From the NCBI RefSeq assembly GCF_001999325.1, contig NZ_MVAR01000009.1, forward strand, positions 15,127 to 59,823: a stretch of DNA of 44,697 bases. The letters run 5' to 3'. The translations under genes and the position numbers were made by a program. How positions within the stretch are numbered: the first letter of the stretch is position 1; each line of letters starts with the position of its first letter. The stretch is from Thioalkalivibrio versutus. GTDB lineage: Bacteria; Pseudomonadota; Gammaproteobacteria; Ectothiorhodospirales; Ectothiorhodospiraceae. Positions 1 to 44,697 of this stretch are shown here, piece by piece. The notes beneath the pieces were generated by a model. That model was given only the letters and a program-made list of their open reading frames with translations. It was not told the origin of the DNA and did no database searches.

Positions 1-417
1 CCGGAGCCAGAGCCAGAGCCAGAGCCAGAACCGGAGCCAGAACCGAGTCGTTCGGGCGCGTCCGGGCCGGCCGAAGACCAGGAGCCGGCGACGGAGGCGG
101 CCCCCGGTGGTCCGGTGGGCCAAGAGGACGAGCCCTTCGAGGAGCCGGGGTTCGGGGCGGAGTACCTGAATAACCCGCCGCCGGACTATCCGCGAATCTC
201 GTTGCGCCGAGGGGAGGAGGGTACCGTCCTGCTGCGAGTCCGGGTCTCCGCGCAGGGGCAGCCGCTGGACTGGTCGGTGGAGGAGAGCAGCGGCCACCGG
301 CGCCTGGACGATGCCGCCGAAGCGGCGATCGAGCATTGGGAGTTCGAGCCTGCCCGCCGTGGGGGACGCGCGGTGGAGGGCGTGGTGCTCGTACCGATGG
401 ACTTTTCGATTCGATGA
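1..417 (+). CDS. tonB: TonB C-terminal region (5'-truncated by window edge)
   Basis: The open frame runs from base 1 to the TGA at 415-417, so the gene begins outside the window. It opens with Pro-Glu dipeptide repeats (about seven PE units in bases 1-42), the rigid periplasm-spanning spacer of TonB. An acidic Gly/Pro-rich linker follows, then the TonB C-terminal fold with YPRISLRRGEEGTVLLR and a GHRRLDDAA helix. TonB carries proton-motive-force energy from the ExbB/ExbD motor to outer-membrane receptors. exbB, exbD, hemP and a TonB-dependent receptor follow on the same strand, so this is the energising component of an iron-uptake operon. The N-terminal membrane anchor is not visible. Identification is firm from repeats, C-terminal motif and context. 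Confidence 0.93.
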   Translation, partial: PEPEPEPEPEPEPEPSRSGASGPAEDQEPATEAAPGGPVGQEDEPFEEPGFGAEYLNNPPPDYPRISLRRGEEGTVLLRVRVSAQGQPLDWSVEESSGHRRLDDAAEAAIEHWEFEPARRGGRAVEGVVLVPMDFSIR

Positions 418-459
418 CAAGGCCGGCGCATGAAGCGCTGCGCAGCCGGGGATGATTGC

Positions 460-1209
460 ATGAACGAGTTCGATGTCTTCTACGTGTTTCGCCATGGTGA
501 CCCGGTGCTGGTCGCGGTCTTCGCGATCCTGCTGCTGATGTCCGTCGCGACCTGGGCGATTGCCGCGAGCAAGCTGCTGACGCTGATTGGCGTGCGTCGC
601 GACAACCGCGCCGCGTTGGCGGCCTTCGATGCCAGCCAGACGGCGCCGGCCTTCCACGATGCGATCCACGACCAGCGCGGCCCGCTGGCGGTGATCGGTC
701 AGGAGGCGTTTGCCGCGTTCGACGACTACCGCGGGGTGCGTGATGGGTCGGACAAGGCCGAGCAGCGCCTGGATGACCACGTGGTGCGCCGGATTCGCCA
801 GGCGATGGACCGCCAGCTGCTGCGCATGCAGGCCGGCAATATCGTGTTCGCCTCGGTCGGGGCGCTGGCGCCCTTTGTCGGACTCCTCGGTACCGTCTGG
901 GGTATCCATGGCGCCCTGATCGACATCTCACAGGAGTCGTCGGTGTCCATGGATCTGGTGGCGGGTCCGCTCGGCGAGGCCCTGGTGGCGACGGCCGCCG
1001 GCCTGGCCGCGGCGATCCCGGCGGTGGCCTTCTTCAACATCTTCAATCGCTCCCAGCGCCTGTTGCATCAGGACTTCGAGGCCTTTGCACACGATGTGCA
1101 TGCGCTGCTGATGCACTCTGACCTGAAGCCCGGCAATGCTCGCGAGGCGCGTGACCGCCGCACCGATCCGCATGCACTGCCGGACGACGGCCTGCACCAG
1201 GAGGGCTAA
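460..1209 (+). CDS. exbB: ExbB/TolQ/MotA-family proton channel protein
   Basis: Inner-membrane motor subunit that couples proton flow to TonB. The frame is open from an ATG at 430, but the ATG at 460 is preferred: a GGGGA stretch lies about 8 bases upstream and the protein then starts with the short N-terminus usual for this family (249 residues). There are three membrane segments, at about residues 15-37, 127-150 and 172-195. The second contains GLLGTVWGIHGAL and the third GEALVATAAGLAAAIP, both hallmark sequences of the MotA/TolQ/ExbB proton channel. A long charged cytoplasmic loop lies between segments 1 and 2. It lies 42 bases after tonB and 3 bases before exbD. TolQ is the alternative, but the tonB/hemP/receptor context makes ExbB much more likely. 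Confidence 0.93.
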   Translation: MNEFDVFYVFRHGDPVLVAVFAILLLMSVATWAIAASKLLTLIGVRRDNRAALAAFDASQTAPAFHDAIHDQRGPLAVIGQEAFAAFDDYRGVRDGSDKAEQRLDDHVVRRIRQAMDRQLLRMQAGNIVFASVGALAPFVGLLGTVWGIHGALIDISQESSVSMDLVAGPLGEALVATAAGLAAAIPAVAFFNIFNRSQRLLHQDFEAFAHDVHALLMHSDLKPGNAREARDRRTDPHALPDDGLHQEG

Positions 1210-1212
1210 GCC

Positions 1213-1629
1213 ATGGCCTTCGGACGCATGGGCGACACCAGCGAACCAATGTCGGACATGAACGTGATCCCGCTGGTGGATGTGATGCTGGTGCTGCTGG
1301 TGATCTTCATCATCACTGCACCGGTGATTACCCACTCGGTGGATCTGGATCTGCCCCAGGCCACCAGCGAGCCGGTGGACGAGCGGCCGGACAGCGTGAC
1401 GCTGTCCCTGGACGGAAGCGGCGACCTGTACTGGAACAACGAGTCGGTCTCGCTGGAGCGTCTCCCGGCGCGCCTGCGCGAGGCGCTGGAGACACAACCG
1501 GACATCGCGATCTATCTGCGCGCGGATCGTGACACGCGTTACGAGCGCCTGGCCCGGGTGATGGCCGAGGTGCGCCAGTCCGGGGTGAGCCGCATGGCCT
1601 TCGTCTCCGAACCGGAGGGGGAACAATGA
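1213..1629 (+). CDS. exbD: ExbD/TolR-family biopolymer transport protein
   Basis: Partner of ExbB in the TonB motor: one N-terminal membrane anchor and a small periplasmic domain. The segment PLVDVMLVLLVIFIITAP (about residues 20-37) is the family's single transmembrane helix. Its Asp23 sits at the position of the essential proton-carrying aspartate. The periplasmic half ends in the usual ExbD pattern (YLRADRDTRYERLARVMAEV). Length 138 residues is normal. The start codon is 4 bases after the exbB stop, and the stop overlaps the hemP start in an ATGA, so translation is coupled across exbB-exbD-hemP. Confidence 0.94.
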   Translation: MAFGRMGDTSEPMSDMNVIPLVDVMLVLLVIFIITAPVITHSVDLDLPQATSEPVDERPDSVTLSLDGSGDLYWNNESVSLERLPARLREALETQPDIAIYLRADRDTRYERLARVMAEVRQSGVSRMAFVSEPEGEQ

Positions 1630-1799
1630 ATTCCGGAACGCATCCACCCGGCAAGCCGGCTGTCCACCAGGATCCGGGCCCGCGCGAGATCGCCAGTGAG
1701 CAGCTGCTGGGCCCCGCGCGGCAGATCCGCATCTTCCACCGCGGCGAGTGGTACACCCTGCGCCGCACCGCGAACGACAAGCTGATCCTGACCAAGTAG
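1626..1799 (+). CDS. hemP: Hemin uptake protein HemP family, 57 aa
   Basis: A 57-codon gene whose ATG overlaps the exbD stop codon. The C-terminal half reads RQIRIFHRGEWYTLRRTAND and ends KLILTK. The pattern I.H.G..Y.LR.T...KLILTK is the signature of the HemP/HmuP family. In other proteobacteria HemP/HmuP is a small, probably RNA- or DNA-binding activator needed for full expression of a hemin receptor gene. The N-terminal 25 residues are Pro/Gly-rich and probably disordered. The receptor gene begins 146 bases downstream, after a perfect hairpin. Recognition rests on the C-terminal motif and the length; what it regulates here is inference. Confidence 0.92.
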   Translation: MNSGTHPPGKPAVHQDPGPREIASEQLLGPARQIRIFHRGEWYTLRRTANDKLILTK

Positions 1800-1815
1800 T
1801 ACCAACGAAGTATCC

Positions 1816-1834
1816 GCCACGGTCTCACCGTGGC
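1816..1834 (+). promoter_or_regulatory. Perfect 8-bp hairpin in the hemP-receptor gap
   Basis: The sequence gccacggt-ctc-accgtggc is a perfect inverted repeat with a 3-base loop, 16 bases after the hemP stop and 112 bases before the receptor start. No T-run follows, so it does not look like an intrinsic terminator. It could stabilise an mRNA end, mark a processing site or act as a regulatory stem. Its placement in the leader of a receptor gene just after hemP is suggestive, but its function is unknown. Confidence 0.5.
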
Positions 1835-1945
1835 ACCTGCCAGCCAGGGGAGTCCCTCCCTCAGCCAGCCTCCAATCCGTCACCGATCCGCGGCGCCCCG
1901 GCGTCCGTGGCGGTGTTGATGCTGGCCAACTCAAGGGAGACAACC

Positions 1946-4171
1946 ATGGCTCGAAACCATCTGGCAAGCCGCCGAATCGCACGCCCCGCCGACCACTCGC
2001 GCAACTCCGGGGCATGGAGGCGACGTGCCGTCGTACTCGCAATTGCCGGGGCCGTGGGGATTCCCGCGCTGCATGCCGACGAGGCTGCCCCGACCGCCGA
2101 ATCCGGAGCCGAGGCCCGGCTGGCGCCGGTGCAAATCCTCGGAGACGTGACCGCGACGCAGCGGCTGCCCGGCTCGGCGGCCGTGGTGGGTCGCGAACAG
2201 CTGGAAACCGAAGGGACCACGGACATCCACCAGGCGCTCAAGACCGTGCCCGGCGTGTATGTGCAGGAGGAAGACGGGGCGGGTCTGCGCCCCAATATCG
2301 GGATCCGTGCAGCGCCTCCGGGCCGCAGCAGCAAGGTGACCCTGATGGAGGACAACGTGCTGAGTGCCCCGGCACCGTATTCCAATCCGGCGGCCTACTA
2401 TTTCCCGACCACGATGCGGATCAACGAGATCGAAGTGCTCAAGGGGGCCCCGCTGTTGCGCCACGGGCCGCAGACCACCGGGGGTGTGATCAATCTGGTA
2501 TCCACGCCCATCCCCCGGGAACGCGAAGGTTCCATCGAGACGGTGGTGAACGATCGGGGCGGCATCGACGTGCACGCGATGTTCGGGGATCGCTCCGGTG
2601 ACTGGAGCTACATGGTCGAGACCGTCCAGCGCAACGGGGCCGGCTTCAAGGATATCGATCGCAGCCACCGCGATACCGGCTACGACATCCAGGACTATGT
2701 CGGCAAGCTGCGCTGGGATGGCGAGCGCCAGAGCATCGAGGCCAAGGTCCAGTACTCGGAGGAAACGTCCAACGAGACCTATCTTGGCCTGACCGACGCG
2801 GATTTCGCGCGTGATCCCAATCGGCGCTATGGCCTGTCCGGGATCGATCAGATGGAGAACGACCACCTCGGTTTGAGCGTCACGCACGACATCGACTGGT
2901 CCGAGCGCGTGCGCATGGCCACCACGTTGTACCGCAACGAATTCGCCCGAAACTGGTTCAAGCTGGGCGGGGGTGGCGCGTTCATTGACGACGCCAATCG
3001 GGGCGATGCGACCGCGCACCGAATCCTCCGGGGCGAAGACGATGTGGCGGGGCTGACCTACCGCAACAACAACCGCGAATATGTCTCCGAGGGTATCCAG
3101 ACCGAACTGGGCATGGACTTCGGGGACCACTGGCTGCGTGCGGGTGTCCGTTATCACCAGGACGAGATGGACCGCTTCCAGCCGGACGACATCTACGATC
3201 AGGTGAACGGTTCCCTCGTCTACCAGGAGACCATCCAGCCGACGGGCAGCAACAACCGGTTCGAGGATGCGCAGGCCTGGAGCTTCTGGCTCGCCGACGA
3301 GTGGTACGTCAGTGACCGGCTGACCGCGAACCTGCTGCTGCGCTACGAGGATGTCGAGACCTCGCGGACCCAGTATGCCGATACGCAGCGAAACGTCGTG
3401 GATTCGCGGCGCTCCAATTCGAGCAGCGTCTGGCTGCCGGGGGCCTCGCTGACCTACGATTTCACGGATCGCTGGCAACTGCTGGCGGGGGTTCACCGTG
3501 GGTTTGCTCCCCTGGGGGGCGGTGCGACCGAAGACCAGGCCCCGGAAACCAGCACGAACTGGGAACTGGGCGCCCGGTATCAGGGCGACAATGCGTTTGT
3601 CGAGGCGATTGGTTTCTACAGCGATTTCTCCGACTTCGTGCAGAACTGCTCGGTGGCGACGCCCTGCTCGGACGGTTCCACCTCCGGGACCTTCACGACC
3701 GGGGAGGCGGTCATCTCCGGACTGGAGTTGCGGGCCTCCACGTGGGTGGACCTGGGATCCTTCCACGCGCCCCTGGAGGCCAGCTACACCTACACCAGCG
3801 CCAAGGCCAGCGCGGACAACCCGGCCTCGGGGCAGCAAGAGGGCGATCGCTTGCAGGGGATCCCGCGCCACCAGTTCAGCCTTCGAGGGGGCCTCGAGCA
3901 CGCGAGTGGCTGGAACCACTACGCGGTCGTGAAGTACATCGACGCGACCTGCAATAGCGATGGCTGTAACCGGAGCGCGGGCGCATTCGACCGCACCGAG
4001 TCGCTGACGACGATCGACCTGGTGAGCCAGTATCCCCTGGGCAGGAACACCGACCTCTATGCCCGGGTGAGCAATGTGCTGGATGAGCAACAAATCATCG
4101 CCCGCTCCCCGGACGGTGCCCGGCCCAACGAACCGCGTACGTTCTCGGTCGGGTTGACGCACCGGTTCTGA
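1946..4171 (+). CDS. TonB-dependent outer-membrane receptor, FecA-like
   Basis: Ligand-gated outer-membrane receptor powered by TonB/ExbB/ExbD. The frame is open further upstream, but the ATG at 1946 follows an AAGGGAGA ribosome site and gives a signal peptide: RRR at about 25-27, a hydrophobic core, cleavage near ALHA-D at residue 44. The plug domain (about 55-180) contains GIRAAPPGRSSKVTLMEDN and LRHGPQTTGGVINLV, which resemble FecA most. The rest is a 22-strand barrel type ending in THRF with a terminal Phe. Length is 741 residues. There is no N-terminal STN signalling domain, so it should not signal to an anti-sigma factor. No FRAP/NPNL heme-receptor motif was found despite the neighbouring hemP, so a ferric siderophore or citrate-like ligand is as likely as hemin. 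Confidence 0.9.
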   Translation: MARNHLASRRIARPADHSRNSGAWRRRAVVLAIAGAVGIPALHADEAAPTAESGAEARLAPVQILGDVTATQRLPGSAAVVGREQLETEGTTDIHQALKTVPGVYVQEEDGAGLRPNIGIRAAPPGRSSKVTLMEDNVLSAPAPYSNPAAYYFPTTMRINEIEVLKGAPLLRHGPQTTGGVINLVSTPIPREREGSIETVVNDRGGIDVHAMFGDRSGDWSYMVETVQRNGAGFKDIDRSHRDTGYDIQDYVGKLRWDGERQSIEAKVQYSEETSNETYLGLTDADFARDPNRRYGLSGIDQMENDHLGLSVTHDIDWSERVRMATTLYRNEFARNWFKLGGGGAFIDDANRGDATAHRILRGEDDVAGLTYRNNNREYVSEGIQTELGMDFGDHWLRAGVRYHQDEMDRFQPDDIYDQVNGSLVYQETIQPTGSNNRFEDAQAWSFWLADEWYVSDRLTANLLLRYEDVETSRTQYADTQRNVVDSRRSNSSSVWLPGASLTYDFTDRWQLLAGVHRGFAPLGGGATEDQAPETSTNWELGARYQGDNAFVEAIGFYSDFSDFVQNCSVATPCSDGSTSGTFTTGEAVISGLELRASTWVDLGSFHAPLEASYTYTSAKASADNPASGQQEGDRLQGIPRHQFSLRGGLEHASGWNHYAVVKYIDATCNSDGCNRSAGAFDRTESLTTIDLVSQYPLGRNTDLYARVSNVLDEQQIIARSPDGARPNEPRTFSVGLTHRF

Positions 4172-4191
4172 GTCGGTGTCTCTTGCACCGC

Positions 4192-4218
4192 AGACCGCAC
4201 CTTCCTCGGGTGCGGTCT
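4192..4218 (+). terminator. Rho-independent terminator after the TonB operon
   Basis: The perfect 10-bp stem agaccgcacc / ggtgcggtct has a 7-base loop and is followed by tcttgtat. It lies 20 bases after the receptor stop codon and is the natural end of the tonB-exbB-exbD-hemP-receptor transcript. The tail is short in T but the stem is strong. Confidence 0.8.
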
Positions 4219-4394
4219 TCTTGTATGGGAAACCGGAATCGTCAGCCCGTCACATTCTGGACGGCGGGTTTCCGGCAAGACGGATCGTATGTTGGGCTTC
4301 CGGGTCCAACGCCTCGAGTGTCCCCGGTTCGACGGGTAACTGTCGGATACTGGGGGCGAAGCGAGAAAGGACCCTTACGGTAAAGGAGAACACC

Positions 4395-4583
4395 ATGTGG
4401 AAATCGCGACTGACGATCCTGATGCTTGCCCTGATGATGGCGCTGGGCAGTGCCACCCTCGCGGGGTGTGACAATCAGGGCCCGGCGGAAGAGGCCGGCG
4501 AGAACATCGATGACGCCATGGACGATGCGGGCGATTCGATGGAGGATGCCGGCGACGAGATGGAAGACACCTTCAGCAACTGA
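4395..4583 (+). CDS. Small acidic lipoprotein, 62 aa
   Basis: The ATG at 4395 follows a strong AAAGGAG site at 4382-4388. The first 25 residues are a lipoprotein signal peptide: Lys/Arg near the start, a Leu/Met-rich core and lipobox L-A-G-C with Cys25. The mature part is about 38 residues and very acidic, with near-repeats of a short unit (DDAMDDAGDSMEDAGDEMED) that would form an amphipathic helix. Entericidin-like small lipoproteins share this size and layout, but no specific function is recognised. It is a single-gene unit with its own terminator. Membrane attachment is a confident prediction; the role is unknown. Confidence 0.8.
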   Translation: MWKSRLTILMLALMMALGSATLAGCDNQGPAEEAGENIDDAMDDAGDSMEDAGDEMEDTFSN

Positions 4584-4604
4584 TTTTCTGCCCTGCAGTA
4601 CGTG

Positions 4605-4640
4605 AAAGCCCCGGCACGCGCAGCGTGTCGGGGCTTTTTT
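4605..4640 (+). terminator. Strong rho-independent terminator
   Basis: The 14-bp stem AAAGCCCCGGCACG / CGTGTCGGGGCTTT has one G-T wobble and a 3-5 base loop, and runs directly into six T residues. It lies 21 bases after the 62-residue lipoprotein stop and between two convergent genes. The opposite strand has a much poorer T tract, so it mainly serves the plus-strand gene. Confidence 0.92.
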
Positions 4641-4690
4641 GTGGCGGACCAGCGCCAGCTGGTCGCCTGGGTGATGGATCCGGGGCAGGA

Positions 4691-4969
4691 TCAGAGGCGG
4701 TCGTCACCCTCGGGTTCCAGGGAGCCGCCCTGCTCGTCCATGCCGTCATCCGTCGGGGGCTGCTGCATCTCGCCTTCCGGCGGCTGCTGTTGCTGCATGC
4801 CGTCTTGGGGTGGCGGGGCGCTCTGCATGCCGCCTTCACCGGTCTCGGGCTGTTCCTGCATCTGTTGCTCTTCGAACTCGTCCATGCCCATGTCGCCGTC
4901 GGAGCAGCCCATCAGGAAGACGAGGGGCGCGATGGCCATGGCGGCCAGGATCTTGGTGGAATGTTTCAT
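4691..4969 (-). CDS. Gln/Met/Pro-rich lipoprotein, 92 aa
   Basis: Starts MKHSTKILAAMAIAP with lipobox L-M-G-C (Cys22), a clear type II signal peptide. An AGGAG ribosome site precedes the ATG. The mature protein is low-complexity: clusters of Gln, Glu, Met, Pro and Gly with repeated DGMQQ/EGEMQQ-type units and no predicted fold. It would be a disordered, acidic, Met-rich surface or periplasmic lipoprotein. Met-rich tracts can bind copper(I), but that is speculation. It converges on the 62-residue lipoprotein and is divergent from the Sel1 gene. No family recognised. Confidence 0.75.
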   Translation of the reverse strand: MKHSTKILAAMAIAPLVFLMGCSDGDMGMDEFEEQQMQEQPETGEGGMQSAPPPQDGMQQQQPPEGEMQQPPTDDGMDEQGGSLEPEGDDRL

Positions 4970-5181
4970 GGAAACTCCTGTGTATCCGGGGTGAATGTGA
5001 ACGGAAAAATGACGTTCAATCCAGTTGACCGGAATACCCCCTCATATGTTGCGAGAAGTTCATCACACTCCACCGTTTCGGTGAGGCGATCGTGGCGCTC
5101 ATCACGTATCCCCGTGCGGTTTGTCGACGCATCACGAACCCACCGCTACAGTGATGCCCAAGCAATTCACGGACCGTAGTG

Positions 5182-5847
5182 ATGGCGCAATTCTCCCAAC
5201 CCGACCCCCTCCTCGATCAGGCTCGCTCGGCCTGGGCCCGGGGCGAACATGACGCTGCGATGACCCTTTGGCGCCAGGGTGCCGAGGCGGGTGATCCGCA
5301 GTGCGCGTTTAATCTTGGCGTGCTGCTGGACGAGGGGCAGTACCTGCCCCGGGATCCGCTCGAGGCCGCGCAGTGGTACCAGCGCTCAGCCGAAGCCGGC
5401 TTTCCGGATGCGGCCTTCAACCTGGCGGTGCTGTTCGATCAGGGTGATGGGCCGGAGGCGAATCCCAACGAGGCCGCGCGCTGGTTCCATATTGCCGCCG
5501 AACGCGGGAACGCCCAGGCCATGTTCAATCTGGGGCTCAAGTTCGACGAGGGTCGGGGCCTGCCGCAGGACCCGGAACAGGCGGCACAGTGGTACCTGCT
5601 GGCGGCCGAGGCCGGTGAGGGGCGTGGTGCGGCCAATCTCGCGCGTCTGTTCGCGATGGGCGAGGGCGTGGAGCGTTCCGACGTGTCGGCGTTCAAGTGG
5701 TATGCGATCGCGGCGGAGATGGGGGTTGCGAGCGCCGCGCGGCACCGCGAGCGGGTCGCTCGCGAGCTGAGCCCGGAGCAGCGCCTGCATGCCGGTGAGC
5801 GTGCGCAGGAGTGGTTGCAGGGCCATTCCTCGCCCCGTCTGCAATAG
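5182..5847 (+). CDS. Sel1-repeat (TPR-like) protein
   Basis: A 221-residue protein built mostly of Sel1-like repeats of about 36 residues. Four to five can be read, with the recurring pattern A.FNLGVL.D.G...P.DP.EAA.WY..AAE.G. The first begins near residue 33 and the last near 145, followed by a helical C-terminus. Sel1 repeats form alpha-solenoids that mediate protein-protein contacts. No signal peptide or membrane segment is seen, so it is probably cytoplasmic. A GTG at 5179 lies directly before the ATG at 5182 and either could be the start. The upstream ribosome site is weak. The partner is unknown. Confidence 0.85.
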   Translation: MAQFSQPDPLLDQARSAWARGEHDAAMTLWRQGAEAGDPQCAFNLGVLLDEGQYLPRDPLEAAQWYQRSAEAGFPDAAFNLAVLFDQGDGPEANPNEAARWFHIAAERGNAQAMFNLGLKFDEGRGLPQDPEQAAQWYLLAAEAGEGRGAANLARLFAMGEGVERSDVSAFKWYAIAAEMGVASAARHRERVARELSPEQRLHAGERAQEWLQGHSSPRLQ

Positions 5848-5921
5848 CGGGTCGGTCGGGCGCTCGCGCTGGGGTGTCCCTGAGACTGAGAAAGGGGCAA
5901 GGCGTTGCGGTTGGCGTTGGG

Positions 5922-6353
5922 CTAGATCACTACGTTCAGTTCGCGGCGCGGCTCTTCGGCCGGGCCGGCCAGGCTGACCGCGAGTTCCACGCGACGGCGC
6001 AGGGCCTCGACACCACCACCGCTCAGCGGGCCGCCGTCCGCCGGCATGGCCTCGGCGGAATCATTGCCGCTGCGGAACGCCTCGATCTGGGCCGCCACGC
6101 GGGCGCGGGAGGCCATCTCCTGGTCCGATCGCGGGAAGGCCAGTCCCTGATCCTGTTCGGTATCACCGCGCCGGTTGTCGTCCTGTTCCGGACGGTCTTC
6201 GAGCGGCCGGCGGGCCGCGCCGGCCTCCGGATCGTTCAGCGGGCGTTCGAAATCCGCCGGGGTGGAGAGTTGGCCCAGGCCCAGCCGGTCGCTTCCGGTC
6301 GGGCGTGTGCCGATCGGTATTGCAGCTGAGGGGTTGGAGACTGGGACTTCCAT
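5922..6353 (-). CDS. Hypothetical protein, 143 aa
   Basis: No family recognised. The protein is hydrophilic and largely low-complexity (rich in Arg, Ala, Asp, Glu, Pro). One helical stretch lies near residues 80-100 (MASRARVAAQIEAFRSG) and a second near the C-terminus, which ends in ELNVVI. There is no signal peptide or membrane segment. It lies 51 bases downstream of, and on the same strand as, the short rod-like protein gene at 6405-6620, so the two are probably co-transcribed. Codon usage is like its neighbours and the antisense strand offers no better gene. Confidence 0.55.
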   Translation of the reverse strand: MEVPVSNPSAAIPIGTRPTGSDRLGLGQLSTPADFERPLNDPEAGAARRPLEDRPEQDDNRRGDTEQDQGLAFPRSDQEMASRARVAAQIEAFRSGNDSAEAMPADGGPLSGGGVEALRRRVELAVSLAGPAEEPRRELNVVI

Positions 6354-6404
6354 CGTGTGACTCGTCGAGCCCCCCTGATCGTTACGTGGTCTTGTCGCCT
6401 GGAT

Positions 6405-6620
6405 TCAGGCGCGCACATCCAGCAGTGAGCCGATCATTCGATCTTCGGCCTGCAGGGTCTTCACCGAGGCCTCGATCTGATTCTGGCTGGCGATCATGCC
6501 GACCTGGGCGCCCATGCCCTCGCGACTGCCCGCATTCTCGGTGGCCACCGTATGTGCCTGCTGGCGCATGCTGGTCATGCCCTTCTGAATGCCCGCGAGG
6601 GAGGTGCTTCCGTCGATCAT
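6405..6620 (-). CDS. Short flagellar rod/hook C-terminus-like protein, 71 aa
   Basis: The 71-residue protein begins with a GIQKGMTSMRQQAHTVATEN helix and ends with IASQNQIEASVKTLQAEDRM followed by IGSLLDVRA. This arrangement of an N-terminal heptad helix and a C-terminal helix ending in D.M.G.LLD is typical of the helical ends of flagellar rod/hook proteins of the FlgC/FlgG group. Several gammaproteobacteria carry similar short stand-alone proteins. No other flagellar gene is in the window, so a structural role in the flagellum is inference from resemblance. The ribosome site is weak. Confidence 0.6.
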   Translation of the reverse strand: MIDGSTSLAGIQKGMTSMRQQAHTVATENAGSREGMGAQVGMIASQNQIEASVKTLQAEDRMIGSLLDVRA

Positions 6621-6713
6621 CGTTTCGAACTCGTTATGGTTTTCGGTTGCAACCCTACGACCGAATTATAGATCAATTAGTTGCACTTCACCGGAAGCCC
6701 ATCCAGGAAGGCG

Positions 6714-7850
6714 TCAGGAGGTGCCGAGCAAGCTTTGCAGGCGGGCTTGAACAGCCTCGCGGGCGCCGGCCTGTCGCGCCTGCCATGCAGCCAGACGCTC
6801 GCGGCGAGCCTGCCGATCAATCCCTTCCGCCAGGCGGGCAAGCACCTCTTCGGCCACCTGTTCGGGGTCCTCGCCGCGGGCGACCAGGCCGGTGTGTTCG
6901 GCCGCGATGCGCAGCCGGGTGGCGGCGTCCGGATGGCGCTCGTGCTGCGCGGGGCCGCAGATCACCGCGCTGCCACAGGCCAGTGGCAGACCCAGGTCCG
7001 GAGGGGTCTCGCTGGCGGCCAGGGTGCCACCCGGCAGGGTCACGTCGGCGCAGGTGTAGGCGGCGTGCAGGGTCTCCGGGTCCTCGATGTAGTAGACCCG
7101 GTTCTTGCGCGGCACGAAGGACGTCATGAAGCGGTTGTGGCGGATGATCGGCAGGGAGTACTTGATCGCGTCGCGATAGACCGGCTCGTGGCGTGCCGGG
7201 TCGGCCGGGGCCAGCAGCAGGATGGCGGCGCTCTTGCGCAGGATCGCGAACAACACGGCGAAGGCGAAGGCCTCCTCGCCCGGGCCAGTATTGGGTGCCA
7301 GCAGGATCGGGTGACCCTTCTCGTGGTACTCGCGAAAACGCTCGCAGAACCCGTCATCTCCGGATGGCGCGGGCGGCAGTTCCACCGCCCCGGCGATCGG
7401 ATCGCCGATCACCTCGACCGGGCCGGAGGGGGTAGCGGCCTCGCGTGCAGCGAAGACCGCATTCCATTCGACGCCTGCCGCGCCGTCACCCTCGGCATTG
7501 ATCCAGATGCGTGGCACGTGGACCGCGCCGAGGGCGGGTCCCAGGTCCAGATCGCCAGCGTGCAGGGGGCCGATGACCAGGATGGCGCGCGGTTGCAGGC
7601 GCGCCAGACGTGTGGCGGCCAGTTCGGGGCGCATCGCCAGGGCCGGGAGGCCGTCGATCAGGTCCTCGGCCTCGCGGTCCTGGCCACAGTCGGTGACGCC
7701 GAGGGCGATGGGCCCGACGGACCCGGCCAGCTCCTGCAGCCAGTCGGCGGCGGTCTCCAGAGTGGCCCGCGGGGCCAGGACCAGGATGCGCCCGCTGCTT
7801 TCGCCGGGGACGGAGCGGGCGGTGATCCAGGCAGACAAACGTGCGAACAT
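6714..7850 (-). CDS. WaaA (Kdo transferase)-like glycosyltransferase
   Basis: 378 residues. The C-terminal half follows the GT-B/GT30 pattern of WaaA/KdtA: a central PNTGPGEEAFAFAVLFAIL segment, then RVYYIEDPETLHAAYTCADV and a nucleotide-sugar region (TLPGGTLAASETPPDLGLPL, ICGPAQHERHPDA). The N-terminal half is weaker but has an APRATLETAAD stretch where WaaA has its catalytic glutamate. True WaaA proteins are about 420 residues with an N-terminal membrane anchor; this one has none. It is therefore probably a soluble, divergent paralogue rather than the essential Kdo transferase. It stands alone on the minus strand. Substrate unknown. Confidence 0.65.
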   Translation of the reverse strand: MFARLSAWITARSVPGESSGRILVLAPRATLETAADWLQELAGSVGPIALGVTDCGQDREAEDLIDGLPALAMRPELAATRLARLQPRAILVIGPLHAGDLDLGPALGAVHVPRIWINAEGDGAAGVEWNAVFAAREAATPSGPVEVIGDPIAGAVELPPAPSGDDGFCERFREYHEKGHPILLAPNTGPGEEAFAFAVLFAILRKSAAILLLAPADPARHEPVYRDAIKYSLPIIRHNRFMTSFVPRKNRVYYIEDPETLHAAYTCADVTLPGGTLAASETPPDLGLPLACGSAVICGPAQHERHPDAATRLRIAAEHTGLVARGEDPEQVAEEVLARLAEGIDRQARRERLAAWQARQAGAREAVQARLQSLLGTS

Positions 7851-7952
7851 GGTGGGCTGTTATCCGGTCGTCGGGCGAGCGCCGCATTATACGAGGCGCC
7901 GCACAGCGCCCGCCACGGGCGGGCTACACGTTGTCTCGAGGGGAATCGCGGA

Positions 7953-8654
7953 ATGGGCATACGCTGGATCATCGGGCTGGTGGTGATGGGGGTCATCCTG
8001 GCCCTGGCCATGTGGGTCTATTCCAACCCCGGCGGGATGCGCAGCCAGCAGTTCTCCGATCTGCCCTGGCAGATCGAGGTGGGGGACCGCCAGCGCACCC
8101 GGGTGCTGGGGGTCGTGCTGGGCGAGACCACCATGGCGGATCTGATGCACCGCCTGCCGGTGCCGGATATCCGCCTGTTCGTGGACGCGGACGGCTCGCG
8201 TTCGCTGGAGGCCTATTACGTGAACGCGCGCATCCCGCCGTTCGAGGCCAACCTGATCCTGCGCCCGGATCTGGACGAGGCCGCGCTGGACCGGATTCAG
8301 TCCGAAGTCACCTCCGAGCGCCCGATGCCCAGTGGCGCCCGGCGCTACGGGCTGAGCGACAATGCCCTGACCTCGCTGGGCAATGTGCCGATCGTCGAGA
8401 TGAGCTATATCCCCCGCGCGCAATGGACCGAGGACCTGATCACCAAGCGCTTCGGCGAGCCCCGCGAGCGGATGCGCATCGCCTCCGATCACAGCTACTG
8501 GCTCTACCCCGAGGAGGGGGTGGTTATCCTGGTCCCGCGGCGCGGCCGCGTGCTGATGCATTACGTCACCCAGGACCGCTGGGGGCAGACGGTGGAGCGC
8601 CTGCGCGACGAGGGGCGGCGCCGTCTGGGCGAGGATCACGGGGATCATGAGTGA
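7953..8654 (+). CDS. Membrane-anchored hypothetical protein, 233 aa
   Basis: The ATG at 7953 follows a GAGGGGAA ribosome site. Residues 3-23 (IRWIIGLVVMGVILALAMWV) form a single N-terminal membrane anchor. The remainder is a soluble, probably periplasmic domain with alternating beta and helical stretches, for example QIEVGDRQRTRVLGVVLGET and HSYWLYPEEGVVILVPRRGR. No known family is recognised. The stop overlaps the start of the YcgN-like gene by 8 bases, and a third gene follows 2 bases later, so the three form one operon. Confidence 0.75.
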   Translation: MGIRWIIGLVVMGVILALAMWVYSNPGGMRSQQFSDLPWQIEVGDRQRTRVLGVVLGETTMADLMHRLPVPDIRLFVDADGSRSLEAYYVNARIPPFEANLILRPDLDEAALDRIQSEVTSERPMPSGARRYGLSDNALTSLGNVPIVEMSYIPRAQWTEDLITKRFGEPRERMRIASDHSYWLYPEEGVVILVPRRGRVLMHYVTQDRWGQTVERLRDEGRRRLGEDHGDHE

Positions 8655-9159
8655 GTCGAACCCGACGGATGACCGCCCGTTCTGGGAGCGCCCGCTCGAG
8701 AGCCTGACCCATGCCGAGTGGGAGGCCCTGTGCGATGGCTGCGGGCGCTGCTGCCTGCACAAGCTGGAAGACGAGGACTCGGGCGAGCTCGCCTTCACCT
8801 GGCTGGCCTGCGATCTGCTCGACTGCGAGACCGGCTACTGCTCGGACTACGCGAATCGCCGCGACTTCGTGCCGGACTGCATCCAGCTGACCCGGAAGGA
8901 CCTGCCGCACTATCACTGGCTGCCACCGACCTGCGCCTACCGGCTGCGCTTCGAGGGCCACCCTCTGCCAGCCTGGCATCCCCTGCTGAGCGGCGATCCG
9001 GAGACGGTCCGCCGCGCCCGCGTTTCAGTGGCCGGGCGCGTGATCCGCGAGCAGGACGCCCCGGACCTGCCACTGATCGACTACGTCGTGGACTGGCCCG
9101 GCGAGGTGCCCGAGTCCGCGCGCCTGTGGCGCCCGGTGGTCCGTCTGCCGCGGGAGTAG
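8647..9159 (+). CDS. ycgN: YcgN/UPF0260 family Cys-cluster protein
   Basis: 170 residues. The N-terminal third carries the CDGCGRCC motif (Cys29, 32, 35, 36), and further cysteines follow (LACDLLDCETGYC). This is the CxxCxxCC signature of the YcgN/YkgJ group, thought to bind zinc or an iron-sulfur cluster. Phrases such as FWERPLESLTHAEWEALCDG and IDYVVDWPGE match YcgN of enterobacteria at the same positions. Function is unestablished in the family. It is translationally coupled to the membrane-anchored protein upstream. Confidence 0.9.
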   Translation: MSESNPTDDRPFWERPLESLTHAEWEALCDGCGRCCLHKLEDEDSGELAFTWLACDLLDCETGYCSDYANRRDFVPDCIQLTRKDLPHYHWLPPTCAYRLRFEGHPLPAWHPLLSGDPETVRRARVSVAGRVIREQDAPDLPLIDYVVDWPGEVPESARLWRPVVRLPRE

Positions 9160-9161
9160 CC

Positions 9162-9647
9162 ATGCCGGCGGTGGTGGACCTGTTCGTCTACGGGACGCTC
9201 AAGTGCGGTTTTGCCAACCACCGTGCATTCTGCGAGCGGGCCCTCCGGATCCGCCCCGCGTCGATCGAAGGCACGATCTTTGACCTGCCGGTGGGCTACC
9301 CGGCCGTACAGATCCCCGGTGACAGCATCCTGCTGGAGGCGGGCCCCGATCCCGTGCGCGATGCAGGCCGCCAGCGGCTCGTCCGGAACCCGGTGCCACC
9401 CGGGCGGGCCGGGGATGCCTGCGGCCGCGTCCTGGGCGAATGGATCCGCCTGCCCGACCCGGCCTGCACCCTGCCGCCAGTGGACGCCCTCGAAGGCCTC
9501 CGCCGCGACGGCCGTGGGGAATATCGCCGCGCGCTGGTTCCCGCCTGGACGGAGGAGGGACCCCGGGCCCTCTGGGTGTACTGGATGCCGCAATTGCCGC
9601 CCGATGCGCGCTACCTGCCGGATGGGGCCTGGCCGGCGCGGTCCTGA
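9162..9647 (+). CDS. Gamma-glutamylcyclotransferase-like (AIG2/GGCT fold) protein
   Basis: 161 residues starting 2 bases after the YcgN stop. The N-terminus contains LFVYGTLKCGFANH, the YGTL..G..N signature that forms the substrate pocket of the GGCT/AIG2 fold. EGTIFDLPVGYPAV and the DALEGLRRDGRGEYRR segment also match. Enzymes of this fold release 5-oxoproline from gamma-glutamyl amines or peptides, but many members have unknown substrates. It ends the three-gene operon. Downstream is a long palindromic repeat, then recN in the opposite orientation. Confidence 0.85.
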   Translation: MPAVVDLFVYGTLKCGFANHRAFCERALRIRPASIEGTIFDLPVGYPAVQIPGDSILLEAGPDPVRDAGRQRLVRNPVPPGRAGDACGRVLGEWIRLPDPACTLPPVDALEGLRRDGRGEYRRALVPAWTEEGPRALWVYWMPQLPPDARYLPDGAWPARS

Positions 9648-9702
9648 TCCGGGCGGCGCGTTCATTGTGGTCCCGGGACGCCGGCGGCCCGGTCCGTGAG
9701 CG

Positions 9703-9799
9703 GTAGGATGCCGATGAGCGCAGCGAATCGCATCGGGTGGAGCATGGGGTGAGTGCCACGTCTTGAATGATGCGATTTGCTGCGCTCATCGCATCCTAC
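9703..9799. repeat. GTAGGATG-type palindromic intergenic element
   Basis: Arms at 9703-9734 (starting gtaggatgccgatgagcgca) and 9769-9799 are inverted copies differing by one extra C and one G/A change, around a 34-base centre. The core GAGCGCAGCGAATCGCATC is of the GTAGGATG...GAGCGCAGCGAA...C type that I recall as a recurring palindromic repeat in many gammaproteobacterial genomes. It lies between the convergent GGCT-like gene and recN. A transcript through it would fold into a stem of about 31 bp, so it may protect or end mRNA in both directions. There is no transposase. Confidence 0.85.
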
Positions 9800-9832
9800 G
9801 GTTTCCCTGGTATTCGTGGTTCCGGGGAGGCG

Positions 9833-11494
9833 CTAGCCGGCGGAGGCGAGGAGTTCGCGGGCGTGGGTGCGGGTGGTCTCGGTGAGCTGGGTGCCGCCGA
9901 TCAGGCGGGCCAGGGCCTCCACGCGGCGTTCGTCGTCCAGCGGCTGGATCGCGGTGCGGGTGCCGTCCTTGGCGTGGCTCTTTTGTACCTCCAGCTGCTG
10001 GTGCGCCTGGGCGGCGACCTGGGCCAGGTGGGTCACGCACAGGACCTGATGGCGCTCGCCCAGGCTGCGCAGCTTGCGCCCGACCACCTCGGCGACCGCG
10101 CCACTGATGCCGCTGTCGACCTCGTCGAAGATCAGCGTGGGCACTGTCTGCTGCTCGCTGGCCAGTACCTGTAGCGCCAGCCCGATGCGCGAGAGCTCGC
10201 CGCCGGAAGCGACCTTGGCCATCGGCTGCGGCGCAGCACCAGGGTTCGCGGCCACGCGGAATTCAATGTGGTCCACGCCGTGGGCCTGCGGCTTGTCGGC
10301 GGGCTCGACCCCGATCTCGAAGTGGCCGCCAGCCATGCCCAGTTCCTGCATGGTCTCGGTGACCGACTGTCCGATGCGGCTGGCGGCCTTCCGGCGGGCC
10401 TGAGTGAGTTTCGTGGCAGCGGTATCGAAGGCCGCGCGGGTCTGCTGTTCGCGCGCCTCCAGGGCCTCAACGGTCTGATCGCCGTTTTCCAGGGCATCCA
10501 GTTCCGTTTGCAGTTCATCGAACAGGCCCGGCAGGGCCTCGGGGTCGATCCGGTGCTTGCGCGCCAGGCGCAGGTATTCGCTGACGCGAGTATCCAGCTC
10601 GGCGAGGCGTTCCGGGTCCAGCTCGATGCCGTCGGCCAGGCGGCGCAGGTGGTCGCCGGCCTCATCGATCTGGATGCGGGCGGATTCCAGCAGCTCGACC
10701 GCCGGACTGACCCGTTCGTCGTGTTGCGCGGCGTCCTGCAGGGCGTGCAGGACCTGGCCCAGCTGCGTGTCCAGCCCGCTGTCCTCCTCGATCTGCTGGC
10801 TGGCGGTCTGGAGGGCGGTGAGTACCTCGGTGCCGTGGGCGAGCTGGTTTTGTTCGGTCAGCAGTCGGGGGTATTCGTCCTGTACCGGGGCCAGCTCGGC
10901 CAGTTCTCCGCTCTGGAAGCGCAGCAGGTCGAGGCGGTCGGAGGTGTCGGCCTGGGCCTCGCGTGCCTGGTCCAGAGCGCTCGCCGCAGCGCGCCAGGCG
11001 CGGTAGGCCTCGCGGACATCGCGCGTCGGGTTGCCGTCGAGGAAGCCGTCCAGCCAGTGGCGCTGGGTATCGCGCTGCAAGAGCTGCTGATGCGCGTGCT
11101 GGCCGTGGATGTCCACCAGCCATTCGCCCAGGGTGCGCAGCTGACCCACCGCGACCGGGCGCCCGTTGATCCAGGCGCGGCTCTTCCCCTGGCGGGTCAG
11201 CACGCGGCGCAGCAGGACGTTTTCGTCATCCGCCGCGGCCAGGTCCTGTTCGACCAGCCAGGCGCTGGCCGGGCCCTTGGCGGGCAGGGCGAACTCGGCC
11301 GACAGATCGGCCTGTTCGGCACCCTCGCGCACCATGCCGGCGTCCGCGCGGTCGCCCAGTAGCTGGCCGATCACGTCGATCAGGATGGACTTGCCGGCCC
11401 CGGTCTCGCCGGTCAGGGCGCTCAGGCCGGTGTCCAGCTCCAGTTCCAGCCGGTCGATGATCGCGAAGTCGCGGATGCTGATCAGATGCAACAT
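9833..11494 (-). CDS. recN: DNA repair ATPase RecN
   Basis: SMC-like ATPase acting in recombinational repair of double-strand breaks. Length 553 residues equals the family norm. The N-terminus MLHLISIRDFAIIDRLELEL is typical RecN, with Walker A GETGAGKS at 29-36. The middle (about 150-370) is a Glu/Ala-rich coiled coil. The C-terminal half has the ABC signature KVASGGELSRIGLALQ and Walker B TLIFDEVDSGISG. It lies just downstream of nadK with a 4-base gap. No LexA-type operator was recognised, because its promoter would lie upstream of nadK. Confidence 0.97.
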   Translation of the reverse strand: MLHLISIRDFAIIDRLELELDTGLSALTGETGAGKSILIDVIGQLLGDRADAGMVREGAEQADLSAEFALPAKGPASAWLVEQDLAAADDENVLLRRVLTRQGKSRAWINGRPVAVGQLRTLGEWLVDIHGQHAHQQLLQRDTQRHWLDGFLDGNPTRDVREAYRAWRAAASALDQAREAQADTSDRLDLLRFQSGELAELAPVQDEYPRLLTEQNQLAHGTEVLTALQTASQQIEEDSGLDTQLGQVLHALQDAAQHDERVSPAVELLESARIQIDEAGDHLRRLADGIELDPERLAELDTRVSEYLRLARKHRIDPEALPGLFDELQTELDALENGDQTVEALEAREQQTRAAFDTAATKLTQARRKAASRIGQSVTETMQELGMAGGHFEIGVEPADKPQAHGVDHIEFRVAANPGAAPQPMAKVASGGELSRIGLALQVLASEQQTVPTLIFDEVDSGISGAVAEVVGRKLRSLGERHQVLCVTHLAQVAAQAHQQLEVQKSHAKDGTRTAIQPLDDERRVEALARLIGGTQLTETTRTHARELLASAG

Positions 11495-11498
11495 GGGA

Positions 11499-12377
11499 TC
11501 AGGGCTGCTCGCCCCAGCGCAGCTTGGTGCGGAGCACGCGCAGGAAGTGGTGTTCGCGGGGGTGGATCAGGGTCAGGGCCTGTTCGCGGCGATGGATGCG
11601 CAGCAGGTCGCCGGGGGCGAAGTCCACGTTCTCCTGGCCATCCAGTGCGACCTGGGCCGGCGAGCGGCTGCCGCTGGACAGGCGGATCTCGATGGTGGAG
11701 CGGCCGCTGACGACCAGCGGGCGGTGATTCAGGCTGTGCGGGCAGACCGGCACCAGCACCATCGCGTCCAGCTGCGGGGTCAGGATCGGCCCGCCGGCGG
11801 ACAGCGCGTAGGCGGTGGAACCGGTGGGGGTCGCGATCACCAGGCCGTCGGCCCGCAGGCGTCCGACATCCATGCCGTCGATCGCGGTGTCGAATTCGAT
11901 AATGCGCACCACGCTCAGCACGTGGAGGACGACGTCATTCAGGGCGATCCCGCGGTGGATGGTGACGCCGTCGCGGATCAGCTCGGCCTCGAGCATGGCC
12001 CGGGGTTCGCGCTCGAAGGCGCCATCCAGGACCTCGCCCAGTTCCTCCGGGGCGGTGTCGGGGGAGACATCCACCAGGAAGCCGAGCCGGCCGAGGTTGA
12101 TCCCCAGCAGCGGGGTGTCGGCATCCGCGGTGACGCGGGCCGTGGCCAGCAGTGTCCCGTCGCCGCCGATCACGATGAGAAGGTCTACCGCGTGGGCCAG
12201 CTCGTCCAGCGGCAGGAGCCCGACGCTGTCCGGCCGCTCGAAGCCGTCGATCTCCTGTTCCATGAAGACCTGGCGGCCGCGCTCCTGCAGCAGACCCACC
12301 AGGGTCGCGACCAGGGGCGCGGTACGCGAGTCGCTGGACTTGCCGACCAGTCCGACCTTGTTGAAGTCTGGCATCAT
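11499..12377 (-). CDS. nadK: NAD kinase
   Basis: Phosphorylates NAD to NADP with ATP. The GGDGTLLATAR motif, the NDVVLH and TPTGSTAYALSAGGP motifs and the C-terminal VALDGQENV region are all present, as in cytosolic NAD kinases. The frame is open to 12440, but two adjacent ATGs at 12377 and 12374 give the family's normal N-terminus (PDFNKVGLVGK) and about 292 residues. The divergent nadK/hrcA arrangement, with recN following nadK, is common in gammaproteobacteria. Confidence 0.95.
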   Translation of the reverse strand: MMPDFNKVGLVGKSSDSRTAPLVATLVGLLQERGRQVFMEQEIDGFERPDSVGLLPLDELAHAVDLLIVIGGDGTLLATARVTADADTPLLGINLGRLGFLVDVSPDTAPEELGEVLDGAFEREPRAMLEAELIRDGVTIHRGIALNDVVLHVLSVVRIIEFDTAIDGMDVGRLRADGLVIATPTGSTAYALSAGGPILTPQLDAMVLVPVCPHSLNHRPLVVSGRSTIEIRLSSGSRSPAQVALDGQENVDFAPGDLLRIHRREQALTLIHPREHHFLRVLRTKLRWGEQP

Positions 12378-12422
12378 GCCGGCATTATCCGGAAAAGGGA
12401 CCGCGACTGCACCCGGGGTTTC

Positions 12423-12451
12423 TTGACCTGATTCCTGCACGATCCAAGACT
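12423..12451 (+). promoter_or_regulatory. Possible sigma-70 promoter for hrcA
   Basis: TTGACC (12423-12428) matches the -35 consensus well. After a 17-base spacer it is followed by AAGACT (12446-12451), a weak -10 with 3 of 6 matches. It would start transcription about 35 bases before the hrcA start codon. No sigma-32-type sequence was seen here, unlike before grpE and dnaK. Confidence 0.4.
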
Positions 12452-12463
12452 GAACCCTTTAAG

Positions 12464-12477
12464 CACTCGACCGAGTG
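12464..12477 (+). promoter_or_regulatory. CACTCG-AC-CGAGTG dyad upstream of hrcA
   Basis: A perfect 6-bp dyad with a 2-base centre lies between the possible -10 and the hrcA start. Its flanks read AAGCACTC and GAGTG, like the half-sites of the HrcA operator CIRCE (TTAGCACTC-N9-GAGTGCTAA), but the spacing is only 4 bases instead of 9. It may be a divergent autoregulatory site or chance. It is not a canonical CIRCE element. Confidence 0.3.
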
Positions 12478-12492
12478 GAGCGCTGACGATCC

Positions 12493-13551
12493 ATGGAAAA
12501 TGCAACGATCAATCTGGACGCCAGGGCCCGCACCCTGTTGCGGACCCTGATCGAGAGCTATATCCGGGATGGCCAGCCCGTCGGTTCGCGCACCCTGGCC
12601 CGGACCTCTGGCCTCAGTGTGAGCGCGGCCACCGTGCGCAACGTGATGGCGGATCTCGAGGATATGGGGCTGATCCATTCGCCGCATACCTCGGCCGGGC
12701 GCATACCGACCCCGGCCGGCTACCGGCTGTTCGTCGACAGCCTGCTGGAGGTGCGCAATCCCTCGCCGGAGGATATCCGTGCGATCCAGTCGGGATTCGA
12801 TCCGAGTGCCAGCACCCAGGACCTGATGGACGCCACCAGCAACCTGCTGTCGCGGGTCACGCGCATGGCCGGGATGGTGCGCCTGCCGCGGCATCGCAAC
12901 GTGGCGCTCAGTCAGATCGAGTTCCTGCGCCTGGGTGAGGGCCGCATCCTTGCGATCCTGGTGATCGATGGCAAGGAGGTGCAGAACCGGGTGCTGGAAC
13001 TGGATCGTGACTTCAGCCAGGACGAACTGCAGCGCATGGCGAACTACCTGAATGCCCATCTGGCCGGCAAGAGCCTGCATGCGGTGCGCGCCGAGCTGTT
13101 ACGCGAGATGCGTGACGTGCGCGACGACCTGGACGCAATGATGCTGGCGGCCATCGACCTGGGCGAGAAGGCGGTGGGCGACGAGGACCCGGACGATGTG
13201 GTCGTGGCCGGCCAGACCCACCTGCTCGGCTACGAGGAGCTGGCGGACATGGCCCGACTGCGCCAGTTGCTGGAGGCCTTCAACGAGAAGCAGGAAATCC
13301 TCGGCATCCTCGACCAGTGCATCCGCGGCGACCGGGTGCAGATCTTCATCGGCCGCGAATCGGGGCTCGACTGGTTCGAGAACTGTTCGGTGGTGACTGC
13401 GCCCTACAGTGTCGACGGCGAGGTGGTGGGCGTGCTCGGGGTGATCGGTCCCACGCGGATGTCCTACGACCGGGTGATCCCCATCGTGGACGTGACGGCC
13501 CGCCTGCTGGGCTCGGCGCTGGGCGATCACCCGGTGGATGATTCGAAGTAG
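12493..13551 (+). CDS. hrcA: Heat-inducible transcription repressor HrcA
   Basis: 352 residues, family-normal. The N-terminal winged-helix DNA-binding region includes LIESYIRDGQPVGSRTLA and SAATVRNVMADLEDMGLIHS, followed by HTSAGRIPTPAGYRLFVD, the HrcA signature. The C-terminal GAF-like dimerisation domain ends with GVLGVIGPTRMSYDRVIPIV. HrcA represses chaperone genes carrying CIRCE operators, classically groESL and hrcA itself. It heads the hrcA-grpE-dnaK-dnaJ group, but grpE and dnaK have their own sigma-32 promoters and no CIRCE, so here HrcA probably acts mainly elsewhere. Confidence 0.96.
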   Translation: MENATINLDARARTLLRTLIESYIRDGQPVGSRTLARTSGLSVSAATVRNVMADLEDMGLIHSPHTSAGRIPTPAGYRLFVDSLLEVRNPSPEDIRAIQSGFDPSASTQDLMDATSNLLSRVTRMAGMVRLPRHRNVALSQIEFLRLGEGRILAILVIDGKEVQNRVLELDRDFSQDELQRMANYLNAHLAGKSLHAVRAELLREMRDVRDDLDAMMLAAIDLGEKAVGDEDPDDVVVAGQTHLLGYEELADMARLRQLLEAFNEKQEILGILDQCIRGDRVQIFIGRESGLDWFENCSVVTAPYSVDGEVVGVLGVIGPTRMSYDRVIPIVDVTARLLGSALGDHPVDDSK

Positions 13552-13557
13552 CGGCCC

Positions 13558-13586
13558 CTTGAAACCGGGGGGAATGCCCCCAGCAT
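13558..13586 (+). promoter_or_regulatory. Sigma-32 (RpoH) heat-shock promoter of grpE
   Basis: CTTGAAA (13558-13564) matches the sigma-32 -35 consensus exactly. A 13-base spacer is followed by CCCCAGCAT (13578-13586), close to the -10 consensus CCCCATnT. It begins 6 bases after the hrcA stop and about 110 bases before the grpE start codon. The same pattern and spacing recur before dnaK. Confidence 0.85.
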
Positions 13587-13669
13587 CCAGATAGACAACC
13601 CAATCCACCCTGTCCGCCGGTGATCGGCGCGGCGGGCGATTTTGTTTTTCATTGATTTGCGAGGCCAGC

Positions 13670-14236
13670 ATGTCCGAACAGCGGGAATCCCAGGAACAGC
13701 CGGAAGAACTCGAGACCCGGAACGACGAGGCCCCCGAGGCCGAGGGTGGCACGGATGATCGGCTGCAGGAGCTCGAGGCTCTGGCCGAAGAGCGCCGCGA
13801 CCAGGCCCTGCGGGCCCAGGCCGAGCTGGAGAACCAGCGCCGCCGCTTCGAGCGCGAGCTGGAGAACGCGCACAAGTACGCAATGGAAAAGTTCGCTGCC
13901 GAAATGCTGGAGGTGGGCGACTCGCTGGAACTGGGGCTGCAGGCGGCGCGCGAGTCCAAGGATGTCGAGCGCATCATCGAGGGCGCCGAGCTGACCCTGA
14001 AGAACCTGACCCGGGTGTTCGAGAAGTTCGGCATCCAGTCCGAGGACCCGACCGGCCAGCGCTTCGATCCGGAGCGTCACCAGGCGATGTCCATGCAGGA
14101 AGACCCGGAGAACCCGCCGAACACCGTGGTGGCCACCATGCAGAAGGGGTACCGGTTGCAGGACCGCGTGCTGCGCCCGGCGATGGTGGTGGTCTCCAAG
14201 GCGCCGACCTCGCCGAACATCGACGAAAGCGCCTGA
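13670..14236 (+). CDS. grpE: Nucleotide exchange factor GrpE
   Basis: 188-residue co-chaperone that releases ADP from DnaK. Acidic disordered N-terminus (1-35), then a long coiled coil (LQELEALAEERRDQALRAQA onward), then the beta domain with FDPERHQAMSMQ and NTVVATMQKGYRLQDRVLRP, the GrpE signature. The start at ATG 13670 is chosen because GAGG lies 6 bases upstream; the frame is open a little further but with only a TTG start. Driven by the sigma-32 promoter just upstream. Confidence 0.97.
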   Translation: MSEQRESQEQPEELETRNDEAPEAEGGTDDRLQELEALAEERRDQALRAQAELENQRRRFERELENAHKYAMEKFAAEMLEVGDSLELGLQAARESKDVERIIEGAELTLKNLTRVFEKFGIQSEDPTGQRFDPERHQAMSMQEDPENPPNTVVATMQKGYRLQDRVLRPAMVVVSKAPTSPNIDESA

Positions 14237-14281
14237 CACCGTCTTTTCGGGCCGGTTTTCGGGGTATCGGACACGCTGCCC

Positions 14282-14309
14282 CTTGAAAACCCGGCCCGGG
14301 GCCCCAGAT
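14282..14309 (+). promoter_or_regulatory. Sigma-32 (RpoH) heat-shock promoter of dnaK
   Basis: CTTGAAA (14282-14288), a 13-base spacer and CCCCAGAT (14302-14309) repeat the grpE promoter pattern with the same spacing. It lies 68 bases before the dnaK start, giving a leader of about 60 bases. No CIRCE operator overlaps it, so control is probably by sigma-32. Confidence 0.88.
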
Positions 14310-14376
14310 TCCCGTACAAGTTGGCAGAGAAACACGCTCTGCAGCGCAAAATTTTTCGCATCAGGAGATTTCAGTC

Positions 14377-16308
<1,932 letters not shown>

Positions 16309-16316
16309 TGCCGCAG

Positions 16317-16344
16317 CCGGCGGGACGCTATGGCGTCCCGCCGG
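16317..16344 (+). terminator. Perfect 12-bp hairpin between dnaK and dnaJ
   Basis: ccggcgggacgc and gcgtcccgccgg pair perfectly around TATG, 8 bases after the dnaK stop. The sequence after it (aactgtttgaa) has few T residues, so termination is probably partial. It could protect the dnaK mRNA 3' end and lower dnaJ expression relative to dnaK. Confidence 0.6.
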
Positions 16345-16360
16345 AACTGTTTGAACGCCG

Positions 16361-16387
16361 CGCCCGGGGTACTCGTGACTCCGGGCG
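16361..16387 (+). promoter_or_regulatory. Second hairpin upstream of dnaJ
   Basis: The 7-bp stem cgcccgg / ccgggcg has a 13-base loop and is followed by TTT. It lies 16 bases after the 12-bp hairpin and about 50 bases before dnaJ. Together the two may form an attenuating or stabilising tandem. No separate dnaJ promoter was recognised. Confidence 0.4.
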
Positions 16388-16438
16388 TTTGCGTGAAGGC
16401 ATTCCGCGTTCGCGCGCACGAATCAGCAGGGAATGACC

Positions 16439-17581
16439 ATGTCACAACGCGACTATTACGAGGTGCTGGGCGTCTCCAAGGACGCCTCGGCCGCCGATAT
16501 CAAGAAGGCCTTTCGCCGCCTGGCGATGAAGCACCACCCCGACCGCAACCCCGGGGATGCGGAGGCCGAGGCCAAGTTCAAGGAGGCGCGCGCCGCCTAT
16601 GACGTCCTCAGCGACGACCAGAAGCGCGCCGCCTACGACCGTTACGGCCATGCCGGCGTGGACGGCTCGGCCGGGGGTTTTGGCGGGGGCGCCGGGGCCT
16701 CCAACTTCAGTGACATCTTCGAGGACATCTTTGGCGATATCTTCGGAGGTGGCGGGGGCGGCCGCGGGCAGCGGGCCTATCGTGGCTCCGACCTGCAGTA
16801 CAACCTGGACCTGACCCTGGAAGAGGCCGTGTTCGGCACCGAGGTGAAGGTCCGTATCCCGACCACCGTCAGCTGCGAGGCCTGTGATGGCTCGGGCGCC
16901 GAGCCGGGGACCTCGCCGGAGACCTGCCCGACCTGTAATGGGGTCGGCCAGGTGCGCATCCAGCAGGGTTTCTTCTCGGTGCAGCAGACCTGCCCGCGTT
17001 GCGAGGGCGCGGGCAAGGTCGTCTCCAGCCCCTGCAAGTCCTGCCACGGCAAGGGTCGAGTGCAGGAGCAGAACACCCTGGACGTGAAGATCCCGGCCGG
17101 GGTGGACAGCGGTGACCGCATCCGCCTGGGAGGCCAGGGCGAGGCCGGCATGAACGGCGGCCCGCCGGGTGATCTGTACGTGCAGGTGCGGGTCAAGCCG
17201 CACAAGTTGTTCCGGCGCGAGGGCTCGGATCTGCACTGCGAGGTGCCGGTGTCGTTCGCCACGGCCGCTCTGGGCGGCGATTTGGAAGTGCCGTCGCTGG
17301 ATGGCCGGGTCAAGCTGAAGGTCCCCGCGGAGACCCAGACCGGCAAGCAGTTCCGGGTTGGTGGCAAGGGCGTGAAGTCCGTGCATGGCGGCGGGGTCGG
17401 TGACCTGATCTGCCGCGTGGTGGTAGAGACGCCGATCAACCTGACCAAGGAGCAGAAGCAGCTCCTGCGCCAGTTCGAGGAGTCCACCCAGGCTGGCGGT
17501 ACCAAGCACAGCCCGCAGGCTCACTCCTGGCTGGACGGCGTTAAGGGGTTTTTCGAGGACCTTAACTTCTGGTCCAGGTAG
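16439..17581 (+). CDS. dnaJ: Chaperone DnaJ (Hsp40)
   Basis: 380-residue type I J-protein that stimulates the DnaK ATPase and delivers clients. J domain (1-70) with the HPD motif in [10 protein letters not shown]; Gly/Phe-rich linker (75-115); four zinc-binding CxxCxGxG repeats ([32 protein letters not shown]); then the client-binding domain. The ATG at 16439 ([10 protein letters not shown]) is preferred to the in-frame ATG at 16433 because AGCAGGGA is then ideally spaced. Confidence 0.98.
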
Positions 17582-17914
17582 TCCCGCAGGGCAAGACCAT
17601 GGTTCGCACAGGCCCCGGTATTCACCGGGGCCTGTTGCGTTGGGGGCGTGCTCAGCCCTCCATAAAGTCCCTCGCTCTGCGGACTCGACTTTCGTGCCAG
17701 CCAACTCGGAGTTCACGGAGGAAAACGCTGTGCAGGAAGACGGGATGGGCGGCCGCATACTCGCCGCCGCAGCCGGGCTTCCCTGCGCGGTCGCGAGCCC
17801 GGTTCCTCACACCCCAGGGTCTAGCTGTGAATCGCCCTTGACCTGCCCGGCGCCGTGTTCTCTGCGCGTTCTGTGGGAGAAGCCGGAGTCCGCGAGGTCC
17901 GCGAGGTGGGGGGC
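17582..17914. other. Intergenic region between convergent dnaJ and the fimX-like gene
   Basis: About 330 bases without a convincing gene. Open frames crossing it on either strand lack a good start and any recognisable protein pattern. It contains the dnaJ terminator (17609-17634) and, at 17851-17877, a gtgttctctgcgcgttctgtgg stretch. That stretch resembles one end of dispersed CACAGAG/ACACGG-type intergenic repeats, so part of the region may be a decayed repeat element. Confidence 0.6.
17609..17634 (+). terminator. Terminator-like hairpin after dnaJ
   Basis: An 11-bp perfect stem, caggccccggt / accggggcctg, with a 4-base loop ATTC lies 27 bases after the dnaJ stop. It is followed by ttgcgttgg, a weak T tract. 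It probably ends the dnaK-dnaJ transcript. Confidence 0.75.
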
Positions 17915-19987
17915 TCAGGTCGAGGCGAAATCGAAGGTGGGGGCGGGCATCGGTGCCTGCAGGAAGTAGCCCTGAACGAGGTTCACGTTCAGGCTGTAGA
18001 GCACGGCGAGCACGCTGGCGTCCTCGACATAGGGCACGATGACCTGCTTGCCCTTGGCATGCGCGGCATCGGTATGTTCGCGGATCAACTGCTGGTTCTC
18101 CTCGCTCTCGGCCAGGTTCTTCACGTAGGACGGGTCCAGCTTGATGTGATCCGCCTCCAGGTGCTGCAGGAGCTGGAACGGATTCAGCCCGCTGCCGAAG
18201 TCGTCGATGCACAGATGGCCGTGCATTTCCTGCAGCCCGCGGGCGACGTGGATCGCCGGCTTCAGGTGGGTAACCACGGTGGGTTCCTTCAGCTCGACGA
18301 CCACGTTGTCGGCGGGGATGCGCATGCCGTGCAGGTCGTTGTGCAGCCAGCTGACCACGGAGGGGTCGCCTAGGGAGCCGTTGGTCAGTTTGAGGAAGAA
18401 CTGGGTGGTCGGGTCTTTCTTTAGCTGTTCCGTCAGCATCTGCAGCGCAGTCTTCAGGACCCAGCGGTCGATGGGTGCCGCCATCTCGGTGCGCTCGGCA
18501 CTGGGCAGGAAGGCATCCGGCTCGTGGATATGCCCCTCGGCGTCACGCAGGCGCACGAAGACCGAGTAGCGCGGGCGATCGGCACCGTGCAGGTTCACGA
18601 TCGGCTGATACAGCAGTTCCAGGCGATCGTGTTCCAGGGCGTCCTGAATGCGCAGCTTCCACTGCTGGTCGTTCTGCGCCTGGGTCATCTCGCCCTCTGC
18701 CGGGCGGAAGAAGCGGTGGTTTCCGCCCCCAGCCTCCACGGCCTCTTGCAGGGCGCGGTCGGCGTGGGTCAGCAGTTCTTCGGTATCCACCGCCGTCTCG
18801 TCGGCGATCACGATGCCGGCCGACAGGCTACAGTTGGTCGAGGCGTTGCCGAGCTCGAAGACACGTCCGGTGACCGCTTCCATCAGACCGTGGATGCGGG
18901 CCTCCACCTCGTTGCGCCGGGTGTCGGGGACCACGATCCCGAAGTGCTCGGCCTCCAGGCGTGCGGCGATGGCCGGGTCGGGAAAGTGATCCTCGATCAG
19001 CTTGCCGATATCGGCAAGCAGCAGATCGCTGGCGGACATGCCGACGTTGGCCCGGATCTCGGGGAAACGGTCGACCGCAAGGGTGACCAGGGCGAAGGGC
19101 TTTTCCGATTGCGCGGCCTGGCTCTGCGCGGTCTCGATCATCCCGGAGAAGTGCTGGCGGTTGTAGAGCCCGGTGACCAGGTCACGCTGCGAGAGGTAGT
19201 CGATCTTCTCGGCCAGCTCCGGATCCTCCTGGGCCGAGTCCAGCAGCACCTGGGTGCAGGCCTCCCCCTCGACGCTGGCGGTGGACAGACGCAGGTTGGC
19301 CTCGAACGGCGTGCCGTCAAACGCCTGCAGCTGGAAGGCCTGATGGGTCTGGTCACCTTCCTCGCCACTCTGGAAGCGGCGCAGCAGGCCCTTCAGTTCG
19401 TCGCGGCTCTCCGGGGCGATCAGGTCCATCAGCGGCAGGCCTTCCACTTCCTCCGGATCGGCAATCCCGAAGCGTTCACGCCAGGACGCGTTGGCATAGA
19501 TGTGCATGCCCTCGTGGACGTAGGCGATGGCGTCGCGCGAGTTGTCCAGCAACAGTTGGCAGCGGCGTTCGGACTCCTGCAGCGATGCGTCCATGCGCCC
19601 CATCCGCTGGCGCAGCTGGAACTGCTCGGCAGCGCGCACCGCAAGGATGCCGGCCAGTTCGTGCAGTTCGTGATCGACGACGGCATAGGCGCCGGCCTCG
19701 TAGTCGTCTATGCGTGCGGGTTCGGGGCGCTCGGTCATGATGACCAGCGGGGTACGTCGACCGGATGCGTGCAGCGCCGCGTCGACGTGTTCCCGGGTCA
19801 GGGCCAGGCCGGGTTCGATCAGGACGATCACGTCGAAGCGCCGGCCCTCCAGCGCCTCGGCCAGGGCGTCGCTGCCGGATACCTGCTCCGGCCGGATCGC
19901 GCTGCCGCGGGTCCGGATACTGCTGATGACCTCTTCAGCCCGGTTCGGGTTGCTGGTCACGAAGAGCGTGCGAATCGTTTCGTTCAT
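17915..19987 (-). CDS. fimX: FimX-like REC-PAS-GGDEF-EAL protein (degenerate)
   Basis: 690 residues, practically the size of Pseudomonas FimX (691). Layout: response-regulator-like N-terminus (RTLFVTSNPNRAEEVISSIR, about 5-120), PAS (about 130-250), GGDEF-like (about 260-430) and EAL-like (about 440-685). The GGDEF motif is replaced by EAEHFGIV, and the EAL motif by SVF in YSVFVRL, so neither cyclase nor phosphodiesterase activity is expected. FGSGLNPFQLLQHLEADHIK resembles FimX closely. FimX binds cyclic-di-GMP through its inactive EAL domain and controls type IV pilus assembly. The start at 19987 is preferred to an upstream in-frame codon (20035) that would overlap the PilZ gene. Gap to that gene is 4 bases. 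Confidence 0.85.
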   Translation of the reverse strand: MNETIRTLFVTSNPNRAEEVISSIRTRGSAIRPEQVSGSDALAEALEGRRFDVIVLIEPGLALTREHVDAALHASGRRTPLVIMTERPEPARIDDYEAGAYAVVDHELHELAGILAVRAAEQFQLRQRMGRMDASLQESERRCQLLLDNSRDAIAYVHEGMHIYANASWRERFGIADPEEVEGLPLMDLIAPESRDELKGLLRRFQSGEEGDQTHQAFQLQAFDGTPFEANLRLSTASVEGEACTQVLLDSAQEDPELAEKIDYLSQRDLVTGLYNRQHFSGMIETAQSQAAQSEKPFALVTLAVDRFPEIRANVGMSASDLLLADIGKLIEDHFPDPAIAARLEAEHFGIVVPDTRRNEVEARIHGLMEAVTGRVFELGNASTNCSLSAGIVIADETAVDTEELLTHADRALQEAVEAGGGNHRFFRPAEGEMTQAQNDQQWKLRIQDALEHDRLELLYQPIVNLHGADRPRYSVFVRLRDAEGHIHEPDAFLPSAERTEMAAPIDRWVLKTALQMLTEQLKKDPTTQFFLKLTNGSLGDPSVVSWLHNDLHGMRIPADNVVVELKEPTVVTHLKPAIHVARGLQEMHGHLCIDDFGSGLNPFQLLQHLEADHIKLDPSYVKNLAESEENQQLIREHTDAAHAKGKQVIVPYVEDASVLAVLYSLNVNLVQGYFLQAPMPAPTFDFAST

Positions 19988-19991
19988 GGGG

Positions 19992-21881
19992 CTAGTCGTC
20001 GCGGTTGCGGGTAGTGAATGGCGGTCCGTCGTCATCCGCGATGGCCGGTCCGTCGGCGATGTCGGGCGTCTCGCCGGCCGGTTGGTGGACCTCCAGGCCG
20101 GTCATGCGGCACCCGACCTCGGTAAACAGAGTAGTGCCCGTGCGCTCGCTGTCCAGTTCCAGAACACGGGCGCGCCTGTTCAGCCAGCAGACGACGCGTT
20201 GTTCATGATCGAATACCTGCGCCGGCAGGAACAGTACTGCCCCGTCGGCATCGGTGCGCTGCGGGGCGAACAGTCCTGATTGCGGGACGCCCGCCGCCAT
20301 GCCATTGCGGAAATCCTGAATCTGCATGGGCAGGCAGCGATCGGCGAGAAATTCCACGCCGATGCTGATCAGACTGCCGGCCTGGTCGTCGAAGCGAATC
20401 CAGCGCAGAACCCCGATGGTCCAGCGATGGCCATCCACGGCACGCAAGCCGACGAGGTCCCCGATCAGCAAGGGCTGTTGGGGGTTGTCCAGGCGCAGAC
20501 GCACGCCGCCGGCGCCGATGTCGTCCACCTGCCAGTGTTCCGGAGGGTGACGCTTGGTGATCGGTCCCGTGGATTCATCGCGGGCGGCGATCTCGAGTCC
20601 GCGCCCGACATCTTCCCAGGCGGTCGCGGCGGTATTCGGCGTGTCGTCCGCCAGTGGTTGCAGGTCGCGCTCGCGGTCGGAACGGTGCGGGCTGTCTACC
20701 AGGGCGAGATCCGAGCCGCGCAGCGCGGCCTTCGACATTTCGAACACGCTGACGCCGCGGTCGTGTTCTTGCAGGGATTTCAGGCTGGTCTCCGGCGCTT
20801 CCGCTGCCCCGGTGGTCTCGGTCTCGGTCTCGGGCGCGCGCCGGCTGTCCATTTCCATCAGCAGGAAATCATGGATACGTTCCAGGCCCATCACGCAGAT
20901 CCGCTGCAGGTCGCTGGCGCTCTCGCGACTGTGACGGCGGGTCGGCAGGTTCGACCACAGGCGCAACAAGTGTTCGGCCAGCGGCTGTCCCTCGCCGCGG
21001 CGGCGCGGTTCCAGGTCGTCGGGGCGTTCACGAAGGGCGTCCAGCGCCGGCGTCAGCTCAATGAAGCAGGCGGGTTCGGTGGCCGGTGTCCCGCGCAGGA
21101 CCAGGCCCGGGGCGTGGTCGCGGTCGAGATTGCAGCGCAGTACGGGAAGATCGGGGTGTTGTTCCGGGTCGGGGGCGGCGGTGCAGGCGAGGGGCAACGT
21201 GTTGGCCCAGCGAGCCAGCAAGTCCATTTCGCCCATCTTCAGCGCATTGGGATCGGTGCTGCCCAGTATCATCAGCCGTGCGCTCATGGCTTCGATGCGG
21301 TCCACCTCCAGCGGGCCGAAGCGCTTGTCGGTGGCGGGCCGCTCGTCGGCGATTCCCTGCTCACGCGCCAGGCGCAGCACATCGAACAGCCGCTGCCAGT
21401 GGCCAGGCGGCACGGACTGGTACAGCCGCCAGTGGTGCACGCTCAAGGCCCCCAGCAGGGCGACTGCGGCCTGCAGGGGTGCTGTCAGGCGTTTCGCGTG
21501 GCGGTTGTCGTGCGCGTCCGCGCGTTCGCGGACCACCAGCAGCTCCGCGGTGAGGAGGGCGCGCACGGCGGCGCTGTAAACATCGGCGCGCTTGCGGCTG
21601 CGGTTGCCCAGCGGCAGGGGCCGCTGGCGCAGCAGTCGCTCCATGGCCGGGAGTAGCGGCAGGAGATGATCTTCCAGTATTGCGACCAGCGTGGCTCGGG
21701 TTCCGGGGCGAAGTACGATCGCGTTCAGCCCGTCGAGGGCCTCGCGGATGCGCTGGATGCCGAGCTCCGGCTCGCTGCCGGGCAGCTCCGCACACCAGGC
21801 GTCCAGTGTTTGCGGGGTCTGGTGGGGGAAGCTGTCGGGACCGGCCGGTTGGGTGGGCAGCTCGGGCAGGGCTTGCAGCAT
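19992..21881 (-). CDS. Large PilZ-type cyclic-di-GMP-binding protein
   Basis: 629 residues, cytoplasmic. Residues about 1-330 are a helical region with no recognised family. An Ala/Glu-rich linker with ETETETTGAAEAPE follows. The C-terminal part (about 440-540) is PilZ-like: a KRHPPEHW stretch, then DIGAGGVRLRL (the D.S..G motif with Gly replacing Ser) and ISIGVEFL. PilZ domains bind cyclic-di-GMP through an RxxxR and the D.S..G motif; here both look slightly divergent. It is transcribed just upstream of the FimX-like gene with a 4-base gap, so the two probably act together on pili or motility. That partnership is inference. Confidence 0.75.
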   Translation of the reverse strand: MLQALPELPTQPAGPDSFPHQTPQTLDAWCAELPGSEPELGIQRIREALDGLNAIVLRPGTRATLVAILEDHLLPLLPAMERLLRQRPLPLGNRSRKRADVYSAAVRALLTAELLVVRERADAHDNRHAKRLTAPLQAAVALLGALSVHHWRLYQSVPPGHWQRLFDVLRLAREQGIADERPATDKRFGPLEVDRIEAMSARLMILGSTDPNALKMGEMDLLARWANTLPLACTAAPDPEQHPDLPVLRCNLDRDHAPGLVLRGTPATEPACFIELTPALDALRERPDDLEPRRRGEGQPLAEHLLRLWSNLPTRRHSRESASDLQRICVMGLERIHDFLLMEMDSRRAPETETETTGAAEAPETSLKSLQEHDRGVSVFEMSKAALRGSDLALVDSPHRSDRERDLQPLADDTPNTAATAWEDVGRGLEIAARDESTGPITKRHPPEHWQVDDIGAGGVRLRLDNPQQPLLIGDLVGLRAVDGHRWTIGVLRWIRFDDQAGSLISIGVEFLADRCLPMQIQDFRNGMAAGVPQSGLFAPQRTDADGAVLFLPAQVFDHEQRVVCWLNRRARVLELDSERTGTTLFTEVGCRMTGLEVHQPAGETPDIADGPAIADDDGPPFTTRNRDD

Positions 21882-21970
21882 GGGCGTGTCCAGTGGTTGC
21901 TGGGCCGGTTGCAGGATTCTGGCGCTACTTTAGCAGCAAACCGCGCAATCGGTGTGGGTGCCGGTGGGGC

Positions 21971-23014
21971 TCATTCATGCGCGGGAAACGGTGTCTGCAG
22001 GGTCTTGCCGGGTTCTCCGGCGATCTCGCGCGCCAGTCGCGGGACCAGGTAGCCCGGCAGGCGGGCGTGCAGGGCGCGGTAGAGTTCGCGCGCGCGGGCG
22101 TCCGGTACCTCGAAGTGGGCTGTGCCGCGGGTGCGGTCGAGCTGGTGCAGGTAGTAGGGCAGCACGCCCAGGCGGAAGCCGGCCTCCTGGAGTTCAATCA
22201 GGGTCTCGGTGTCGTCGTTGATGCCGGCCAGCAGTACCGCCTGGTTGAGGAGCGTGACCCCGGCGGCGCGCAGGCGATCGATCGCTGCATCGGCCGGTGC
22301 GGCGAACTCGCGCGGGTGATTCGCGTGCAGCACCAGGATGTGCTGCAGACGGCCCTTGCCGAGCCAGGCCAGCAGGCGGTCGTCGACCCGTTCCGGCAGC
22401 ACCACCGGCAGGCGTGTATGGATGCGCAGGCGCTCGAGGTGCGGGATGTTTCCGAGCCGGTCCGTCAGCCGTTCCAGGCGGGTATCCGACAGGCTCAGCG
22501 GGTCGCCGCCGCTGAGGACGACCTCGCGGATGTCCGGATGCGCCGCAATGTAGTTCAGCGCGGGTTCCCAGTCGTCCCGGGCCGGATTGTGGTCGGCATA
22601 GTCGAATTCGCGGCGAAAGCAGTAACGGCAGTGGATGGCGCAGGCCCCGGTGGTCAGCAGCAGGGCACGGCCGTGGTACTTGTGCACCACGCCGGGGGCG
22701 GCCAGCGCGTCGTGGTCGCCGACCGGGTCACTGACGAACCCCGGGGACTCGATGGCCTCGCGCGCGTCCGGCAGGGCCTGCAACAGCAGGGGATCCCGTG
22801 GGTCGCCGGGGCGGATGCGGGCCAGGTAGCTCTCCGGGATGCGGGTGCGAAACAGCCGGTGCCCGGCCTGCATGCCCGGCAGGGACTCGGGCGGCAGTCC
22901 CAGGCGTGCGGCCAGGGTCTCGGGATCGGCGATCGCGCGCGCCAGCGCCTGCTGCCAGGCCGGTGTGGATGCCGGTTCGGCTGGCTGGGTTCCGCGCGCC
23001 TCGCGCGTTATCAT
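21971..23014 (-). CDS. epmB: EF-P beta-lysylation protein EpmB (radical SAM lysine 2,3-aminomutase)
   Basis: Converts (S)-alpha-lysine to (R)-beta-lysine, the group EpmA attaches to EF-P. CAIHCRYCF is the CxxxCxxC radical-SAM cluster motif. GVVHKYHGRALLL, VVLSGGDPLSLSD and RLRIHTRLPVVLPERV follow as in E. coli EpmB, and the C-terminus GYLVPRLAREIAGEPGKT matches too. The start at ATG 23014 (ITREARG) gives 347 residues, close to E. coli; in-frame ATGs at 23032 and 23068 are possible. It is divergent from efp with about 77 bases between, so the two may share a control region. Confidence 0.93.
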   Translation of the reverse strand: MITREARGTQPAEPASTPAWQQALARAIADPETLAARLGLPPESLPGMQAGHRLFRTRIPESYLARIRPGDPRDPLLLQALPDAREAIESPGFVSDPVGDHDALAAPGVVHKYHGRALLLTTGACAIHCRYCFRREFDYADHNPARDDWEPALNYIAAHPDIREVVLSGGDPLSLSDTRLERLTDRLGNIPHLERLRIHTRLPVVLPERVDDRLLAWLGKGRLQHILVLHANHPREFAAPADAAIDRLRAAGVTLLNQAVLLAGINDDTETLIELQEAGFRLGVLPYYLHQLDRTRGTAHFEVPDARARELYRALHARLPGYLVPRLAREIAGEPGKTLQTPFPAHE

Positions 23015-23091
23015 GACGGGCTTTGTGGGCATGAATCGTTTCCGGACGGGGCGGCATGTCCGCGCCACGCATCATCGAGGGACAGCGCGTA

Positions 23092-23655
23092 ATGGCAACC
23101 TACAGTACCAACGAATTCAAGGCCGGTCTCAAGCTCCTGCTGGATGGTGACCCGCAGGCCATCGTGGAGAACGAGTTCGTCAAGCCGGGCAAGGGCCAGG
23201 CCTTCAGCCGGGTCAAGCTGCGCAATCTGCGTACCGGCCGGGTGCTGGAGAAGACCTTCAAGTCCGGCGAGTCGGTGGAGGCCGCCGACGTGATGGATAC
23301 CGAGATGCAGTATCTCTACAACGATGGCGAGTTCTGGCACTTCATGGTGCCGGACACCTTCGAGCAGTATGCCGTCGGCGAGGCCGCACTGGGTGATTCC
23401 GGGCAGTGGCTGAAGGAACAGGATATTTGCACCGTGACCTTGTGGAACGGCGAGCCGCTGTCGGTGGTGCCGCCGTCCTTCACCGAGCTGAAGATCACCC
23501 AGTGCGATCCGGGCCTGCGCGGTGACACTGCGCAGGGCGGCACCAAGCCGGCCACGCTGGAGAGCGGCGCGGTGGTCAAGGTCCCGTTGTTCGTCGAAGA
23601 GGGCGAGACGGTGAAGGTGGATACCCGCAACGGCGAGTACGTCTCGCGCGTGTGA
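23092..23655 (+). CDS. efp: Translation elongation factor P
   Basis: 187-residue EF-P that relieves ribosome stalling at polyproline. Three beta-barrel domains: the first has [17 protein letters not shown] with Lys34 at the loop tip, the residue beta-lysylated by EpmA. The C-terminal [19 protein letters not shown] signature is present. The ATG at 23092 follows GAGGGACA, a good ribosome site. It lies between epmB and epmA, both needed to modify Lys34. The PE-repeat TonB in this window is a Pro-rich protein of the kind that needs EF-P. Confidence 0.98.
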
Positions 23656-23680
23656 GCCGGACCCCGGCAGGCCCTGCGAC

Positions 23681-24640
23681 ATGACCGACTGGCGTCCGGG
23701 TGCGGCGCCGGCCCGCGCGGCGCGCGCCCGCCTCCTGGCCGGGTTGCGGGCGTTCTTCGCGGCCCGCGGGGTGCTCGAGGTCGAGACCCCGATCCTGAGC
23801 CGGGGCGCGCCGCAAGATCCAATGCTGGAGAGCTGGGAGGCGCAGGCGCCCGGCGGCGAGCGCGGCTACCTGCAGACCTCGCCGGAATACCCGATGAAGC
23901 GCCTGCTGGCGGACGGCGCCCCGGATATCTACCAGATCGCACGGGTGTTCCGCGGCGGTGAATCCGGCCCGCGGCACAACCCCGAATTCACTCTGCTGGA
24001 GTGGTATCGCCTGGGCCTGGACCACCACGCACTGGCGCGCGAGGTGGTGGCCCTGATCGCGGATCAGGCCGCGCAGTCTCCCGACTGGCACGCGCCCCGG
24101 GGGTGCGAGGCGATCGCCTATGCCGATCTGTTTCGCTCGACTTTGGGAGTGGACCCGGCGGAGACGAATGCCGCGGAGCTGGAACGGGTCGCGGGGGACC
24201 ACGGGCTGGTCATCCGCGGCGGGCTGGATCGGGATGGCTGGCTGGATGCCCTGATCAGCCTGGTGATCGCGCCGGGCTTCCCGCCGGACCGGCTGACAAT
24301 CCTGTTCGACTACCCCGAGAGCCAGGCCGTCCTCGCGCGCCCCTGCGCGGACCGGCCGGGCTATGCCGCCCGTTTCGAGCTCTACTGGGGCGACCTGGAG
24401 CTGGCCAACGGCTATCACGAGCTGACCGATCCGGTGGTGTTCCGCAGCCGTCGCAAAAGGGATATCGCGATCCGCCGTGCGCGTGGTCAGCCACTCCCGC
24501 CCGCGGATCGGCACCTGGAGGCGGCACTGGAGGCCGGGCTGCCGGACTGCGCGGGCGTGGCCCTGGGCGTGGACCGGCTGCTGATGCGTCTGTTGGGGGT
24601 GTCGCGTATCGATCAGGTGATCGATTTCCCCTGGGCGTGA
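23681..24640 (+). CDS. epmA: EF-P--(R)-beta-lysine ligase EpmA (GenX/PoxA)
   Basis: 319-residue lysyl-tRNA-synthetase-like enzyme that joins beta-lysine to Lys34 of EF-P. It contains only the class II catalytic core: motif 2 RVFRGGESGPRHNPEFTLLE near residue 90-110, and motif 3 GVALGVDRLLMRLLG near the C-terminus. The tRNA anticodon-binding domain is absent, as in all EpmA. It starts 25 bases after efp and is surely co-transcribed. EpmC, the hydroxylase that finishes modification in E. coli, is not in the window. Confidence 0.95.
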   Translation: MTDWRPGAAPARAARARLLAGLRAFFAARGVLEVETPILSRGAPQDPMLESWEAQAPGGERGYLQTSPEYPMKRLLADGAPDIYQIARVFRGGESGPRHNPEFTLLEWYRLGLDHHALAREVVALIADQAAQSPDWHAPRGCEAIAYADLFRSTLGVDPAETNAAELERVAGDHGLVIRGGLDRDGWLDALISLVIAPGFPPDRLTILFDYPESQAVLARPCADRPGYAARFELYWGDLELANGYHELTDPVVFRSRRKRDIAIRRARGQPLPPADRHLEAALEAGLPDCAGVALGVDRLLMRLLGVSRIDQVIDFPWA

Positions 24641-24731
24641 CGAAGCCCACCCGGAGGGCTTGTCGCGGCCGGGATGGCGGCACACTATAGGGGCCGTTGC
24701 CGAAGGCTCTCATGCAGGATGGCTGGTCTCA

Positions 24732-26216
24732 ATGTCCCCTTGTCGTTTTTCGCGTCGCCCCGGGCCCCGGTCCGGACCTTCCTGGTGTTTCGTATCCGTC
24801 GCTTTGATCCTCTTGTTGTGGCTGGCACCGCTGGCCGCACAGGCCCAGTTCGAGCATCTCCCGGGACCGCTGCAGCGGGCGATCGACAGCCAGCGTCTGC
24901 CGCCGGCAAATGTGGGCCTGTGGGTACAGCGGATGTCCGATGGCGCGGTCCTCGCGCGCCTGAATGCCGATCAGCCGTACAACCCTGCCTCCACCATCAA
25001 GCTGGCTACCTCGCTGGCGGCCTTGCACGAGTTGGGGCCGGAATACACCTGGACCACCGAGGTGTGGGCTACGCGACCGGTGCGCGACGGTGTATTGCGC
25101 GGCGATCTGGTGATCCGTGGGACCGGCGACCCCGGCATGGTCAGCGAGGAGCACTGGCGCATGCTGGGGCAGTTGCGTCAGACCGGGCTGCGGCGCATCG
25201 AGGGCAACGTCATCCTCGACGCCTCGCATTTCGAACTGCCTCCGGGCCATCCGGCCGCATTCAATGACCAGCCGCTGCGGGCCTACAACCAGCTGCCCTA
25301 TGCCCTGCACGTAAACGCCAACGCCCAGCGCTTCCGTGTGCGGCCGGAGCGGCATGGGAACGGGATTGACGTGACCGTGGATCCGCCGCTGCCGGGGCTG
25401 ACGATCGAGAATCGCCTGCAGCCGTCGCGTGGCAGCTGCGGGGCCTGGCAGCGGGGAATTCGCTTTGACGCCGACCCCGAGGCACAACGCGTGACCCTGT
25501 CCGGCGAGTACCCGGTTAACTGCGGGGACTACGAACTGCTGCGTACGGTCCTGACGCCGGAGGCCAATCACGCCGAGATGTTCCGTCTGCACTGGTCGCA
25601 GTGGGGTGGTGAGCTGACCGGCGACATTCGCCCCGGCGTGCTGCCGGTGCTGTACGACGAACCGATCCTGCGTCATACCTCGCGGCCGCTGGCGGATCTG
25701 ATCCGGGTCTCCAACAAGTGGAGCTCCAACGTGATGACCCGCCACCTGCTGCTGACCCTGGGGGCGCGTCACTTCACCCCGCCGGCCACGCTGGAGAAGG
25801 GGCAGCAGGCCCTGCTGGAGTCGCTGCGCGGGTTGGGGGTCGAGGTGGGTGGCATGGTGGTCGACAACGGGTCGGGGCTCAGCCGCGACACCCGCATGAC
25901 CGCGCGCCAGCTGGGCCAGATCCTCGAGGGCGGATGGCAGCACTCTCACCGTCCGGAATTCCAGTCCTCCCTGGCCCTGGCCGGGCTGGACGGGACCCTG
26001 CGCAATCGCTTCCGCAACGGCAGCCAGCGCGACCTGCGCGGGCAGATGCACCTGAAGACGGGGCACCTCAACGAGGTCTCTGCGGTCGCCGGCTACGTGC
26101 GCACGCAAGGTGGGGACGACCTGGCCGTGGTGGTGCTGGTCAACGACCCCCGCGCGCATCAGGGCCTCGGCCGGAACCTGCAGGATGCCGTCCTGGAGTG
26201 GGCCCACCGCCTTTGA
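24732..26216 (+). CDS. dacB: D-alanyl-D-alanine carboxypeptidase/endopeptidase (PBP4, S13 family)
   Basis: Periplasmic penicillin-binding protein that trims or cleaves peptidoglycan peptides. The signal peptide has Arg-rich residues 4-15, core VALILLLWLAPLAAQAQ, cleavage near AQA. Catalytic motifs: STIK (Ser87, Lys90), SNK followed by SSNVMTRHLLL, and KTG in HLKTGHLNEV. The VDNGSGLSRD segment is typical of the S13 family. The large insert between STIK and SNK is present. The start at ATG 24732 gives 494 residues; the frame is open upstream only from a poor start. It lies about 90 bases after epmA. Confidence 0.94.
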   Translation: MSPCRFSRRPGPRSGPSWCFVSVALILLLWLAPLAAQAQFEHLPGPLQRAIDSQRLPPANVGLWVQRMSDGAVLARLNADQPYNPASTIKLATSLAALHELGPEYTWTTEVWATRPVRDGVLRGDLVIRGTGDPGMVSEEHWRMLGQLRQTGLRRIEGNVILDASHFELPPGHPAAFNDQPLRAYNQLPYALHVNANAQRFRVRPERHGNGIDVTVDPPLPGLTIENRLQPSRGSCGAWQRGIRFDADPEAQRVTLSGEYPVNCGDYELLRTVLTPEANHAEMFRLHWSQWGGELTGDIRPGVLPVLYDEPILRHTSRPLADLIRVSNKWSSNVMTRHLLLTLGARHFTPPATLEKGQQALLESLRGLGVEVGGMVVDNGSGLSRDTRMTARQLGQILEGGWQHSHRPEFQSSLALAGLDGTLRNRFRNGSQRDLRGQMHLKTGHLNEVSAVAGYVRTQGGDDLAVVVLVNDPRAHQGLGRNLQDAVLEWAHRL

Positions 26217-26232
26217 CGCCCGGCGTTTATCC

Positions 26233-26276
26233 ACCACGAAGCGCGCACGAAGGGTTAGGTTCGCGCGCTTCGTGGT
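26233..26276. repeat. Short CCACGAAG palindrome (dispersed element, minimal copy)
   Basis: accacgaagcgcgc (26233-26246) and gcgcgcttcgtggt (26263-26276) form a perfect 14-bp inverted repeat with a 16-base centre that itself starts acgaag. It lies between convergent dacB and the lipoprotein gene at 26296. The core CCACGAAGCGC.CACGAAG is shared with the longer elements at 28145-28334 and 41564-41748, so this looks like an internally deleted family member. It may act as a bidirectional transcript end. Confidence 0.8.
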
Positions 26277-26295
26277 CAGAGGGCCTTGATTGACC

Positions 26296-26865
26296 TCAGG
26301 GTGAGTCGAGCTTCCAGTTGGACATGATCGGGAGGCGCGAGACATCGACCTCCAGGGCCGTCAGCCAGTGCGCGACCATGCGGTTGGAGTTGTTGCGCAG
26401 GGTGTAGGCCTCGGGGTGTTCGACAAAGGCCATGTCCCATTCTGTCGATACCTCGCGGTCATCGTGGCCCGCCTGCCAGATTCCCTCCAGCGCCTCGCGC
26501 AGTGCCGTGACCCTGGCCCCGGGGACCGTCAGCAGATGCAGTTCTTCCAGCGGCACGCGCAACTGGGTCGCCGTCGCGTCTTCCAGGTTGGAGCCGGTCA
26601 GGGATTGCCGGCCGAGGCCCGCCCGTGTGGGCAGGAACAGCCCGGCCAGCCCCTGCAGGGGGTTGATTCGCCGCTCGACGTAAAACGACCAGTCGCCGTA
26701 GGAATAGCGCAGCCAGGCGTCCGGGGTCGCGGTCGGCAGGACCAGACTGGAGTGATGGCCGTGGTCCAGGAGTGCCACAGTGACCGGGTCTTCCGGTTCG
26801 GCCGGCGGCTGCAGGGTGACTGCGGCGCAGCCTTGCAGGAGCCACAGGGCAATTACGGCCAGCAT
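26296..26865 (-). CDS. Lipoprotein, possible DUF2459 family
   Basis: The start at ATG 26865 gives LAVIALWLLQGCAA, a lipoprotein signal with lipobox L-Q-G-C; the n-region lacks the usual positive charge, so a non-ATG start slightly upstream (RLEHL) is possible. The mature part has DHGHHSSLVLPTATPDAWLR and YSYGDWSFYVE, which recall the HGWHTG.VLP and GWGD..FY pattern of DUF2459. Further on, WDMAFVEHPEAYTLRNNSNR may contain active-site-like residues. About 189 residues. Function unknown. It ends a minus-strand pair with the gene at 26933. Confidence 0.65.
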   Translation of the reverse strand: MLAVIALWLLQGCAAVTLQPPAEPEDPVTVALLDHGHHSSLVLPTATPDAWLRYSYGDWSFYVERRINPLQGLAGLFLPTRAGLGRQSLTGSNLEDATATQLRVPLEELHLLTVPGARVTALREALEGIWQAGHDDREVSTEWDMAFVEHPEAYTLRNNSNRMVAHWLTALEVDVSRLPIMSNWKLDSP

Positions 26866-26932
26866 CAGATGCTCGAGGCGGAGCGTGCCTCGGCGGCGTG
26901 GCCTGCAAATGCTGGAATGGCGCACGGGTTGG

Positions 26933-27484
26933 TCAGTGGTGCTCGAGCTTGCCCAGCTCCGAGAGGATCGAGAGCACCAGCGACTCGCCCTGGGCGTCCA
27001 TGCCGCGGCACAGCACATCCGGGTCACGCTCGCCGTCCACCAGGCGCTTGGTGATGCCACCGAGGCGCGCCATGTCGCCCCCGGCCCGGCTCATCTGTTC
27101 GGCCATCTGCGACAGCCAGTGCAGCGACTGGGCGTCTCCGTGGGCCGCGCCGTGGATCATCTGGGCCAGCCCCGGTGCGGCCTGCGCCGGATCGCCGCTT
27201 TGCTCGGGGTCCGGCAGGGTGGAGGGATCCTGCAGGCCGGCCAGGATCGCCGTCAGGATCACCGTGTCCTCGTCGTCCAGCCCCTGCAGCAGGGACGTGT
27301 CGCGTTCGCCTTCGAGCACGCGGCGGATGCGCAGGATCAGCTCGCCCCAGCCGGCCTCGTGGGCCTGGTTCAGCACTGGCTCCAGTTCGCGGCGGGTCTC
27401 CGGGTTCTGGGTGGCCTGCACCACCAGGTTGATCAGGCCGGCCTGGGCCTGGCGGATCTGCTGGGCATGTTGCGGTTCGATCAT
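26933..27484 (-). CDS. Hypothetical helical protein, 183 aa
   Basis: Predicted all-helical, cytoplasmic. No signal peptide, no membrane segment, no known family. It contains ELEPVLNQAHEAGWGELILR and QSLHWLSQMAEQMSRAGGDM, regular helices with a conserved-looking Trp in each. The C-terminal half LCRGMDAQGESLVLSILSEL is also helical. The gene is divergent from the ZapG-like gene at 27644 (about 160 bases between) and 67 bases upstream of the lipoprotein gene. The protein pattern and codon bias make it a real gene; the role is unknown. Confidence 0.7.
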   Translation of the reverse strand: MIEPQHAQQIRQAQAGLINLVVQATQNPETRRELEPVLNQAHEAGWGELILRIRRVLEGERDTSLLQGLDDEDTVILTAILAGLQDPSTLPDPEQSGDPAQAAPGLAQMIHGAAHGDAQSLHWLSQMAEQMSRAGGDMARLGGITKRLVDGERDPDVLCRGMDAQGESLVLSILSELGKLEHH

Positions 27485-27643
27485 GGTGGGTCTGACTCTT
27501 GGTTGTACGGCGGATTGAAACGGCTTCCGGGGGCCTTCCTGCGTGGTTCCGGTGTCCCTGTTGTGGCGAGGTTAGCATGCCCGGCAGTGCGTTCGGCGAG
27601 GGCCTGCGGCACAATGGCGGCTCCATTTGCAGAGGATGTCGTG

Positions 27644-28117
27644 GTGGAAGAACAGACAGCAGTGGGGCTGTGGGTGGCCCTCGGGATCCTGGCCATCGTG
27701 GTTGCCGCCCTCGTGGGTTTCTGGGTGGGCCGCGTCACCAGTGACGAGCGCAAGCTGATCCGCGAGCTGGAAGAGGAACTCGACCGGCGCATGCAGGAAC
27801 TGACCCGCTACCGCAGCCAGGTCAACGACCATTTCGATCGCACGGCCACGCTGTTCGCGACCATGGCGGGTTCCTACCGCGACCTCTACCACCACCTGGC
27901 GCAGAGCGCGGAGGAACTGGCGGACAAGCCGACCCGTGATCGCCTCGAGGACCGGGCCGGGCAGCTTCTGTCGCACATGACGCGCCGTGACTACGGCGCC
28001 GGTCCCGGCGAGGCGGCCGGCGGCGCCAACGAATCGGACGCCCAGGACGACGAGCCGACCCCCAAGAGTTCCGAGGGCGAGGCACGCAAGCCGGACGAAC
28101 GCCCGCGCCCCGACTGA
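27644..28117 (+). CDS. zapG: ZapG/YhcB-like (DUF1043) membrane protein
   Basis: 157 residues. An N-terminal membrane helix (VGLWVALGILAIVVAALVGF) is followed by the coiled-coil pattern LIRELEEELDRRMQELTRYR and then VNDHFDRTATLFATMAGSYR with DLYHHLAQSAEEL. That is the DUF1043 signature of E. coli YhcB/ZapG, which links cell-envelope growth and division. The tail of about 50 residues is acidic, disordered and longer than in E. coli. The start is GTG 27644 (or the GTG just before it), with AGAGGA 7 bases upstream; an ATG at 27614 is less well placed. Confidence 0.85.
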   Translation: MEEQTAVGLWVALGILAIVVAALVGFWVGRVTSDERKLIRELEEELDRRMQELTRYRSQVNDHFDRTATLFATMAGSYRDLYHHLAQSAEELADKPTRDRLEDRAGQLLSHMTRRDYGAGPGEAAGGANESDAQDDEPTPKSSEGEARKPDERPRPD

Positions 28118-28144
28118 CCCGTGACCGCGGAGTCGGTTTGGGAT

Positions 28145-28334
28145 CACCACGAAGCACAGGAAGGCACGAAGAAAACCTGAAAAGCATCCACCAGGTAGGT
28201 GCGAAGACTGAATGATGGGCAAGACCGCAACGGAGGAGCAAGACTCTTCCGTCACCGCATTCCTTCCGATCTCCCCGCCTTCCTGAAAATGCTCTTTTAC
28301 GGGTTTTCTTCGTGCCTTCGTGCGCTTAGTGGTG
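28145..28334. repeat. 190-bp dispersed element with CACCACGAAG inverted ends
   Basis: The left end (28145-28187, starting caccacgaagcacaggaagg) and the right end (28289-28334) are inverted copies about 43 bases long with few mismatches, sharing the 17-mer aaggcacgaagaaaacc. About 100 bases lie between with no open frame. There is no transposase and no recognised target-site duplication. It resembles a small non-autonomous (MITE/REP-like) element. It sits between convergent zapG and the lipoprotein gene at 28395. Related sequences are at 26233-26276 and 41564-41748. Confidence 0.8.
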
Positions 28335-28394
28335 AAAGGCCCTTTGCCCTGGACGCACGGCGCCGGGGCGTGCCCGACACGGTGCGGGGTGGGC

Positions 28395-28790
28395 TCAGAG
28401 GGCGGAGATCTGCGCCCGGATCTGGTTGTCCAGGTTCTGGATCCAGTTGTTGTAGTTCGGGTGGATATTGCCGTCCGCGTAGTTCAGGTTGGTGCTGTCC
28501 TTGTAGCGAATGCTGTATTCACCCGCCGCATAGGGGATCTCCACTTCGGCGACGTGGTCGCGCAGCGCAAGTCGCCCTTCGAGTAGCCCCGGTTCCACTT
28601 CTTCCATGCGCCAGCCTAGCGCCGTTCCGGCGGTGCGGATGGCGCGTTCCATCTGTTCGGCGCTGGGGCGTTCACCCGCAACATCGGTGACCGTGGTATC
28701 GCTGACGTTGTGCACGGGGACCGTGCCGCGGCAGCCGGCCAGCGCGATCAGGCTGGCAAACAAGATGACCAGCAACGTCCTGGTATTCAT
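28395..28790 (-). CDS. Conserved lipoprotein of unknown function, 131 aa
   Basis: The ATG at 28790 follows AGAAGGA. The signal peptide NTRTLLVILFASLIALAGC has lipobox L-A-G-C. The mature domain ends in YSIRYKDSTNLNY and IHPNYNNWIQNLDNQI. I recall these phrases as recurring in small lipoproteins of gammaproteobacteria, but no function is assigned. It lies 91 bases downstream of the polyene operon's glycosyltransferase on the same strand and might be read through, though it has its own ribosome site and is not a known part of such clusters. Confidence 0.75.
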   Translation of the reverse strand: MNTRTLLVILFASLIALAGCRGTVPVHNVSDTTVTDVAGERPSAEQMERAIRTAGTALGWRMEEVEPGLLEGRLALRDHVAEVEIPYAAGEYSIRYKDSTNLNYADGNIHPNYNNWIQNLDNQIRAQISAL

Positions 28791-28881
28791 GGCGTTTTCC
28801 TTCTGGGATGGGTGCGTCGAGAGTGTAGACATGCGTGCCGGTGGTTTCCAAGGGCGCGGCCCGGAGCGCACGCCGGGGCCT

Positions 28882-29607
28882 TCAGCGCAACAGGCCCCGC
28901 GAGCGCAACAGCCCCAGCGGGCGCATTCCGCGGCGCAGCAGGTGGCCGGCGACCATGGCGATGATGCGCAGGGTGTCCGCGGTCGCGCGGTAATGGCTGG
29001 GGCGGTGGTTCTCCGGGTAGATACAGCGTACCGGGACCACCCGCACCGGGAATCCCAGCCGCTCGGCGACGATTAGGGCCTCGCTTTCGAACACGAAGCC
29101 GCGCGCCCGGTGATGACGCAGCTCGAGGCGTCGCAATAGCGCCGCGGGATACAGGCGGAACCCCGACTGCGAATCCTGCAGCGGTTGCCCCGAGGCCCAG
29201 GCAATCCAGAAGTCCGCCATGCGGTTGCCGAACAGGCGTAGCGGCGGGGTATGTTCGCGGCCCTTGAGTCGGGCCCCCAGGATCAGCCGCTCGGGGGTCT
29301 CGCGCCAGGCGGCGATGAGGGCCGGGATCTCCGTGGTGTCGTGCTGGCCGTCGGCGTCCAGGGTCACCACGGCATCGGCCCCGGTGGCCAGGGCATGCTG
29401 CATCCCGGCCCACAACGCGGCCGCCTTGCCACCATTCTCGGGCTGCCGAAGGACCTCCGCCTGGCCCTCGATCAGGCTTGCGGTCGCATCCTCGGAGCCG
29501 TCGTCCACCACGATCACCCGGTCCACGTGGGCGCGGGCGCCAGTGACGACCTCTTCGATGGTGGCCGCCTCGTTGTGGGCCGGGATCAGGGCAACGACGT
29601 GGCTCAT
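28882..29607 (-). CDS. Family 2 glycosyltransferase of the aryl-polyene cluster
   Basis: 241 residues, GT-A fold: VVALIPAHNEAATIEEVV at the N-terminus, IVVDDGSEDAT, the PENGGKAAALWAG loop and the TLDADGQHD metal-binding motif. The C-terminus has DSQSGFRLYP and PSHYRATADTLRIIA, as in glycosyltransferases of aryl-polyene clusters. In those clusters the GT is often fused to an LpxL-type acyltransferase; here the two are separate, at opposite ends of the operon. It likely puts a sugar on the polyene or a lipid carrier. ATG at 29607, 7 bases after the ketoreductase stop. Last gene of the operon. Confidence 0.85.
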   Translation of the reverse strand: MSHVVALIPAHNEAATIEEVVTGARAHVDRVIVVDDGSEDATASLIEGQAEVLRQPENGGKAAALWAGMQHALATGADAVVTLDADGQHDTTEIPALIAAWRETPERLILGARLKGREHTPPLRLFGNRMADFWIAWASGQPLQDSQSGFRLYPAALLRRLELRHHRARGFVFESEALIVAERLGFPVRVVPVRCIYPENHRPSHYRATADTLRIIAMVAGHLLRRGMRPLGLLRSRGLLR

Positions 29608-29614
29608 GACGGGA

Positions 29615-30337
29615 TCAGGCGAGGGCACCATTGACGCCGATGACCTGACCGGACACGTAGCTGGCGCCCTCGCTGGCGAGGAAGCCGACCACACTCGCGA
29701 CCTCCGCGGGCTGGCCGGCACGGCGCATGGGTACGACGCTGCGGATGCGGTCGGCATCGAAGCTCGAATCGCTCATCGGGCTTTCGATGATCCCGGGGGC
29801 GACCGCGTTGGCGGTAATCCCGCGCGAGGCGACCTCCTGGGCCAGCGAGCGAATGGCACCATGGAGCCCGGCCTTGGCCGCTGCGTAGTTGGCCTGGCCG
29901 CGATTGCCGATCTGCCCGGCGACGGAGGAGATCGCCACGACCCGGCCCCAGCGGGTGGTGATCATCGGCAGCAGTAGTGGCTGGGTGACGTTGTAGAACC
30001 CGTTCAGTCCGACGTCGATCGGTCGGTCCCACTGCTCGCGGCGCATTCCGGCCAGCGGCGCATCGTCGTGGATGCCTGCGTTATGCACCAGGATCTGCAC
30101 CGGTTGTTCGGCCGCCAGGGGCTCCAGGGCCTCGCGGCAGGCCCCCTCGTCGGTGATGTCGAACACCAGCACGCGGGCCTGGCCGCCGTCGGCGCGGATG
30201 GCCGCGGCTGTTGCTTCGGCCGCGTCGGCATTGCGATGGGCGTGCAGGACCACCTCATGGCCAGCCGCGGCCAGGGCTTGGGCAATGGCGGCGCCGATGG
30301 CACCGCTGGCTCCGGTAATCAGGGCGCGTGCAGTCAC
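29615..30337 (-). CDS. FabG-type 3-oxoacyl-ACP reductase (ApeQ-like)
   Basis: Short-chain dehydrogenase of 240 residues that reduces the beta-keto group of the growing ACP-bound chain with NADPH. The TGASGAIG nucleotide motif is at 8-15, NAG at 86-88, catalytic Ser near 137 and Tyr151-AAA-Lys155. The C-terminal YVSGQVIGVNGAL is FabG-like. The start overlaps the stop of the ApeP-like dehydratase by 4 bases. It matches the ApeP-ApeQ order of known aryl-polyene clusters. A general fatty-acid FabG is possible by sequence alone, but the operon context argues against it. Confidence 0.9.
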   Translation of the reverse strand: MTARALITGASGAIGAAIAQALAAAGHEVVLHAHRNADAAEATAAAIRADGGQARVLVFDITDEGACREALEPLAAEQPVQILVHNAGIHDDAPLAGMRREQWDRPIDVGLNGFYNVTQPLLLPMITTRWGRVVAISSVAGQIGNRGQANYAAAKAGLHGAIRSLAQEVASRGITANAVAPGIIESPMSDSSFDADRIRSVVPMRRAGQPAEVASVVGFLASEGASYVSGQVIGVNGALA

Positions 30338-30795
30338 GGGGTCTTTTCCTCGTCGGCGGGTTGCAGTATCACCGTCGCGCGGGCGCTCAGCACCGGCCGG
30401 TCACCGGCGGTGACCCGCAGGTCGTAGATCGAGCTGTGGGTATCCGACAGGATGCGTTCGGCGTGGATCTCGAGCGGGTCGTCGAGGCCGTCGAGACGTT
30501 GGACCCGCAGTTGTAGGTTGCGCACGGCCGCCAGGTAGCCGGCCCGGGGCGGGCCGCCATCCGCCAGCAGCGCCCCGTGCACGGCCATGCCCTGGGCGCC
30601 GTATTCCAGTGCCGCCAGGGCATGCAGGCCGCCTTCCCCGCGCAGCGGGTTGGCCGGATCCCGGTGGCTGTCGGCACGACAGTGGATGGCGTCGTCGGAC
30701 CAGGCCTCTACCGAATCCAGCAGGCACATCGCCCCGGCGTGCGGCAGCAGCCGGCAGATGGCGTCGTGATCCAGGGTTTCGGGTCGGGATGGCAT
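30334..30795 (-). CDS. ApeP-like 3-hydroxyacyl-ACP dehydratase
   Basis: 153-residue hotdog-fold protein. The N-terminus has LLPHAGAMCLLDSVEAW with His19 in the catalytic position, followed by HALAALEYGAQGMAVHGAL. This PHAGAMCLLD signature marks the ApeP group, which works with an ApeI-type partner to form the conjugated double bonds of aryl polyenes. It lies 30 bases after the chain-length-factor-like gene and overlaps the reductase by 4 bases. Confidence 0.9.
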   Translation of the reverse strand: MPSRPETLDHDAICRLLPHAGAMCLLDSVEAWSDDAIHCRADSHRDPANPLRGEGGLHALAALEYGAQGMAVHGALLADGGPPRAGYLAAVRNLQLRVQRLDGLDDPLEIHAERILSDTHSSIYDLRVTAGDRPVLSARATVILQPADEEKTP

Positions 30796-30825
30796 GCGCG
30801 GGATCTTCCTGATCCAAGCGATTGT

Positions 30826-31605
30826 TCAGGGCTCGATGCGGATGCTCAGCGACCGGCCCAACGGGGCGTCAAGCGTAACATGGCCGGCCGTGCCCCGGGC
30901 CAGTTGCTCCAGCAGGGGCAGGGCGCGTGCCGCCGGGTTGCTCTCGCGCAGGGCCTCCAGCTCGTCAGCCACGCAGCGATCGGCGGTGGCGGGTCCCTTG
31001 AGGTCCATCTGCAGCCGCCAGGTGGCGCCCTCCACCGGCCCCAGGCGCAGGGCGACCGCGAACGCATGGTGGATCGGGCGCACGCGGATGAATGTCTCCA
31101 TCGACGGTACGTCGTAGCAGGTGAGCAGCACCTCGCCACCCTCGCACTGTTGCAGCGTCGCGGCCTCCAGCAAGCCGGCGGCCACCGTGGCGTTGTAGCC
31201 GGATACGGCGGTCGCCGGGGCGGGGTTGCGGGTGGCGATCGACCAGTTACCGGCCGGGGCGTTGTGCACCGAATTGTGGAACTGGACCGGCGAGACCACC
31301 GGCTCCGGCTGGGTGAGCGCGTCGCAGATGCGATCGATGATGTCCATGTCGCCGGAGGACGAGGCGAACACGCTGCGCAGTTGGCTGCGATCGCTGTCGG
31401 TTGTGGCCTCTTCCGCCACCTTCAGGGCCAGGCGAATCGTGGTCGTGGTGCGTCGACGCTCGTTGGCGGGGAGCAGCCGCACGGGTGGGATATTGATCGC
31501 GTCACCCGCCAGAGGCGCCGTGCCGGCGAGGATGGCGCGGGCGGTCTCGAAGTCGTCCAGTCCCGGGCCCAGCAGTCCGACCGCATGCAGACCGATGGTG
31601 TTCAT
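30826..31605 (-). CDS. Chain-length-factor-like ketosynthase partner (ApeC type)
   Basis: 259 residues with the beta-ketoacyl synthase N-terminal-like fold: FASSSGDMDIIDRICDAL and VSPVQFHNSVHNAPAGNWSI are typical of the chain-length-factor family seen in aryl-polyene clusters. It lacks the TACSSS active-site Cys and both catalytic His, and is much shorter than a ketosynthase (about 400). It is therefore predicted to be a non-catalytic partner that sets chain length with the adjacent ketosynthase. Its ATG overlaps the ketosynthase stop (ATGA), which fits co-translation of a heterodimer. Confidence 0.85.
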   Translation of the reverse strand: MNTIGLHAVGLLGPGLDDFETARAILAGTAPLAGDAINIPPVRLLPANERRRTTTTIRLALKVAEEATTDSDRSQLRSVFASSSGDMDIIDRICDALTQPEPVVSPVQFHNSVHNAPAGNWSIATRNPAPATAVSGYNATVAAGLLEAATLQQCEGGEVLLTCYDVPSMETFIRVRPIHHAFAVALRLGPVEGATWRLQMDLKGPATADRCVADELEALRESNPAARALPLLEQLARGTAGHVTLDAPLGRSLSIRIEP

Positions 31606-32789
31606 TGCGGTGCCTCCAGCAGCAGGCTGCAGTTGTTTCCGCCGAACCCGAAGGCGTTGACCAGGACCCGCCGAACCGGGCGTTCCTCGGTCTCTGCCCG
31701 TGCATCCAGGCCCAGTTCCGGGTCCGGGTGCCCCAGCCCGGCGGTCGCCGGCACGAAGCCGCCGGCCAGGCTGGCCAGTGCCTGCGCGACCCCCACCGCG
31801 CCGGCAGCCCCGAGGGTATGCCCGGTCAGGCCCTTGCTGCCCACCGCGCGCGGGGTCGGGCCCAGGCGGTGGATCAGGGCGTGGGCCTCGGAACGGTCGT
31901 TGGCCGGGGTCGCGGTGGCATGCATCAGCACATAGTCGATCTCGTCGCCTTGCCGCCCTGCACGGTCCAGGGCTTGCTGTAGTGCCGTCGCGGCCCCCAG
32001 GCCTTCCGGGTGCGGGGCGGACATGTGGTGGGCATCGCTGGATTCGCCGTAACCGGTCAGCCGCGCGCCGTGGGCATTCGCGGAGGGGCGCTCCAGCAGG
32101 AAGAAGCCGGCGGCCTCGCCGATGGAGATCCCGGCCCGGTCGCGATCCAGCGGGGTGCAGGGCTGCGCGGCGACCAGCTGCAGGGCGTCGAAGCCGTACA
32201 GCGTCATGCCGCACAGGCTGTCGACGCCGCCGACCACGGCGGCGTCGCACAGTCCCGCCGCGATGTAGCGCCGGGCATCGGCAAAGACCTTGGCGCTGGA
32301 CGAGCAGGCCGTGGAGACCACCATGGCGGGGCCGGACAGGCCGAGGCGGGTGGCAACAAAGTCGGCCAGCGAGAACATGTTCTGGGTGTGCTGGTAGTCG
32401 TAGTCCGGTGGCAGGGCCCCGGTCTGCGGGTCACGCCGGTGGTACGCGGCCTCGGTGGCGGCGATCCCGGAAGTGCTGGTGCCCAGCAGTACGGCCACCC
32501 GGTCGGCCCCGTGGCGCTCCACTGCAGCCGCCACCGCCTCGGCGAAGCCGTCCTGGCGCAACCCCAGCTCGGCCAGCTGGTTGTTGCGACACAGGAACGG
32601 GGCCAGGGCGCCCTCGAGGGCGATGGCTTCCACACCCGGTACGCGGCCGACGTAGGTGTCCAGGTTGACGCGCTCCAGGTCGCAGGCACGCAGTCCGCTG
32701 GTGCCGCTGCGCAGGGCCTCGGCGTTGGCGGCGATCCCGGTGCCGGCGGCACTCGTCAGGGTGTGGGCAGTGATGACCAGGGGGTCCAT
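31602..32789 (-). CDS. Beta-ketoacyl-ACP synthase (ApeO-like)
   Basis: 395-residue condensing enzyme with a full Cys-His-His triad: STACSSS (Cys162), LMHATATPAND (His290) and GHTLGAAG (His324). SIGEAAGFFLLE and VNAFGFGGNN are further KS signatures. It would extend the polyene by malonyl-ACP condensation together with the adjacent chain-length-factor-like protein. It sits between exporter and dehydratase as in E. coli-type ape clusters, except that the chain-length partner follows directly. A 67-base gap separates it from the exporter gene, where E. coli-type clusters carry the apeN lipoprotein gene; none is present. Confidence 0.93.
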   Translation of the reverse strand: MDPLVITAHTLTSAAGTGIAANAEALRSGTSGLRACDLERVNLDTYVGRVPGVEAIALEGALAPFLCRNNQLAELGLRQDGFAEAVAAAVERHGADRVAVLLGTSTSGIAATEAAYHRRDPQTGALPPDYDYQHTQNMFSLADFVATRLGLSGPAMVVSTACSSSAKVFADARRYIAAGLCDAAVVGGVDSLCGMTLYGFDALQLVAAQPCTPLDRDRAGISIGEAAGFFLLERPSANAHGARLTGYGESSDAHHMSAPHPEGLGAATALQQALDRAGRQGDEIDYVLMHATATPANDRSEAHALIHRLGPTPRAVGSKGLTGHTLGAAGAVGVAQALASLAGGFVPATAGLGHPDPELGLDARAETEERPVRRVLVNAFGFGGNNCSLLLEAPQ

Positions 32790-32856
32790 GGACGGGCGTA
32801 TCTGCGGGTTGTGGCCGGAGGGGGTTCCGGGTGGATTGGGCCAGTTCGGCGTTGCT

Positions 32857-35262
32857 TCAGGCAGTTTGCCGGCGGCTGGCCTCGGGGGCCAGCAGGGCCG
32901 CTGCGAGGAAGGAAAATACCACGCCCAGCACTACCGTGAGGCCCATGGCCTGCAAGACCGGAAGACTGGAAAGGGCCAACAGACCGAACACCACCAGCGT
33001 GGACAGTGCGCACACGCTGACCGAGCGCAGGTTGCGCAGGCGCGCCGCGGCATCCCGCAGCGGGCGGCTGAAGAACACGGCGTAATCCAGGCACAGCCCG
33101 GTGATCAGCAGCATCGCGATCAGGTGGAACAGCGACAGCTGGATGCCCAGCAGGATCAGTGTGGCCAGGGTCAGCAGCAACCCGGTGCCCACCGCGGTGA
33201 GGATGCGCAGGCTGCGTCCCGGCGCCCGGGTGACGGCCAGCAGCAGGAGGGCCACCGCGACCATTCCCAGCGCGAGCCGGTGCAGGGCCTCGACGCGAAA
33301 GCCGATCACCAGTTCTTCGGAGGCGCGGAAGAAGTCGATGTGGCGGATACCCACCCCGTCCAGTTCCGGCACGCTGGCCAGAGGTGCGTCTTCGGCCCAG
33401 CGGGTCAGGGCATCGGGGTCATGGACGCCCTGCAAGCGCACCCAGGCGATCCAGCCAGTGCCGTCATCGCGGGGCTGGAGCAGGGGTTCCAGGGCATTGC
33501 GCAGCGGCCCGTCGGGAAGGCCCTCGGGTTCCAGCAGGTCTTGCTGACGGGCCGTCTGGATGTCGTTCACGAAGGGCTCGAAGGCCCCGTCGCGGAACCC
33601 CAACCCTGCGCCCGCCACCTCCAGGCGTTCGCGCAGGGTATCGGGTTCCGGCAACGCGGCTTGACGCTCGCGCTGCAGTGCCCGGCTGGGCAGGACGTTC
33701 GCGGCATGGCCGAAGCCGTCCAGGGCCCCGGTCTCGCGCAGGGCCTCCAGGCCCGGTGTCAGGGCCTCGCTGGCGCGCAGGGCCTGTTCCGGCGTGTCGG
33801 CGCTGACCAGCAGGGCATGGCGGACGTCCGGCAGCCCCAGGGCGCTGCGCAGGTCCTGGTCGAGCGCAATCTGGTCCTCCGGTACCGGGTGCAGGGCGGA
33901 CAGGCGATCCTCCCAGGGGAAGGGGTCGGCAGTCGCGACCACGGCGATCGCGGCCAGGGCCAGCAGGGCGAGGCCCCAGCGCGCGATGGCGGGGGGCTGG
34001 GCGAGACCCGTGGGCAGGGGCAGGCGCAGCGGCGGCAGGCCCTCGCGCTGCAAGCGGGTGGGGACCAGCGTTGGCAGGATCCAGCGGGTGACCACGGCGG
34101 CCACGGCCACGCCAGTCAATACGAACAGCCCGAGCTGGGCCATGCCGGAGAACCCGGTCATTGCCATCAGGGCATACACCAGTACCGTGCTGCCGGCTCC
34201 CAGGGCAATGGCGGGCCACAGCTCGCGCGCGACCTGCGGGAGGCGCCCGCCGTCGGCCCGTCCGTCGCCGGACGGTTCACCATCGCCTCGTTGCGCATGG
34301 GCGAACAGGTGCAGCGGGTAGTCGAGGGCGATGCCCAGCACGGTGATGCCGAAGGCCAGCGCGATCCCGTGCAGATGTCCGAAGACCAGCGTAACCACGG
34401 CCGCGGCGATCAGGATGCCGCTGGCCAGTGGCACGGCCGCCAGCCAGACCGGGTGCGGATGGCGGAACACCGCCAGCAGCAGGAGCGCCAGCGCGACGCT
34501 GGCCCCCGCGGTGATCCAGGTGACCTCGCCGCGGATGGTGGCGCGGGAGTCCACCGCGATCACCGCCGGGCCGGCAATCTGCAGCTGAAGATCCGGTTCG
34601 GCGAGGTCGCTGAAGGCCGCGTGCGTGCGTTCGATCAGGGCGGCCTGGGCATCCAGGTCCATGCCGTCGGCCGTGCTCCGCAGCACCAGCAGGGCCCGTC
34701 CCCGGTCGGGGGTGACCCAGACGCCTTCGGCGCCGGTCGTCGCCTGGCCACCGGTGGCGGCGAGCTGCTCCAGGACGACCCGGACCTCCGCGGTGGGGTC
34801 ACGCGGGATCAGTTCCCGTGGCAGTTCCGGGACGGCGCTGGCGAGGTCGTCGCGGCGGGCCTCCAGGTGTTCGCTCAGGCGGTCCTGGCTGAAGTGTTCG
34901 GCATCGACCCGGGGGCTTAGCAGGTAGCGATGCTCGATCAGGAAATCCAGCGCCGGGTCGTCGGGGTCGAGGCGGCCGTTGTGGATGCCGGCAACATCGG
35001 GGGCATCGTCCAGGGCCGCGACCAGTGCATCACTGGCTGCCGCCCGCTCGCGGGCCTCGCCACCGGCGATGGCCAGCAGCAGCATGCGTCCGGCGGGGCC
35101 GGCCCCGGGGTCCAGGGCGATCCCGTCCGTGCTGACCGGGTCCGGGGCAAAGCCCTGCAGGTCGGTGACCAGTTCGCCGCGCAGGGTCAGCGTCAGCGTG
35201 GCCAGGAGCAGGGCGGCCAGCCAGAGCGTCAGGGCAACGCGGGAGGGGTGGCGGCGCAGCAA
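32857..35262 (-). CDS. MMPL/RND-type exporter (ApeM-like)
   Basis: 801-residue inner-membrane protein with two repeated halves, each a membrane helix, a large periplasmic domain and five more helices (12 in total). The first half includes LGIALDYPLHLFAHAQR and the second LLITGLCLDYAVFFSRPLRD, the D-Y-Asp-relay-like helices of the MMPL/RND superfamily. In aryl-polyene clusters this exporter is thought to move the finished lipid-linked polyene towards the outer membrane. It starts 3 bases after the LolA-like gene. The carboxyl end is short and cytoplasmic. Confidence 0.92.
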   Translation of the reverse strand: MLRRHPSRVALTLWLAALLLATLTLTLRGELVTDLQGFAPDPVSTDGIALDPGAGPAGRMLLLAIAGGEARERAAASDALVAALDDAPDVAGIHNGRLDPDDPALDFLIEHRYLLSPRVDAEHFSQDRLSEHLEARRDDLASAVPELPRELIPRDPTAEVRVVLEQLAATGGQATTGAEGVWVTPDRGRALLVLRSTADGMDLDAQAALIERTHAAFSDLAEPDLQLQIAGPAVIAVDSRATIRGEVTWITAGASVALALLLLAVFRHPHPVWLAAVPLASGILIAAAVVTLVFGHLHGIALAFGITVLGIALDYPLHLFAHAQRGDGEPSGDGRADGGRLPQVARELWPAIALGAGSTVLVYALMAMTGFSGMAQLGLFVLTGVAVAAVVTRWILPTLVPTRLQREGLPPLRLPLPTGLAQPPAIARWGLALLALAAIAVVATADPFPWEDRLSALHPVPEDQIALDQDLRSALGLPDVRHALLVSADTPEQALRASEALTPGLEALRETGALDGFGHAANVLPSRALQRERQAALPEPDTLRERLEVAGAGLGFRDGAFEPFVNDIQTARQQDLLEPEGLPDGPLRNALEPLLQPRDDGTGWIAWVRLQGVHDPDALTRWAEDAPLASVPELDGVGIRHIDFFRASEELVIGFRVEALHRLALGMVAVALLLLAVTRAPGRSLRILTAVGTGLLLTLATLILLGIQLSLFHLIAMLLITGLCLDYAVFFSRPLRDAAARLRNLRSVSVCALSTLVVFGLLALSSLPVLQAMGLTVVLGVVFSFLAAALLAPEASRRQTA

Positions 35263-35265
35263 GGA

Positions 35266-35883
35266 CTAGTCCGCGTACTGTGGCGGTTCGAAGCGCATGC
35301 GACTGTGGTGGCCGCCAGCCTCGATGATGACCAGTTCGTGCAGTTCGCCGCCGGCGCCTCTCAGGGTCAGTTCGGGGACCATGCGGCGCAGGGCACGATC
35401 CCGCGGGACGAGCGCGAGGGTCCAGGCGTCGATGTCCCCCGTGACGTCGATCTCGAAGTCGCTCTCCAGGGTCTCGCGGTCGCCGGTCAGCAGGGCGCGG
35501 AACAACCCGGCCAGGGTGGCCAGGGCGGGCTGTTCGTTGAGGTCGATCTCGCGGCTGGAGCCGCGACGTTCCAGGGTGAGGGTGTCACCCTCGATGTGCA
35601 CGGTCTCGCCACGCGGGCCGTCGACCTGGCGGGTAAGGGTATCGGGGGGCTCGAAGGCCAGGGAGCCCGAGCGGGTCTCCGGGAATTCCAGCATCGGGTC
35701 GTCGCGGCGCTCTTCGAACGCGAGGGTCGCCGCGCGCTCGGTGGTCAGGGCTTCGAGCAAGGCGCCGAGGGTGTCGTTGGCCAGGGCCGAAACAGGGACG
35801 AGAAGACCCAAGGCCAGGATCAGCGTGATGCCGGACTGGCGGATACGCGGGCCAAAGCCGTGGCCTCGCCTATTTGGATGCAT
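35266..35883 (-). CDS. LolA-like periplasmic carrier (ApeL-like)
   Basis: The start at ATG 35883 (HPNRRGHG) gives 205 residues with signal peptide GITLILALGLLVPVSALA and cleavage before ND. An in-frame ATG at 35898 is also possible. The mature domain has an eleven-strand LolA-like pattern: LAFEERRDDPMLEFPETRSG, then SGSLAFEPPDTLTRQV and VHIEGDTLTLERRG. Outer-membrane lipoprotein carrier-related proteins of this kind occur in aryl-polyene clusters beside the MMPL exporter. It overlaps the acyltransferase end by 14 bases. Confidence 0.85.
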   Translation of the reverse strand: MHPNRRGHGFGPRIRQSGITLILALGLLVPVSALANDTLGALLEALTTERAATLAFEERRDDPMLEFPETRSGSLAFEPPDTLTRQVDGPRGETVHIEGDTLTLERRGSSREIDLNEQPALATLAGLFRALLTGDRETLESDFEIDVTGDIDAWTLALVPRDRALRRMVPELTLRGAGGELHELVIIEAGGHHSRMRFEPPQYAD

Positions 35884-36769
35884 CGTCCCAGAAGTCATAG
35901 AAATTGAACCAGTTGTAAGGGGCCTCGCGCACCCGCGCCTCGAGGCGATCGGCGTAGCGCTGTACCCAGTGTGCCAGGGCTGCATCGCGCTGCCCGCGTG
36001 GGGCCTCGATGGTCTCGGCGAAGGGTTCAAAGACGATATCGTAGCGGTTGCCCCCGCGATAGAGCCCGAAGCACAGGATCACCGGGACCTTGAGCACCGC
36101 GGCCAGCAGCAGCGGCCCTTGCGGGAACAGCGCGGTGTCGCCGAGGAAGTTGCAGGCGACCATCTTGTCACTCTCGGCGACGCGGTCGCCCAGCGTTGCG
36201 ATCAGCTCGCCGCGATCCAGGCACTCGCGGGCCTGGATCAGGGTCTCGGTACGCCCCAGCGGGATCACCGACGCGGCGACCTCGGGGTTCAGGGCCTCCA
36301 GGACCTGGGTGATGCTCTGGTTGTGGTCGTTGTACATCAGGACCTTGACCGGAAAGTCGTACTTGCCTACCGCCAGCGCCCGCAAGGCCTCGAAGCTGCC
36401 CAGGTGCGCGCCCAGCAGGATCGCGCCGCGGCCACTGTCCACGTGTTCCAGGAAGGTCTCGCGGTTGTGTACCTGGATGTCCAGACAGGCGTCCTTGCCG
36501 GCGAGCAGGAAGACGCGGTCGAGGATGACCGCCGCAAAGCAGTGCAGGTGCCGGGCCAAATCGCCCAGGCGCGGTTCGCGCCCCAGGACCCGGCGCAGGT
36601 AGTTGCGACTGTGGCGGCGCGACTGCGGTGCGAACAGCAGGAAGTAGGCCGTGATCGGGTAGAGCAGGGTGCGGCTGGCGCGGCGCCCGAGATTCAGGGC
36701 CACCCAGAGGATGATGCGCAGGGCCAGGGGCGAGCCCCGTTCCGCCTGCTGAAACCAGCCGCGGCTCAT
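35870..36769 (-). CDS. LpxL/HtrB-family acyltransferase
   Basis: 299 residues. N-terminal amphipathic/membrane region (ALRIILWVALNLGRRASRTL), then GAHLGSFEALRAL with the H-X4-E catalytic motif (His122, Glu127), and further family blocks GDRVAESDKMVACNFLGD and ALFPQGPLLLAAVLKVPVIL. It transfers an acyl group; in this setting probably an aryl-polyene or fatty acyl chain onto a lipid or sugar acceptor. In many aryl-polyene clusters this domain is fused to the GT2 enzyme (ApeJ type); here they are separate. The start overlaps the dehydratase stop by 4 bases. Confidence 0.9.
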   Translation of the reverse strand: MSRGWFQQAERGSPLALRIILWVALNLGRRASRTLLYPITAYFLLFAPQSRRHSRNYLRRVLGREPRLGDLARHLHCFAAVILDRVFLLAGKDACLDIQVHNRETFLEHVDSGRGAILLGAHLGSFEALRALAVGKYDFPVKVLMYNDHNQSITQVLEALNPEVAASVIPLGRTETLIQARECLDRGELIATLGDRVAESDKMVACNFLGDTALFPQGPLLLAAVLKVPVILCFGLYRGGNRYDIVFEPFAETIEAPRGQRDAALAHWVQRYADRLEARVREAPYNWFNFYDFWDDASK

Positions 36770-37098
36770 GCGTCCGCGGTGTCGTGAGTCGTGATCAGTT
36801 GGCCGGCACAGAAGGTGACGGGGGCCTCGCCATCCGCCGCGAGTACGCGGAAGGCCTGACGGCCGCCGTGTCCGGGCGGATCGATCTCGACCCGGAATGC
36901 CGTCTCGGGTCCCAGGGGTGCAAGGAACTTGACCTGGGGGAGGGCCTCGACCGGCCCGAGACCGTGGGCGTGGGCCACCGCCGCGACCTGGTCGAGGATG
37001 ACCACGCCGGGCACCACCGGGTGACCGGGGAAGTGCCCGGGCAGGGATGGGTGACCGGCCCCGATGCGGCGAATGGTGGACTGGATGAGGGTCTGCAT
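36766..37098 (-). CDS. ApeI-like hotdog dehydratase
   Basis: 110 residues with HPSLPGHFPGHPVVPGVVIL, the FabA/FabZ signature with catalytic His22. Shorter than FabZ (about 150), as usual for ApeI. The predicted partner is the ApeP-like protein encoded at the other end of the operon; the two are known to form a heteromer in other aryl-polyene systems. 13 bases after the AMP-ligase gene. Confidence 0.9.
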   Translation of the reverse strand: MQTLIQSTIRRIGAGHPSLPGHFPGHPVVPGVVILDQVAAVAHAHGLGPVEALPQVKFLAPLGPETAFRVEIDPPGHGGRQAFRVLAADGEAPVTFCAGQLITTHDTADA

Positions 37099-37111
37099 CA
37101 GGGCGGGCGGC

Positions 37112-38461
37112 TCAGGCGCACTGGCCGTGATGGGCGAGCAGGTCCAGCAGGATCTGGCGTGGCAGCTTGCCGGTGGCCGAACGCGGCAGATGATCGACGC
37201 GGACCAGCGGGCGCGGCAGGAACAGCGGGTCCATGCACTCGGCCAGTGCAGCCTGGATTTCGGCCGCGCTGCGATCCGGTGCCACCACCAGGGCGGCCAG
37301 CCGGGTCACGCCGTGCGTGTCCTGATCGGTGCCCGGCGGAATGAACACCCCGTCGAGCACCCCGGGGATTGCGTTGAGTCGGCGGTTGAGATCGGCCAGG
37401 GAGGCGCGTTTGCCGGCGATGTTCAGTTGATCGGCCAGGCGCCCCTCCATGCGGAAGTGGCTGACGTCCCGGACCTCGATGTGGTCCGGAAGCGGGACCG
37501 CTTCGGGGTGCTGGGGTCCCTGGACGCGCGCGAGGCCGTCGTCATTGCGATGCAGTTGCACCCCGGGGTAGGCCGTCCAGTCGGATTCGCGGGTGGTGCG
37601 GCGGGTTGCAATGGCGCCGGCCTCGGTGCAACCGTAGATCTCGTCCAGGCGGCAGCCGAACACCCGTTCGGCCTGGCCGGCCGTTTCCGGGTCCAGGGGC
37701 GCGGTCGCGCAGAGGATGCGTTCCGGGGTCGGCCACTCCAGCCCCGCACGCAGGCAGGCGCTCAGATGAAAAGGTGTGGTTACCAGAACGGCCGGGGTGC
37801 AGTCCGCCAGTGCGGCACGGATGTCCTCGGGGTAGAACGGGCGTCCGGCGAGCAGGGTGGCGTGCCCCAGCAGGGCGTACAGGAGCGTGGACTCCAGGCC
37901 GTACATGTGCTGCGGCGGGACCGTGCCGATCAGGGTCGGTCCGGAGCCATCCACCAGATCGAAGCATTCCAGCGCCTGCCAGGTGACAGCATGCAGGGCC
38001 TCCCAGGTCCGCGCATGGGCCGTGGGGGTGCCGGTGCTGCCGGAGGAGAAGGCCAGAACGGCGGTCTGGTCGGCGGGGATCTCGGGGATCGCCCCGGTGG
38101 CCTCGCCGGCTGCGCCGCAGGCGGACACCCGCAGGATCGGGATTGCGATCTCGGCATCCGGGCCGTCGACCAGGGCAGGCGCGTCCGGGTATTGGCTGGC
38201 GATCTCGGCCAGGGTGGTGCTCCCGCGGTTCGGGGGCAGCAGATTGACCTGGCCGCGCAGCAGAATGGCGGCAAAGGCGACCGCGAAGTGGTAGCGGTCC
38301 TGGCACAGGTTGAAGGCCGCCCGCGCCTGCGGCAGGCGTGCGGCCAGCGCCTGCGCGTCGGCGAGGAAGGCGGCGCGCGAGATCGCCCGATCGCCGATGC
38401 GCGCCAGCGGGGCGGGCGTGTCGGCGATCAGTGGTCGAGTGACCTGCGGGGTATCTGTCAC
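37112..38461 (-). CDS. Acyl/aryl-AMP ligase (ApeH-like)
   Basis: 449 residues, ANL superfamily. It would activate the aryl starter acid and load it on the ACP. The P-loop reads LAFSSGSTGTPTAHARTW, with Thr where most members have Lys. Next are a TVPPQHMYGLESTLLYAL segment, EIYGCTEAGAIATR, and near the C-terminus RSATGKLPRQILLDLL with the catalytic Lys. The GTG start at 38461 overlaps the COG4648 stop by 4 bases (GTGA). Short for the family (ape members are about 450). The substrate may be 4-hydroxybenzoate or a coumarate, which the sequence does not reveal. Confidence 0.88.
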   Translation of the reverse strand: MTDTPQVTRPLIADTPAPLARIGDRAISRAAFLADAQALAARLPQARAAFNLCQDRYHFAVAFAAILLRGQVNLLPPNRGSTTLAEIASQYPDAPALVDGPDAEIAIPILRVSACGAAGEATGAIPEIPADQTAVLAFSSGSTGTPTAHARTWEALHAVTWQALECFDLVDGSGPTLIGTVPPQHMYGLESTLLYALLGHATLLAGRPFYPEDIRAALADCTPAVLVTTPFHLSACLRAGLEWPTPERILCATAPLDPETAGQAERVFGCRLDEIYGCTEAGAIATRRTTRESDWTAYPGVQLHRNDDGLARVQGPQHPEAVPLPDHIEVRDVSHFRMEGRLADQLNIAGKRASLADLNRRLNAIPGVLDGVFIPPGTDQDTHGVTRLAALVVAPDRSAAEIQAALAECMDPLFLPRPLVRVDHLPRSATGKLPRQILLDLLAHHGQCA

Positions 38462-39072
38462 GGGTGCCTCAGCATCCGGTGGTGATCGACCCGCGCCAGC
38501 TCCATCAGATAGGCCAGGAAGCCGTTGTGCGGCTCGTCGCGCAGGAGCCAGCGGCGCAGCGGATACTCCAGCAGGAACAGGCCGGCCAGAAAAAGGTAGT
38601 TGATCCCGTTGGCAAACAGGGCCCAGGTGGTGGCGGTGGCGAACAGCGCCAGCCAGGCGGACACGATTGCCAGTCCGGCACACAGCAGGGCCCAGGTAAT
38701 GGTGAGGTTGCGGGTGTAGCGGTGCACCGCGGCGGTGTCGGAGGCCCCCATGGCCAGGGCGTAGCGCGTGATCAGCGGGGTAGAGTCGCTGCGCAACGAA
38801 CGCGCGAACAGAAGCGACAAGAGCCCCATGATGAGCACCGGCAAAGCATACAGCAGCCAGGTGGCCATCCCGCCGAGGAGCAACAGGCTTATGCCCACGG
38901 CCAGGCTCGCGGCCAGCACGCCACGTCCGGTGGTGGCCAGCGAGGCCCATGCAGCCACCAGGATCAGGGTGGCCAGGATCGCCAGCGGCACTAGCGGGAT
39001 CTCGAAGGTCACGCCGAGGACGACCGCGACCGGATAACTCAGGGCCACGCAGGCGGCGAGTGGGGTGTTCAC
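38458..39072 (-). CDS. COG4648-type membrane protein (ApeG-like)
   Basis: 204 residues with five to six membrane helices, for example LAACVALSYPVAVVLGV, LAVGISLLLLGGMATWLLYA and WALFANGINYLFLAGLFLLEY. The conserved tail FLLEYPLRRW is typical of ApeG. Its function in aryl-polyene clusters is unknown but it is a core member. It overlaps both neighbours by 4 bases. Confidence 0.85.
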   Translation of the reverse strand: MNTPLAACVALSYPVAVVLGVTFEIPLVPLAILATLILVAAWASLATTGRGVLAASLAVGISLLLLGGMATWLLYALPVLIMGLLSLLFARSLRSDSTPLITRYALAMGASDTAAVHRYTRNLTITWALLCAGLAIVSAWLALFATATTWALFANGINYLFLAGLFLLEYPLRRWLLRDEPHNGFLAYLMELARVDHHRMLRHP

Positions 39073-39341
39073 GACGTGGCTCGGTTGGCCTCGATATGGG
39101 CGCTCAGCGCCCGCAAGGACGCGAAGATCTCGCGGTTGTTTTCGTCGTCCGACCGGATCTGGACGCCGTAGGCGCGGGAGATGGCCAGGGCCAGCTCCAG
39201 GGCATCGATGGAATCCAGCCCCAGTCCTTCACGGAACAGCGCATCTTCCGGCTCGATCTCCTCCGGCGCGACCTCCTCCAGATTAAGGCTGTCCACGATC
39301 AGTTGAGCGACTTCCTGTTCGAACGCTGTTTGTGATGGCAC
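39069..39341 (-). CDS. Acyl carrier protein (ApeF-like)
   Basis: 90 residues. GLDSIDALELALA contains the phosphopantetheine Ser44. The tail YGVQIRSDDENNREIFASL is typical of the ACP at the head of aryl-polyene clusters. The GTG start at 39341 follows a GGGGGAA ribosome site. First gene of the operon. E. coli-type clusters have two ACPs (apeE, apeF); only this one is present here. Confidence 0.92.
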   Translation of the reverse strand: MPSQTAFEQEVAQLIVDSLNLEEVAPEEIEPEDALFREGLGLDSIDALELALAISRAYGVQIRSDDENNREIFASLRALSAHIEANRATS

Positions 39342-39516
39342 GTGTTCCCCCGGTGCAGTGATGTGCGCATTTTGTGATCGCCTCCGAACTTGCCGTTCGC
39401 GCGAGGGTCACCCTGCTGTGGGCGCCGATGATACCCACACCCGAGGGGCCGTGGTACCCTCGCGACCAGACCGGGTCGCCTTTCTGGGGTTGCGGGCGGG
39501 CAAGCGGAGACGTGAT
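39342..39516. promoter_or_regulatory. Divergent control region of the polyene operon and halogenase-like gene
   Basis: 175 bases between divergent starts. Transcription of the 12-gene minus-strand operon and of the plus-strand flavoprotein must start here. No strong sigma-70 -35/-10 pair was recognised. A short imperfect dyad, agggtcaccct, lies near 39405 and might be an operator. No known regulator site is assigned. Confidence 0.4.
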
Positions 39517-40875
39517 TTGATACAACCGGGACAGGAAGCCGTAACCGACGGGCGCTGCCAGGTGGTGGTGATCGGAGGAGGCCCCGCCGGCTCCACGGTG
39601 GCCTCCCGACTGGCGCAGAAGGGGCGCGACGTGGTGCTGCTGGAAAAGGCCCGGCATCCACGCTTCCACATCGGCGAATCCCTGCTGCCGATGAATATGC
39701 CGTTGTTCGAGGAACTGGGCGTGGCCGAGGCCATCGCGGCAATCGGCATCCCCAAGCACGGGGCCGAGTTCACCATCCCCGAGGCGCCCGACGCGCCGCG
39801 AACCTATTACTTCGAGCGCGCCCTGAACGACGACACACCCGCGTCGGCATGCGAGGTGCGGCGTTCGGAGTTCGACCACCTGCTGCTGGAAAACAGCGCC
39901 CGCCTGGGTGTGCGGGTGCTGGAAGAGGTCACCGTCTTCGATGTCGCCCTGGCCGATCCCGCCAAGGGCGGGACCCAGCAGGTCACCGCGCGCGATGCTT
40001 CCGGCAACACGCTGGAGTTCGAGGCCGATTTCGTGGTCGACGCCTCCGGTCGCGATACCTTCCTGGCGCGCCGTCTGGACCTGAAGGCGCGCAACCCGGA
40101 ACACAACAGCGCCGCGATCTTCGGGCACTTCAACAACGTGCCGCGGCGTGCCGGGCGCGATGCCGGCAACATCAGTATCTACTGGTTCCAGCACGGCTGG
40201 ATCTGGATGATCCCGTTGCGCGACGGGGCGATGAGCGTGGGCGCGGTCTGTTTTCCCGAATACCTGAAGACGCGCAAGACCAAGCCCGAGACGTTCCTGT
40301 GGGACACGCTGAAGCTCTGCCCGCCGGCCTTCGAGCGCATGCAGGGCGCGGAGCTGGCTGGCCCGGTCAACGCCACCGGCAATTTCTCCTACCGCTCCAG
40401 TCAGGCCCACGGCCCGGGTTATCTGCTGGTCGGCGATGCGTTCACCTTTGTCGACCCGGTGTTCTCCAGCGGGGTCTATATCGCGATGTCGGGGGGCTTC
40501 CGCGCCGCCGATGCGGTGGATCGCTGCCTGGAGCATCCGGCGCGCTCCGCACGCTATCTGCGTGCCTTTGAGCGCGACGTGCGCCGTGGCGTCCGCCGTT
40601 TCTCCTGGTTGATCTACCGCTTCAACAGCCCGGTGATGCGCAAGCTGTTCATGGGTCCGCGCAATACCTTCGGGATGGAGCAGGCGGTGATCTCGCTGCT
40701 GGCCGGGGATGTCTACCGCAATACCCGTGTGCAGTGGTCCCTGCGCGCCTTCAAGACGGTGTACTACGTGCAGATGGCGCTGAACCTGCCGCGGGCCCTG
40801 GCCTTCTGGGCGCGGCGCCGGCGCAACGCGCGGCTGCACTTCACCGGCGGCACCACGCCCGAAGACGAGGCCTGA
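39517..40875 (+). CDS. FAD-dependent halogenase-like flavoprotein
   Basis: 452 residues. The FAD-binding VVVIGGGPAGSTVASRLAQK is near residue 15, followed by HIGESLLPMN and PKHGAEF. The latter has a Lys in the region of the catalytic Lys of flavin-dependent halogenases. W-I-W-M-I-P at 228-233 fits the WxWxIP motif of that family. VGDAFTFVDPVFSSGVYIA is the second FAD motif. The TTG start at 39517 is preferred because AAGCGGAGA lies 8 bases upstream; GTG 39451 is an alternative. Halogenase-like genes occur in xanthomonadin and flexirubin clusters. A non-halogenating reductase or hydroxylase of the same fold remains possible. Confidence 0.8.
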   Translation: MIQPGQEAVTDGRCQVVVIGGGPAGSTVASRLAQKGRDVVLLEKARHPRFHIGESLLPMNMPLFEELGVAEAIAAIGIPKHGAEFTIPEAPDAPRTYYFERALNDDTPASACEVRRSEFDHLLLENSARLGVRVLEEVTVFDVALADPAKGGTQQVTARDASGNTLEFEADFVVDASGRDTFLARRLDLKARNPEHNSAAIFGHFNNVPRRAGRDAGNISIYWFQHGWIWMIPLRDGAMSVGAVCFPEYLKTRKTKPETFLWDTLKLCPPAFERMQGAELAGPVNATGNFSYRSSQAHGPGYLLVGDAFTFVDPVFSSGVYIAMSGGFRAADAVDRCLEHPARSARYLRAFERDVRRGVRRFSWLIYRFNSPVMRKLFMGPRNTFGMEQAVISLLAGDVYRNTRVQWSLRAFKTVYYVQMALNLPRALAFWARRRRNARLHFTGGTTPEDEA

Positions 40876-40885
40876 GAAGGCTCCC

Positions 40886-41560
40886 GTGGGCGAGGTGCGC
40901 GTCGGACTGGGTCGCATCGGGCCGGACGGCCTGGCGACCTTTGCGCTGTCGAATCTGATCATCCTGGCCACCGGCGGCTTGTCCTGGCTGGCGCTGTGGC
41001 TCTACACCGTGCACTGGTCGCGGCGGCGGCGCTGCCCCGGGCGCGGGGACTGCATCCTGGTGCTGGGGCAGCAGCTGGAGTCGGGGGCGCCCGGTCCGGG
41101 CTACCGCCTGCGCCTGCTGCGCGCCGTGCGTCTGGCGCGCCGGAATCCCGATGCCCGGATCCTGGTGCTGGGTGGGCAGACCTCCCCCGGTGCTCCCAGC
41201 GAGGCCGCCGCGGGCGCGGCCCTTCTGCAACACCACGGGATCGCGGCGACGCGCATCCGTACCGAAGACGCCTCGCGGCATACGCTGGAGAATCTGCGCA
41301 ATGCGCGCGATCTGCTGACGGAGACGGCGGAGGCCGGTGATGCGCCCCTAGTGCTGGTGACCAGTCGCTTCCATCTCGCCCGGGCGGTCGCCATCGCGCG
41401 CGGCATGGGATTGCGCGTCTGCCCCTGTCCGGCGGAGCCGGGCTCCACCGTATCGGCGGCGCGACTGGCGCGCGAATGCTGGATGCTGCACTGGTACCAC
41501 ACCGGCCGCACCCTGGCGCGCTTGATCCGCCACCGGGGCATGCTCGAACGGATCAGCTGA
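40886..41560 (+). CDS. YdcF/DUF218 family membrane protein
   Basis: 224 residues. An N-terminal membrane helix (LSNLIILATGGLSWLALWLY, about residues 21-42) and a DUF218 domain: LVLGQQLESGAPGPGYRLRL, ARILVLGGQT and LVTSRFHLARAVAIARGMG. The conserved Asp/Glu and Ser-Arg-Phe-His motifs are present. Members (ElyC, SanA, YdcF) act in envelope or peptidoglycan-lipid metabolism, with no firm reaction. GTG start at 40886, with AGAAGG upstream; 10 bases after the flavoprotein, so co-transcribed with it. Confidence 0.85.
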   Translation: MGEVRVGLGRIGPDGLATFALSNLIILATGGLSWLALWLYTVHWSRRRRCPGRGDCILVLGQQLESGAPGPGYRLRLLRAVRLARRNPDARILVLGGQTSPGAPSEAAAGAALLQHHGIAATRIRTEDASRHTLENLRNARDLLTETAEAGDAPLVLVTSRFHLARAVAIARGMGLRVCPCPAEPGSTVSAARLARECWMLHWYHTGRTLARLIRHRGMLERIS

Positions 41561-41563
41561 TGT

Positions 41564-41748
41564 TCTTCAAGCGCGAAGCGCACGAAGACACGAAGGCGGG
41601 CAAGAGCGATCAACAGGGATTCAAGGGGTATGGGCCCGAGGTTATTACCGCCTTGGGTGCAGCTGGTCCTCTGTGCGGCCCGTCAGCCTGGATCCTTCCC
41701 GTCTCCCGTAAATGCTTTTCCGGTCTTCTGCGTGTGCCTCGTGGTGAA
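41564..41748. repeat. Dispersed CACGAAG element, third copy (degenerate)
   Basis: Fills the gap between the convergent YdcF-like gene and valS. The left part (about 41573-41598) has gcgaagcgcacgaagacacg; the right part (41721-41746) reads as caccacgaggcacacgcaga on the opposite strand, followed by gaaaagcat as in the 28145-28334 copy. A GGGAGA..GGGAAGGAT stretch inside the right side also resembles the other copy. Inverted ends are imperfect. No open frame. Length is about 185 bases. Confidence 0.65.
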
Positions 41749-41756
41749 CAGCGCCC

Positions 41757-44534
41757 TCACATCGCGCGGATGCGTTCGCGCTGGGCGGCCAGCTGGTCGC
41801 GGGTGGCGTGCATCTCGGCGACGCGGTCGCGTTCCTTCTGCACCACGTCGGCCGGGGCGCGGTCGACGAAGCTCGCGTTGGAAAGCCGCTGCTCGCTCTG
41901 TTCGAGGTTCTTGTCGAGCTTGCCGATTTCCTTGTCCAGGCGCGCGAGCTCGGCGTCCTTGTCGATCAGCCCGGCCAGCGGAATCAGCAGCTGCATGTCG
42001 TCGACCAGGGCCATCGCGGATTCCGGCGCCTCGTCGGCCGTGTCCAGCCAGGTGACGCTCTCGGGCTTGGCGAGGAACTCCAGCAGGCCGCGGTGGCGGG
42101 TGTAGCGCTCCTGGTCGGCGTCGGTCCAGTTCTTTACCAGCACCGGCAGCGGTTTGGCGGGAGCGATGTCCATCTCCGCGCGGATGCGGCGCAGCCCGGT
42201 GATGAAGTCCTTCACCCAGTCGAGCTCGGCCGTGGCGGTCGCGTCACGCGGGAAGCCGTCGCGGCCAGGCCAGGGGCGCTGCACCAGGAATTCGATGTCA
42301 TCCGTGATGCCGGCATGCGGTTTCACGTTGGTCCAGATGGCCTCGGTGATGAACGGGGTCACCGGGTGCAGCAGGCGCAGCAGGGCCTCGAGCACGGTGA
42401 CCAGGGTATTGCGCGTGGCGCGCTTGACCGCCTCCGGCGTGGCGTCGTCGTTCAGCACTGGCTTGGTCAGCTCCAGGTACCAGTCGCAGTAGTCGTGCCA
42501 GGTGAACTCGTAGAGCGTCTGCGCGGCGAGGTCGAAGCGGTAGGCATCGAGCTGCTGCGTGGCGGTCGCGGCGGTGGCGGCCAGGCGGTCGAGGATCCAG
42601 CGATCGGCCAGCGTGCGGTGCTCCGCGGTATCGGCCGCGGCGGAGCAGTCGTGGCCCTCGACGTTCATCAGCACGAAGCGCGAGGCGTTCCACAGCTTGT
42701 TGCAGAAGTTGCGATAGCCCTCGATGCGGCCGAGGTCGAACTTGATATCGCGCCCGGTGGTGGCGAGTGCCGCCAGGGTGAAGCGCAGGGCATCGGTGCC
42801 AAAGGCGGGGAAGCCGTCGGGGAAGGCCTTGCGCGTGGCCTTCTCGATCTTCTGCGCCATCTGCGGCTGCATCAGGCCGCGGGTGCGTTTGGCCACCAGG
42901 CCGTCGGCGCTGATGCCGTCAATGAGATCGATCGGGTCGATCACGTTGCCCTTGGACTTGGACATCTTCTGGCCTTCCGAGTCGCGGATCAGGCCGGTGA
43001 CGTACACCTCGCGGAAGGGCACATCCCCCATGAAGTGCTCGCCCATCATGATCATGCGGGCGACCCAGAAGAAGATGATGTCGAAGCCGGTGACCAGCAC
43101 GCTGGTCGGGTAGAAATCCTTCAGTTCCTGCGTCTGCTCCGGCCAGCCGAGGGTGGAGAACGGCCACAGCGCCGAGCTGAACCAGGTGTCCAGCACGTCT
43201 TCGTCCTGTTCGAGCACCACGTCCGCGCTCAGGCCGTGCTTTGCGCGCACCTCGTCCTCGGAGCGCCCGACGTACACGTTGCCGTCGGTGTCGTACCAGG
43301 CCGGGATGCGGTGGCCCCACCAGATCTGGCGCGAGATGCACCAGTCCTCGATGTTGCGCATCCACTCGAAGTAGGTCTTCGACCAGTTTTCCGGCACGAA
43401 GCGGATGCGGCCGTCCTCCACTGCCTTGATCGCCGGTTCGGCCAGCGGGCCGGCCTTCACGTACCACTGGTCGGTCAGATAAGGCTCGACCACGGTGCCG
43501 GAGCGGTCGCCGCGCGGGACCATCAGCTTGTGGTCGTCGATCTTTTCGAGCAGTCCTTCTGTATCCAGGTCGTCGACAACCTTCTGCCGGGCCTGGTAGC
43601 GGTCCAGCCCGCGATAGGCGGCCGGCACGTTGTCGTTCATGCAGGCGTCGATGGTCAGGATGTTGATCACCGGCAGGTCGTGGCGCTGCCCCATGGCGTA
43701 GTCGTTGAAGTCGTGCGCCGGGGTGATCTTCACGCAGCCAGAGCCGAACTCGGCCTCGACATAGTCGTCGGCAATGATCGGGATCTCGCGCCCGACCAGC
43801 GGCAGCCGGATCGTCTTGCCGATCAGGTGCTGGTAGCGCTCGTCCTCCGGATGCACCGCGACGGCGGTGTCGCCCAGCATGGTCTCCGGGCGGGTGGTCG
43901 CGACGGTCAGATGGCCAGAGCCGTCGGCCAGCGGATAGCGGAAGTGCCACAGGTGGCCGACCTCTTCCTCGGACAGGACCTCGAGATCGGAGAGCGCGGT
44001 GTGCAGCACCGGGTCCCAGTTGACCAGGCGCTTGCCGCGATAGATCAGGCCCTCCTCGTGCAGGCGCACGAAGACCTCGCGCACCGCGTCGGACAGCCCC
44101 TCGTCCATGGTGAAGCGCTCGCGCGACCAGTCCATGGAATCGCCCAGGCGGCGCATCTGGCGGGTGATGGTGCCGCCGGATTCGGCCTTCCAGTCCCAGA
44201 CTGCCTCGAGGAATTTCTCGCGCCCGAGGTCGTGGCGGCCCTTGCCGTCGGCGGCCAGCTGGCGTTCGACGACCATCTGGGTGGCGATCCCGGCGTGGTC
44301 GGTGCCGCCCTGCCACAGGGTGCGGTCGCCGTGCATCCGCCGGTAGCGGATGAGGGTGTCCATCAGGGTGTGCTGGAAGGCATGCCCCATGTGCAGGGTG
44401 CCGGTCACGTTCGGTGGCGGCAGCAGGATGCAGTAGTTGGCCTCGCCCGTCGCCGGCGGCGCGAAGACGTTCGCGCCCTCCCAGCGGTCGTACTGGGTCT
44501 GTTCGATGCTTTTCGGGTCGAAGCTCTTGTCCAT
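41757..44534 (-). CDS. valS: Valyl-tRNA synthetase
   Basis: 925 residues, complete, class I. The HIGH motif appears as HMGH (48-51) in [20 protein letters not shown] is at about 523-527 in [14 protein letters not shown]. The editing domain lies between, with [20 protein letters not shown]. The C-terminal coiled coil ends in [20 protein letters not shown], typical of ValRS. Start at ATG 44534. It charges tRNA-Val and removes mischarged Thr. Confidence 0.98.
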
Positions 44535-44697
44535 GATCGCGGGCGCGCTCGGGTCGGAGTGTAGGGAAAGCCGCGCATTATAACGGCGCGGCGCGCTGGC
44601 CGCCCGGGGGATATGCCGTTGGCCGGCTGTCTGCCGTGCAGGCTGGTCCTGGTTCGTCGTCCGGTGTTTACGGTGCTTTCGTCTGGCCGCCTGCCAG
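44535..44697. other. Leader region upstream of valS, no gene seen
   Basis: 163 bases to the window edge. It must hold the valS promoter on the minus strand, but no strong -35/-10 pair or coding pattern was recognised. A gene on either strand could begin beyond the edge. Confidence 0.4.

Follow-up and report, generated by a model that had tools for sequence, protein, structure and literature searches.

The window analysed here is a stretch of 44,697 nucleotides from Thioalkalivibrio versutus (assembly GCF_001999325.1, contig NZ_MVAR01000009.1). It contains twelve consecutive open reading frames on the minus strand, at positions 28,882-39,341, where the first-pass annotation had already placed them (Table 1). 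These genes are tightly packed, and five of their eleven joints are 4-bp overlaps (ACP/G, G/H, I/AT, O/CLF and P/Q, with AT for the acyltransferase and CLF for the chain-length factor), one fewer than previously counted, while the AT/L joint is an overlap of 14 bp if the ApeL-like gene starts at 35,883. The likely starts of ApeH (38,461, a GTG codon), ApeC (31,605) and the GT2 gene (about 29,607) are those used in the table. Two neighbours had been overlooked, namely an ApeA homologue directly downstream of the operon and a halogenase-like gene divergent from it. Next to the latter lies a DUF218 gene that may be a companion of the operon, as it is absent together with the operon in one genome (G026) and is also matched in nine of 76 operon loci outside Thioalkalivibrio.

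Table 1. Predicted genes of the operon and its neighbours, with the evidence for each assignment
Position	Strand	Predicted product	Evidence
28395..28790	-	ApeA-like small lipoprotein, directly downstream of operon	43% to E. coli ApeA over 122 aa, E 4e-31; no Pfam family over cut-off; PHROGs search empty
28882..29607	-	GT2 glycosyltransferase, about N-terminal half of ApeJ	PF00535; 35% to ApeJ residues 8-226
29615..30337	-	ApeQ-like 3-ketoacyl-ACP reductase	46% to E. coli ApeQ; NCBIfam FabG over cut-off
30334..30795	-	ApeP-like dehydratase	weak: 38% over 58 aa; Pfam ApeP-like 21.4 bits vs cut-off 27; phmmer to E. coli ApeP 7e-5
30826..31605	-	ApeC-like half-size chain-length factor	PF13723; 259 aa; PDB 7f28_A, 6qsp_B (its only two matches)
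31602..32789	-	ApeO-like elongating ketosynthase	NF006618 over cut-off (486.8 vs 407 bits); best PDB matches 6qsp_A, 7f28_B; TACSS, HATAT, GHTLGA motifs
32857..35262	-	ApeM-like RND/MMPL exporter	PF03176; 25% to ApeM over 735 aa
35266..35883 (Pfam search frame 35266-35937)	-	ApeL-like LolA-type chaperone	weak: 29 aa in BLASTP; phmmer to ApeL 1.8e-6; PF19574 LolA_3
35870..36769	-	lipid-A-type acyltransferase, about C-terminal half of ApeJ	PF03279; 32% to ApeJ residues 247-549
36766..37098	-	ApeI-like dehydratase	35% to ApeI over 84 aa; PF07977 FabA-like just over cut-off
37112..38461	-	ApeH-like acyl-ACP ligase (predicted aryl-acid loading)	PF00501; 27% to ApeH over 456 aligned positions
38458..39072	-	ApeG-like membrane protein	26% to ApeG over 108 aa, E 1.7e-6; no Pfam match
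39069..39341	-	acyl carrier protein, closest to ApeE	NF006617 over cut-off (134.9 vs 70 bits); 43% to ApeE, 33% to ApeF; GLDSIDA phosphopantetheine site
39532..40875	+	flavin-dependent halogenase-like protein, divergent from operon	PF04820 over cut-off; PDB PltA, ChlB4, 3e1t halogenase, CmlS; motifs
40886..41560	+	DUF218 protein, possible operon companion	PF02698

When compared with the 18 ape proteins of E. coli CFT073 (c1186-c1204; cluster at 1.144-1.159 Mb), all twelve operon proteins have an ape protein as their best match. The letters agree for G, H, I, L, M, O, P and Q, whereas the ACP is closest to ApeE and the chain-length factor to ApeC (31%). The two halves of E. coli ApeJ correspond to two separate genes here, so the GT2 gene that had been pointed out as an oddity does lie at the operon end but matches the N-terminal half of the fused protein. 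The aryl-polyene product class proposed in the first-pass annotation is borne out by these matches, by the NCBIfam subfamily cut-offs passed by the ACP and the ketosynthase, and by the structural matches of the ketosynthase, which include the 6QSP chain named ApeO (PMC8358021), and of the chain-length factor, which are ApeC chains. Since ApeC is a standard partner of ApeO (PMC8253772, Table 1), the chain-length factor should not be regarded as an insertion. By sequence, the operon thus carries a dedicated ACP, an aryl-acid ligase, a reductase and two dehydratases (the ApeP match being weak), together with a LolA-like protein, an RND exporter and transferases for lipid attachment.

Together with the ApeA homologue, thirteen genes of the window resemble ApeA, C, E, G, H, I, J (as two genes), L, M, O, P and Q. 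The E. coli cluster differs from them in having B, D, K and N, and separate F and R, in its fused ApeJ, in the position of ApeC, which here adjoins ApeO, and in the halogenase gene added here. In the window, ApeB and ApeK have no match, ApeN and ApeD find only chance-level ones (E 0.28 and 0.50), and what ApeF and ApeR hit is the ACP and the ketosynthase of the operon itself; ApeB, ApeK and ApeN are likewise without a match at 1e-5 in 80 related operon loci. The previously noted absence of ApeN from the window stands, and that of a second ACP of the Ape type extends to the whole genome, whose four PF00550 matches comprise, besides the operon's own, an AcpP-like protein, a fused protein and an ACP elsewhere. 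Nor is there an ApeR-like third ketosynthase genome-wide, where two genes match PF00109. An ammonia-lyase, also listed as missing, is indeed without a PF00221 match in the genome, but it does not figure among the 18 E. coli ape genes (PMC8253772).

Putative genes for starter supply and methylation are found at a second locus, on contig C4, where a predicted chorismatase adjoins a UbiE-like methyltransferase. This chorismatase is one of two PF21168 genes over the cut-off in the genome, both of which, at 233.5 and 203.3 bits, stay below the 325 bits required by NCBIfam, and the product of a chorismatase cannot be told from its sequence (PMC3949708). The other copy, on contig C18, lies next to mutM and is present in genomes with and without the operon, which makes it the less likely pigment enzyme. 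Other sources of the starter were rejected, as the genome contains no match to UbiC (PF04345) or to an aromatic ammonia-lyase (PF00221). The methyltransferase is not the plain UbiE of ubiquinone synthesis, since canonical UbiE is encoded by a separate gene that scores 264 bits over the cut-off, and the second-locus protein 138.3 under it; operon-less genomes also lack close copies of the latter (see below). Putative genes for the starter and for methylation, which had seemed to be missing, are hence present elsewhere in the genome, at a locus outside the window that tracks the operon across genomes. For these two functions, this is the outcome that the first-pass annotation had named as refuting its reading.

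This co-distribution was followed in the 38 genomes of the family that are at least 90% complete, 14 with the operon and 24 without it. The methyltransferase is present in 14/14 operon genomes and a close copy in none of the 24 others, where G005 and G006 hold 33-36% matches (Fisher 1e-10, relatedness ignored). The second chorismatase occurs in 12/14 and 0/24 (Fisher 3e-8, relatedness ignored), adjoining the methyltransferase in all twelve genomes that hold it; it is not indispensable, because G012 and G022 have the operon and the methyltransferase without it. In G026, nested among the carriers, the operon, the halogenase, the second chorismatase and the methyltransferase are all absent, and ValS is directly followed by the retained ApeA-like gene. 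A MutM tree puts this genome inside the 15-row carrier clade, which has a support of 100/100, but does not fix its exact position there and does not reproduce its placement beside G020 in the chorismatase tree. A less complete genome, G033 (66%), carries the operon and the halogenase, with neither second-locus gene found. Taken as a whole, the distribution amounts to about two independent changes in one genus. Among 80 operon loci of other bacteria, a relative of the methyltransferase is found in 16, a chorismatase in 21, both in 13 and an adjacent pair in three; the methyltransferase is thus tied to the pathway by distribution and by linkage in 16/80 other loci, and not by linkage to this operon.

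The strain K90mix produces natronochrome, a membrane-bound and highly unsaturated pigment for which the available text of PMC3368412 names no gene, stating in 2011 that its genes "remain to be identified". The genome matching K90mix (G016) contains the operon, the second chorismatase and the methyltransferase, and lacks the halogenase; the operon ketosynthase is 79-88% identical in four named Thioalkalivibrio strains. A literature search found no text joining Thioalkalivibrio with aryl polyenes, although such a link may be printed elsewhere. It is likely, in our view, that this operon, together with the gene divergent from it, forms the main locus for the biosynthesis of natronochrome and chloronatronochrome, which are yellow membrane pigments. 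The assignment to natronochrome, which is very probable, draws on the genus, the colour, the unsaturation and the chlorine in the name. In the proposed route, whose enzyme activities, step order and product we infer, the second chorismatase would convert chorismate to a hydroxybenzoate, most likely 3-hydroxybenzoate, which ApeH would load on the ACP and ApeO-ApeC would extend with malonyl units. Each ketone would be reduced by ApeQ and dehydrated by ApeI/ApeP to give a conjugated aryl polyene, whose aryl end may be methylated by the UbiE-like enzyme and chlorinated by the halogenase, probably while carrier-bound. The GT2 protein and the acyltransferase would then attach the polyene to a lipid, and ApeM and ApeL would move this lipid to the outer membrane.

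The chlorination step depends on how the divergent flavoprotein is read. It probably adds the chlorine of chloronatronochrome, but it could instead be a hydroxylase or other monooxygenase, with the chlorine coming from elsewhere, which appears unlikely. Each of its six best PDB matches by bits (181.6 to 173.1) is either named as a halogenase or is the alkylhalidase CmlS, whereas a peptidyl tryptophan dihydroxylase reaches only 28.7, and PF04820 is passed; on the other hand, its best NCBIfam model stays far under the cut-off (CmlS, 200.9 of 900 bits), the QhpG monooxygenase model reaches 157.7 of 240, and PDB 3nix, named as a flavoprotein/dehydrogenase, also matches with 144 bits. The protein contains GGGPAG as the FAD site, and WIWMIP and FVDPVFSSG, which fit the flavin-dependent halogenase motifs WxWxIP and FxxPxxSxG; the latter two also occur in three operon-linked relatives at 27-32% identity, so that they do not discriminate sharply. 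In HMMER alignments, the lysine in IPKHG aligns with PltA and 3e1t, which are carrier-protein halogenases; a simple pattern built on this lysine missed many relatives and was not used as a count. The gene shares a contig with the operon in 8 genomes; strains ALE31 and ALJ16 carry it, whereas ALJ3, T. thiocyanoxidans ARh2 and K90mix do not, and chloronatronochrome itself came from strain ALJ15. Halogenase genes are reported in xanthomonadin clusters (PMC3691225) and in the Azoarcus arc locus (PMC3949708). A further, third PF04820 match in the genome reaches 23 bits (C22:84453-84587).

The supply of the starter also admits another reading, in which ubiquinone and the pigment both draw on the universal chorismatase and the second copy has some other role. 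The two operon genomes that keep the methyltransferase with the universal type only agree with it, as does XanB2 of Xanthomonas, which makes both acids; we nevertheless hold it to be doubtful, given the restriction of the second copy to operon genomes, its invariable position beside the pigment-linked methyltransferase and its absence from G026. The operon might also make an aryl-polyene lipid while natronochrome is another compound with genes of its own, for instance a carotenoid; this is improbable in view of the operon in the genome matching K90mix and of the K90mix paper (PMC3368412), which describes the pigment as membrane-bound and highly unsaturated and names no gene for it. Finally, the view of the first-pass annotation, in which a pared-down ape system with a single ACP works by a new mechanism, can appeal to the genome-wide lack of a second Ape-type ACP and of ApeR. 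It is very improbable, since the starter and methyltransferase genes lie at another locus that tracks the operon, the arc system already provides a described case of one ACP and of split loci (PMC3949708), and ApeO-ApeC alone yields a fully elongated polyene in vitro (PMC8358021).

With natronochrome read as a two-locus aryl polyene, a broader scenario can be drawn, to which we give about an even chance: the duplicated chorismatase would be dedicated to the pigment, the ancestral copy would have replaced UbiC for ubiquinone, the UbiE paralogue would have become the methyltransferase of the pigment, and whether a species also makes chloronatronochrome would be decided by its having gained or lost the single divergent halogenase gene. 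The analysis names candidate genes for a pigment that has been known since 2004 and whose genes were still described as unidentified in 2011, and it turns the chemical observation of chlorinated and unchlorinated forms into a single-gene prediction across sequenced species. If the reading is true, gene deletion could be used to test how soda-lake sulfur oxidisers are protected against oxidative stress and light. More generally, where a gene set seems reduced within one window, a small detached locus that co-distribution brings to light can complete it.

Judged by its genes, the operon is an aryl-polyene operon of the xanthomonadin/arcuflavin type and not a stripped-down E. coli one, and its gene set is of a known type; sequence and distribution reveal chorismatase genes, a halogenase gene beside the polyene genes and a pathway-linked methyltransferase. 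The idea that a single-ACP system supplied with its starter acid would differ from characterised ones does not hold, as one ACP with a supplied hydroxybenzoate starter is known in the Azoarcus arc loci (PMC3949708) and in a Lysobacter cluster (PMC3691225). The arcuflavin loci of Azoarcus sp. BH72 share a ketosynthase with its half-size partner, a reductase, two dehydratases, a ligase and one ACP, as well as LolA, exporter, glycosyltransferase, acyltransferase, chorismatase, halogenase and methyltransferase genes, and are likewise divided between two unlinked loci (PMC3949708). There, however, it is the polyene genes that are divided, with a dialkylresorcinol cluster in addition (PMC3949708), while in Thioalkalivibrio a single operon holds the polyene core and nothing but the chorismatase and methyltransferase is detached. 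The xanthomonadin-type clusters of Xanthomonas and Lysobacter resemble it in their type II ketosynthase with an unusual partner, the one ACP named, two dehydratases, a glycosyltransferase like dolichyl-phosphate-mannose synthase and, in Xanthomonas, a halogenase gene, which the Lysobacter cluster lacks as described in the available text (PMC3691225). Xanthomonadins carry bromine, whereas the relative of natronochrome, by its name, carries chlorine.

The twelve consecutive minus-strand genes described by the first-pass annotation at 28,882-39,341 are borne out, with five rather than six 4-bp start/stop overlaps among their eleven joints. In a comparison with the 18 E. coli CFT073 ape proteins, an ape protein is the best match of every one of the twelve, the matches being weak for the ApeP and ApeL counterparts. 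The ACP is closer to ApeE (43%) than to ApeF (33%), and the acyltransferase and the GT2 correspond to the C- and N-terminal halves of ApeJ, respectively. The chain-length-factor-like gene, formerly regarded as an insertion after the ketosynthase, is the counterpart of ApeC (31%), and the only two PDB matches of its product are the ApeC chains 7f28_A and 6qsp_B.

Features flanking the polyene operon in the window
Feature	Position	Observation
ApeA-like small lipoprotein (thirteenth ape-type gene)	28,395-28,790	ApeA match, 43% over 122 aa
Halogenase-like gene	39,532-40,875	Faces the operon; named from PDB matches
DUF218 gene	40886-41560	Recurs beside polyene operons

The six top PDB matches by bits of the halogenase-like protein are named halogenases or CmlS, PltA being first (181.6 bits). 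Since PltA-like halogenases act on carrier-bound substrates, this likeness suggests chlorination on the ACP. A further small ACP apart from the operon (G000:C1:72366-72488, L093), which we take to resemble exosortase-associated ACPs, could be a malonyl carrier. By eye, MotA/TolQ/ExbB-like and TonB-dependent-receptor-like genes at 430-4171 form an uptake locus unrelated to the pigment.

A methyltransferase, previously listed as lacking, is indeed absent from the window but present elsewhere in the genome (2.83 Mb, 58 contigs), at a second locus on contig C4. Pfam searches of the genome found neither UbiC nor an aromatic ammonia-lyase; two FkbO/Hyg5-family chorismatases are encoded, both outside the window. 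One, on contig C18, adjoins mutM and belongs to a clade spanning genomes with and without the operon, while the C4 copy, 43% identical to it, falls in a clade of 12 sequences from operon-bearing genomes only. The UbiE-like methyltransferase adjoins this second chorismatase in 12/12 cases; it is not the canonical UbiE, which is a separate gene. Two transposase-like reading frames lie nearby, past the relA/spoT-like gene side (L087:3874-6382).

The ApeO-like ketosynthase (KS) has its closest named relatives in Thioalkalivibrio ALE31, ALJ16, ALJ3 and T. thiocyanoxidans ARh2, with 79-88% identity across some 393 residues; the match after these reaches 59%. Around the KS, 80 loci of named genomes were compared, many of them truncated where a contig stops: a chorismatase occurs in 21, a methyltransferase relative (38-46% identity) in 16 and both in 13; in three Competibacteraceae loci the two genes lie side by side with matching orientation, just like the Thioalkalivibrio pair. 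Given this linkage, the second locus resembles a part of the ordinary cluster that has become separated. Relatives of the halogenase with 47% identity or more occur in 22 of the 80 loci (two from Thioalkalivibrio), and DUF218 matches in 9 of 76 non-Thioalkalivibrio polyene-operon loci.

The KS occurs in 15 of the 47 family genomes examined, all within the genus. With a completeness of 90% or more required, 38 genomes remain, 14 with the operon and 24 without; methyltransferase orthologues (74-100% identity) are found in 14/14 and 0/24, respectively (Fisher p 1e-10, kinship ignored), not counting the weak hits (33-36%) in two genomes that lack the operon. The corresponding counts are 12/14 and 0/24 for the second chorismatase (p 3e-8, kinship likewise ignored) and 7/14 and 0/24 for the halogenase at 83% identity or more (p 3e-4, kinship again ignored; one 38% match left out), and all 38 carry at least one chorismatase. 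Operon-bearing G033, excluded as 66% complete, has operon and halogenase, with no chorismatase or methyltransferase match in that partial genome.

Carriers and the operon-less G026 form a single MutM clade (15 rows, support 100/100); as these relatives are not independent, the distribution reflects roughly two changes that arose separately. One of them is instructive: G026 (100% complete) lacks the operon, the halogenase and both genes of the second locus (second chorismatase, methyltransferase), and DUF218 is gone together with the operon. There (C2, L220), ValS directly abuts the ApeA-like gene, followed by the usual downstream genes, so the DUF218-to-GT2 stretch is cleanly absent, and the retained lipoprotein may have its own function. 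The two carriers without the second chorismatase are G012 and G022, where the operon seems to occupy another genomic place, since ValS is on contig C7 and the operon on C28 (L151) in the former, and no ValS lies within 2.5 kb past DUF218 (C8, L152) in the latter.

According to the consulted part of PMC3368412, strain K90mix makes high amounts of natronochrome, a yellow, membrane-bound, highly unsaturated pigment whose genes remain to be identified. The genome matched to K90mix (G016) has the operon with the ApeA-like gene (L153), the second chorismatase and the methyltransferase, and no halogenase match. Chloronatronochrome comes from ALJ15, as far as a title in reference lists tells; this strain is now classed in T. 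nitratis.

All enzyme activities in the following route are inferred by analogy with the reconstituted APE systems (PMC8253772, PMC8358021) and with arcuflavin (PMC3949708). Chorismate would be converted to hydroxybenzoate, which ApeH would load; ApeO-ApeC would elongate the chain, with reduction and dehydration following, then methylation and chlorination, and finally lipid attachment and export. In the portion of PMC8358021 consulted, ApeO-ApeC alone yields the fully elongated polyene in vitro, so that the lack of ApeR would be no obstacle. In E. coli, deletion of apeF leaves partial and deletion of apeA full pigmentation, per the extract of PMC8253772.

A single-ACP, starter-supplied system had been thought unlike characterised ones. 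However, in the available text of PMC3949708 the Azoarcus arc loci already have a chorismatase, a halogenase and a methyltransferase alongside one ACP, with the genes divided between two loci, and the accessible account of the Lysobacter cluster names one ACP, so this kind of system is already known. As far as our literature searches show, this member of the kind, the proposed link between it and natronochrome, and the variable presence of the halogenase have not been reported in the library searched.
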